Below, piece after piece: positions 1 to 64,000 of a DNA stretch of 64,000 bases. A program made the translations under genes and the position numbers. Source of the DNA: Antedon bifida (Eukaryota; Echinodermata; Crinoidea; Comatulida; Antedonidae). Under the pieces are notes generated by a model that saw only the letters and a program-made list of their open reading frames with translations, did not search any database and was not told where the DNA came from. The stretch spans positions 26,927,001 through 26,991,000 of the forward strand of contig OY727099.1 of assembly GCA_963402885.1 (NCBI GenBank), written 5' to 3'. Every line of letters starts with the position of its first letter. The stretch's first letter is position 1.

Positions 1-429
1 TAGGCTTAGTTTTGTAGGCCTAGCTGGTAAACATCGGTAACGTACGAACATCGTACGCTAGCTATATACCTAGCCTGACGTTGTATAGTCGCTGCATTAA
101 TTGTCTTTCTATTTTTGCCAGACTCCGTTGATACAAATTGGGGAAAACCCAGTATTTTCGCTGAAAAGTTAGAAGTCTTCCATTTGTTTTGGCCTCACGA
201 TTGATCAAAAAGTGGGCGAATTACAGAAGAAAAGCAAAAATATCAATCCGTGCGCAATGCATTTTGGGATTTATAGCGGGCCGCTATAATTATTAGAATC
301 GACTTATTTTTCACATTTTTGACCGTTTAAAGACGAAAAAAGTTATCGCAATAGGACCATATAGTATTATTTTTACATTAAATATAGTTTGTGATCTTAA
401 ATTAGATCTAAAAAATGTAGGGAAGGTGT
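1..429. other. No gene recognised at window start
   Basis: I see no coding exon or clear repeat. Around 258-290 there is a short GC-rich stretch with the words GCATTTTGGGA and GCGGGCCGC, which could be promoter-like, but nothing downstream supports that. Confidence 0.5.
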
Positions 430-779
430 CTTTAAAGTCTACTGATACACATTGTTGCCTGGTAAGCTGATTGGTGGGTTCAATGGGAGTGGGTGAAACC
501 ATTATCAAATAGGTGATACCATACTTATTTAACTTCCCAGATTCAACTCCTTTCCAAAAATGTATCCAAGCTTACAGTATGTTTTGAACAACAAATCATT
601 AAACTTGACATGACATATTTTTTATTCACAAACCTAAAAATTAAAAAAAAAATATAGTGTTCAATTTATGTTTATAAATAAAAAAATAAATTTAAGTTAC
701 AATATATATATTGGTATATAAACCAAAATACTAATTAATGAGCATATATTAATTGTTACCCAGTATACATTATTAATAA

Positions 780-856
780 TTATATATTTTGACTCTGTTA
801 CTTCCATACTCTGCCACAGCTACTCTCTTTGGTATTTTGGATATTATGTTGATAGG
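780..856 (-). pseudogene. 3' remnant of an NHL-repeat gene
   Basis: About 75 bp match the last codons of the gene ending at 9051, including the words for an SKIPKRVAVAEY-like stretch. The rest of that paralog is gone; at about 870-880 the match stops where the Penelope-like relic begins. It marks unit 1 of the TRIM duplication and cannot encode a product. Confidence 0.6.
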
Positions 857-879
857 AAATATATATACTGTATATATAA

Positions 880-1955
880 ATCCAAAGGCAAATTACTGAA
901 AAAACGACAATGCTGTGGGTATCAGTGGCTGGATCTCAATGGAGATACAAAAAAAAAAAGCGAAAAGCTAAATCAAAACGATAAGTAAAACAGCCAGAAA
1001 AGTTAGCAGAGCTTTTGGGCAAAACTAGCCCTTCATCAGTGCAAGTGAAGGAATTTGGATAACGTCATAGTATAAGACCTGGCAAGTGCTGCCTGGGTGG
1101 ACAGGAATAAAAGAAATACAACAAAAGGAGGCAGGGTGGAGTCTGAATAAGAGTAGAAAACAAAGAAGGCAGCTTGGTAGAGATATAAACAATTTTGGAA
1201 TGAAACTAAAAAACAGCTTAAATGGTGGTTAATATTGAAACTTAAATTTTGGTAGTCAATGGAATAATTTTACCAATCTGGGAGTATGTTCCTAATGTTA
1301 AGTCCAAAAGGTTTTGTGGTTTTAAGTTGTAATTCCCAGTGGTTTTCTTTGTCTTTGCGAGTTTTGTCGCTCCATTTGACATCGTGGTCTATTGCAATAA
1401 CTCTGAAATTTGCAATCGAGTGACCAGCTGAATTAAAATGTTCGGCTACAGGTTGATCAAGCTTTAATGTTTTGATAGCTGATCTGTGTTGTGTCTTTCT
1501 CATACGGAGAGTGTTTTTTGTTTCTCCGACGTACTGTTTGCCACAAATATTACAGTATATGAGATAAATGACGTTTTTGGTTAGACAATTAATTGATTGT
1601 CTTATCCGAAAAATGCGGCCAGTTTGGTTACTCTTAAATTTTTCAGTAGAATCAACCAATGAACAAATTTTGCAAGATTTGCCGCAAAGGTGACTGCCCA
1701 AATTTTGGCTGTCATGAGAGTTAATTTCACTCTTAAATTTGTATTGTATGTATTTTAAACTTGTATGTGCGGTGTAAATTCGTTGCCACTTCTGCTCATT
1801 AGATTTAAAATAGAAAGCAATGCTACGATGTTTTGAGAAACCAACATTGTTTTGTTTTTGTCAGGTATAAATCTCACTACACGAGACTCTAGGTCAATCC
1901 ATACTTCCATCTCACGAAATATATTTTGGGTAATGAAAGCCAACTTTTTCTTACA
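880..1955 (-). mobile_element. Penelope-like retroelement, 3' part (fossil)
   Basis: The minus-strand reading frame at 1270-1701 has a Cys-rich start (GSHLCGKSCKICSL) followed by a GIY-YIG endonuclease signature (NVIYLIYCNICGKQYVGET, then R and H residues in the next helix). This is the C-terminal domain of Penelope-like elements. Only the 3' part is present; the reverse transcriptase is not seen, so the element is broken. Below 1060 lies a non-coding tail shared with 12398-12565 in a VPS13 intron, which fits the terminal repeat these elements carry. It replaces the 3' end of the unit-1 TRIM gene, so it inserted after, or at the time of, the duplication. Confidence 0.75.
1003..1047 (-). other. 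Hammerhead-like motif in Penelope tail
   Basis: On the minus strand the tail holds a CTGATGA-type core, a short GGGC/GCCC hairpin and an adenosine-rich second core strand. That is the layout of the hammerhead ribozymes known from Penelope-like terminal repeats. The related tail at 12398-12436 shows the same layout. Both copies look decayed, and I have not shown that the third helix forms. Confidence 0.35.
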
Positions 1956-4255
1956 TCGTTTGACTCATCACTGTTTGCTACAGCTAATCTTCTTGGCTGA
2001 TTAGAGATTATTGCAATTCCAGAAGGCATAATTGAACTATTATAACTATCATAATTATCTCCTTTGATAAAACCCCCATCTTTATTAAATAATGTCATTT
2101 TATAGGAACCTAATACCACCAAGTTCTCTTCACAATCTATGGCTACAAAATAAGGATATGAAACATTGCATATTATTCTCATAAACTTATCATTTACATC
2201 AAACATTTGTATTCTGTTATTGTTACAGTCTGCAACACTCAAGTTCCCATCCTTTGTAAGAGCAAGTCCAAAAGGATAATACATTTCTCCTTCTTTGCTG
2301 CCATGTGAACCTATTTTACCAAGAAGTTCACCATTATCAACATTAAATTTAAACACACAATGACATTCCCTATCTGCAACATACATGGTTCTAGTTTCCT
2401 CATTTACTGTCAATCCACTTGGATTTTTTAATGTTCCCTTACGAAATGTACGAATTTGTTTAAATTTATCATCACACATGACAACAGTTTTGTTTAGGGC
2501 ATCACTATACACAATGTGACCATCCCTCATTTGATGCATGCAAGAGACCTGTACATCTTCTTGTACCTCTATTCTACCAATACATGAATAATCTTGGTTA
2601 AACTTTAATACATCTTTACTCAAACTAGATACAATTAAATTTCCTTCTTTATCTAATATTACATCATTAACTTTGTTATTCTTATCATGTATTTTAAGAT
2701 GTTGTATGTCATTAATGGTATGTACAAGTCCTACTGCTTCTGCTTTAATATTCACTGGTGATCCTTTAATGTGTTCTCCTCTAGCAGTGATCTTCATCTT
2801 CCAATCTCCTTCTAAATGGCAACTTCCTTTTATTCTGTACTCTCCATTTCCTACGCATTTCACTTCAGTGGCTGCTTGTTTACCTGATTCGTTAATTAAA
2901 GTGGTAAACAAGTGAGATGTCACACTTTTTACTGAACTTGACACAACTTTCACTTCAACAGACTGTCCCATTGTTACTGTAATAGGTAATTTATCTTCAG
3001 CAACCTCAAACACACGTTCATGATTTGTCATTTTTCCAATACCTTCCAAATCTAATACCTTATCCAAGTTTTTAGATGGAATGAAACTAGGGGCAATTAT
3101 ATTGATTGTTTCATCATACTTTGATTCCACAACTTCTTCTCTGAAAGCATTGATATTTACCTCATGACATATAATTGTTGCTGTTTCTTCAGGTTTGTTC
3201 ATCATTGTGTTAATTAATGGCAACATCTCATTAACTTTGGTCAATTTTGAGTCAATATTTTTAATTCGATCATCAACAAGTTCTTTATTTTGTTTGTCAA
3301 ACTTGTCAAGATCCGTCATCATTGCTCTGCTTTTCTCTTGAATCTTTTTAATTAAGTTTTCTTCTTGTAAGTCAATCGCCGTTTTGCATATTTGTATTTC
3401 AGATTCAAAGTCTGATCTTTCTTTAGTTACTGTATCACGTGTTTCTTCTAGTTTTTCTTTAATCTCTTTGGCACTTTTCATAACTTTTGTAACATTTTGA
3501 TTAAACTCATCTACAGCTATTTTGAATGGAATCACATTATGTTCATTTTGATAACAACTAAGAACATGTTCACATTTCTTGCATCCACTTTTAGAACAAG
3601 TCTTGCAATAAAATTCAAGCATTTATTTGGCAAATCACCTTCCTCATCTAGTGTGTGCAATGAATGACCTTTCAGTACAGGGATCATTTCATGATGTTTG
3701 ATGCATTGTCCACATAAATACATTTGACATTCAGAGCAGTAGTATTCAGGTTGATTATCACAGCTTGAACATTTTGTTGGTTTTTCAGATTCAATCTTCT
3801 CAAATTCATATTTAGTTTGCAGATTGTTACTTCTTTCTTCATTTTTATCCAGTGTGTACAATCGATGATCTTTTAATACAGGAATTATTTTATGTAGCTT
3901 GATGCATTGTACACATTGATAAATTTGACATTCAGAGCAGTAGTATTCAGGTTGATTATCACAACTTCGAGCATGTTGAAGGTTTTCCAGATTCAATATT
4001 CCCCACATATTTAACTTGATAACTTAACATTTCATTGGTAGTAAGATCTTTCAAATCAAATTGATTTAGGTCATCATACATCTTACAACATTTTGGGCAT
4101 TTTATTTTGCCGCTTGTTTTAATCAAACTCTGCAGGCAATGAAGACAGTAACTATGGAGACACTCAAGTGTTTTTGGTTCTGTCAGTCTTTCTAGACAGA
4201 TTGCACATTCCAGATTGTTTTTGTCCAAGAATTGTAATGCTTTTTGTTCCGACAT
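1956..4255 (-). pseudogene. TRIM-NHL gene, unit 1 copy, frameshifted
   Basis: This copy is close to the intact gene at 5820-8207 and has the same parts in order: C3HC4 RING (from ATG at 4255), B-boxes, coiled coil, filamin-type domain and NHL repeats. It is broken. A one-base insertion near 3968 takes the frame out just after the RING. A 19-bp deletion near 3621, relative to 7556-7590, shifts it again inside the second B-box. The last residues are lost where the Penelope-like relic begins at about 1955. Its first B-box is duplicated (two SCDNQPEYYCSEC stretches), which the intact paralog lacks. The splice donor for a 5'UTR intron at about 4380 and the acceptor before the ATG are kept. Read-through of separate pieces is possible but a full product is not. 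Confidence 0.8.
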
Positions 4256-4919
4256 CTGTAAAAAATAAAGCAATTATAAGTATCAATATGTAAATAATCT
4301 GAATTGTTATTAAAATAAAAATTACAGTGCACAGATAAATTAGATTATAAACACAAAACATCAGTACAACAGTAATACTTACTATGATAAAATATGTTAC
4401 AGAAACTTTATACAAAAGTGACAAGTGGCAGTAAGTACTCAGGATGTAGTGAGACGTTGAACTAACTTTATAAATAACTTTTCAATACACAAATAAATTT
4501 AAAACAGATGTCTTTACTTACATTTTTTTTTTACAATGTCAAATGTACCATAAAAACAAAGGACGTTCCTTTGGTTCAGCGATTATTTTCAGTCTAAGGA
4601 TACTGTACATATTGTTGCTTGTAAGCTGTTTGGTGGGTTCAATGGAAGTGGGTGAAACCATTATCAAATGGGTGATATAACTGATTTAGTAACAGCTATT
4701 ATTTCCCAGATTCAACTCGACCTTTCCAAAAATGTATCCAAGCTTACAGTATGTTTACACTTTTCAATAACAAATCATTAAACTTATAATGTCACAAACT
4801 TTATTACTAAAGTTATAAATAAAAATATAGTGTTCAATTTTTGTTTTTTTAAATAAATATAAAAGTTATATAAACCAAAATGCTAATTAATGAGCTTATA
4901 TTATTGTTACCCATTTTTA

Positions 4920-5430
4920 CATTATTAATAAATATATATTTTGACTCTGTTTCTTCCATACTCTGCTACAGCTACACTCTTTGGTATTTTAGATATTATG
5001 TTGATCACTATAGGTGTAGTTTGTGTCTACTTGATACCAGTATGTTCTCATCACAATCTATGGCTATATTCTGAGGGTAACGTACATAACCATCTATTGC
5101 ACCATGCTCTATGAGAATTCTCATAAATGTACCATTTGGATCAAACAGTTGTATTCTGTTATTCAAATGATCTACAACAATCAGGTTCCGTTCCTTTGTG
5201 AGAGCAACGTCACTTGGTAACCTCATTTGACCCTCTTCGCTACCCTCTTCACCAATTTCACCAAGAAAGTCACCATTATCAACATTAAATTTAAGTACAC
5301 AGTGAGATTCTCTGTCGGCCACATACATGGTTTTAGTTTCCTTATTTACTGTCAAGCCTCCGGGATGTTTTATTATGAAATTTATCGTCACAGGAACAGT
5401 TTTGTTTAATAAATTATATTTCAAAATTGT
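4920..5430 (-). pseudogene. NHL-repeat gene fragment, unit 2
   Basis: Minus-strand sequence matches the NHL end of the gene at 9051-10617 (PGGLTVNKETKTMYVADRES is near-identical). It has an internal deletion of about 60 bp near 5008 and further deletions above 5374. No filamin domain, coiled coil or start is present. It is the unit-2 equivalent of the unit-3 gene and is dead. The reading frame at 5008-5424 (138 codons) is a remnant. Confidence 0.8.
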
Positions 5431-5819
5431 AATTTTATAAATTCACAAATTATGTTTTATAATCTTCAAGTAATGCACAGTTGATTCCCAGGCTTTCAAT
5501 ATTTCCTTTTACTTATTTTGATCTCATATTATCTTTCGTTTTTTATTTTGTTGAATGTGGAAAAAAATGAATAACAAATATGCTTGTTTACATTTCAGTA
5601 ACTTTTATTACTTTATACTTTATACTACTGTATATTAATACACATCTTTTTCATGTCTAAGAAATGTTGCTTATTTTTAAGTATTAACAAATTTAAGTAA
5701 ATCGCTAATTATCCAACAACCACACAGGTTTGTTAGGTCACAAGTGTAAAAGTGCTATTGAGTGTACATATAGAAATTGTTTGTATTTCTGGTAGTATGA
5801 CAAATTGAAAATGTGCTAA

Positions 5820-8207
5820 TTAATAATTATATATTTTTACATTGTTTGACCTAGAGTCTATTACAGCTACTCTTCTTGGTTGGTTAGAGATTATAGCAAC
5901 TCCGTAAGGTTGAATGGTAAAACCACTATAACTATCTATTCTTTTTATAAAACCCCCATTTGTTTTAAATAATTGTAATTTTTTACTACTTGATACCACC
6001 ATGTTCTCTTCACAATCTATGGCTACATATTTTGGAAACTCAACATTCTCTACAAGAATTCTCATAAACTTATCATTTGCATCAAACATTTGTATTCTGT
6101 CATTGTCACAGTCTGTAACAATCAAGTTCCACTCCTTTGTCAGAGTAACACTATTTGGTCTATTCATTTTGTCATCAGCTATTCCATTTATTTTGTTAGT
6201 TATTCTACCCCGTGAATCACGTTCATGTATGCTTCCATATGAACCTATTTTACCAAGAAGTTCACCATTATCAACATTGAATTTAAACACACAATGACAT
6301 TCATGGTCTGCAACATACATGGTTCTAGTTTCTTTATTTACTGTCAATCCATGTGGGTCTTTTATTGTGTCCTTACCAAATGTACGTATTTTTTTTAATT
6401 GATCATCACACATGACAACAGTTTTGTTCATTTTGTCACTATACACAATGTGACCATCACCCATTTCATGCATGAAAGAAACCTGTACATTTTCTTGTAT
6501 CTCTATTTTACCAATAAATGAATAATCTTGGTTAAACATAAATACATCTTTACTCAAACTAGATACAATTAAATTTCCTTCTTTATCTAATATTACATTA
6601 TTTACACAAATTTTCTTATCATGTATTTTAAGATGTTGTATTTCATCAATGGTGTATACAAGTCCTACTCCTTCTGCCTTAATATTCACTGGTGATCCTT
6701 TAATATGGTCTCCTTTAGCAGTGATAATCATCTTCCAATCTCCTTCTTTATAGCATTTTCCTTTTATGCTGTACTCTTCATTCCCTATGCGTTTCACTTC
6801 TGTGACCGATTTTTTACCTGATTCGTTAATTAAAGTGGCAGACAAGTGAGATGTCTCACTTTCTACTGATCTGGACACAACTTTCACTTCAAAAGACTCT
6901 TCCGTTGTTACTGTTATAGGTACTTTATCTTCAGAAATAACCTCAAGCACACATTCATGATTTGTCATTCTACCAATACCTTCCAAATCTAACACCTTAT
7001 CCAAATTTTTAGATGGAATGAAACTGGGTGCAATTATCTTGATTGATTCATCATACTTTGATTCCACAACTTCTTCTCTGAAAGCATTGATATTTACCTC
7101 ATGACATATAACTGTTGCTCTTTCTTCTGGTTTGTTCATCATTGTATTAATTAATGGCAACATCTCATTAACTTTAGTCAACTTTGAGTCAATATTTTTA
7201 ACTCGATCATCAACAAGTTCTTTATTTTGTTTGTCAATCTTGTCAAGATTCGTCGTCATTTCTCTGCTTTTTTCTTGAATCTTTTTGATTAAGTTTTCTT
7301 CTTGTAAGTCAATCTCTGTTCTGCATATCTGTATTCGAGATTCAAAGTCTGATCTTTCTTTGGTTATAGTATCACGTGTTACTTCTAGTTTTTCTTTGAT
7401 TTCTTCTGCACTTTTCATAACTTTTGTAACATGTTGATTAAACTCATCTACAGCTATTTTGAATGGAATCACATTATGTTCATTTTGATAACAACTAAGA
7501 ACATGCTCACATTTCTTACATCCACTTTTAGAACAAGTCTTGCAATAAAATTCAAGCATGTCTCTGTGAAATTTACATTTATTTGACAAATCACCTTCCT
7601 CATCCAGTGTGTGCAATGAATGGTGTTTCAGATTAAACTCATCTAGAGCAATTTTAAATGGAATCACATTATGTTCATTTTGATAACATCGAAGAATATG
7701 TTCACATTTCTTACATCCACTTTTAGAACAAGTCTTGCAATAAAATTCAAGCATGCGATCTCTGTGAAATTTACATTTATTTGATAAATCACCTTCCTCA
7801 TCCAGTGTGTACAATGAATGACCTTTCAGTACAGGGATCATTTTATGATGTTTGATGCATTGTCCACATAGATACATTTTACACTCAGAGCAGTAGTATT
7901 TAGGTTGGTTATCACAGCTTGAGCATTTCATTGGTTTTTCAGATTCAATATTTTCCACATATTTAACTTGATAACTTAACATTTCATTGGTAGTAAGATC
8001 TTTTAAATCAAATTGATTTAGGTCATCATACATCTTACAGCATTTTGGACATTTTATTTTGCCACTTGTTTTAATCAAACTCTGCAGGCAATGAAGACAA
8101 TAACTATGGAGACACTCAAGTGTTTTTGGTTCTGTCAGTCTTTCTAGACAGATTGCACATTCAAGATTATTTTTGTCTAAGAATTGTAATGCTTTTTGTT
8201 CCGACAT
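5820..8207 (-). CDS. TRIM-NHL E3 ubiquitin ligase-like protein (TRIM2/3/71 type)
   Basis: Single coding exon, 795 aa. RING at residues 15-58 has the full C3HC4 set (C17, C20, C32, H34, C37, C40, C53, C56). It is followed by a B-box1-like segment (CSSCDNQPKYYCSEC), two copies of a B-box2-like CKFHRD...CKTCSKSGCKKCEH block, a coiled coil rich in K/E, a filamin/ABP280-type Ig domain (ending KGDHIKGSPVNIKAE) and NHL beta-propeller repeats to the stop. Such proteins act as cytoplasmic RING ligases that bind substrate or RNA through the NHL propeller (family knowledge; target unknown). The start is set at the ATG directly after a TTTTTTACAG acceptor. A matching donor GTAAGTATTAC lies at 8331, so a 5'UTR intron of about 124 bp precedes the CDS. 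The doubled B-box2 is unusual. This is the only complete member of the local cluster. Confidence 0.88.
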   Translation of the reverse strand: MSEQKALQFLDKNNLECAICLERLTEPKTLECLHSYCLHCLQSLIKTSGKIKCPKCCKMYDDLNQFDLKDLTTNEMLSYQVKYVENIESEKPMKCSSCDNQPKYYCSECKMYLCGQCIKHHKMIPVLKGHSLYTLDEEGDLSNKCKFHRDRMLEFYCKTCSKSGCKKCEHILRCYQNEHNVIPFKIALDEFNLKHHSLHTLDEEGDLSNKCKFHRDMLEFYCKTCSKSGCKKCEHVLSCYQNEHNVIPFKIAVDEFNQHVTKVMKSAEEIKEKLEVTRDTITKERSDFESRIQICRTEIDLQEENLIKKIQEKSREMTTNLDKIDKQNKELVDDRVKNIDSKLTKVNEMLPLINTMMNKPEERATVICHEVNINAFREEVVESKYDESIKIIAPSFIPSKNLDKVLDLEGIGRMTNHECVLEVISEDKVPITVTTEESFEVKVVSRSVESETSHLSATLINESGKKSVTEVKRIGNEEYSIKGKCYKEGDWKMIITAKGDHIKGSPVNIKAEGVGLVYTIDEIQHLKIHDKKICVNNVILDKEGNLIVSSLSKDVFMFNQDYSFIGKIEIQENVQVSFMHEMGDGHIVYSDKMNKTVVMCDDQLKKIRTFGKDTIKDPHGLTVNKETRTMYVADHECHCVFKFNVDNGELLGKIGSYGSIHERDSRGRITNKINGIADDKMNRPNSVTLTKEWNLIVTDCDNDRIQMFDANDKFMRILVENVEFPKYVAIDCEENMVVSSSKKLQLFKTNGGFIKRIDSYSGFTIQPYGVAIISNQPRRVAVIDSRSNNVKIYNY

Positions 8208-8331
8208 CTGTAAAAAATAAAGCAATTATAAGCCTCAATCTGTAAATAATCTGAATTATTATAACCTATCTAAGATTACAGTTAACAGATAAATTAGATT
8301 AATATAAACACAAAACATCAGTAATACTTAC
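8208..8331 (-). other. 5'UTR intron of the TRIM-NHL gene
   Basis: On the minus strand the donor GTAAGTATTAC is at 8331 and the acceptor TTTTTTACAG is at 8208, directly before the ATG. The same donor and acceptor are conserved in the unit-1 pseudogene (about 4380 and 4256), which supports the reading. The upstream untranslated exon lies above 8332; its start is not clear. Confidence 0.55.
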
Positions 8332-9050
8332 GATGATAAAATATGTTACAGAAACGTTATACGAAAGTGACAAAAGCAGTAAATACTCAGAGTGTAGTAA
8401 GACGTTAAATTTAGGGTTGGGCACAGAAAACCAGAAAGTGATGTCATATTCTAAAAATAGTTTGTTGGAATTTCCAAAATATTCAGTATCTGCTGATTGG
8501 CTAATGCAAAGATAATGATGTTGGGGAAGGTTTGCTTATTTGTGTGACCTTTGGTTACTATGACCCCATGAAATAATTTTAATAATAAATAATATGATAT
8601 ACTGTATTATATATTATAAATGAATAACTTTTCAATACAAAATTAAATTTAAAGCAGCTTTCTTTACTTACATTTATTGTTCCAGTTGACAACAGTGTCA
8701 AATATACCATAAAAAGAAAGGACGTTAAGCGATTATTTGCAGTCTAAAGTCTACTGATACACATTGTTGCCTTGTATTAAGCTGATTGGTCAGGTCAATG
8801 GGTGTGGGTGAAACCATTATCAAATAGGTGATACCAAAATGTATCCAAGCTTACAGTATGTTTTGAACAACAAATCATTAAACTTATTACATCACATGAC
8901 ATATTTTTCATTCACAAACTTAAAAAGTTGGGGTTAGGGTTCAAATATATAGCAGTAGTGTTTTTTTTTTTAAATAAATATAAAAGTTACAATATAAACC
9001 AAATTCTGATTAATGAGCATATATTAATTGTTACCCAGTTGTATACATTA

Positions 9051-10617
9051 TTAATAACTATATATTTTTACTCTGTTACTTCCATACTCTGCCACAGCTA
9101 CTCTCTTTGGTATTTTAGATATTATGTTGATCCCTAAAGGAAAACGTAACCCATCATTATTTATTTGTTTTATAAAAACACCATTGTTATCAAATTGCTG
9201 TAGTTTGTGTCTACTTGATACCAGTATGTTCTCATCACAATCTATGGCTATATTCTGAGGGTAACGTACACAACCATCTATTGCACCATTCTCTACAAGA
9301 ATTCTCATAAATTTACCATTTGGATCAAACAGTTGTATTCTGTTATTTAAATGATCTACAACAATCAGGTTCCGTTCCTTTGTGAGAGCAACATCACTTG
9401 GTAACCTCATTTGACCCTCTTCGTTACCCTCTTCACCAATTTCACCAAGAAAGTCACCATTATCAACATTAAACTTAAGTACACAGTGAGATTCTCTGTC
9501 GGCCACATACATGGTTTTAGTTTCCTTATTCACTGTCAAGCCTCCGGGATGTTTTATTTTATCTCGACCAAATGTACGAATTTTTTTAAAGTTATCGTCA
9601 CAAAGGACAACAGTTTTATTTAATAAATCACTATATATTATATTGCCATCATCCATTTGGTGCATATATGCAATCTTTGCATCATCTGCTACCTCTAGTC
9701 TTCCTATAAATGAATATGATTGGTTGAATTTTAGTAACTCTTTACTACAATTGGACACTATAATATACCCGTTTTTATCTAAAACTATATCTCCTACTTT
9801 TCCATCTTTATATATTTTAAGATCTTCTATGCCATCAATTGTATGCACATGTCCATATTCTTCCACTTTGATATCCACTGGTGATCCTTTAATGTGTGCA
9901 GATTCAGCAGTGATTATCATCTTCCATTCACCTTCCTTAGGGCATCTTCCTGTTATTCTATACTCTCTGAACCCAGGTTTCACTTCAGTGGCCGATTCCT
10001 CGCCTGATTCATTAATTAAAGTTACAAATAGTTGATGTTTCTCACTTCCAACTAAAATTGATTCAACTTTCACTTCAAATGGTTGTCCCTTTGTGACTGT
10101 AATAGATTTGTATTCTTTAGCAACCTCGTACACACATTCAGCATTTGAGATGATACCAATTCCTTCTAAATTTATTATCCGATCTAAGTTTTTAGATGGA
10201 ATGAAACTTGGTGTAATTCTCCTGTGTAATGCTTCATAAAAGTTTGGTTCCAAAACTTCATCTTTTACAGCATTTATATTTGCCTCATGTGATATAAGTG
10301 TTTCTTCTGGTGTGTTCAACGATTCATTTAATGTTATCAGATTTGAATTAATGTGTTTAATTACATCATCAATGTTTTTTTTATTTTCGTTGTAAATCTC
10401 TTCAATGTCCGTCATCATTGCGCTGCTTTTTTCCCGAATCTTTTTAATAATGTTTTTTTCTTGTAACTCAATCGTTGTTCTGCATAACTGTACTTGAGAT
10501 TCAAAGTCTGATCTTTCTTTAGTGACTGTATCAAGTGATTCTTTTAGTATGCCTCTAATTTCCTCCGCTACATGTTTTTATGATAACTTTTGTTTCATCA
10601 ATCCTCGAATCAGACAT
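9051..10617 (-). pseudogene. RING-less TRIM-NHL paralog, probably frameshifted near its start
   Basis: A long frame (9051-10418, 455 codons) encodes the end of a coiled coil, a filamin-type domain (ESAHIKGSPVDIKVE) and NHL repeats up to a stop after KIYSY. Upstream the coiled coil continues in frame (KERSDFESQVQLCRTTIELQ) to about 10573. An ATG directly after a CATTTTTCAG acceptor lies at 10617 but in another frame, separated at an AAAAA run; one base would separate the two frames. No RING or B-box is present: the ATG leads straight into the coiled coil. Either it is a recent pseudogene, or a shortened protein starts at the internal Met at 10418. A RING-less, propeller-only paralog could act as a competitor of the ligase form, but that is speculation. 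Confidence 0.65.
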
Positions 10618-10620
10618 CTG

Positions 10621-11569
10621 AAAAATGTTTAAAAAAATTATTATTTAGTTTGTGTATACCTACTTTATAATAAGTGCATATCTGTTGTTTTAGTCTAAAC
10701 AGTACCATGCTTATGTTAAAGGTACGCCTACTGTACGATGAACCCAGACATTATTTACTTATTTGAGACTTCTCGGAAAGAACGGACTATAAACTGTAGG
10801 TCCAGTGCACACATCCAGCTCATGTGCACTTTAAAAAACCTAATATACATCTTTTTCAAGATGAGTAGGGGGTTACTCCGGTGTACTAGTACATGACTAG
10901 TACACAGCAAGCCACCTTACTTAGCTAACTCTACCTTGTAAAATTGTTAATGTTAATACCAGCCAGGCTAGGCCTCCTGGCTAGCTAGGCCTACTAAGCA
11001 GGGAGTTCCCTCTCTCTAGCCAAGCTTAGTTAGTAGATTGGTGATTATAATAATATAAACTGACTTGATATAGCAATACATTGATTTATAGAAATGAAAT
11101 TCATGTATGCATATGTAGTAATACCATGACTCAGAATGTGTATGGTTAGCTAGGGGAGGCCAGTAGACATGACATTAGTCATTACATTTACCTTGTATTA
11201 TTATTGTGGAAAATAAACACTAAACTGCAGTACATTTGTGTTTTGCGCCCTCTATAGTTCCTATTTATTGCAAAAGTAAATCAAATGGTTTATTGAGTGA
11301 GACTATTATTGTTTAGTACATTAACAACATTTTTTACCATTTTTTGTTGAATGTGCCATTTTAATGACATAATAATTATTCACTTGACCAAAAAGTGAAT
11401 TGAAATAAAAATTATTTACCAATAACAAACTTCATTTTCTTTAATTTTTTGTGCCGCTGATGTTATCCAATAACTATTTACATACCGTGTACACAAAATA
11501 CAGGATTTTCACAACTTAAGTTGGCTCATGTCAGGAATATTCCTAACTATCATACATCTCTCTCCTCAG
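10621..11569. other. Spacer between TRIM cluster and VPS13
   Basis: No exon recognised on either strand. It is rich in the palindromic word AGGCCT near 10970-11000. I looked for the preceding VPS13 exon on the plus strand and did not find it. Confidence 0.5.
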
Positions 11570-14500
11570 ATTGACAACCAGCTTCACGACGCTCTATTTA
11601 CAACAGTGCTTAGACCATCACCACTTCCAAAAGATGTTGTCAAGAAATCTGGTTTTAAACCCTTCTTAGAAATGTCCCTGATAATGAGGCAGTCGCCTGA
11701 GAACAATCTTAATACTGTTAAGTAAGTACTAATTATTCTTGCTATTCCATCATTTATTACCAACAGTGCTTAAATTGCAGCAGGAAGATAAGAATTATTT
11801 GTTGTGTTTAACATAAAAGTTTGATCTAAAAAGAAAACAAAATACTCATGTAATTATAATTAATTATTATTATTAATTAAAATAACAAAACCACAACCCC
11901 ACACCCGCCCACCCTGGCAATATTAATAACATCACATTAATGTAACATCACATTAATGTAACATCGCATATGTGACACCACATTGATATTTTACCATGAT
12001 TGCAGGTATTTCAAGGTACTCTTACAAGAAGCTGTTGTCAAAGTTGATAACGGCTTTGTTCTTTCCGTTCTCGATATATTTTCTGGATTCATGAAGGAAG
12101 AAGATGATGTAAGTACGATTATTTATTTTATTTTGTTATTAATTTTTTTTTTTTTTTCAATTTTACATTATTTATTCGGGCTGTATCAAACCTAAAGTCT
12201 TCTGACTTACATGACCTTCCCACAAAAGACTGAACTTAGTTTGTGTATAATATATTCTCACGTGTTATAGATTTTTGTGAAATAAAATGAAATTGAAGTT
12301 TCAAAGTTTTATCATTGGTAACTGTAATGGCAAACAAAAGAATAATGTATTGTAGAGTATTTTGAATACATTCTAATTACTGTAAATACATTAATTTGCA
12401 CCGATGAAGGGCTAGTGTTGCCCGAAAGCTCTGAACATTTTTCTGGCTGTTTCACTGTATCATTTTGATTTCGCTTTTTTTTTTATTTTATTTTGTATCT
12501 CATTGAGATCCAGCCACTGATATCCACAGCATATCATTTTTTTCAGTAATTTGCCTTTGCATTTAATAATTATATGCATAAATAATAACATATACTGTAG
12601 TATTTTAAAATTGTGTTGTTGGAATTGAATTTTTTGTTTTTGTGTTTCAGGTTGTATACTTGAAAGCTGATATAGCCATGATCAAGAAGCCTCTACATGA
12701 GCTAACTAGCGGCATATCTAATGATCTTAGTAGACCAATTTATTTTGAATACTTCCACTTGTCTCCAATTAAGGTACGCTTAACAAATGATGCAGTTAAA
12801 TGTTATGTTATGTTGGGCATATCACTACCCTATTTGGGCATATCACTACCCTATTTGGGCATATCACTACCCTATTTGGGCATATCACTACCATATTTGA
12901 GCATATCACTACCCTATTTGGGCATATCACTACCCTATTTGGGCATATCACATTTTTTTTTCACACAGTTTGATAGTGTAGACAGAGCTTAATTCTATGT
13001 TTGTATTTTTTGTATACAGATAATTGTAAGTCTGTCATTAAGTGGGGAACCACATCGGACCACCAAGTCGCCAAAGTCATTCAAGAAGGATGTTTTTAAA
13101 TTCTTCATTGACTCAATTGGCTCCACTCTCACCGAGATCAGTGATGTTGAAATCAAGTAAGTGGCTTGACATGGTATCATTTTATTTTTCATGTCCTTAA
13201 GCAAAAAGAAAATTTGACTGAATGGTTAGGACACTTAGGACTATCATTCAGAAAGACTTCAAGTGTTCAATTCCTGATAAGAACAACTGCCAGTCCACTC
13301 AGAGTACCTGGTTGAAAATTATGGTGGCATGGAGAGGAACTGACCACCCTACCACATACAGTAATGCCAATGCTTAGCACAATGATCTCCTAACAACTCT
13401 CATTTGCCTACATTCAGAATGAATGTGGGACACATGTTTACCATTTACTAGTATACTAAGATTGATTAATATACACATTTTTGTATTTTTAAGACTTGGA
13501 TTTTTTGAGCGAAGCAATGTGATGTTGACCCAAGAGGAGCTCACTCGCAATGTGGTCAGTCACTACACTGGTCAAGCCATCAAGCAGGCGTATGTGTTTA
13601 TACTTGGCTTAGATGTACTCGGCAATCCTTACGGATTGTATAAGGATATCAAGGAAGGCCTAGGGGATCTGTTCTATGAGCCATATCAGGTAAACCAAAT
13701 CAAAGGTATCTCATTCACTGAACATGTAACCTTATATAGAGGATGATACACACAAAATAGATGCACAATCATAATCATCGTCATCCTCGTCTTGCTTTAC
13801 TGTTCTGGATTAGTAGAATCAAAAGATGTTACTTCTTTTTACTTTAAAAATCATTTTTTTAAAGGGTGCTATACAAGGGCCTGGAGAATTTGCTGAGGGT
13901 TTGGCTAGAGGTGTTGAAAGCCTGTTGGGACACACTGTGGGTAAGTTGAGTACATACTTAATACTTGCTATACTTAGTGTTCATTTATTGTCAACATTAA
14001 TTTGTATTGGTTCATTTGCATTCAGGTGGGGTTGCTGACTCTCTGTCAGGTTTTACTTCTGGTGTTGGCAAGACATTGGCTTTCCTCACATTTGATGAAA
14101 GTTACCAAGAGGTAGAATTATTATTTTATATCATGAATTCTCAGACTTTTTAATTAATTAATTTTTTTTATTATCAACCCAGGAATATGTTCATAAAATC
14201 TTCTGTTAATTTTATCATGTTTGAGTTTTTTTATGATTCTATACTTACTGTACTGTAAACGTTTTATATTTATGCTTTTGTTTAGAGACGGCTTCGTAAG
14301 ATGAAACGCAAACCAAGCAGTCTACCAGTCAGCATTTTGTACGCTGGACAAGGATTCCTCATGGTAACCTTTGACCTCACATTTTGTATTTCTTTTGGAT
14401 AAGCATTGAATGATGTACTGATCTTCATCACCACAAAAATACCCGCTTATTTACTTACTAACTTAAAACTTGTATGCTAACTTATACTTACAAGTGTACT

Positions 14501-16006
14501 TACTTACTAACTTACTTCCTAACTTAGAACTTACTTGTATGCTTACCTATACTTACAATTGTAATTTTTATGACATTAGGGTATTATTATGGGACTTGTT
14601 GGCGTGGTGTCAAGCCCAATCAAAGGCGCCCAAATGGATGGAATTAAAGGATTCTTCAAAGGTATTGGGAAAGGCATACTAGGTCTGTTTACACGCCCTC
14701 TAGGAGGTATAGTAGATGCTTCAACATTCATTCTTGAAGGCATTGAGAGGTCAACTGAGGTTGGAGAAGATGTGATGGCTCGAAAACGACTCCCAAGATT
14801 TATAAATCCAAACTTGGTAAAGATTGTTTAAATTACTATCATTTGTTGAACTTTGGGAAAAGTTTAATTATGCAATAAATAACATTTCTTCTTGTTTGTT
14901 GTAGGGACTAAAACCGTATTCTGCATATCAAGCCATTGGTAACGCTATCCTATTCAATGTTCGCCGTTCTGAATTTTACAAAACTGACATTTACTATGCT
15001 CACGCCGTGATACATTCAGAAGATGGAACTCCTGATGTTGCTTTGGTAACAAACAGGTCAGTGACCTTTGTATTTTTCACAACAGATCAATGACCTTTGT
15101 ATTATTCTGTTTGATGTGTCTTGCCTTTTCCCCTTTACCTGGCTATGACAGCCAATAGAAAACATTGAATTTAAAAGGTACTGTATACTATATGCTAGGT
15201 ATTATCTAACAAAATAACGCACCACTTTAGGTTCACCCAAAACATTTGCTTTCATGTTAAAGTTTGTGGACTTAGTTCATATATACAAACTGGATGTCAG
15301 TTGATAGAGTAAATGTGAAATATCATCATTAATCATATTCAAGGGGTAATTTTATTAATTTCTTTTTCTTTCAATTTATTTTAAGTAATGTAATAAGTAA
15401 ACGATTTTATTACATGTTTTTTCCAGACAACTTCTGAAGCTTGATAAATGTCGATGGTATGGCGGTTGGGATCTTGAGGAGTCTGACTTGTTTAATAACA
15501 TTACATCAGATACTGGGGTCGAAGGTCAAACAATTATGTTTAATATTAAGGTAATGGTGAATTGATGATATTTAACTGGCTAAATAGCTACAACATCCAA
15601 TCACTAGAGTGTGATCATCATTAGTTTCACTATGATTCATGAACAACCATGAATTGGAAATTATAACAAGAGTACTTGTTGATACTTTTTATGTACCTTA
15701 AATATTATTAACGTTATAACTAATATAATTTCAGGATGAAGATGGAGATATTTTAACAAAAGATATACAGTGCAATAATGCTGAAGTTGCTACGGTAACA
15801 GACATTTTTAGTTTCATTTTGAATAAAAGTTATTGATAAAGCTATTGATTGAAACGTATTGCTTACAATTTATTTATGCTTAGCCTTCAGAATTAATTTA
15901 AATTCATTGTTTTTCTCAGTGGCTGAATGATAAACTGAAGAATGCAATAGACTCACAACGGTTGGAAATCAAGCAAACTGGAGTATCTATACAGAGTTTA
16001 GATTGA
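11570..16006 (+). CDS. VPS13: VPS13 (A/C-like) lipid transfer protein, last 13 exons
   Basis: Exons: 11570-11721, 12006-12108, 12651-12773, 13020-13156, 13494-13689, 13865-13940, 14026-14111, 14286-14363, 14580-14816, 14905-15056, 15427-15550, 15735-15794, 15920-16006. Every junction has GT-AG and the phases agree, giving 536 codons and a stop. The protein starts in the family's IDNQL segment, followed by YFKVLLQE, then the ATG2-like C-terminal block ([52 protein letters not shown]) and a PH-like tail (RPLGGIVD...DIYYAHAVI...). VPS13 proteins move phospholipids in bulk between membranes at contact sites; this end binds the acceptor organelle. A and C paralogs resemble it most; the long C-terminal tail is like the invertebrate forms. 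The other 2,500 or so residues of a normal VPS13 are not found upstream. Confidence 0.92.
12398..12565 (+). mobile_element. Penelope-like terminal fragment in VPS13 intron
   Basis: About 165 bp are the same family as the tail at 880-1047, in the opposite orientation (shared words GGGCTAGT, TTTCTGGCTGTTT, GAGATCCAGCCACTGAT, CAGTAATTTGCCTTTG). It begins with the hammerhead-like stretch. There is no coding part; a solo terminal repeat or truncated copy. Confidence 0.6.
12815..12990 (+). repeat. 21-bp minisatellite within a MITE remnant
   Basis: Six full and one partial copies of GGGCATATCACTACCCTATTT run from 12815 to 12951. They end in a right terminus (GTTTGATAGTGTAGACAGAG) shared with MITEs at 61298-61446 and 63053-63147. 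The left terminus is missing. It lies in a VPS13 intron between 12773 and 13020. Confidence 0.8.
13209..13410 (+). repeat. Probable tRNA-derived SINE
   Basis: A degenerate A-box-like word (GAATGGTTAGGAC) is followed about 40 bp later by a B-box-like GTGTTCAATTCC, then a non-tRNA body (CCAGTCCACTCAGAGTACCTGG). It lies in a VPS13 intron. Confidence 0.45.
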
Positions 16007-18835
16007 CAACATTGATTGCTAATCACCATAGCAACAATATACTGGAGTAATGAAATAGTGTCGACGTGTACTGACTCTCACTACTAACTCTTCTTTTTAA
16101 GGATATTATTTTAAATGTGTCTTTGCTTTCTTGTATATTACTATCATTGTTTGACAATGTGTAAAGATTATTATATTTGCAAAAAGTCACTATTATAATA
16201 ATATTTTAAAGTGAGTATACAATGATAACATTGTAATCCAGTCTTATTCCATATATGTACATTATTACAAAACTTGCCAGTTATTTTGAAAACAAATTTC
16301 TTTCAATTTAAAGAGTTACAGTTTTGATAGAAATCTTGTGATTGATACAGGGATTAAATCCTGGTCATACTCGATTTATAACATCCAAAATATTTTTACT
16401 GAATTGTTGAAAAATATTGATTTTTATATTATATGTAAAATACACTGATATAAAATACATATATGTTATTATACCGTCGCATATGTTGCACCTCCTATTA
16501 ATATTTGCACTTTTATTAATGTAAAATCATACACCTTCCTATTTTTATATATATATATATATATTGTTAATTTAACATGTGCTCTAAATTATTAAGTAAT
16601 TATATATAAATCTCTTCTTGCAAGATCCTCTATTAATGGTATTGTTGTATTGTCATTATATGTATTACCATTTATTTTATTGTATTGTTTACCATTGATA
16701 GAAAAATGTTGAATTATAAGTAAATATACCTTATTAGTTATATCAGTATTAAACATGTTCACTGTGTGGTTTGGTGAAATAACATTCCTTTTATTTGCAG
16801 CTAAGTACAGTGGCGTAACGGCTATGAGCGCTCACTGGCTAAACCAGAGGCCCCGGAGCTTATGGGGCCCAGAGGAAGAAAATAGGCATTACAATATGTG
16901 GTCGGAAACCTCCAGTGTTGGAGGGTCACTTAGGGTGCCTAAACCAGGGGCATAATGTCTCTGTATGTTAACAATAGATTACATTTGTTATAGATATTAT
17001 AATGAGTTGAAAAATATTGATTTTAGTAATTATGGTAATATATTTATGTTATATATCCACCTGCTATCATATATATTTTATTGTGTTTTTGTGCAATAGT
17101 TCAGCTAACATTCTTCCACCATCTATCAATTCCACAGGAAATTATAAGTTTCTTTTGTTATACATTTAACATTGTGGCACTATGGTAAAGTGCTTCGCTC
17201 ACTATCTCTGTGTTCTGTGTTCAAATCTGATACTAGTGTATGCTTATAGTAATATTTGTATTATATTGGTAATTATTTATATTTTGTATTAATAGTATTC
17301 TAACTATGTCATATTTATATATATGGTTTAACTTTGTACTTTTTTCTTCGTAAAACGTAGTACTTATATTTGTAAGAATTGGTATTTGTAAAGTCATAGA
17401 GTTAGTTTCTGTTACAGTATTACCCATATTAATAGGCCACCTTTCTGAATCAAAACATCCCCTTACTAGGGTGTCCCTTGAATGTGGGTTGGCTGTAGTG
17501 TTAAAACATATATATTGCCATTTGTTGTTTTTCAGGAGAGTGTCCTCTGATAGGGGTGTCCTAGGCTGGTTCAACTGTATTAGAAAGAAGATAATTATTA
17601 TATTTTATGTAACACGATTGATTGATTGATGTTACAGAAACGCTGTAAATAACTAGTGATTTTAATTATCTATGTTTCATACTTATTTTCTTTTGCTTAT
17701 CAAAAATAAATTCGATCAAAAATGTTCACATGTTCGAAAAAAAATAGTTCACAACTAAATAGTATAAAGTTATTGTTTTTGTTTAATATCAAATTACTAT
17801 TGCTTTGCAGAGTTGGTAATTCTATTTAAATTAATTTCATGGTGCAAACAATATAAAATAACATGTAATCATATAAATGTAAACTAATTTATCTTATATT
17901 TTAAATTTTAAAATAGCTTTATGTTCTAATTATATCAGTATTAAGATAAACTTTCTCTATGTTTAAACTTTAGTACTAGTACAAATTTATTTTAATTTGT
18001 TCATAAAACACCCTCAAAAAAGGTGAAAAAATGAAAAGCAACAACAATTCAAAATCATGATTACTAGGTCTTAGATAAATATTAACTTATTACATACCTG
18101 TATTAGATATTGTGGTTTTGAAGTACACTGCAGTATTTAACTATTAAATAATGGAATATCTATTTTATATTAAATGTTATAATGTAATGATCTTATTTCG
18201 AAATTTAAATTTTTAACAATTAATGGTAACGTAGGCCAGCTTTCTACATCAGAAAAACAGAATTTAAAAATATGTCAATATTATGTTTATCCATAGAAAG
18301 CAAAGAAATCTATGATTTTGCTGGTTGTGAAAATGATTAAACTTGGTATTTGTAAAGCACATTTAGTATTCCACAGTGCAACTGATTTCAACTATTAGCT
18401 TATGTTCGTTTATATCTTAGTTAAAACATATTTAAAATTAAGATACTAAAATAGTAATATATTGCTTATACAAAATGTGGTACTCTAAAAAGATTGTGGT
18501 ACTGTACAAGAACTCTAAAGATAGCGGTAAAGATGTATTGATGTTTATGTTCATTAAAATGTTAATGAAATATAACGTAAAAAAGGTTTAACGTAAAAAA
18601 GGTTTTAGGTAAAACAGAATAAAGGAAGTGTTTCAATGGGAACTATACTAGATATTTTTGTTAATGCTGTACTATTTTAATTGTACATACGTGGACCTAT
18701 ATAAATTAGACTACTAGTGCAAGGCAGATATATATATTAGGCACACGCAACGTAATTTGACCATACAAATACCTAAATTAAATTATATTATACCAATAAA
18801 TTGACGGGTCATCTGTCGCTTGTGAGTGGTCAAAT
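16007..18835. other. VPS13 3'UTR and AT-rich gene-poor region
   Basis: No coding exon recognised. 16811-16960 is a GC-richer block starting CAGTGGCGTAACGG and rich in GGGGCCC-type words, probably a transposon fragment. 17172-17232 has a weak tRNA-like look (TGGTAAAGTGC ... TGTTCAAATCT). The remainder is AT-rich, with a (TA)n run at 16548-16564. Confidence 0.5.
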
Positions 18836-18934
18836 TAAGCTTGGTGCCCACTAGGACGCAGCGCCAGGAAGTAGACGCAAGCGAGTTGACCAATGACAAG
18901 CAAAGGTAATTCATCGCTTGTGATTGGTCAAATC

Positions 18935-21547
18935 CAGGCCCGTAGTCAGGGGGGGGTTTTTATGGTTCGGGCGAACCCCCCTTTACAGCGAACCCTCCCT
19001 TAACCGACTGCGAACCCCCATCCCCGACATCCCCAATACCTCACCACCCTCATCTCTGAAAATCCTCCAAATACGTGCCCCACAATACAAAAGGTTAAAT
19101 TGAAAAATTCGTTAACTCGTTCGTGAATAACTCATACCTTATTGTTAAACAAATGAATTGGTTGCCGAAAAATAATACGAATTTTTGGTCCCAGGATGTA
19201 ACATGATATTGACGTGAGCTTGGGCACGAACGAATCGTACAAAGGACACCGCTAGACAACCGCGTACCTATTGTTTCGATCACTGGCAGTCAGCATGCAT
19301 ATATAGCCTTCCGACGTACATCAAAAAATGGAACGCTGCGGTTACCTACAATATGTATGTGTGGCTATGAAGTATAGTGGATTATAGTAAATTTAATATA
19401 TTACACTATAATATCTATGGTATCATGTACTGTAGTTTACACCTATAGCATTCGATTATTTTTTTCTAGACCACCAGCCGATACGTAGGCCTACTCAACT
19501 GTATCAATACCACCTATTTACATTGATATATTTAGTTTCCTCAACAAATTGCTGTAAATAAATATAGATAGAGCTATCAGGGGCGGTCGCAGGACTATTT
19601 TAAGAGGGTTGCCCAAAGACTCCAGGGCTGTAGACACTGAGTATTTGAGCAAGAAAATTGTTAAATGACACCCCTAGATGGCCGCAAATGGTACTCTCGC
19701 ACGTAAAATTCATGATAATTTTTTTTTCGTTCAATGCGAACGTCACGGGGAGGTCCCCGATGAAGGTACCTTTGGTACGGTAATACATTCTAATAACTGT
19801 ATCAATTCAATCAATTAATGTAAATTAATTATCAATTAATAATTTTAAAAAGTTATACAAAAAATATGAAGCTGTTGCTATAAATATATTGAGCAAAAGG
19901 TTAAATTGTATAATTTGGAATTTTAATTCATTTAAAAATGCTAAATAAAGTCAGATGTTAAAAGCACCATTTCCAAAAATTCATTTTTATTTATCCACTA
20001 TAAACTTTACAAAAGTGTGTTTTAAACCACACTCCAAATAAAACATAGAAAAGAATGATAGGACATTTGCAGAAAGAAGCAAACTTTGCTCTGCTACCGG
20101 TATAACACGGTTCAAATTTCGGAACGTCTATAAATTACTACGGAAATTCGGCCTAATATTTACGAACGTACGGAAATGAAGATAAATATGGTACTACACG
20201 CATCGGAAATACAGAATACGCACAATTATGATTTGGCCTAAAAATTGGCTTTAGATTATGGAAAACCCCCGGCAAAACGCAATAATTATGGACAAATCGA
20301 TTATTAGCCTTGGCAATATGCCTAATATTTAAAAGGAATGAATATAGGCTATATTTCGTTTGTCGATGAATTTTTGAATTCATGTATGAATGATTGATCC
20401 ATTAAAGGTAATCTGTGATGGTTCTAGTAACACTGCTATGCGTGGGTAATTTGTGAATAACGTAGTATGCTACATACACGAGCCTAGATAGGGAAGATAT
20501 GTACTGTCGTTCATTGCGAGAGGAGGGGGAAGTCCGGTAATGTGTCATGAAAAATGTAACAAGCCAGAGATGAAATAAAATCACTAACATTTAGCTGATT
20601 GTCGTTGTTTTAGTCGTCGTCAGAAGTTTATCGACCGACATCTATTTCTCATGTGTTGAGCGTTTCTTTAATTGAATAATTTTGGATTTTCAGTAAATTG
20701 CCAATGGTTTATTCAAAGTAAAACTGTAACTAATCCCTCACTATTCAATCAAAATGTTATTGTTATACTACTATATTGTTGAAAAATGGATTGCGTGACT
20801 TGAAAATGGATTGATAGTAAAACGTAACAAAGATACGTTCTTGTCTGGTTATTAGGTATTCATGCTCCGATGAAGCAGAGGATTATTTTTGTAGCGTTCC
20901 ATTTAAAATGAAAAGAAATATTTTGGTTGTGAAGGTCGTTTTAACAATTAGGCTAATATCAAAAAATTCAACAATAATAAAATGCCCTGCAACTCTGTAA
21001 CTACTTTATGACTAAGCCTATCAAGTTCCGGGTCCGGATGGATATTGTATACGATGAAATGGAACTCAATTTTAATTTAGTGGCAGAAACAACATTTAGT
21101 ATGAAATTAAGGCTGTTGCCCGGGCCACAAGGGAAACACCCCTGGGTCCGCCCCTGGCTATAATAAGCATTGAATTTGCCTTCTCACCCAAATTGTGCTT
21201 TTTTGGGGGGGCTTGTAACTTGAACGCAAAACAAAATACCGAGTGAATGATCAAACAATCGGCGGTGGTTCCGCACACAGAGCACGCGCATATAACATAC
21301 GGCGGCAACAAATGTTATCGTGAGGAGGAGGAAAAAAGTACGATCGTTTTGTTCAATCGTAGCATGCTGCATGAGAGTGTTTTTCCGGCCAATTAGAGGT
21401 GCCATTTATCATGAATGTTATGTACGAGACTACCATTTCCGGCCATCAAGGGGTGTCACTAAATTCGCCTCAGACCCCACCCGCGGCGCAGTGACCCAAA
21501 TACTTATTGTCCGAACCCCCCCTTGACAGATCCTGGCTACGGCCCTG
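18935..21547. mobile_element. 2.6-kb non-autonomous DNA transposon nested in a MITE
   Basis: Left end CAGGCCCGTAGTCAGG and right end CCTGGCTACGGCCCTG form imperfect inverted repeats, both followed inward by runs like GGGGGGTT and CGAACCCCCC. The element is flanked by AAATC at 18930-18934 and at 21548-21552, a 5-bp target duplication inside the host MITE. No transposase is recognisable, so it moved with outside help. The TIR type (CAGGGCCGTAGC) is common in animal DNA transposons; I do not assign a superfamily. Confidence 0.75.
20395..21297 (+). repeat. 0.9-kb dispersed repeat, partner of 58888-59815
   Basis: This segment of the 2.6-kb transposon recurs in reverse orientation at 58888-59815 in an MMS22L intron. 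Shared words include TTGCCCGGGCCAC, CGGACTTCCCC (reverse) and GTGCGGAACCACCGCCG (reverse). The second copy lacks the outer TIRs, so it may be an internal deletion derivative or an independent repeat trapped in the first. Confidence 0.75.
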
Positions 21548-21641
21548 AAATCCCTTACGTTACGTCTTTGTGTTGCGTCGCTAGTGGGAACCACGAATTA
21601 CTTGCGTACGTCGTTGCGTTACGTCCACGTGTCACCAATAT

Positions 21642-24600
21642 TTAAACCATTGTATAAAATACATGAGACATAAGTAAATCTACCATTTCATTAACACATT
21701 CTGTTGGCATGTGTACGTCATTCGCGGATGGATATGACAATGCCAAATCCCATACGTCAATGAAATGCACAGGTACATCCGCATAAAGTTCTCTGATAAT
21801 TCTATTCATATCCCAGAATACCCAGTGATTGCTCTGCACTCTGGTTTGAAATATTTTATGATCACGTGGGTGTGAGCTTCTAATAGCAACTTTGACGTCA
21901 CTACACCGATTCATAAGTCGAACGATTGCTTCCTTTATGTAGAACATATGATCGCGGTACGTTGGTTCTGTCCAGGCGCCATAATGGGCCCAGTGTCCTA
22001 ATATTATGAGGTATTTACAATTGGAATGGCCAGGTAATCCATCTATCAATTCTGGCTCAAATTGTTCCATCACGTGTTTGATTGGGACCCGTTTACCGAG
22101 CGAGACTGGCAAACGATTATAGTGAAACTGAATAACAAAGTTGCTATATATTTGTTGAAAGTGCATCCGGCTAATATCGCCTAAGTTCCTGCGTCCCAGT
22201 CGGTTGTTCAGTGAAACGTACCATTGTTTAACCGTGGAATCTCCAATAATGTGTACTTCATGACCAGTGAGAGCAGCGTTTATATCAGATGTAGACCACG
22301 TTTTAGTTTTACATTCCAATGACTTCCACTTCCCGTATTCCCAATACCCGTTAGAAGATAGTTGAGGTCTAAAACCAATCCTGCATGGTGTTCTTGGTAA
22401 CGGTGTGGTCCTCTCATTTGGTATGGATTTCTGAACGTTTAAGTTTATTGAAAGAGGCACCCTTTCGTTGTAGAATGGGCTAAAGGAAAAAAACAAAACA
22501 ATTATTATGATTTATAAAACGTGCGAAGATGTTATGACACTACAATAATCATATTCAATGTTTCTTTTTTTAATGGGAAAGTTCGACTGGAAATGTTTAA
22601 CCTATAACAGTCGTTCTACAAACAACTCTATACCAAATATTAACACCTTAATTAGGAAACCAAGATCAATATAAACTTTTTCATGTGCTGAACATCGGTC
22701 ATCGTTACTATGCTAGATGCCGCTCAACCAGGTTTGTATTGTTTATGCAAATTAACTCATTTGCATATACCGCAGTTTTAACGCAGTTGGTTTTCCGCGT
22801 TAGTTCAGCAGTCAGGATACAGGCCGAGATTTGTGTACCAGTTTATCACGGGTTTTTATTTATTTACTTCGATTACTCAAGATTTATATTGCCTTACTTG
22901 TGGATTATATTTGTTACCGGTACATTTCCTTTGAAAGTATACTGAAATGGAACACATATTTCATACTGGATGGAGGTATGTTTTGCTATCTATTTTTAAC
23001 ACGATTCTCCTGTAGATTATCAGTATTGTTGTATGGCACGATTGACCATAAGTTGTATTACATTGTAGGTCAATTATAGGCTTAGGATTTTGTTAAATAG
23101 TTCAGTTTCGACAAATGACAGAAGTCCTATGAATTTAGACCTATATATTGACATAAGTGTAACTATAAGTCTGGTTCCCACTAAACGCAACGCAAGCGAT
23201 TTGATTATGAATTATCCAAACGTTTCGCTTACGTCCTTGCGTTGTCGTAGTGGGAACGAAGCTTAGACTACCTTTTAAAGTACTCGGTAAAATTGAACTT
23301 GTTAAGAAGACGATCCACAGGTTTGCTAATAGCATTTGTATTTTCATCCGATTCGATACTTTTAAGTTCATCACATCTGTGACGTAATGGTTGATCACAG
23401 ACAAAAACCGTGTCACCCATTCCTTTAGGTCCTCTTCCATACTCGCATTTTGACTCGAATAATCTCCCTCTTTTCACTCGACACTCTTGTTTTTCAATCT
23501 CCTTGTCATCTGTTTTATAGATTCCCCACCATAAAAAGGTATACTCATCCGGCCTGTATACTTGCCGTATCCAATCTAACGCTTCTGCCGTGTACACAAG
23601 CGTAAGATCCATTACCATGTCTCCAACAGATCCGATATAAAACCGTATTAAATAGGATCCGTTTTTCAAATCTGTTACACGACCAGAAGTGCTGTAAAGA
23701 TGTTGTCGGTCATGTAAAGTTGCAAACCAAAATTCACCGCCAACATTTCTTGATTTGTTTTGTCTATCAAAGGTTGTTACAAGAAAATCTACATAGTTCC
23801 CAGTTACTATTTGATCTTGTCCTGTTATAAGTTGCACACGTGTGTGTTTTGCACTTGTCAACGTGTTTCTATCTAAACTCGTAAAGTCTGTACTTGATTT
23901 TGAATTTAGAATTCTAACGTCGGTAGAGTTGATGACTTTCCTTAATTGTTCATGATAGGCAAGCCAGTTAAATTGCGTTGTATTGTTGTCTTCGTCTGTG
24001 TCATTATACACAAGCTTTCCAACAATCAGAAAAACCTAAAAATAAAAATGTTCAAATTTGACAAATTTGACATAACTAGAAAACAAAAAAATAAAAGAGC
24101 CTCATTTTGATTAATTTCATTTTTATTATTTTATTTTCAAGTGACAGAGATGAAAATCTCCACTAAAAACTAGACATGAAACTCGTCACTTTGACGAGTT
24201 AGTTATCCGCACCACGACAAACGCCACGTGCACGTCATACGTTGGAATATTGCACACAGATAAAGATTATGGCATTATGACAAGAACTGAAGAATATGAC
24301 ATGCTGTTAGTGCTGAATTTTGTGTCATATAGTATATACATGCAAACAGTATAAGCTGTATACATATTACATACAGTGTAGAATAGGTGAAATTACGGGA
24401 CCCGCCATTTATTCCAATTTTTAACATGGCGACGGTATCAAAATGAAACACTTAGATAGCAATTTCAGAAGGAAATTATCTCAGGAACAACATATTAACG
24501 TGTAGAAGAAATTTGAATACGTAAAATATAGATGCGCACCCTTTTAAATGTGATGAACTATTACGCAAAATATGAAAATACGACTTTTTTTATTCAACTG

Positions 24601-27600
24601 GCCATATGATGACGTCACAACATCCGATTGGCAAAATGTTTACATGAATTCGTATCTACAATCCAATAGCTTCCAGAAAACGTTTTAATCGTGATTATCA
24701 CATTTTATTCTTACGAGCTATTACAGATTAAAATTTACTGTAAAGATGAAATTAATGACCCACGTAATTAAAATTTTTAGGCATGATGACGTCATAAAAA
24801 TTAAAATATTTTTATCTCATGCTAAAGAAAGTTGATTGACCTACACAATATATAAATGTAGGAGAAAAAGGAATACAGATAAGCGCGATGCGCTCCATTG
24901 AATGTGATGAGCAATAACGAAAGAGACAAAAATCCTATATTTTACATTCGTGTGGCCATACGATGACGTCACAATGTTTTTTTAGCCTTATTGATGCATG
25001 ATCCGATATCTACAACTCATCAACTTCTAGATTTTGTAATAAAAATAAACGGTTAACGGTTTACTTTAGAAACTATGACTGTTTAAAAAAAGACATAATT
25101 TTGACGATTTTTTAAGCTTTTTCATAAAAAACGCGCACGAATTGTCTAATTCAACGTGTTCGTATGGCGTTATTTAAACTGGAAAAGGTCTAAATTGTTT
25201 TCAAAATCACTGGGAAAGGCTTGAAAAATATAATTCAAGAGAAAAAAATATGTTTTTAACGCTATGTGCGCACCGCGCGCATAAAAAATTGCGCGCCCGT
25301 GGGAATTTTTGACATGCTCAAAATGACAAGAAACGCGTAAAAAGTTGATTAGAAATTAATTTTGCGCATTTTGAAATTTTAAATGCGCGTGCGCGCGTAA
25401 CTTCTTGTCAAACATGCCATTTTTAATCCGTAGAAAGTTTGCCCCTGATATGACTTAAATTTTGTCAGTGTCAATACTAAATGACTTTTGGTTTTTAATC
25501 TATGATCAATCATTGAAATTCATAAAATTGCGCATAAGTCACGTTGCGCAACTATGACGTCATTCAAAAATAGGAGGTGCACAACTTCACGTAAATGCCC
25601 ATATGTTGTCAAAGTTATGAAATGTTATGTTTACACATTTTAGAGGAACACGACTCACAAAAAGGAAGGAAGGAAAGAAGAACTAGACATGAAACTCGTC
25701 ACTTTGACGAGTTAGTTATCCGCACAACGACAAACGCCACGTGCACGTCATACGTTGGAATATTGCACACAGATAAAGATTATGGCATTATGACAAGAAC
25801 TGAAGAATATGATATGCTGTTAGTGCTGAATTCTGTCAATTTGTGTCATATAGTATATACATGCAAAGAGTATAATCTGTATACATATTACATACAGTGT
25901 AGAATAGGTGGAATTACGGGACCCGCCATTTATTCCAATTTTTAACATGGCGACGGTATCAAAATGAAACACTTAAATAGCAATTTCTGGAGGAAATTAT
26001 CTCAGGAACAACATATTAACGTGTAGAAGAAATTTGAATACGTAAAATATAGATGCGCACCCTTTTAAATGTGATGAACTATTACGCAAAATATGAAAAT
26101 ACGACTTTTTTTATTCAACTGGCCATATGATGACGTCACAACATCCGATTGGCAAAATGTTTACATGAAAACGTATCTACAATCCAATAGCCTCCAGAAA
26201 ACGTTTTAATCGTGATTATCACATTTTATTCTTACGAGCTATTACAGATTAAAATTTACTGTAAAGATGAAATTAATGACCCACGTAATTAAAATTTTTA
26301 GGCATGATGACGTCATAAAAATTAAAATATTTTTATCTCATGCTAAAGAAAGTTGATTGACCTACACAATATATAAATTTAGGAGAAAAAGGAATACAGA
26401 TAAGCATGATGCGCTCCATTGAATGTGATGAGCAATAACGAAAGAGACAAAAATCCTATATTTTACATTCGTGTGGCCATACGATGACGTCACAATGTTT
26501 TTTTAGCCTTATCGATGCATGATCCGATATCTACAACTCATCAACTTCTAGATTTTGTAATAAAAATAAACGGTTCACGGTTTACTTTAGAAACTATGAC
26601 TGTTTAAAAAAAGACATAATTTTGACGATTTTTTAAGCTTTTTCATAAAAAACGCGCACGAATTGTCTAATTCAACGTGTTCGTATGGCGTTATTTAAAC
26701 TGGAAAAGGTCTAAATTGTTTTCAAAATTACTAGGAAAGACTTGAAAAATATAATTCAAGAGAAAAAAATATGTTTTTAACGCTACGTGCGCACCGCGTG
26801 CGTAAAAAATTGCGCGCCCGTGGGAATTTTTGACATGCTCAAAATGACAAGAAACGCATAAAAAGTTGATTAGAAATTAATTTTGCGCATTTTGAAATTT
26901 TAAATGCGCGTGCGCGCGTAACTTCTTGTGAAACATGCCATTTTTAATCCGTAGAAAGTTTGCCCCTGATATGACTTAAATTTTGTCAAAGTGTCAATAC
27001 TAAATGACTTTTGGTTTTTAATCTATAATCAATCATTGAAATTCATAAAATTGCACGTAAGTCGCGTTGCGCAACTATGACGTCATTCAAAAATAGGAGG
27101 TGCACAACTTTACGTAAATGCCCATATGTTGTCAAAGTTATGAAATGTTATGTTTACACATTTTAGAGAAACGTGACTCACAAAAAGGAAGGAAGGATCC
27201 AAGAATAATACAGAAACTAGATTTGAACTCGTCACTACGGACGAGTTAGGTTATCCGCAGAGCAAACGCCACGTGCACGTCATACGTTAGAATATTGCGC
27301 AGAGAAAAACGATTATGCCATTGAAAAAATATTTTGTGTCACGTCTAAGTATATACAGTTTACACTATATATTGTATACGTACTACATACAGTGAAGAAT
27401 AGGTGAAAATAAGTGACCCAAGTTATTGACGCTTTTAGACATGATGACGTCATCACAATTTTTTTTTCAACGGTATATCATGCGAAATATAATTGATTGA
27501 CCTAGACAATATAAAAAAATGGAAGGAAATGGAATACGGATAAGTGGAGATGCGCTCTATTAAATGTGATGAGCTATGAAGAAAGAGACAAAAATCCAAT

Positions 27601-28316
27601 ATTTTATATTCGAGTGGCCATACGATGACGTCACAATGTCCGGTTAGCCATATCGATTTATGATCCGATATCTACAACTCATCAACTTTCAGAATATGTA
27701 AAAAAAAGAAAAGTTCATCATGTAGTTTAGAATCTATGACTGTTTAAAAAAAGGCATAATTTTCACGACTTTTTGAACTTTTTCATCAAAAACGCGCGCA
27801 AATTATCCAATTTGACGTGCTCGTATGACGTGATTTTAAGTCGAAATTGTTTGAAAAGTTGGTAAAATTACTAGAAAAGGCTGGAAAAACATAAATCACG
27901 CATAAACAAATAATGTTAGCGCTACGTGCGCACCATGCGCGCAAAAATGCGCGCGAGCGTGGGCATTTTTGAAATGCTCAAAATGACATGAAACGCGTAG
28001 AAAGTTGATTAGAAATTGAGATCCTGACAACAACAAGGGGTTATCCGCCAAGTGCGGATAACCAAAAAACTATTGATCCCATACAATAACAAGGAGTTAT
28101 CCGCTTGGTATACCAAGCGGATAACTAATAATACAGAAAAAAAATATTGATCTCATACAATTACAAGGAGTTATCCGCTTGGTATACCAAGCGGATAACT
28201 AATAAAACATTAAAGCTTATATTATGCCTTCGATGTACGGTGTTCTCGTAGGCCTACTGTAAACAATATCTTACCAGTGTTAGAAAGACTGCACATAAGA
28301 AGCGTCGAAGTCGCAT
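21642..28316 (-). CDS. NXPE: NXPE family protein (neurexophilin and PC-esterase domains)
   Basis: Three exons on the minus strand: 28316-28275 (14 codons, MRLRRFLCAVFLTL), 24035-23272 and 22479-21642. Phases agree and give 547 aa, the usual family size. The first exon plus the start of the second (VFLIVGKL) form one N-terminal hydrophobic segment, so a type II anchor or uncleaved signal is likely and the protein should face the Golgi or ER lumen. The middle exon is the neurexophilin/Ig-like part. The last exon is the PC-esterase (GDSL/SGNH-like) domain with GDS at 348-350 (HIIGDSTVKQWY) and the closing Asp-x-His pair D523/H525. Catalytic residues are thus present; the substrate is unknown, though mammalian NXPE1 O-acetylates sialic acid. 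Intron 1 (4.2 kb) is filled by a 1.5-kb tandem array and intron 2 by a MITE. Confidence 0.88.
23167..23265. mobile_element. Short MITE in NXPE intron 2
   Basis: 99 bp with terminal inverted repeats CTGGTTCCCACTA and TAGTGGGAACGAAG, and inner CGCAACGCAAG / CTTGCGTTG words. It lies immediately after the donor of exon 2 (23271). It lacks the CCAAT pair seen in longer copies, so it is an internal deletion form. Confidence 0.85.
24171..28080. repeat. Tandem array of a 1.5-kb unit with CRE-like octamers
   Basis: Units begin at about 24171, 25684 and 27218 with TAGACATGAAACTCGTCAC or a diverged form, followed by GAGTTAGTTATCCGCAC. Spacings are 1513 and 1534 bp. Units 1 and 2 are nearly identical; unit 3 is more diverged and shortened. 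Units 1 and 2 each carry four exact TGACGTCA palindromes (unit 1: 24610, 24787, 24964, 25555) and unit 3 carries two (27445, 27626). No protein is encoded; the 116-codon frame at 25595 is fortuitous. The TTATCCGC ends suggest an amplified transposon-like unit. Confidence 0.85.
28095..28200. repeat. Two perfect 32-bp palindromes
   Basis: 28095-28126 and 28169-28200 are identical perfect palindromes centred on GGTATACC, with arms AGTTATCCGCTT; they are 74 bp apart. A related imperfect hairpin (TTATCCGCCAAGTGCGGATAA) precedes them at about 28040. The arms match the TTATCCGC word at the head of each array unit. Confidence 0.85.
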
Positions 28317-28499
28317 TGTATCCAAATTCCAGGCTCTATATCGGCGAATCTAAAAACAGATCATTGTTATCATTTTGCTTGGACAGCATTGCAATGTTTT
28401 ACCTTGGTCACATTAATTTAAATTAACAAACCTAAAAGATGATGCTGACATAATGCCGCAATATCGATCTCTGGGTATAAGAGCTAATTCAATTCAAAA

Positions 28500-28985
28500 T
28501 AACATTTATTTCAATTGCTGGAAAGTTTAGTAAATGTTCTGATACGGTTAAATGCATGTTGTTTAGATCATACTGCATGTATGTATGTATTTTGAATCAT
28601 TATGGTCTATCAGAATAGGGGTAGGCCTACAAGTTTGTCACAATAACGCATTACGTATGATACTTAATTTACCACGACACAATGAGTGCATCAACTATGT
28701 TTGTTAGTATTGGTTTGTTATCTGTCAAAGAAAACATCAGAAAGTCTATTTATGATTTCTCACTAAGAATTAAACACTCTTTGGATATGTACATTATGAT
28801 AAATGCCTCTTATGGCTCAGCAAGAGAGTTTCAATATATTTGCCAGCCTAATGTCCATGGGTGATTATTATTGTGACTGGTTTTTTTTTGTACAGTTGTG
28901 TATATAGGCCTAAAGAGTTTCTTATTATATGTTATATTTTTGTATGTACAACGATTACGAAATAAATATATGAAATGAATGAATT
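28500..28985 (+). mobile_element. LINE 3' fragment
   Basis: The plus-strand frame 28682-28864 (SASTMFVSIGLLSVKENIRK, then IYDFSLRIKHS) matches the tail seen after the reverse transcriptase in many non-LTR elements, where a short R-x-CSAS-MF motif precedes the last helices. Upstream codons are out of frame. It ends near GAAATAAATATATGAAATG. A truncated, dead copy. Confidence 0.5.
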
Positions 28986-30392
28986 CCACTGCATGAAGTA
29001 AACGCCTACAGCATAGTGGGGGCATTCAAAGTGACCAACGCCTGACCCCGTCCTTCTCACCATTTATTTTATAGGTGATACGGGGAGAGAATCTCTTTTT
29101 ACACTTGTGTTTGGTCACCCCCTTATGTAATAGCAACTTACCTACAACTGTATTACTTGTCGTGTTTCTAACTATATCTCCATGCTTGTGTGTATAGTAT
29201 AAACATACATTACGTTTTTGTTTTCGCTTTTAATATCCGACTGTACACAATGTTCTTAGTCGATGGTACTCAACACTCTTTCACAGCCAATATGAAAAAG
29301 TGAAAATTGAATTAAATTAGAGTTCAGGCAGGAAGTAGAGTGTCATCGTCCGCTTCGGATCGAAATGCTACCGGCACAAGAACTTACAATTCTAAGAATA
29401 TTGTGATAAAATGGATTATTGCTTATGAATACATCGGTCGTTAAAATATATCATATTTTCAAAACAAAATATGGTCAATATCTCGATATTCTTTTGATAA
29501 TCTGCATTTGCGCATGTCTGTCGGCACATTTTTAAAGTATTTTTTCGAATAAATAAACCTCATCCATCTGGGAGATTGAAATGAAGCGAGTCATGTTATT
29601 CATTTGGCTGTTACAGTATTTATTTTAATGAAATTCGCTCTTTAAATAATTGAAAATAAGTGTAAAATATGACAACAAAAACGTTTGAAAATAAGTAGGC
29701 ATAAAAAAAGAACAATCAAATGATTAAGACTTGGTTCCCATAAGAACGCGGAAAAGGAAGTGTATACGCGCAACGCGTTGTTGACCAATCACGAGCGACG
29801 GATCGTCTGTATTGTGATTGGTCAAATTAATTGCATTGTACACAAGTCTTTTTCTTTTGTCCTATAGGAACCAAGCTTAAATAATATAATTTAATTATTA
29901 TTTGGAACGCTTTTAAAGGATGGACTAATAAAATAATGTGTTACAACTAATTGCTTGTTCTGTAACTAATTATAATACAAATAGCAACGTTTGTTTAGCA
30001 CCTCGTTTTAAGTATTACATTTTGGGATTCAGATCTCTATTTAAATTTCATATGCGTTATTAATAACCTTTAAAAAAGTATTCGTTTTATTTATGTAATA
30101 TAAAACACAGCTACCTTTATCGTGAATTTAGGCCCGAACACAGTTAAAGAAATTAATTTAAATATGTCTGATCCCAATATCACAATACTAATTTAAAAAT
30201 AGATAATAAAAATGACATAATTATAACCATCATTATAAACCTATATAAAAATGTAGTAGGACTATAGTAACATATACCAAGTCATTTAATGTTAATACAC
30301 CCAATCAATGGCGCTTACTATTTTATGTACTTTATAAAAGCAGATAAAACAAATTCTACGTTATAAATGGATATTTTCTATTAAATGATATT
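28986..30392. other. Intergenic region between NXPE and MAO
   Basis: No exon recognised. It contains one MITE (listed separately) and otherwise AT-rich unique-looking sequence. The NXPE promoter should lie just above 28316, but no clear core element is seen. Confidence 0.5.
29726..29879. mobile_element. CCAAT-bearing MITE
   Basis: Termini ACTTGGTTCCCATAAG and CCTATAGGAACCAAGCTTA are inverted repeats of the local family. The interior has TTGACCAATCAC and GTGATTGGTCAAA facing each other. Confidence 0.8.
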
Positions 30393-33300
30393 TTATTTTT
30401 GTTTTATCACTTCTTTTGAAATTCCTGCTATAGCTAGTGCACTACTGAGTCCAAGAAATGTAAGAAACCATCCGACTGATGGCGCTATTCGTTGAAAGAA
30501 TGTTGGGTCTAATGGCATTGCTGGCATGCCCTGAAAAAAAAATATAAAAGAATTTCGTGATATTTCATTGGGTAACAATGTGAACAATATTTGTATGATT
30601 TACGTTAAAGTCAATAGCTTAAATAGGTTTGTTCGCAAAATAGATATAACTTAATGTAAATTTATGGAAAAAGTATGAAATACTTACTGAAAACGTTGGC
30701 TCTTGTTGAAAGATTTCACTTTCGGGTATTTTGCCTAAACTATGTAGAACCTTAAGGAACAAAAATAAGAAAAAATAAGTATTATAAGTCGACCTTTTTT
30801 TCGAAATGAATGTTTATTAACCAATAATAGAATATTGTTAAAATGTTTACCTCTCGCGCTGCCCTTTCTCCTGCTTCCACCGCCCCATCCATGTACCCAG
30901 ACCACTTACTAGCTGTTTCAGTTCCGGCAAAGTAAACCAACCCGAACGGTTTTGCTATTTCTCTATAAAAATACACACAACAATGCATGCATTATAATTC
31001 ATGGAATATATCAAACACTTACATACGAATCAATTTACCAAAACCAATTTTCTTCGGTATTTCTAGCTGAAGCGCCATATTTTATTTCAATTAACCCTTC
31101 CAAAAATGCCGTATAAAGCACAAGCCCATCTTTCTAAAATTGAGCTGGACAAATGTTCATTTCTTGCTTTTCTTTTTCCCGATGAGAAGAGTGTTCTCTT
31201 GTTCATCGGATAAGCAGAACCAAACATCGGCAGGTAGTAATTCAAGGAGTTTTCGGTAACATTTTGATTTTAAGTTCATTCCGATAACTAGGCCTATCGC
31301 AGTTTACCTTCCGAATTTTGACAACACTCCTGTAGAATATACTGAGGTAAAACAACCGCCCGAATAATGTTCGGCCATCCAATCCATTTCCAGATAGTTG
31401 ATTGGCTGAAAGATTACATTTAAATATTTGTCAGCGCGTCACACTTACGCTATGGAAACCAAGTCACGCATATCCAAACGCTTGCTCGCATCATCAAGCG
31501 AGTTGTCCCAACTACACACATAAATTATTTACCTTCAATGCCTCTTGCGATTGAAAAGCTTTTGCATAAAATTTGCATATCATGTCGCGTCTGAAACAAA
31601 TAAAAAGAATTATTTTAAAATCGTTTTTATTACATGAATATATTTATCATTTATTCGTACTGGTAGCGAGACGCAAAAGTGGGGCGAATCGTCCCCGATT
31701 CTAGTCTATTGAGTCAATTGGCTCATAACGTGTGCGACATTTAGAACTTACCTGCTCTCCTTAGAATTGTAACATACACTTCTTGCTTTATTTCCCTCCA
31801 GAAAACTGTAAACAATTATTACAATGATTTTTAATAAACATTTATCGTGAGGTCGTGGTTCGAATCCAACTCTCGCCGCATTGCTTGTATCCTTAGGCAA
31901 GGCACTTTACTTACATTTTCCTCTCTCCAGCCAGGTGTATAAAATGGGTACCCTGTTAGATCAAGACACAACTTTGCGCTGATTACTAGCTGCATTATGA
32001 TCTAAAAAATGACGGTGGTAATAATGCTATGTAGCACTCTTGTGCATGATTACTCATGAAAAGACCGCTATATAAATGTGGTATATTACGGTATGCGGTA
32101 TTATTTCTTATCCATTTACAAATTATATTAGACACGGCACAAAGACGTACACGTCACGCAGCGCAAGGGTTGACCAAGAGACGTATCAAACTACCGCGTA
32201 TGATTGCTCAAATTACTTGCGTTGTATTTGTCTCATGGAGAAACCTTATTTGTTGGTTAAAATGTGTAAACATTATATATATGGCGTACTTCATTAATGC
32301 TGGATGTGTATTGTCTGGTTTGGTATCATCAATAGTCCACAGCACCGGTGATTCACCATCAAAACTCCATATATTTCCACTCAGTCCTAATCAAATAAAA
32401 CGAGTTTTAATCAATTTACTGTCATTTAACTTTTACGGCATATTAAACAGCTTTTAAAAATTATTATAAGTTAGGTCATAGTTCATGGCGTTCGCTTTCT
32501 AAATTTGAAAAGAACACGTGATCATTGAGAGGTTTTCTATGTGTGGATTTGTATAGCGCAAGGTCTAGTGGTTTTGTTTTTTCATTTGTCGTCTAAATCG
32601 GTCATAAAGTCCGTCGACTTACTAGTCTATTCACCAACCTCATTAACAATGTAGAACTTAGTGACACAATGGTCAAAACTCAATAGGTCAACCTTGCATC
32701 CCTGTAATCACCTTATGATTATTTACTTCAGTTTATCTTTTACAAGTTTACCTTTATCGCACCAGAAATCTTTATCGTAATACGTGATACATTTGATGAC
32801 AGATCCCATAGGTGCTCTGGCGATCAGTTGATTACGTAATGACGGCAATGGGGGTGTATACGTCACTCGTTGCGTCATCGACGGGGGCATGGCTAATATC
32901 ACTCTTGAACCCTGTAATAACACAGGTTATAATTTGAAATATCCTATTTATATATTTTTAATTTTAAATATTGTTTTGTTTCTTCCCGATACTGCGTTTG
33001 TAGTGGAGCTGTAGCGTGGTGGTTAACGTGCTTTCCTTTCAATCCCAGGGTCGGAGGTTCAATCCTGACCTAGTGCCAGGGTTGTAACTCACGATTCTTT
33101 TTTTAACTCCACTCTCTCAAATGAGAATTAGTTAAAAGCACGTAAAATTATTAAATAGTTTATCCATCCTGTAATTGGCGAGTTACTCGCTGTTGGTTGC
33201 TATAGACACGTACAACCATAATTTTTTTCGTTCGACCTCCTTTTATTGTGTAAAATTTCAATAAACATTAACAGATTTAAACTTTTAATTTAATAGATAA

Positions 33301-36300
33301 ACTGACCTTAAATGACCTTCCATCTAACGTGACCACTTCGACAATCGTTTCATTTTGTTGTATCTTTGCAACAGGACTGTTTAAAAACACTTTATTTTGG
33401 TCCAATCGCTCACTTAACCGTTCACTTATTACTTGAGATCCGCCAACAAACTTGTGCGACTACAATGCAATCAGTAATGTTAATTTTCAATGATTTTACA
33501 TAGAGTAGCTTTGCGTCAAAGTCAAAACATCAGATTTTACATTGCATACACGCATTGAATAACTAATAATGATAGCCTTCATCTTATGAAAATGAAAAAG
33601 TACAAAATATTATATACAACATATTATAATCAATTAAATACACGTCATCGTGACGTTAGGAATTGTATTGTCAATTATACATCCGGTATTAAATTGCAAT
33701 CGATTTAATGTGCATACATAATTTATTTTTTACCTGCGCTGCATTTTCGACTCCATTTATTCTGTAGAATCCGTCACACTGCGCTATGTACCACAGGAAA
33801 TATAAAGCTGAGATTTCATGCGCTTCTGCTGTTACGTGAAACGGAGAGGACGCCAGAAAATACGTCCTCGCCGTGCTAGCAAAATAATAAGTGATTGTTA
33901 TACACTCCTTTCGTACGGAATATGATATTACAAGTTTAGTATCTATGGGCGTTCAAATGTACGGTTGTTTTTACGGTTACGCATAGACGTTTAAATTGCC
34001 TCGGCTAAAACCGTGGGAGTGGTTCTACAGGGCGAGAAACGGGACTCTAAGATATTTTTTTTCTAATGGTTGGTTCCCACTAGAGACGCAACACAACGAC
34101 GTAACGCAACGTAAGGGGTTTGACCAATCACAAGCAATACATTATTCAATGTGTCGCTTGTATTGGTCAACTTGCTTGCGTTGCATCTACGTCCTTGCGT
34201 TGCGTCCTAGTGGAAAACAAGCTTTACGTTGCGCCTACGTCCTTGCGTTTAGTCCTAGTGGGAACCGAGCTTAAACAGTTAGTTAAACATGTTACGTCAT
34301 AATACCTTGTCCATGCTTGTGTATTAACCCACTCTCTCCATGTTATGTTATCCAGTTGCTCGGCGTTTGGACAATCCCATGGTTTATCCAATGGAATCTA
34401 AAACAATATGGCGTGTTAATTAATATACATCCTTCTTGTAATATCATCGTTATCGTTGTCTTAACCGTTTTCATATTCATTGACGCCCGATTGACGTTGT
34501 CGTCTTCATCATCAAGCTCAATCAAACCTTATCATTATCGTTAATAACATTTTAACATTGTTCTACCCTCAAATAACATTAGTATTATTCTCGAAATTAT
34601 AACTTAAAATCTTCATGTTCGTCATCGTCGTCGAATCTACACTTTCTCTCGAAAGGTGTACTAAAAATTTTTTTTAAACACAACTGAGCATGCCCATACC
34701 GTCTTTCCTATTCGATCAATTTCCCGGATGATACTGTTGACGTCCAACCAAATGAGAGGATTCCAAAACTTGGGCATAAAACCATCAAATTCGTAACGAC
34801 TTCCCTGCAGTATATACAAATTAGTTATACACGTTAATTATAGAGTCTTTATAAGGTTTGATGGTGGTAAACGGTGTTGGTGATAGTGCCGATGATGGCA
34901 AATGAGGTTAATAGGGTGTGGGGATAGCAACATTGCAAATTGGGAGGGGCGATGACGGCGATGATCGGGGTGGTGGTGATAAGTAAAGATATTGGTTCCC
35001 ACTAGAGACGCAACGCAAGAACGTAGTCCAATGACAAGCGACAGTTTGAATATTTCATCGCTTGTGATTGATGAAATCACTTACGTTGCGTTACGTCCTT
35101 TCGTTGCGTTGCGTTTCTAGTGGGAACCAAGCTGTAGATGACACTGACGTAGAGATGATGGAATGTGACTGGTGTAACGCATGGTGTAGTGATCGTAATA
35201 GTGATGGAATGATAATAACTCACGTTCTGTAACCACACAGACTTCTGATCGTCTTTGATGGGGTAAGTGTTGACTCCGACGCCATTAGCTACTCGAAGGA
35301 TCCGATCTTGAGTTGGACCAATATAAGCTCCACCTAAATCCACGTATTCAACTGATGGATCCTGGTCAAAAGATGTTTCGTAATAATGTAGTGCAATCTA
35401 TTTAGGCCTACTATAATCTTTTGTGAATGATAACATGAATACTAACATTACATTATTACATTTACTTCAATGTGCATTACTTAATTTGAGAGGGCCCCTG
35501 AATATCAGTTAACCTACTGGGCTAAACTGGAAGGGTTATCCTCTTTAAAAATAGTTAAAATAAATAAATAGAAAAAACACATCGTTGATTGATAGAGCAT
35601 TGCGTATATATAAGTTTAACAATAAAATACAATTCAACATGTTTTACTTTAGCATTAGGGGCCTAATAGGAAACGAATGTAGGAACTTAATTGTGTTGTT
35701 AAACACCCGTTTTTATAAGAAAGGAAGGGAAAGGCCAAAGAGTCACCGTACAAGGGCACAGCCTAATTAAAATGTACTGTAGCTACACATAATTATTATT
35801 ATAGCATTAAAAGTAGTAAAAAATAGTATAGTATACTCTGAGTGTCAACGTCCGTCCACCAACTCGATCTTGTGCCTCAAGTAAAGTCACATGACATCCA
35901 TTGTCTTTTAGATAATTCGCAGCACATAAACCTAAACGGTAGACAAAGGAAAGGAAACGTAATGCGCTAGTAATAATGGTGTATGAGATAAGCAGGCCCA
36001 CGTACGATCCAGAGACAAGATAAATAGATAGAGTGGCCTTTTGATCTCAAAATTCATGATTCTCGATTTCTTCATTTTCAAACAGATTGGACCATCATTA
36101 TTCAATCCTTTGAACACCTGTTCCCCTTTCCTAGCCTTTTACCCCATATCTGCACACGCTCCCCGGGGGTGTGAGGGGAAGGAGGTGGTGGTCACCGTGC
36201 TGCCGTGCTGTACGGTAGTATGCCTATTCCATACATGATATATTATAAAGTGCACAACATTAACAATTGATGCCTTTTTGGACGTTTCGGTTCCCATAAG

Positions 36301-36520
36301 ATATGAGATTACATAAGACTACTGATACCGCGGTAGTACGGTATGTATATGGTAGGCTATTACGGTACTATTCGGAATTCCTCGCTTGCTTGTTTCGTTC
36401 GTCATTTTAGCACGTACAAATAGACGAATGAAACACAAACGGCCTACGCTTAATAATATATTTTGGAGCATACTTACCGCTTATCCCCGCCCCAACAACA
36501 ATAATACTGTCATTTGACAT
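30393..36520 (-). CDS. MAO: Flavin-containing monoamine oxidase, complete
   Basis: Fifteen exons on the minus strand: 36520-36478, 35931-35837, 35361-35224, 34804-34700, 34397-34306, 33875-33734, 33459-33307, 32911-32752, 32386-32290, 31805-31752, 31590-31533, 31405-31308, 30962-30851, 30750-30688, 30530-30393. All junctions are GT-AG and the summed length is 1548 bp (515 aa), as in vertebrate MAO-A/B, which also have 15 exons. Motifs: [11 protein letters not shown] fold at the N-terminus, DRVGGRT, the covalent-flavin cysteine in YSGGCFT (C397, the same number as in MAO-B), [20 protein letters not shown] near the C-terminus, and a tail anchor at about 489-507. The enzyme oxidatively deaminates biogenic amines at the mitochondrial outer membrane. 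The sequence does not sort into A or B, as expected outside vertebrates. Confidence 0.95.
31838..32098 (+). repeat. tRNA-derived SINE in a MAO intron
   Basis: A B-box GTGGTTCGAATCC near 31858 is followed by a SINE body (TTAGGCAAGGCACTTTACTT, CCAGGTGTATAAAATGGGTA) and an end with CGCTATATAAATG. The A-box half of the tRNA head is weak or lost, so the copy is 5'-truncated. Confidence 0.75.
33000..33260 (+). repeat. tRNA-derived SINE in a MAO intron
   Basis: An A-box-like TAGCGTGGTGGTTAACG and a B-box GGTTCAATCC stand at tRNA-like spacing (33012-33065). They are followed by a body ending with TAGACACGTACAACCATAA. It is a different subfamily from the copy at 31838. Confidence 0.7.
34066..34273. 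mobile_element. MITE with a duplicated right end, in MAO intron
   Basis: Left end TTGGTTCCCACTAGAGACGC and two right ends in tandem: CGTCCTAGTGGAAAACAAGC, then AGTCCTAGTGGGAACCGAGC. The centre carries TTGACCAATCAC and TATTGGTCAA. The doubled right end suggests an internal tandem duplication. Confidence 0.85.
34990..35134. mobile_element. MITE in MAO intron
   Basis: Nearly symmetrical termini ATTGGTTCCCACTAGAGACG and CTAGTGGGAACCAAGC, with CCAATGACAAGCG and CGCTTGTGATTG inside. Best-preserved copy of the family in the window. Confidence 0.88.
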
Positions 36521-37239
36521 ATTGGTTATAATCGATTTCTTGCACAGACGTACGTATGTCAATCACACAATGTGTTAAACGTGATCAAACCACTGACACC
36601 GCCTATTACACGACTACCTGTTTCTCTTTTGATATGCGGTCATGGTTGAGTGCATATCAAATGAATAATAGTGACCTCTGACATAAATAACCGGTTTTCT
36701 ATGTTACGCTCACAATACAGTATCTAACATACATTCCTAGTGATTTTAATCTATTTATTCAAAACAACGAACGTAATAACCTTATTTTATATCAATGACA
36801 CACATTGGGCAGCGATTTAGACCATGGACCTATAAAATAGGTCCAGGTTCCACCACCGATTAAATTATTATGGACCTAAAATTAGAAATAATAATACTCT
36901 TTGACTCCATGAAATAATCAACGTTTTAAAATATATTAATCGTTCTAAATGCAATCCGCAATTTACATTCAAGAGAACATAACAATATATATATATAAAT
37001 TATACAAATAGATACAGATACTGAAATTGAAATTGTTTTGTTTATTATATGATTTACACTTTGATTTGTATATGTTTGAAGGTGCTCAATAAGTATAATA
37101 AGGGCTATAATAAATAAAAAACATAGGCCTAATACATTACAATACAAAGCAAATATACTCATTAGTGCTAACAATTATTGCTAAAAATAACTAAAAGACT
37201 GTACTTTAAAAGAAGTGATCCGGAAAAATCATTACCGAA
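36521..37239. other. MAO upstream region
   Basis: No coding sequence recognised. The MAO promoter should lie here; I see no clear TATA box. A (TA)n-like run is at 36985-37000. Confidence 0.4.
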
Positions 37240-37900
37240 GCTTTTATTAATTTATTTATTAAACATATTTAAGCAGGATAACATAATTCAGAAAAGAAAA
37301 GATCACAACATTTTCTGTTCTTCAATATGGTCCTGCAATGAAACAACAATAAAATAGAAAAAATATCAATCCGTAAATATAGAACGTTAATGATAATACG
37401 TGGGAGATACAATTATTTTTTTACTAAATGCTTTTTATAATTAATTTTAAAACTATTTACAGACAAACTTTCTTGACTTTTTACAGGGATCCTATTCCAA
37501 GCTTTTGCTCGTGCAATCTTTAGCGATCCGTTCATTAATATGCAATTTGGCATAGGTGGTATAGCATTCAGAGATTGGTCGTAAACCATTTCAATATCGT
37601 TGCACAGACGAGGAGGTGCAATACTATGTATACATTTGTACATAATACAAGCAAGAGCGTAGTCTCTACGTTCATTTAGCAATTTTCATTTATTTTGTTT
37701 AATAATAAAAATTCCTACGATTTTTTACAACTCGAGCGGCAGGTTTGTGTAAACTTAAAAGATTTTTAGTTTTTGGGACGTAGTTCCCCACACAGAGATA
37801 GCATAGTCCATATGCCTACAGGGCTGAATTACGCTGGTATATAGCATATTTAAAAGAGATTTGAAAAATGTCTGGGTTGAAACTAAAACAATTAAAACTA
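37240..37900 (-). mobile_element. LINE reverse-transcriptase C-terminal fragment
   Basis: The frame 37413-37682 encodes RRDYALACIMYKCIHSIAPP and ends AKAWNRIPVKSQESLSVNSF. This is the typical post-RT end of non-LTR elements (short-helix block, then K-x-WN-x-P-x-x-ES-S-x-x-SFK). It is cut off from any polymerase domain. It stands between MAO and the ApoL-like cluster. Confidence 0.65.
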
Positions 37901-38116
37901 TATATTAACTCATTGAAACTGATATCGAAATCTATTTATTAAATCTACCATGACGATATCTTTATAACAAAATAAACCAATGTTATCAAAAACGCCCTCG
38001 TAACAGTATCTAAGCTTTTATTCACTTAATTTCTATCACAAAAACAACCCATTACAAGTTTTCATTAATAGACTTACGCTATCATTTATGTGTTTAAATG
38101 GAATGTTTTCTTATAT

Positions 38117-40080
38117 TTAAAGATTTCCTGCAACCCTTGCATTGTTATGGTTTGCTACTTCCAGTAATACTTCAAGAAGTATTCCATCCACTGTCGGGAT
38201 TTGGTCTTCCAAGTCACTTGCTATGGCTCTGATCTCGTTTGCAGCTTTATCTGGAGAACCACTTTGAATCTCTTTGAAGCGGTTATAAATTGTAGCCCCA
38301 TCAGCAACCAAGTTAAGTACGCCCAGTAAAGCTTCTTTTCGATCATTGTTTGCTAGAGTTAAACATAATTTTTAAATTTTAAATATATCCATAGGCCTAT
38401 TTGAAACAACGAAGACGATAATACAAATGAGTTTATTTAATTGCTAAATAGACAATGCAGGTATTACCTCCATGAACAGATCGTGACTTAACTCATAATC
38501 AAACATTTTGTGATACATGCATCATGTAAAACACGTGTGATACTGTTTTACAGAATTTGCCTTCCTTGTTTTTTGTGTTCGACCAAATAAGTGAATGATT
38601 GAATGAATTCATGTATGAAAAGTACAAGGATTAGATAGAAGTTTGTTTTATTACTAAATTAAAGACTTTGTGTCTTGGCTTTTGTGTCTTGGCTTTTGTC
38701 TTTATCCGTATGCCTACATTTCAGATATATCTTTTGTGAGGTATTCAATATTTGTGTACCAGTGAGGGGAGCTAACATGTACTTACTTTTGCTCAGATAC
38801 TTATCAGTAAACCCGCCTACAAAGACCAATGATTTTACTATTTCTTTCACTGTGGAAAATTAAAATAACATATTATTTACCGCGGTGTTTGGGTTACGTT
38901 ACTAAACGCTTCAATGTATTACTTCCTTTAAATTGCAACTTCCTCTTTAGTGTTTATCCGGTACCAAAGGTTAAAACAGAAGTGGTAGCCCAAAAAATGA
39001 ATTTGTTTTATGCTTTGTTTATCAAATTACCTTTAGTGTTATCCTCGAACGCCGCTACATTCTGTCTTGTCATAAAAATATTCCCAATGTCTGGTAATAA
39101 AAAAAAAACAAAATCAAAATATTTAGTAAATTTGAAGACCATCCAAAATTCGTATTTAGTTAAAATTCTGCCCTCGTCACAAAAATATTGATAACTTCAA
39201 ACGATTGATAAAAACGCCACTTTTTTCCTCTCACCCAATCGTTCCTAAATCAAATGGAACTTCGTATTAATAGTTACCTAAGAATACTTGTGTGTGGTCA
39301 CCATGGGTTTCAAATCGTAAGATAGCTCTATCAAAGGAGGTAGACAAAGATATGAATCTCTCCAAACTTCTTCGGTATCTCTCCTTCAGATTACCAAGTC
39401 TGTGAAACGTTTGGTCATCTTCCATCACCCCAATCGCCTCTTGTGATCCCCTGCTTGAATTAAGATCAGCCCATGCGTCAGCAAAAACATCTGTAAGTTT
39501 TTCAGTAGCTCGCATTGCACCTCGAATGTAAGAACCGTCAACTGGTAGTTTGTAACCATAAAAGGTGCTCAACAAACACGCACAATCCACAACAAATGCC
39601 AAACAGTTTACAGTGACTTTGGCAATGTCGCTTTTGTGTCGTGACCTGTTTATTTCGTCTGCAATGTGTCGAAGACGTTGGACAAGTTCTGCTCTTCCTT
39701 GCGCCCATTGGTGTAAGTCGGTCTCTAACGCAAGTCTATCCTCTTTTAGTTGGTGCTCTGCCTTCTCAATTCGTCTTTGTTGAATCTTATACCAGATGAA
39801 ACCAATCAACGCTAAAACTGCAGGAAATCTGAAATGTATGTAATAAAATTAGTGGATACCTTTTGTTAGCTGCAGCTTTTCGTACGCGCGATAACTTTTA
39901 AACTGTTAGACATAGCAATATGTCAATAAAAAATACTTACGCCCAAGAAGGGGCATTCGTAACATAAATCATATGGGTTATAACAAATAATCCATAAACG
40001 CAACCGCCAATTTTATATCTCATGTTAATTTCCAGATGACGTTGTCGTTCACCAAATTCTTCTTCACGGTTTCGATCCAT
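38117..40080 (-). CDS. ApoL-like membrane protein, paralog A
   Basis: Five exons on the minus strand: 40080-39941, 39828-39278, 39090-39031, 38849-38787, 38352-38117. Splice sites and phases agree and give 349 aa. Residues 24-41 and 47-59 are hydrophobic and would form a hairpin in the membrane. There follows a charged, likely coiled-coil stretch (66-97), a helix LRHIADEINRSRHKSDIAKV (98-117) running into a hydrophobic helix, and a C-terminal segment with GSPDKAANEIRAIASDLE. The two last stretches resemble the apolipoprotein L pattern (LADKV-K-H-x-TIAxV and GAK-x-x-AEELKKVAQELEEKL). I take this as a divergent ApoL-family protein, perhaps acting in intracellular membranes; function unknown. 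It shares exon plan and intron phases with C. Confidence 0.75.
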
Positions 40081-40261
40081 TACTTGGTCACTTTTCCTGT
40101 AATTGTATATATTCTTCGTTAGGCTACTACTATTTTCAGAAGTTGAATTTTATTTCGAAGTTATAGCTTATTCGCCGTAGATCTATAGCGTTTAAGCAAG
40201 TTATTGTTACCATTTTTTTTAATCAATAAATGTATTATCAAGGCGACCATGGTGAATCCTG

Positions 40262-40748
40262 GACTAAAAAATACAGACGATTTTCGTGCTACGGAAGCTC
40301 TTGCAGAGAGAACAGTCGTGACCAACCGAGCGTAAAAAACAAAAATAACATAGCGTTTTCAGGGGATTTTAGGACACCATGTAACATGTTCTTAAAAGAT
40401 TGGCCTACATAACTGTATGATTAACCACTTAAAATCCTTCGAAAAAACACCACATTGTTATAAGCATATGCGGAAAGAAATGGTGGTGACAAACGCCTAC
40501 ACTGTGGTGTTTTTTTTCGATGGAATTTAAGTGGTGAAAACATTTTTTATAATTTTTTCAATCATACAGTTATTTAGTCCAATATTTTAAAAATATTTTA
40601 CAGTAATTTTTTTCTCACGATTTTTTAATTGGTGTCCTGAAATCCAATGAAAACGCTATGTTATTTTTTTTTTTACGCTCGGCTGGTCATGACTGTTGTC
40701 ATCTCTGCAAGATGGCTTCCGTAGCACAGAAATCGTCTATTTTTGGGC
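40262..40748. mobile_element. Foldback (long inverted repeat) element
   Basis: The arm at about 40262-40480 (CAGACGATTTTCGTGCTACG, CCGAGCGTAAAAAACAAA, TTTAAGTGGT-type words in reverse order) is repeated inverted at about 40490-40748 (GCTTCCGTAGCACAGAAATC, TTTTTTACGCTCGGCTGG). The centre is short. It would fold into one large hairpin. No coding capacity. Confidence 0.75.
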
Positions 40749-40819
40749 CTTTTTTGTATGGATTGTCACACCATAATATGTGCATAACATAATAGTGTAT
40801 TAATTATTATTATTATTTA

Positions 40820-41110
40820 GTAAGTAATAGTTCGATTCAAAACTGTGACTATAATATCTAAAATCTGCCGATGATGGCGCAATGGAAATTCCAAAAGTAT
40901 AAAAATAACCGTTCAAATAGGTTTGTACGCAAAATGGCCGTAATTTAATGAATATTTTTTTAGAAAAGTTGTTAAAGACTGTTCCTATAATTGAATTTGA
41001 ATACTAAAGATGGTAATTTATAATAGAGATATTGTTACTTCACACAAACCCCGGGCCCACCGGGTCGATCCTGGCATGAAAACATTGATTGGGGTGGCTA
41101 TTAGTAGGCC
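40820..41110 (+). repeat. Dispersed repeat, partner of 42395-42660
   Basis: AAAACTGTGACTATAATATC, GATGGCGCAATGG, AATATTTTTTTAGA and CCCCGGGCCCACCG occur in the same order here and at 42395-42660. Copies are diverged, with short indels. 41081-41200 and 42700-42760 also share ACCATAATATACACCTAATA words. No gene. Confidence 0.7.
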
Positions 41111-42987
41111 CCTAATATATAAGCTTAGTCACCATAATATACACCTAATATGCCTAATAAACTAGGCATATAATAAGGCTATCTAGGTTTGTTCAAAATT
41201 GTGCTGGTATTGAGAAACAAAATGATTAAACTTACCTGGCCTAGGTCTAAACCTTGTATTTGGTCTTGTTTTATGGGTGTGACTATAAAATCTAAATTGA
41301 AAATGTTTCTAAAAATATCGCAATGAAAATTCCAAGAGAGTGTATTATTACTATACTTCCGACATTAAAAAAAAAGTGTCTTAGGCGCACTACATCTTTG
41401 TGTATGAGTTTGTTGTAATATTTATGTCAGCCTCTCACAGCTGAGATCCGAAGTTCAATTCCTGCTGTCGACGCGATATGTTTATCTTTTTTTTAAAATT
41501 AAATTTTTTAAATGATATTTTATTATAATTTTCAAAAATATATTTTGCTTATGTCGTGAATACTTGACTCTTAACCTTATGGTCAAGTTCTTCAAGGTTC
41601 TCATCGAAACTGCGACATGTAAATAATGAAATATAGACAAATGTTCGTTTTTGTGGATTGTGACCTTGACCTTTGACACTTCCCCTTTAAAACTGAACTA
41701 CCCATATATTATAATGTATCATAAAATAATTAAAAGATATATTTTTTGATCTTTGTTTTTGTGCTAATTGATATAAATCCTTTATATTATATAGAAATTC
41801 TCGTAATATTAATAAGATTTTCCCTCGAATATATCTTTTTTTTTGGTGTTATGCATCTTGTTTAAATATTGCTGAGGATTGTTCTTTAAATTATTGTCAG
41901 CGTAGTCAGAGTTTGTCAATATTCGGATAAAGTGTGGTCTGTAGGCGGTAGCCCTAAATATTAAGAAATACTATTTTGTGGGATTTGACCTTTGACCTTT
42001 GACCTTACAGTGAGTTTGGTCCTATTGATATTATGAGTTAGTACGCTTACACCCAATCTCTGGTTTTGCGTCCTACCACCATATCAGTATCGTAATATTA
42101 AGTATATTATATGGCTATAGTGCAATAATAAAAGAAATGAGAAAGAAAGAATTAAAGTATTGCTCTTTTTTTTGTCGCACATAATGATGCAATTTATTAC
42201 TCATATTTAAACCAAACAAAAATATTTCCAAGACAATCCTAAACCACATCGATTTGTAGAATTAGCTCATATAGGAAAATAAACTGAATATGTGATAATA
42301 AATAGGTTTTAGAATTAGTTCAGATTTCATTTCGTTCTCTCAATTTGGTTTTAAATACAATTTTTTTTAAACAAAAGCTTATTTAATAGTTAAATTCAAA
42401 ACTGTGACTATAATATCTAAAATCTAATTGCCGATGGCGCAATGGTAATTGTAAAAGTATAAAAATAACAAAAAGGTTTGTCGGCACACTGGTTACAGCT
42501 TTACAATGGGCGTAATAATGAATATTTTTTTAGACAATTTGTTAATCACTGTTCCTTTAATTGAATTTGAATACTAGAGCTGGGAATTTATAGTAGATAT
42601 ATTTACTTCACACACACCCCGGGCCCACCGAATATACGGTCGACACTGGCCTGAAAAACATTGATTGGGCTATTTGTATACGGCCTTTGTATATCCTTAG
42701 TCACCATAATATACACCTAATATTGTATGCCTAATATATTTAGGCCTATAGGCTATTTAAAGCTAACTATTTTTACATTGGTATCAAAATTTACACTTCC
42801 ATCACCTTGATAGCAACAGTCAGTCAATATTGGTAGCGTATTAATACATAAAATGAGTTATATGTACTCCGTTGAAAGCCAAACTCTATTCTTTAAAATG
42901 TACAATTTTTACTACGACTATACAAGACTAACTTGAAAATAATTGTAATACTCCATGTCTATTTGCAAATTCCTCTTTTGAATATTT
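41111..42987. other. Gene-free stretch between ApoL-like A and the nested transposon
   Basis: AT-rich, no exon recognised. 41375-41480 has a weak tRNA-like head (GAAGTTCAATTCC as B-box). 41985-42005 contains a short GACCTTT tandem. 42395-42660 is the partner of the repeat at 40820. Confidence 0.45.
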
Positions 42988-43667
42988 ATTAGTCGCGTGA
43001 AAGCGACTCTATAGTTCACTATGTCGGTCGGTTGGTCTGTCTGTCTGTCTGTCGGTCTGTCTGTCGGTCCGGTATCACTATGCGTTTTATCGCTTTCTAA
43101 CCTTATCTTGATATCAGTTTAATCTAGCTAAGTCAATTTTTCACAGAATATTCCTTATGGCCAGGAATCGATGTGGTTATGTTTTCACGGTGCGCATTAA
43201 AAAATTACGCGGTCTACGCACGATTTAACGAAATCACGTTTGTAATCATATCTTCACAATCATGAATCACAATTAAATAAAATTTGGTACTCATAAATTT
43301 CAGGGCATAAATCATCATATGGCAATACAATTACGTGCGTAGCGCATGTAACGCATGCGTACGCGCGCTTAAAATTTTCAAAATTTATTTTCGATGAAAT
43401 AAGAGTACGTTTCAGGCAATTTTAAGCGTTTACAAAATTGCCATGAGTGCGCAGATTTTTGCGCGCGCACTGCGCGTTAAATGTTATTGCGCACTCTTTT
43501 TGCCCGATTTCTGTTTTCTTGACTTACTTTTCAACTCGAAATTACGTTATACGAGCACGTCAAAAGTGACAGGCTACGCACGTGTAAATTAAAAAAATAT
43601 AAATGTTTTTAAACATTTCAACATTTTTAAACATGTTCAGTAATTTCGGTCAGTATAGTTTACTATG

Positions 43668-45269
43668 GGCCTGTTTCTGCTGCATAAAAATAACCGGTTA
43701 AAATCGGTGTGAATAAATTAAAATCGGTGTGAATAAATTAACTCCATTTTCTTGCCAGCAGAAACAGGACACATTTTTGGTAACCGGTTAAAAGGCAGCG
43801 CAAAATAACCGGTTAAAAACACCAATTTAAATCGGTGTTAGAACGCCGTTTAACCGGTTATCGCTGAGCAATTCTTAGCTGCAACACGAAATAACGGTTA
43901 TTTGATTGACAGTTGTGACCCCGGGTCAGATACCGTCTCGTACCATGTGTGTTTTCCTCGTGGTTTTGACAGTCGAACGAAGAAGTGAACATGTATGTGG
44001 TTGAATGAAATCACAAGATATGTTATTCAGTTGTGGGGGGAAGAGAAAGTACGGTGAAGGATGGCAGGCAATAGAAAAGATTCACAGATATATAAGAACA
44101 TTTTTGCGAAAGTAAAAGAGGAATTCGGGGTGGAGTTCCGGACTACCCAAGCTAAACAATTTGAAGCGTTAATACACGCTCGCGAAGGATATGGTCCTAT
44201 AAATACCAAAACGGAAACAAAAGGGACTCAGAATGTTGCAAATACCTACCAAACGAGAATAGATAATGGTTAATTAATTATGAAAACCCAAATTTTATAG
44301 CAAAAATCGTCCGAATTTATGTTAAAAAACGATGAATTTAGCAACAAAAACTGAAACCAAACGAGCGTATTTATGGCACGCCCCTAGTGCCTTTAACAGG
44401 AGAACAATGAACAATCTTATTTTGATCGTTTTACATCATCATTTTTTATAAAAACATCACATCGACCGAAAACAAAGGTTATCAGAGCCTTTGTTAATAT
44501 ATTAAATATGATTTTATTAAGCATAGAAATGTGCTATTATTTATGTTAGTATATAAATATACGAAATAATGTTCAACACTCATTATTCTATTAAAGGCAC
44601 TATATGCGTGCGATATTCTATGACTTGGATACTCTCGTTTGATTTAAGTTTTTGCGGCTAAACTCATCGTTTTTAACATAAATTCGGACGATTTTTGCTA
44701 TAAAAGTTGGGTTTTCATAATTAATTAACAATTATATACTCTCGTTTGGTAGGTATTGCAACATTCTGAGTCTCGTTTTTGTTTCCGTTTGGTGTTTAGT
44801 AGGACCGCGCTCGCGAAAGACAACTGTCGTTCACGTGGGAAGGGCCGTATGACAATCGCCTTTTTGAGGAATTAGGCTAGATAATAATTATCCTAGGCGA
44901 TCGGGCGCTGCACGACCCTCCCCATGTTTATTGAAGGCGGCATGAGAATTAATTTTATTAGTGATGGTAAGTAGGCTTTACAAAAAACAAAACTTCTAGA
45001 CCTGGAGACAACATTTTATTATGTTGAGATGTTCGGCGATATCACACACGTGCGTACTGACGTCGATGTAAACAAACAGCCAACTTACTACTTCCGTCTG
45101 AGTGTATTGCATTTTGGGTAATGATGACGTTTTGCTCGACGACCACCCATAGATTTAACCGGTTATTTCGGAGCACAAATTGAGCAGAAACGCGGTCTTG
45201 TTATTGTTATCTATTTTTAATCTATTTTAAAATAACCGGTTAAATTGCGTTATGCAGCAGAAACAGACC
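43668..45269. mobile_element. DNA transposon with GGYCTGTTTCTGC termini and internal inverted repeat
   Basis: Ends GGCCTGTTTCTGCTGCATAA and (reverse) GGTCTGTTTCTGCTGCATAA; both are followed inward by TAACCGGTTA. Flanking CTATG at 43663-43667 and 45270-45274 is a 5-bp target duplication. The flanks joined together recreate the intact sequence seen at 43012-43030. A second inverted pair lies inside (about 44180-44375 and 44625-44822; shared AAAATCGTCCGAATTTATG). One short frame remains (see 44061). A TAT/GGG reading with a 3-bp duplication is also possible, which would suit PIF/Harbinger. Confidence 0.75.
44061..44273 (+). CDS. Short Myb/SANT-like frame inside the transposon
   Basis: 70 codons: after MAGNRKDSQ it reads IYKNIFAKVKEEFGVEF with a following TTQ and K/R. 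This resembles helices 2-3 of the Myb/SANT-like domains carried by Harbinger and other elements. The first helix with its tryptophan is absent, and the end runs into the internal inverted repeat. It may be a remnant of the element's DNA-binding protein, or chance. Confidence 0.3.
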   Translation: MAGNRKDSQIYKNIFAKVKEEFGVEFRTTQAKQFEALIHAREGYGPINTKTETKGTQNVANTYQTRIDNG

Positions 45270-45299
45270 CTATGTCGGTCGGTCTGTCTGTCGGTCTGT

Positions 45300-47598
45300 C
45301 TGTCGGTCCGGTATCACTATGCATTGTAGCACGCGACTTAATGGCTGTTGGCCTTGTTTTTTTCTCTCTTTTACAACTCTTACATTTTTACGATTTGCAA
45401 CATCCAATAATATTTCAAAAAGTATTTCGTCCACTGTTGGGATTTGCCCTTCCAATTTACTTGCTATTTTGTTTATCTTGTCGGCAGCCTTCTTCAGAGA
45501 ACCATTTTGAATTGCTTTGAAGAGTTCATGAATTGGTGTCGTATCTTTACCAAACATCTCTAGTACATTCAGCAAAACTTCCTTTCAATCACGAACAGAA
45601 TAAAACAATAATAATCACTTTTTCATAAGTACGTTTTTTTTAAATCAATTTTTATCGTCATTTTATTGCCATCGACATATTTTAACTAATTGTATTTTTA
45701 AAAATGTATATGAATGTAAATGTGGTTTCTTTTTAACATCAAAATAATCTTAGCCTATGTATATACTGTTTAAAAGAGATGTATTTTTTTTAGCAATATA
45801 CCTTATAAATAAGAGAAATATATAAATGTGCATATATATATAATATTATATTTATAACTGTCAGAGAACTATAATAAAAGTGGGACGAACCCACACAAGA
45901 CAAAAAAAAAACATCTCTAGTACATTCAGCAAAACTTCCTTTCAATCTTTGAAAGAATTTGAATAATTGAACATAAATTTCGTATCAATATGCAACAAGC
46001 TGGCTGAGGTTTTCTACATAAATATTCTGTCCCGAGATATTACTGTAAATTGTAATAATAACAGCCATGATGGTTTGTCTGTGGCAAAATTGTTTCTGTT
46101 TGTCAAAATTAATTCTGAGTGTAATTTCGGTAATTAGTTGATTAACGTTGTACTGTACGTATTAATTGGGATAACTTTCATGTTAACATTTTTCTTCAAT
46201 TATAATAATATTACAAAAAATACTGTACATTGTATTGTATTATCTTATGTAAATTTTGAATTTTAGAGTGATTAATTACCTGTATTCTTACGGCCATTGA
46301 ATACACTTATTTTCTGTCTCACCATAAAGATAGTCCTAATCTCTTTGAAAAAAATAAACATATAAATTAACAAATATAATCTCTAACTTTTTAACAAAGA
46401 ATTAAACAAAACACGTTTCATTCGTCCAAGACGACAACATTATGAGATCGGTCAGATTTAAGGGGTAAATTTAGAAAGCATGCTGTTTACGTTTATAGCC
46501 AGAAATATTCATAATAAAGAGTGATTATAGTTGGACGTAATACGATATTTGGTGGATTGTACCTATAGGTATACAAAATTAACTAAAAATCGTCATAGGT
46601 GCCGACGGCAACTGTTGCTTACACAAGCAGCACTGCACAGAGGTCCGACAAATACTTTTACATCAAGATGTAACCAATTATTAGAAATGTACTTTTTTAG
46701 CATCTGAATAATATCTCATCAAATATCATAAATCTCTGTGTAAATATAAGGATGAAATATACTTATACCCAAGATAACCTGTGTATCGTTGCCATTAGTT
46801 TCAAACCGCAAGATCACTTCATCAAGCATGCTGGATAAAGCTATGTAATTTTCTAAACTACGTCGGTATTTCGCCTTCTGTTTTCCAAATAGGTTAAATA
46901 TATTCTCAAGCTCCATGGGCCTAAACGCATTTTTAGATTCCCCTGTTAAATTAGTTAGGGTCGAGTAAACAACACGATCAGCAATTTTGTCACATCCATG
47001 CAGTACACCTCGAATGAATGATCAATTAGAAGTTTGTAGCCATAAAAATAAATCAACGTACATGCACAATCACCAACAAACGATAAACAGGCCACAGCTT
47101 TTTTCCCAAACTCACTTTTCAGTGTTATTCGGTTTAGTTCAACATTAAATTGTTTAAGACGCACGGAAATCGCCTCTCTTCCCTTTTTCGTCAATTTAGT
47201 TAACTCTTTCTCCAACACAAGTCTATCCTTTCCAATTGATGCTTTGCTTTTTTCAATCGATATTGCTGAACAATGACACACATCGACACACATACTACCG
47301 ACATACATACTGAAAACAAACTGGAAAATATTAATATAATTAGTGAACTTAGTGAATATCCAAACAAAAAAGATTTTTTTATAGAGACCTGCATGATGTT
47401 GGCCGACTCAGTAGTTCGTGATTTTATAACAAATGAGAAATAAATAACTTCTTTTACTTACGCCCAAGTAGTGAAAGTGAGCATAATATAATATGCATTG
47501 ACTACAACAAATACGTAAATGCAGCAGGCTATTTCATTTTTTATTTTCATTTTGCCTTGGCGTTCATCGTCACGTCTATCTTCACGGTTATCAGCCAT
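45300..47598 (-). pseudogene. ApoL-like paralog B, broken
   Basis: Recognisable exons: 47598-47462 (MADNREDRRDDERQGK and a hydrophobic helix), 47320-46769 (core), about 46340-46280 (IRTIFMVRQ) and about 45590-45300 (C-terminal GQIPTVDEIL segment). The core exon is split over frames in two places, the last exon has a stop at its start, exon 4 is not found, and the C-terminus runs into transposon sequence at 45300. A short duplicate of the last exon's start lies at 45912-45950. The exon plan is the same as in A and C, so it was once a functional gene. Confidence 0.75.
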
Positions 47599-49347
47599 GT
47601 TACTGTCCACTTTTATAGAAATATTAATCCTACGGAATTGTGAGATAAATATTATTTGGTTTACAAGACAACGACTAATAATGATGGCAATACCAGCTCT
47701 GGTTTACTTTGTCTTTTAATTGAAAGTTTTTGTAGTGAACGCTGACAAAGAATTTTTAAATAGGCTACTGACCGAAAAAAATCAGAGCGTAGTATATGTC
47801 TCTATTAACATTAACAATTATATTGCGATCGTTATTTATTCGTGCTTAGCACATTTGCTGTGCACTTTTCTCTCGCATTTGTGATACTCTATTGAAGACA
47901 ACGAAATGCAACAACGGTAGCTGAGTTTAGTTTAAAGAAGTCTAGTAGCCTATTAAAACATGCTACAAATACGAATTATTAACTTACCTATCTACGTTGG
48001 ATCTATTGCGCTTATTGAGCATCGATGGGAGTGACGATCTTATAAGTGATGTGTTTTTGTAATGACAAGATGAAAATTCCAAGAATATGGCCTAAAAAGT
48101 AGGCTAGTACACAATGACAATATTTTCAAAATAAATACAGATAAAAGGGTTGGACTGTTATGCAGCAGATAATGCGATCAAAGTGTGAGGAGTGTAATTG
48201 AATAGACAAGTTTAAAATTTCAGTATTAGTAAACTTCTGTATTGTTCTTCATATACATGCACATTAGAGAGTACTAATAATAATATTAATAATAATATTT
48301 ATTTATTTCCATACAATTTAAAAACAAAATATACAGAGTATTTATGACAACAACTATAGATTACGTATGCAAATAAGTATAGGCCTAGTTAGACACATTT
48401 ACGTAATAAATGAGATGGTGGGAAATGAGATGGTGGGAAAGAAGGGACGTTGCAGGCCACGCATGATAAAAGAACTTCAATATATACTTAAAGTTGTATT
48501 CAATCTTTTATCATGGCGGTAAATTAGGCATAAAATAGAAAAAATTAAGGAATAAGCAGAATATGGTTTGACAATTAAATCTAATAATATTTATAATATA
48601 TTACCTAATAATAATTACAAATCTAATAACTTCACAGGAGAAACAATTTACTTTTACTTATGGTATTCTTTAAATTAAATTTATATTTTTCTTTAAAATT
48701 AATTATAAAGTACAGCAGTACTGCCGATGGACTTCTTTCCGGTAAGTCAGGTCCTTTATTTGATATTCCTCTTTGTCATAGGGCCTATACATTTTGATTT
48801 TTTGTTTGAATATAAATACATTATGTCTGTTACTCGTATCATGTGTGCAATGTTTAGAGATGTTGTGCTTAAAAAGGGAAATTAAAATTGGATGGCAATT
48901 TATTTTATGAAAACTGAAGTACATTGTTTATATTATAAATCATAGTAAGAGAACTTGTTTTTACAAAGATGGGTAAAGATGGATGATAGGCTTTTATATG
49001 GAGAGCAATATATGTTAGAATAAAATTACAAAAGATGGACACAAACTAGAAAAAGACAAATTATTTGCTGAAATGGAAATTTTTCTACTAGGCAAATACA
49101 AATGGTATTTCATATAGTGCGTTGTGGTGAATTTATTGTCTTACTATTATTACCGGCAATAAAACTATACATTAGGCCTATATTGATACGTGGTGATATT
49201 GAACAAATCGCAATTCATTATTTGTCACTATACTTTAAATTGTACAATTTGAATTGTATTTATATTAGACCAAATTGATAAAAAAAAAATACACTTTTGG
49301 TATACCCTGTTACATTACTGTGTTGAAATAAAATTTTTTCTTACAAA
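47599..49347. other. Spacer between ApoL-like B and C
   Basis: No host exon seen. 48270-48950 may be the decayed end of a LINE: an (AATAAT)n start, TTTATTTATTTCCATACAAT, and a minus-strand frame (48703-48924) with LFKHNISKHCTHDTSNRH. Support is weak. Confidence 0.35.
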
Positions 49348-51341
49348 TTAAAGATTCCCTACAACTCTTACATCATTACAGTTTGCTACTTCTAATAATA
49401 CTTCAAGAAGTATGCCATCCACTGTTGGAATTTGTTCTTCGAGGTCATTTGCGATGGCTCTGATCGTATCTGCAGCTTGATCGGAAGAACCTTTTTTAAT
49501 TTCTTTGAAGAGGTTACAAATTGATGTCCCATCATCAGCAAACAAGTTGAGTACGTTCATTAAAACGTCTTTTCGATCATTATTTGCTGGTGATAAAAAC
49601 ATAATTTTGTGTAGGCCTACTAAAACTTAAGACATGGTGGTGTCAACACTGATGATCCTTTATCCTAGGCCTACCAATGTTTTGTTCTTTGGCCTTTAAT
49701 CAAATCAATTTTGAACCGTTAGTGATATTGTTGCGTTGAACATCAAATGTTGATGTTACACCAGACAGAGGCAAATTTAGGAATAAATGTTGGTGTCTTG
49801 ATAATAGTTTTTCAGAACGAACATTTTAGGCTACTCACCTTTATTCAAAAACTGACCAGTCAATCCTCCGACAACAATCACAGATTTTACTATTTCTTTA
49901 ACTGTAGAAGTTAGAAATTAAAAGAATCAATTAACTTTTTGATAAAATAGCATTGAATTGTTCAATTACATTTTTAATTGAACATATTTTGGTGCCTCGG
50001 TGGTCAACATTCCTGGAAATATTACGATGAAATGGGTGTGTTGAAACTTATTGTAGTTTGTTTTGGTTTATTCTCATGGTATAACATTTTAAATCGTGTA
50101 TAGTGATTATTACCTCTATCATTCTTGCCGCCATTGAATACACTTATGCTGTGGTTTGTAAAAATATTCCTAATCTCTTAAATGAGAAAAAAGTTACGTT
50201 ACTTTTATTATTTTAATCTCAGCAGTGGAACAGTGCTATTTATTTGCTATTAAATCCATGAATTAAAATGATAGCAATCCTCAATGGGAAATGGGTCGCT
50301 AATGTAAAAGTATATATAACACTGTTCATTTGAGTAATTAGGGCGTACTTAAAAATACTAAAATGCTGAAAATAAACTCGGGTCTAGCAAAAGCATCTGA
50401 ATGACTTTCAAATGTCCCATCCCAAATCCCGGAAATTAAAAAAAAAATGTTCTTTTCCCTCTCTTCATCATAATCGTTGTGTTGGAATAGAATTTGATTT
50501 TAGCCTATTTTGTTATCTGTATGTGTTTATTATTAAAGCCGAATCGAATAACTATTTGAAAAAAAGAATAGGCACCTAAAAGCACTTGTGTTTGGTTGCC
50601 ATTGATTTTGAACCGCAAGATCGGTCTATAAAAGGGCATGTTGGTTAATGCTATGTATTCCTCTAAACTACGTCGATATCTCATCTTCAGATTACCAAAT
50701 CTTTTAAAGGTCTGCTCAATCTCTTTAGACGCCTTTTTTGACCCCCTACTTGAAGTAAAATTAGCAAGTGCATCAGCAACACGATTAGTGAAGGTTTCAG
50801 CAGCATGCAGTGCACCTCGAATATAAGAAGCGTCAATTGGAAGTTTGTAACCATAAAAATTGATCAAATAACATGCACAATCTCCAACAAACGATAAACA
50901 GGCTACAGCGGTTTTGGCAATCTTGCTTCTCTGTCTTGATCGGTTTATTTCATCTGCGATGTGCCTAAGACGTTCAACAAGACTGGTTCTTCCTTTTTCC
51001 GCCCATTGATTTAACTCCGTTTCTAACGCAAGTCTGTCCTCTGTTAGTTTATGCTTTGCCTTTTTAATTCTATTTTGTTGACGCAAATACCAAATGCAAA
51101 CAATCAACAGAAATACTAATAGCAATCTGAAAATATACCAGAGTCAACTCATAATTATAATTACATTTTAAATGTAATATTTTGACATTTGTTAGATAAT
51201 AAAATGAAATTATATTTACTTCGAAACAGAGACGTTCATCGAATAACCCGCAAGACATACTCCATAAAAGAAAATTTGCTTCAAATCCAATTTCCAATTG
51301 ACTTGGCGACCGGTGAATTCTTCTTCACGGTTATCATCCAT
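49348..51341 (-). CDS. ApoL-like membrane protein, paralog C
   Basis: Five exons: 51341-51220, 51126-50576, 50176-50114, 49901-49839, 49586-49348. Total 1038 bp, 345 aa, all junctions GT-AG in the same phases as A; the 551-bp core exon has exactly A's length. Parts: acidic N-terminus (MDDNREEEF), membrane hairpin (IFFYGVCLAGY and LLLVFLLIVCIWY), coiled coil, core helix LRHIADEINRSRQRSKIAKT followed by VACLSFVGDCACYLINFYG, then VKEIVKSVIVVGGLTGQFL and the C-terminal GSSDQAADTIRAIANDLEEQ. The last is close to the LPDE-type end of apolipoprotein L (SAEELKKVAQELEEKL). It is the most similar to A, most likely a duplicate. Function unknown. Confidence 0.78.
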
Positions 51342-53544
51342 GTTTATTAATACTCAGGCATACGACCAATGATGACGCTGTAGCCATGAAAAATCATCAA
51401 ATCAATACAAAATTTATATTAGACAATAAAATTACATTCATAATTTAATAACGTGAATTACTTTTTTAATATTTATTTCGTATTTACATAGACCACACTA
51501 CACTTTTTGTCACATCCTTTTTCAAAGGCGAATCGTCTCTAAATAAATACTAGGCCTATTCTATTTATTTAAGTATGCCTATTAACTGAGTATTGATTTT
51601 ATCAGCGCGCTGCACACCAAAAAATAGTAATCGCTTATAAAAACAATTAGGGCCTAACTTTTCTGTGTTCGTTATCGTTAAAAATGAAGTAGGCCTATGT
51701 CCATCTTTTTACATATTAAAATTGGTTTAAATAATAAGCCTATAGCAATTCTTTTATATTCGACATCTCATTCTCAAACCATTTTTGTTGTATAAAAGAA
51801 AAACCCATAACTTACTTTATTGTATGCCCTTGTATCATAACAGTTTGAATACAAACAGTATCCTTAAATAAACTTTTTAGTTGCAATAAAGCCTATATAA
51901 CTGCTAATCGACAAATAAATCAGAGCCTACCGTATAAGAGATAGTTAACACTGTTTGTGAATGTAATGACGTATATGATGAAGACGGGAAAATCACACAT
52001 TTATTTGGTATATACCATAGGAACTTCAACATCATGAGAACAAACCATCTGCTGATGATCGATCTCTGACATTACAGGAGGCGTTAAACTTCATCCTATT
52101 AAATATGGTATCACTGCGCATTATCAATAGGCAAAAAGGCTTATTATATTGATAATCCAACAGATTCTCGGTACTGTATCTAGATTTTTGTAATTGGCCT
52201 CCAATTTGGTATTAATTCTCTTTTTCCGTTTTTGAATAATAACTTTTCTATCCCCTTCTTTTTACTTCCTGTTCACCAAGATAAATAAAACAGATAAGAA
52301 TTTTATTTTTCCATTTTGCATGGTTACTCTACTTTTAATAAATTACGCCCTCAGTTGGCGAAATATGTCGCATGTTGCGTTGCATATAAAATAATAATTA
52401 CGTTTTTTAATAATTTATTTTATATATAATATCAACATTGGCAATATCAATAAAATATGTTATTAAATTTAAACTCCTTTAAACACTTTATAAATACCCA
52501 AATATGTATATTAACAATCCATAAGATGTGCACCATGTCCAAATCAGTCCATACGCCCTCTGTTTTCTTATATAGAGCTACTTTATCTTGGGTGGAGGCA
52601 GGGAGTGCACATAATGCGAACGCATCCCCGACATCCTTAAATGTATTATTTTAGAATATATTAGTATATACAGTTAGTACAAATCATCAATATTGTTTTT
52701 AAAAATGTTTAATATTAAGTCAAAGCCTAAACAATTAACAAAGGTTCTTTAGATATTGTTAAAACGGTACATGATGCTTATGCGTTATAAAAACGGAAAA
52801 CTAGTCGGAACTGTGCTGAATATTTGCTTAATTGACCATGTCAGTCGATCAGATGCTTTTTTGGACATTTTGTAGTTTTAATAAAGTTAATAGGCCTAAC
52901 TTCCATTAAAAAAAAATGATGAAAAAAATGTTTTCACTTATAAAATGACAAAATAAATGTTTTAATTCAACCAAAAACCCGAGCCAATTTAACTATTTTT
53001 TGTTTAATTCACATTTTTTTCAAGTAAATATTTTTTTTTCAATCCAATTTTTTGTCAAAGTGAAGAACTATTATGTGGCATTAAAATGGCATATTCAACC
53101 CAATTTTTTTTAGGATTATTTTGTCCGGGGGACAATACATCTTTAAGCTGCAATTTCCAAGCATTTAGTTACGGGGATAGGGTGGTGAGTATTCTTAAAT
53201 CCACATCCCTACAGCAAATATTTTTACGATTATTATTTCATATTTATAGTTATATCAAACATTAACACAAATTTAAAGAAAGAAAAGAAAACTTTAACCA
53301 AACAATTACAAATGTTATAACCCTAATTAATTTTAAGCGTACCTTCGAATAATTTACATTTTTTTTTCTTTTTTCTGAAACTTAGGCCGTATTCTCTTAA
53401 AAGAAAATCCTTTACCATAGCTGTAATTATAACTTATGCCGGTGAATCAGTTCTATTTTGAAGTTTCTACAAAAGACTGAGATCATTTTGACCCACGATA
53501 TATACAATTTGAGTTTAAGTTTAATGCAAAATTACTTGTATAGA
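51342..53544. other. Gene-free spacer between ApoL-like C and D
   Basis: AT-rich. No exon, tRNA-like head or clear repeat seen beyond scattered AGGCCTA words and homopolymer runs near 52910-53110. The promoter of C should lie just above 51341; no core element stands out. Confidence 0.45.
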
Positions 53545-55695
53545 TTAGCCCACAACTTCACGTGATACTTGTGTAAGTATGTCATCCACTGTAGGAATTT
53601 GTCTTTCAATTCTTTTTGCTATGACTCTTAGCTTTCTTTCAGCTTCATCCAGAGAATCACTTTCTTTTAGAGGATCATCAGCATTTATGATACCAGTAAC
53701 CATGCTAATTATCTTCTTCTTCTTCATATTTGGAGCCAACTTCATATGTGAAGACTCTGCTCCTCCAACTCTGTTTTGCTAGCTCTACTGTATTTGGTTG
53801 TGTATTATTATTCTATTTATAGTTATTCTTTTACAGAGAATTTCTATTTAGTTATTCTTTTCTATTTAGTTATTCTTTTACAGAGACAAACTGACTCCCT
53901 TATTTATTCATAATTATTATTATTATTATAATTATTATCATTATTATAATTATGTTTAGTAAAACTTCTTTGCGATCTTTGGCTCCTAGTCGACAACAAG
54001 AAACAATTTTAGATTAATGTTTTAAAGTTAGCTCATAATCGCATAAATGTTTTCGCCCTGTGGTAATTAACGTTTTCTCCGACCTCTTAGATAAGAGCTT
54101 AAAGCACACACGTGTCCAGGATAAATGAGAAGTTATAACTACACAATTTGAAATTTGTTTTCCTCGCAGTTTTTTACCAACACTATTAGGCATATATTGT
54201 GATGTTTAAATCACAATAAACTTGATTCTTTATTGATGATTGTTTTATATAGTGGTGACATATCTGGTAATTCAACAATGATGTTAATGATTCATTACAA
54301 TATTATTTGAAATAACCATATTCCCAACAAAAGTAAAGTAAGCTAATAGTTGATATAGCGTCTTTATATAACTGTTTGTGAATACATTTCACGACAATTC
54401 GATTGCTAAAAGTCGTTCTAAGCAAATAAAAATTCGTCAAATGTTGGGAAAATAAAATATTGTCCCCCTCCCCTTTTAATCCAATTTCACGACAATTCGA
54501 TTGCTAAAAGTCGTTCTAAGCAAAAAAAATTTGTCAAATGTCGGGAAAATAAAATATTGTCCCCCTCCCCTTTTAATCCAATTTTCAAACAATTAAATAG
54601 ACCTAAACATAGACGCATTCTGTCCACTGGTCAATGATATGTATTTATCAAAACTACATTGGTATTTCTTCATAAGATTATTAAGGTCACGATAAAAGAT
54701 CTGTGTCTCTTTCGTCGCCATATTCGCCTCCTGTATCCCACTTCTTAATTTCGAATCAGCCATATTAGCAGCAAGATCACAAGTAAGGGTTGCAACAACT
54801 TGCAGTGCCTCCAGAATTTTAGGAATAATTGGAGGTTCGACATTAAACATTTTCTTTAAAAAGCTTGAACACCCTCCAGAAAAATTTAATCCTTTTTTAA
54901 AAATCCAGTATTTATATTGTGATTTAGCTATTTCATCTGCAATGCGTTTAAATTCTTTTGTACTTTCCCACCATTGAATTCACTTTCTCTTGAAAGCGAG
55001 TCTGTCCTCCTCCTGTTTACGATCAGCTAACAGGATTCTTATTTTCTTTTCTTTTTCTTCTAACTCTTTGTTTTTTGCTTTAAGTTCCGCTTCTTTAGGC
55101 GTGGCTTCGTCTTCTTTAAGCTTGGCTTCTTTTTTGAGTTTGTCTTCTTTAAGCTTGGCTTCTTTTTTGAGTTAGTCTTCTTTAAACTTGGCTTCTTTTT
55201 TGAGTTTGTCTTCTTTAAACTTGGCTTCAAGTTTAGAATACCAGTGCATTAGACCGATTGAACCAATTAACACATATATGAATGGATACAACCTGACAAT
55301 GTAACATTAAGATAATTATTGTAAGCCTACTTCTGAGTAATCCATTATACTGATTTTGAAACTATACGTTTTCCACCTAACTTGAAATTAAGGTCTACTT
55401 CTAAGGCCAAATTTTACAGTGCTCGTTATTATTGAAATTGAAACGTCAGCCGATGCGTTCAAACGCGGATGACAAATGTACAGACTGTACCATTGCCAAG
55501 TCACGAAACAATGTTTATTATCATTATTGTCAACAAAATTTATACTCACACAGAATCAGGAGCATTTATCGAGTACAGCAGATTGGTTGTTGCACACAAT
55601 CCATAAATACAAACCCAAAATGTTCCCGAAGTGTTTACATCGTCTTCACTGTCACTTCCTTTTTTACAGTTTGCATCCATATTAGCTCCTGACAT
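53545..55695 (-). pseudogene. ApoL-like paralog D, divergent and broken
   Basis: Exon 1 (55695-55550) has an acidic start and a hydrophobic helix. Exon 2 (55292-54603) has a second hydrophobic helix, then three to four 11-residue repeats of the type KFKEDKLKKEA, then EFKRIADEIAKSQYKYW. Exon 5 pieces at 53985-53955 (KDRKEVLLN) and 53745-53545 (ending IERQIPTVDDIL) are interrupted by an ATT microsatellite. The core exon contains two in-frame stops (in the repeat near 55172 and near 54978). Exons 3 and 4 are not recognised. It is the most divergent family member, with an expanded K/E-rich repeat that may have arisen by slippage. A shorter product cannot be excluded. Confidence 0.65.
54386..54581. 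repeat. 98-bp direct tandem duplication
   Basis: Two almost identical units starting ATTTCACGACAATTCGATTG and ending in the CCCCCTCCCCTTTTAATCC run. It is in an intron of the D pseudogene. Confidence 0.9.
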
Positions 55696-57205
55696 GTAAG
55701 TCTATACTATTCTTTACTATAAAGGTAGAACGCTAATTTATATTAAGCCTACAACAGGTAATATACAATGTTGTTTAATTTTACTTTCATTTATGGTATA
55801 ACTATAGAGAAATTAATAATGATTGTAATTTTGAAATGGACAATAAAATGAGTAGTTTAATTAATTAAAGGTGTCTTTTTTTTAAATTAAAATGTTCTAT
55901 GAATCGTATTAAACTTACCTATCACCGCACTGGTTGACTTTGTTTGATTGTATGTGTGACGCTCTCTGACGTGAAAGACGTTATGCATAATACATATGAT
56001 ATAATGTAGACAACGTCATGACTAACTAGCTAACCGAATCTCTTGTTATAAACATATCATGAATTATAATCAATCAATCAAATCAAGTAGTTTGTATAGG
56101 CTAGGTAAAAGCCAGAAATTGTTTAACCTGAAATCATGGAGGCAGTCCAACATCTGGAATACTGTAGAATTATAACTTTTTTTTAATACTGAGCTCTAAT
56201 CCGGCATTACGTTTCCGATTTTTGTTTTGTATTATAGTTGTAGGTTGAAATAGCTATATATTCGAGCTGACTAGAATAGAACTGGAGGACAATAGAAATA
56301 GAAGAACTAGAGAATAGTTTCCTTCGGTGCAAAATATCATTATGAACATTGATAACAGTTTTCTAGTGTATTTATGAAGAAAATGCTATACAAACACCTT
56401 TGCCTAACACCAATGTTTAAAACAATGTATTAACAATATTTTACTATGAATAAGAGATAACCATGTAATTTATACTGGTCGATTATTTAACTAAAAGAGT
56501 AAGTAAAATCGGGAAGTCATTAACTAATTGTTTTAACTTGATATTTTGGTTGTTGATTAGTATACTTGTTAAATACATGATTAAAATGTTTTTGCCTACT
56601 CAAAACCATTATAAATATGTGCAGTGCAGTGCAAAATGTCCGCACACTTTAAAAAAGCCGATTGATGATAAAATTATCAAACACAAAAAAACCCAGAAAA
56701 TTGCAGTAACGGCGTTCCATATTAATTTTATGGCGCTAAAATTTAAGATTTAAAGTTCGAGTTTATAGGCCTAGCCTGTCGCCGTTTGAAACAATTATTT
56801 ATTAATTGAAAGTCCCAAAATCAAATACGTAGTTAGGTACATGGGATCTACACGTGTTAAACGTATGCCATGGCATTTACGTTATTATTTCAAAAACAGA
56901 CTAAGCTAGGCCCTAGTTAGTAGGCCTAAATATCTAGCCTACTGAAAAGGGCTAGGCCTAGGCTAGGCCTAGAGGCCTACCTACGACGCATACTCTAGGC
57001 CTAGGTAGGTATAGGCTGAGGGCGGGCCTAGGCCTGCCTACTACTAGCTAAGGCCTAGCTAGGCTAGAGCCTAGTAGGGCACCTGTACTTTGCACCTATC
57101 ATAGTAGTTAGGGCTAGGCCTAGCCTACTTCTTGAAATTCAGTTTAGGCCCTAGGCTAGATTTTTGTTTACAAACATAATATTTATTTATTTTATTAAAT
57201 ATTAG
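55696..57205. other. Region between ApoL-like D and MMS22L
   Basis: No exon recognised. 56880-57170 is a striking patch in which AGGCCTA, CTAGGC and related words make up most of the sequence. This directly precedes MMS22L and may overlap its promoter or 5'UTR. Confidence 0.5.
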
Positions 57206-60200
57206 ATGGAATGTGTCAGTGTCATTGAGGGGTCAATGACCCCACCAGTGTCCCCTCACTGCATGGAGAATTGGTATTATGATGACCCAATTGATGATTC
57301 AATATTAATGCAGCATCAGAATGAAATAACAGGTAAACATGACAACAAGATACAATTTATTATTAAAAAATAACTCCAACATTAAAGTAACCTGGTTGGT
57401 TATTGTATAAAATGGACTTGAGTTTCTTTATTGAGCAATCAAGGGCAATTAAAATACTATAAATAAATATCAAAATAAAACTTGAATAGAAAACATTTGC
57501 GCAAAGGAACAGACCTTGATTTAATGTAATGCGTACTTGATAACATTTCATATCATAAAACCCTGTCAGGCCCAACCGGATGATACTGGGCCCTGCAAGG
57601 CGAAGATTAGTATGACCCAGTAGCTCATCACTTTTAAATAAGCACTGAGAGAATTAATTCAACATGCTCATGTTGGAATTGTTATTGAATTACTGATGTT
57701 TTTTTTAAATTTTTTTACAGATGCTGAACCTTCATATATATTTATTGACTGCGCTGAGGGAAATACATCTTACAACAGTGAAAATAAATCAACTTGCGCT
57801 ACAGGACATCATCATGTACTTACCAGGTAAAAAAATTAAAATAATATTAAAATTAAAAACAAAAGCTGTGAATCCTGAAAGAGTATTAATTCTGATATAT
57901 TTATTGCATTTCATGCCACTTTGGATGTTGTATTGTATACTGTATTTGTATTTTTTTTTATAAATGATCTTGAAAATGGTTCCATAACATATTAGAAATG
58001 TTAATCTATATTTTGTCATTAAACCTTTGTAAGTTGTATTAAAAAAGAAATTCTTTAAATAATTCATTTTAAGAGAGATCATTTATTTAGAGTAAAGATA
58101 AATTACATAAAAATATATATTTTTTTGTTCATTATTTATATTGACTATAGAATTCTGAGTTGCCAGGACCCATATCCAACCCAGTTTCAGGACACAAAAG
58201 TGAAGCTGTTTGGCAGCCATTTTGTCACTTCCACATGCTTATTGGATTCACTGTCTTTTATTTTCTCGCTCGCAAAGTAAGTATTTGTCTTTTTATCTTG
58301 ATATACCAGCCAATATTATATCTTGCTGAGTTTCATTTGTTTGTTTTTTTTTCTAAACAATTTGCTCACAAAAACTGGGTTTATCACTTGAAGATTATAC
58401 TTTAGTGTATCTCAGATGGAGTATGGCGAGTTGAGTGAAAACAGCTAAAGGAGTATGGTCAAACCAATAAATATAAGCCAAATCATGTACTATCGAATCT
58501 TTATATTTCTATAATAATTAAGTTTGCCTGCCAATAAATCAATGTATATTTTATTTGTATTTTAATATTAACTTACTAAATATATTTGTTACATACTATC
58601 GAATCTTTATACAGTATTGCATTAATAATTTACGTACGGTATTGCCGAATCTTTATATCTCATTTACATACTATCGAATATTTTTACAGTATTGCAATAA
58701 CATTTTACGTACGGTTTTGCCGAATCTTTATATCTCGTTTACATACTATCAAATCTTTATACAGTATTGCAATAATTTATGAACGGTATTGCCAAATCTT
58801 TATATCTCATTTACATACTGTACTACCGAATCTTGGTTTTCATTATTAGTAATAGGGTGTGTTATACATTTAAGTGTTAATGTATGTTAGATGCGCATGC
58901 TCTGTGTGCGGAACCACCGCCGATTGTTTGATCATTCACTCAGTATTATTTTGTTTTGCATTCAAGTTACAAGCCCCGAAAAAAGCACACTTTGGGTGAG
59001 AAGGCAAATTTAATGCGTATTATGGCCAGGGGTGTTTCCCTAGTGGCCCGGGCAACACCCTTAATTTCGTACTAAATGTTGTTTCTGCCACTAAATTAAA
59101 ATTGAGTCCCATTTCATCGTATACAATATCCATCCGAACCCGGAACTTGATAGGCTTAGTCATAAAGTAGTTACAGAGTTGCAGGGCATTTTATCATTGT
59201 TGAATGTTTTGATGTTAGCTTAATTGTTAAAATTGGTAGAAGAAGTTAAACAAATTTAACGACCTTCACAACCAAAATATTTCTTTGTAACAAAATTATT
59301 TTAAATGGAACGCTACAAAAATAATCCTCCACTTCATCAGTGCATGAATACCTAATAACCAGACAAGAACGTATCTTTGTTACGTTTTACTATCAATCCA
59401 TTTTCATGTCACGCAATCCATTTTTCAACAATATAGTAGTATAATAATAACAATTTGATTGAATAGTGAGGGATTAGTTACAGTGTTGACTTTGAATAAA
59501 CCATTGGTAATTTACTGAAAATCCAAAATTATTCAATCCAAGAAACGCTCTACTACAAATGCAAAATAGATGTCGGTCGATAAACTTCTGACGACGACTA
59601 AAACAACGACAATCAGCTAAATATATTCGTGATTTTATTTCATCTCTGGTTTGTTACATCATGACACATTACCGGACTTCCCCCTCCTCTCGCAATGAAC
59701 GGCAGTACAGATCTTCCCTATCTAGGCTCGTGTATGTAGCCTACTACGTCATTCACAAAATACCCACGCATAGCAGTGTTACTAGCGCCATCACAGATTA
59801 CCTCTAATGGATCAAGCATATATATATATTTTGATATACTTTATTGAAAAAATACATATAATTCTTAATAATTGGATTATTATATATTATATTAATATAC
59901 AATACAAACACCACAATGTATTTTTAATGACTTTATTAAACATATATATCATTTAGAACAGTTAAAATAGGTAATCATCGATTCGCCATTTCGTTTTAAA
60001 GAACGTATCACATTCAATCTGTAAAAAAAGAGAATAAATTACATAATGATGTAGATTGTTATTTACGTCGAGGAGGTAAAGAAAACCTGTCGAAACAATG
60101 ACAATCAAAGATTACAAAACTACGACAATCAAAGCGCACACGTCGTTCCATACAGATTACCGTTATTGAACTAGCGGCCGCTTTGGTTGGCAGCCGCTTT

Positions 60201-63200
60201 GACCGTAATCCTCTCAGATCCCCCTTTGCATTGACCTTTGACCTGATTTTGAAATATCAATGTATTTGTTTCAAGTAATGTTTCATATTTTTGTTTAGAC
60301 AGACATTGGGGAAACTGAAGTTGTATTTAGAGAAGATATTGCAGAGATCATTAAAAGGTTTTTATTTCAACGTTATTTAAATCAAGAATTACTACTCTAA
60401 CTACAGTATACAAATTAAATTAATCTATATTGTAAAAAGAAACTGTGTATTAAACAATTGACACAAAATGTTTACAGTTTAATGGTACAGTACAAGTTTC
60501 TAATTCAATGACTATTCAATGACTATTTTCGGCCAACGCAATTAAATGTCTTTGTTTATTATTAGAATCTGACACCAGTGATTCTTCAAGACTTCGACAT
60601 ACATGCATTGTATTTTTACAGTATTTGAAAATATATATCCATAGGTAAGTCTGTATTGTCTATAGAATGTAACTTTCAATGGCTGTTGATGTTATGTTTT
60701 TCACTAAAAATAGACCCACTGCATTACATTGTCAGTGGTAAAGTGCATATTAAAGATTTTAATCTTGATTGGAGATGTATTATGAGGACTTTTACAATGA
60801 TGGCAATACAACATGCATGGTAGATTTCTTGCACAAAGGAGAAAAAATGTATTATTGTATGAATGTAATGTGAAATGTCTGTCTATTCTATAGAATCAAT
60901 AAATGCTGATCTATTCTTAGTTGCTTCTGTTTACAGGTATTACAAATATGAAGACAACTCACAATGCCGACACAGTCAACGCCTGAGTGGCTTATCAACT
61001 GCCTTATTGTTTGAGATACAAGGTTTATCAATGTACCTTGGGAAAGTTACAGACTTACCTTCTAGTATATTCTCACAGTATATCTCATCAAGTTTAAAGA
61101 AGGTATGGTCACTGTCAAACACAACCACTAATCTCAGTTAATTCCTGGTAAATGTACTGTATGTACAATTTGTAATGTATCATGGACAAATTCTACAAAA
61201 CAGTGTAACATGTGTATCACATGTGAGGCCTGTATCTATGCTGTGCTTTCTATATGAATTTTAAATTGAAAACTAACATTTACAAGCCATGTATTTAAAG
61301 CCTTGTCTACACTATCAAACAAAATGTGATGTGCCCGTATATGGACATGATCATGTCATATCACTACCATGTTTGGGCATATCACTACCATATTTGGGCA
61401 CATCACACTTTTTTGTCAAACTAGTTTGATAGTGTACATAGAGCTTTATGTGTGCTGAATAAATCAATACAGATCTGTGAATTTCAATGCTCAATTAAAA
61501 AATTGTATTTCTGTAAATTATGATTGAAGAATAATGCTCATACTAGATTGATTTTATATTTTGTTCCTCCAGCAAAGCATTGGCCACTTGTTTTTACATC
61601 TTATTTTAAATGTTAGATGGGGACTAATAGAAGTGTTACACTTGCTCTACAACAAAACAAAAGGTAACATCATCATCAATGTTTGTAAATCTTCCTCTCT
61701 GAGATTTGGATCTCTGTATACATATGTGGAAAGTGTAATTTCAATCCTATGTGCAGTTTCAGAGCCATTTACATTATTTTACAATACTAACTATTTATGT
61801 TGTTAATGTTTTAGGGTCTGCCACAGAGAATGATGTCAACAATCTACTAACAACAGAGGTCAATAAATTAATGGATGACCTCATAGATGTAGCAAGAGGG
61901 CGCTTTAAATCAGTATGTATATTAAATATATTACAATAAAGAATATCTGATATGAACATTTACTGTATGCTCACTGTTCCATGGCAGAAAAAAAAAAAGA
62001 AATACATTTTGAAATTGGAATCATGTATAAAAAGGAATCAATCAATAAATTAAATTAATAGTTACTGTATGATCAAATTTTCAGTGTATATATTAAGAAA
62101 AAAAAAAGTATATATATATATTCAATTGCATTCTTAGAATATATATATATTGAACTTAAAAGTGACCATATGATATACAGGAGTCAAGCAACATACCTTT
62201 TAAGAGTTATTCTTCTTTCATTCAATAAGTGTAAAATGTACTGTAAACAACTGTTATCCTAAAGTTCCTCAATTTATTCAGATATCAAGAAGGAGCTACA
62301 AGAATTCATCACCTTTCTCCTGTTCCTGTTTGCAAGAATTTGTTGTACTACTTATTCAGTTTCTTGATCAACGGCATGACAAGTTTGAAACAGATGTGAG
62401 TACCGATATGCTACAAAATAATAAACAGTTAAATACATAAAATCAAAAATTGTAATGTATTTATACATTACAATTTGTCTTGCTTTTTCAGGCTTTTTGG
62501 GTCGTGCTTCATAAAGCGTTCAAGAAAAAAGTATCGTTGGAGGAAAAAGGTTTTTATCATTATCTTACCTTTTGAAAAACAAACGTCAACATTTAACAGT
62601 ACTAGTAATTGTTCCTTTCTACAAAATGTACACTTGTGTAAAGTATAAGCTGAAATTATTGGGGTATCCTCTTTGTCCAACCTGCCAACGTATAATCATG
62701 TTGTTGTCATTATTTTACCTTCTTTCAGGCAATGTAGAGTTGTATTGGTGGCTTCTTATGCATATTGCACCACTTTACAATCAAAATGGTGGAGTGATAA
62801 AAGATAAAGTAAGTAATCTCTATTTTTACTTACCAATTTAGTGAATACGGTTCTAGTGTTCTATAACATAACTGACTTCATTCATATGAATAAATAAACC
62901 AATCACTTTTTTACTTTGACAAGTTTGTTTGCTTTTTTATCACATATAGAGTGATATACAAAGTAACTGGACTGTGGTAGGTGAACTTCTTAAGTTGATG
63001 TTTTCTCAGGTAAGTAAAGTTCCTCAGTTTCCTCACCGTCATGTTGGTTTCTAAAGCTTTATGACATATGGTAGTGCTATGACATCATCATGTCCATATG
63101 CATATATTTTTTTGTTACATAAACATTGATAGTGTAGACAGAGCTTTATAATGCACAGTGTAGATAACAATAATTTGTGTTTTTCTTAGGAGCTGAGCTT

Positions 63201-63790
63201 TGATGAGGAAAGTATTCGTGTACAGTTACAATGCTGTCTCTCCCTCTGTCATGTTTGGCAACCAGACACTAAGATATTAGCCACTCTATGGCAATACAGT
63301 CACAAGAGAATGGTAAGATAAAACACTAAGATATTAGCCACTCTATGGCAATACAGTCACAAGAGAATGGTAAGATAAAACACTAAGATATTAGCCACTC
63401 TATGGCAATACAGCCACAAGAGAATGGTAAGATAAAATTGTGTTAATCATGACTCAAACCTAACAAACAAAAGCTGTAATGAATTCTGGTGTAAATTTGT
63501 ATTCTTTAAATTTCAGAATCAATCTTTACTAAAGACTGAACGTTCCCTAGATGGCTTAGCATCTCTAAGGTAAGCTACACTTTATTTCAAAATATTTGTG
63601 TCATATGAGGCAATGCATGGAGGACATTTCTGCGAGAATATACTGTACCTACTTACTTACTGTCTGTACTTAGATAAACATATTATCTTTGGACCAACTT
63701 AAATAACATTTTTGTACATTTTTATTCTAGTAAATCAGCAATAGGATGGTTTGACCAATGTAAACAAAGAGCAACTGACCACACAGCAAG
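57206..63790 (+). CDS. MMS22L: MMS22-like DNA repair protein, N-terminal 15 exons (continues past window)
   Basis: Exons: 57206-57332, 57721-57826, 58151-58276, 60299-60357, 60566-60644, 60937-61102, 61573-61663, 61815-61912, 62282-62395, 62492-62549, 62729-62808, 62950-63009, 63190-63312, 63517-63569, 63731-63790. GT-AG at each border; phases agree; 466 codons so far. Stretches align with human MMS22L in order, e.g. CIVFLQYLKIYIHRYYKYED (human CVLFLHYVKVFIFRYLKVQN), HLFLHLILNVRWGLIEVLH, CLQEFVVLLIQFLDQRHDK, and LQCCLSLCHVWQP. MMS22L with TONSL forms a complex that loads RAD51 at stalled or collapsed replication forks. The true first codon could lie further upstream, as the ATG at 57206 directly follows a TTAG. 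The donors at 60358 and 62550 (GTTTTT) are weak. Confidence 0.92.
58592..58817 (+). repeat. 75-bp tandem repeat, three units, in MMS22L intron
   Basis: Units start at 58592, 58667 and 58742 with CATACTATCGAATC (or a close variant) and contain ACAGTATTGCA, TACGTACGGT and TTGCCGAATCTTTATATCTC. Spacing is 75 bp each. The frames at 58555 and 58586 are a by-product, as 75 is a multiple of three. Confidence 0.9.
58888..59815 (-). repeat. 0.9-kb dispersed repeat, inverted partner of 20395-21297
   Basis: Begins near GCGCATGCTCTGTGTGCGG and ends near GATTACCTCTAATGGATCAA, both in reverse of the 20-kb copy. It lies in the 2-kb MMS22L intron between 58276 and 60299. Copies differ by scattered changes, so they are not recent. 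Confidence 0.8.
61298..61446. mobile_element. MITE with 24-bp termini and the 21-bp satellite unit
   Basis: Left terminus AAGCCTTGTCTACACTATCA, right terminus TGATAGTGTACATAGAGCTT, flanked by TA. The interior has three copies of the GGGCATATCACTACCATATTT type unit that is amplified at 12815. Confidence 0.8.
63053..63147. mobile_element. Short MITE of the same family in an MMS22L intron
   Basis: Right terminus TGATAGTGTAGACAGAGCTT with flanking TA; left terminus AAGCTTTATG, much decayed. Interior has GACATATGGTAGTGCTATGA, a reverse version of the satellite word. Confidence 0.6.
63266..63436 (+). repeat. 57-bp triplication covering the end of an MMS22L exon
   Basis: Three 57-bp units starting ACACTAAGATATTAGCCACT, each including the exon end AAGAGAATG and the donor GTAAGA. 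The first donor (63313) leaves the reading frame open. The later two lie beyond a TAA in frame. Confidence 0.92.
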
Positions 63791-64000
63791 GTAAGTATTT
63801 ATTTGTAGTTTATTAGATTTATATGAAAGAAAATCAAGTTTCTGTGGTATACTTATTGTGCACAGTCAATGCTCTTTTTATCATTTTTTATCAGACTAAA
63901 TGTCTGGTTTTATTCTTTTATTTTTCTATTACTTTTGCACTATTCAAATTCAAGTTACTTAATTTAGTGTATGTTAATAAAATATTAAGGTCAGGTCGTC

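What the first reader, a model, noticed from the sequence alone, without database searches (positions are those of the whole stretch)
38117..55695. Four-gene tandem family of apolipoprotein L-like membrane proteins
Seen: A (349 aa) and C (345 aa) share five exons, the same intron phases and an identical 551-bp core exon; B and D keep the same plan. Known: ApoL proteins have a LADKV-x-x-x-H-x-x-x-TIAxV helix before a hydrophobic hairpin and a C-terminal AEELKKVAQELEEKL. Inference: the pattern IADEINRSR-x-x-SDIAKV and GSSDQAADTIRAIANDLEEQ is a divergent ApoL relative outside vertebrates. If true, it extends a family best known from vertebrates to a tandemly expanding invertebrate clan.
Basis: partly seen in the sequence, partly recalled or inferred. 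Interest (0 to 1): 0.8.

Follow-up and report, generated by a model that had tools for sequence, protein, structure and literature searches.

The report
Divergent invertebrate ApoL genes, half-hairpin lost
Two intact genes and two broken copies in an echinoderm-like genome are distant members of the apolipoprotein L family that keep the gene plan of their relatives but appear to have lost half of the membrane-inserting hairpin typical of that family.

Summary
The tandem family is real: A (349 aa) and C (345 aa) are intact five-exon genes, phases 2-1-1-1, each with a 551-bp core exon. B and D are broken: B has two frame changes in the core exon and no exon 4 found; D has two in-frame stops and no exon 3 or 4 found. 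The ApoL reading holds by descent, not by direct match: PF05461 gives A 14.9 bits (cut-off 25.9) and C nothing. But A's core finds paralogues on C8 (E 7e-12, 4e-10, 1e-5) at places that pass that cut-off, and paralogues share the five exons and phases. Their profile scores A 85.0 and C 62.6 bits; the best of 2,000 shuffles scores 4.7. A and C keep the first arm of the ApoL hairpin but not the second (hydropathy 0.04, 0.34, against 1.09-1.90 in 10 of 10 paralogues). They are unlikely to insert like canonical ApoLs; my best guess is a membrane-tethered, non-pore partner of them. ApoL in invertebrates is not new.

The parts
39941..40080 (-). Gene A exon 1 (140 nt, ends phase 2)
   Evidence: ATG, GT donor, spliced frame open
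39278..39828 (-). Gene A core exon 2 (551 nt): ApoL-like helical core; first hairpin arm kept, second lost
39031..39090 (-). Gene A exon 3 (60 nt, phase 1-1)
38787..38849 (-). Gene A exon 4 (63 nt, phase 1-1)
38117..38352 (-). Gene A exon 5 with stop; C-terminal D-x-AAxEIxxIAxxLE segment, in a stretch matched to PF05461 positions 240-293 at 14.9 bits (below cut-off)
45270..47598 (-). Remnant B: exon 1 (47598-47462), core exon about 47320-46769 with two frame changes, exon 3 (46342-46280), exon 5-like piece (about 45590-45372); exon 4 not found
51220..51341 (-). Gene C exon 1 (122 nt, donor GTAAAT, ends phase 2)
50576..51126 (-). Gene C core exon 2 (551 nt)
50114..50176 (-). Gene C exon 3 (63 nt)
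49839..49901 (-). Gene C exon 4 (63 nt)
49348..49586 (-). Gene C exon 5 with stop (239 nt)
53545..55695 (-). Remnant D: exon 1-like piece (from 55695), core region about 55300-54593 with two in-frame stops, exon 5-like piece (53697-53554); exons 3 and 4 not found

Best explanation
A and C are two intact, long-diverged members of the apolipoprotein L gene family in an echinoderm-like animal, from the same five-exon ancestor as the C8 and C12 ApoL paralogues (group II); B and D are broken copies. SHOWN: homology, shared intron plan, constraint on A and C (dN/dS 0.43), loss of hydrophobicity in the second hairpin arm. INFERRED: the protein sits on a membrane by its N-terminal hydrophobic segment and the one remaining arm, cannot make the canonical two-arm insertion, and keeps the helices before the hairpin (DRLALE..W..R..L...L..IADEI) and the C-terminal helix; it most likely acts as a tethered, non-pore partner or modulator of the other ApoLs, in innate defence or cell-death control. 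Split: family membership about 0.93; loss of canonical hairpin insertion about 0.75; partner or modulator role about 0.35.
For: A core against its own genome: C8:17882110 E 7.3e-12, C8:4643599 4.3e-10, C8:4657468 1.4e-5, the same places as PF05461 matches of 40.3, 39.1 and 27.2 bits, over the cut-off. Spliced paralogue models pass PF05461 in 3 of 5 scanned (GII_1 42.4, GII_2 50.4, GII_4 50.1). Group II profile: A 85.0 bits, C 62.6, best of 2,000 shuffles 4.7; reverse search finds 6 of 6 group II at E 3e-11 to 5e-20; hhalign 99% over 307 columns. Exon start phases 0,2,1,1,1 in A, C (C's first donor moved by 3 nt) and in 4 of 5 spliced paralogues, the fifth unresolved at exon 4. Tree: A and C join 5 of the 7 group II cores at 99/99, and 94/99 without hairpin columns. 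Hairpin: arm 1 A 1.94, C 1.52; arm 2 A 0.04, C 0.34, against 1.33-1.86 in 7 of 7 group II and 1.09-1.90 in 3 of 3 C9 ApoLs; charged residues 10 and 8 against 1-2 in 7 group II. A versus C dN 0.267, dS 0.615.
Against: A and C themselves fail PF05461. They do not match the single-exon C9 ApoLs: A 5.6 bits, below two shuffles (7.1, 6.1), C not listed; hhalign 1.3%. 2 of 5 group II models scanned also fail the cut-off (16.1 bits and no match). Nesting inside group II is not settled (AU p 0.25). C9 hairpins are less extreme than group II's (3-6 charged residues, 28-32% Gly+Ala), so charge and composition alone separate A and C (8-10; 19-25%) less sharply than hydropathy does. Loss of the arm rests on hydropathy, not on a structure or an assay. 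The partner role has no direct evidence. The segment before the C-terminal helix (0.97, 1.21) overlaps two C9 ApoLs (1.15), so loss of the pore-lining segment is not shown.
Confidence: 0.6

Rival explanations
1. A and C are still membrane-inserting ApoL effectors that use the remaining hairpin arm plus the N-terminal hydrophobic segment as a new two-helix insertion unit.
For: Arm 1 stays hydrophobic (1.94, 1.52), and C's N-terminal segment is stronger than those of the group II models that show one (2.43 against 1.45-1.75).
Against: The two segments are about 50-55 residues apart, with a charged helix between them; A's N-terminal segment is modest (1.49).
Confidence: 0.25
2. Decaying genes: B and D are dead and A and C are on the way, so the lost arm is erosion, not a new function.
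For: Two of four copies broken; long branch of the pair (1.85 changes per column).
Against: A and C are open over five exons with GT-AG introns, and dN/dS is 0.43 at dS 0.6; both share the altered stretch (FYGYKLP[IV]D.SYIRGA), so it was kept since their split.
Confidence: 0.12
3. Not ApoL: an unrelated helical family whose likeness is coiled-coil chance.
For: Direct PF05461 scores are below cut-off or absent; no match to the C9 ApoLs.
Against: Same five exons and phases, long profile match, shuffles and 1,042 window ORFs as controls.
Confidence: 0.03

Closest known systems
Group II ApoL genes of the same genome (C8:4.64-4.66 Mb, C8:17.88 Mb, C12:1.67-1.68 Mb; L020, L021, L022, L026)
   Same: Five coding exons with phases 2-1-1-1 in the four fully spliced models, collinear core and C-terminal helix, 23-29% identity to A over the core
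   Different: A 64-69 aa N-terminal exon in five models, a Gly/Ala-rich two-arm hairpin, and a more hydrophobic segment before the C-terminal helix
Pfam PF05461 apolipoprotein L; human APOL1-6 (PMC8358165, passages seen)
   Same: C-terminal stretch of A aligned to profile positions 240-293, below cut-off; membership through group II
   Different: By hydropathy A and C lack the second of the two transmembrane segments described as the membrane-insertion domain; human sequences were not compared here
Apolipoprotein L named in Mytilus galloprovincialis haemocytes (PMC4581086) and Crassostrea gigas (PMC3595286), passages seen
   Same: Invertebrate ApoL, so ApoL outside vertebrates is not new
   Different: Sequences not compared here

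Membership tests
Apolipoprotein L (PF05461) | Direct match above the curated cut-off (25.9 bits) | tested here: not met
   A 14.9 bits; C none at E 0.1
Apolipoprotein L (PF05461) | Significant homology to proteins that do pass the cut-off | tested here: met
Apolipoprotein L (PF05461) | Shared exon plan with PF05461-positive genes of the genome | tested here: met
   A and C share phases 2-1-1-1 with GII_2 and GII_4 (over cut-off) and with GII_3 and GII_5 (under it). The C9 ApoLs are each open in one frame of 331-380 aa and do not share the plan
Apolipoprotein L (PF05461) | Two-arm membrane-insertion hairpin (MID) | tested here: not met
   Arm 1 kept, arm 2 lost by hydropathy; 10 of 10 paralogues measured keep both
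Apolipoprotein L (PF05461) | Hydrophobic pore-lining segment before the C-terminal helix | tested here: inconclusive
   A 0.97, C 1.21; six group II models 1.58-2.05; three C9 ApoLs 1.15-1.68
Apolipoprotein L (PF05461) | ApoL fold | not testable with these tools
   Structure prediction switched off
Apolipoprotein L (PF05461) | Cation conductance or lytic activity | not testable with these tools
   Needs an experiment
Bacterial tripartite alpha pore-forming toxins (AhlB, SmhB) | Significant sequence match | tested here: not met
   Profile A2, best E 0.016, hairpin stretch only

The most novel reading that the evidence does not exclude
A subfamily of ApoL that gave up half of its membrane-insertion hairpin and became a membrane-tethered inhibitor or assembly partner of the animal's other ApoLs: a built-in brake for ApoL.
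Probability: 0.25. Interest if true: 0.65.

Novelty: new variant of a known kind. Interest (0 to 1): 0.4.

Why it matters
Human APOL1 kills some trypanosomatids and is tied to kidney disease (PMC8358165, passages); how animals restrain such proteins is, to my knowledge, open. A natural family member that keeps the body but not the full hairpin would separate membrane insertion from partner binding and give a test protein for it. It also shows that a profile cut-off can miss true ApoL descendants that gene structure reveals.

Tried and rejected
Direct Pfam as the sole test: below cut-off, so intermediates were used. C9 single-exon ApoLs as bridge: no match. Weak Pfam matches to other families for A, C or their exons (YscO-like, DUF6377 and others): each below its cut-off, rejected. 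PDB: the profile of cores listed 24 sequences at E up to 10, best two molecules SmhB and AhlB (E 0.016-0.03), none named as ApoL; a C9 ApoL listed 3, none ApoL. Literature: ten searches; one search was too loose to be of use, and one search listed 20 of 1,344. 'A new N-terminal anchor' was dropped: four group II models have a hydrophobic segment at the same place.

Full report
Setting. The window lies at C12:26927001-26991000 of a 315.6-Mb genome of 27 contigs. Its 15.8-kb contig C27 holds COX1. Read with code 9, AAA gives N at INMR, NNMSFW and DRNVNTTFF, where N is expected (recalled). Code 9 is used by echinoderms and flatworms (recalled), and the COX1 looks echinoderm-like to me; I take the animal as an echinoderm or near relative. 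This is inference from one gene.

Observation. A and C were modelled exon by exon. A: 140, 551, 60, 63, 236 nt; C: 122, 551, 63, 63, 239 nt; phases 2,1,1,1; 349 and 345 aa. C's first donor was placed 3 nt off and corrected. B shows two changes of frame within the core exon, no exon 4 found, and an exon 5 piece without AG at the homologous acceptor and behind an in-frame TGA; D shows two in-frame stops, no exon 3 or 4 found, and a partial exon 5. Whether assembly errors explain any of this cannot be told here. Over 338 codons A and C have dN 0.267, dS 0.615, ratio 0.43 (NG86; YN00 0.45), and 0.35-0.45 in the four segments tested: two constrained genes, not a fresh duplication.

Is it ApoL? Directly, no: PF05461 gives A 14.9 bits (E 0.018) over the C-terminus and nothing for C. 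Indirectly, yes. A's core finds 12 places in the genome: five in this cluster, five on C8 and two at C12:1.67 Mb. Three of the C8 places are among the six reported over the PF05461 cut-off (one of the other three, on C9, only with its neighbours in the frame). I modelled these group II genes: GII_2 to GII_5 have five coding exons with phases 2,1,1,1; GII_6 is unresolved at exon 4; GII_1 has no exon 1 in my model and GII_7 only its core. Of five full models scanned, three pass PF05461 (42.4, 50.4, 50.1 bits), one scores 16.1 and one has no match; of the other two, scanned as cores, GII_6 scores 25.2, just under the cut-off, and GII_7 none. The group II profile, built from six models, scores A 85.0 and C 62.6 bits, best shuffle of 2,000 at 4.7; the A+C profile finds 6 of 6 group II and 0 of 3 C9 ApoLs at the inclusion threshold; hhalign gives 99% to group II and 1.3% to C9. 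Of 1,042 window ORFs the 7 at E < 0.01 are exons of A-D.

Placement. With all columns A+C fall with five of seven group II cores (99/99; 12 rows). Without hairpin columns (10 rows, two C9 rows left out) the fork is 94/99, and a tree with group II held together is not rejected (AU p 0.25). So derived from, or sister to, group II.

What changed. Group II hairpins (seven) are 54-58 aa, 36-45% Gly+Ala, with 1-2 charged residues. C9 hairpins are 53 aa, 28-32% Gly+Ala, with 3-6 charged residues. In A and C the stretch is 52 aa, 19 and 25% Gly+Ala, with 10 and 8 charged residues. Best 19-residue hydropathy: arm 1 A 1.94, C 1.52 (group II 1.90-2.40, C9 1.84-2.17); arm 2 A 0.04, C 0.34 (group II 1.33-1.86, C9 1.09-1.90). 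The segment before the C-terminal helix is weaker too (0.97, 1.21 against 1.58-2.05 in six group II), but two C9 ApoLs score 1.15, so this is inconclusive. An N-terminal hydrophobic segment around the start of the core exon is kept (A 1.49, C 2.43; four of six group II models peak at 1.45-1.75, GII_6 shows none over 1.4, the GII_1 model lacks that part). In human APOL1 the first two transmembrane segments are described as the membrane-insertion domain and the fourth as pore-lining (PMC8358165, passages). By that yardstick A and C lack half of the insertion domain.

Mechanism. Shown: descent, gene plan, constraint, loss of hydrophobicity in arm 2. Inferred: membrane tether through the N-terminal segment and arm 1; no canonical insertion; retained helices free to bind paralogues. 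A modulating partner of ApoLs is my first choice at about 0.35; rivals are a rearranged insertion unit and decay.

Novelty. ApoL in invertebrates is already reported: it is first in the list of haemocyte non-shared transcripts of Mytilus galloprovincialis (PMC4581086, passage) and is named in Crassostrea gigas (PMC3595286, passages). A PF05461 gene is also listed for the algal virus TsV-N1 (PMC4517135, passage). Searches pairing apolipoprotein L with sea urchin, sea cucumber and echinoderm listed 2, 2 and 6 papers, none of which by title is about an echinoderm ApoL; apart from PMC3595286 these were seen in the listing only. I ran no search for a half-hairpin ApoL as such, so I cannot say that none is in print; I know of none.

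Verdict. A true, divergent ApoL pair plus two remnants: new variant of a known kind, moderate interest.

Noticed in passing
window 1889-10577, minus strand: Cluster of TRIM-like genes: the 5820-8225 frame has RING, B-box and NHL matches over cut-off and a filamin-like match below it; the 1889-3622 and 9051-10577 frames have NHL.
   Followed up: partly
window 21642-24035, minus strand: NXPE-like gene: the 21642-22511 frame matches NXPE4_C at 145.2 bits; the 23268-24035 frame has no Pfam match at E 0.01.
   Followed up: partly
window 1270-1860, minus strand: Weak GIY-YIG match, 17.0 bits, below the 22.6 cut-off; a Penelope-like retroelement piece by recall.
   Followed up: no
window 45552-45601 and 45909-45958: 50-nt duplicate (90% identical) of the start of B's exon 5 piece, 357 bp away.
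   Followed up: no
window 43035-43089 and 45274-45328; L026 785-1261: A repeat (GTCTGTCGGTCCGGTATCACTATGC core) that runs into the 3' end of B's last open frame; its translation (THSDTGPTDRPTD) recurs in an ORF near the C12:1.67 Mb paralogues, so it is probably dispersed.
   Followed up: no
L020, L021, L026 (group II paralogues): A conserved 64-69 aa N-terminal exon ending in W[RK] at phase 2 in five models; the one scanned alone had no Pfam match at E 0.01.
   Followed up: partly
L001, L004, L006 (C9:31.79-31.80 Mb): A second ApoL type in the same genome: three neighbouring single open frames of 331-380 aa with PF05461 matches of 46.3, 35.5 and 25.5 bits (the last over cut-off only with its neighbours in the frame).
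   Followed up: partly
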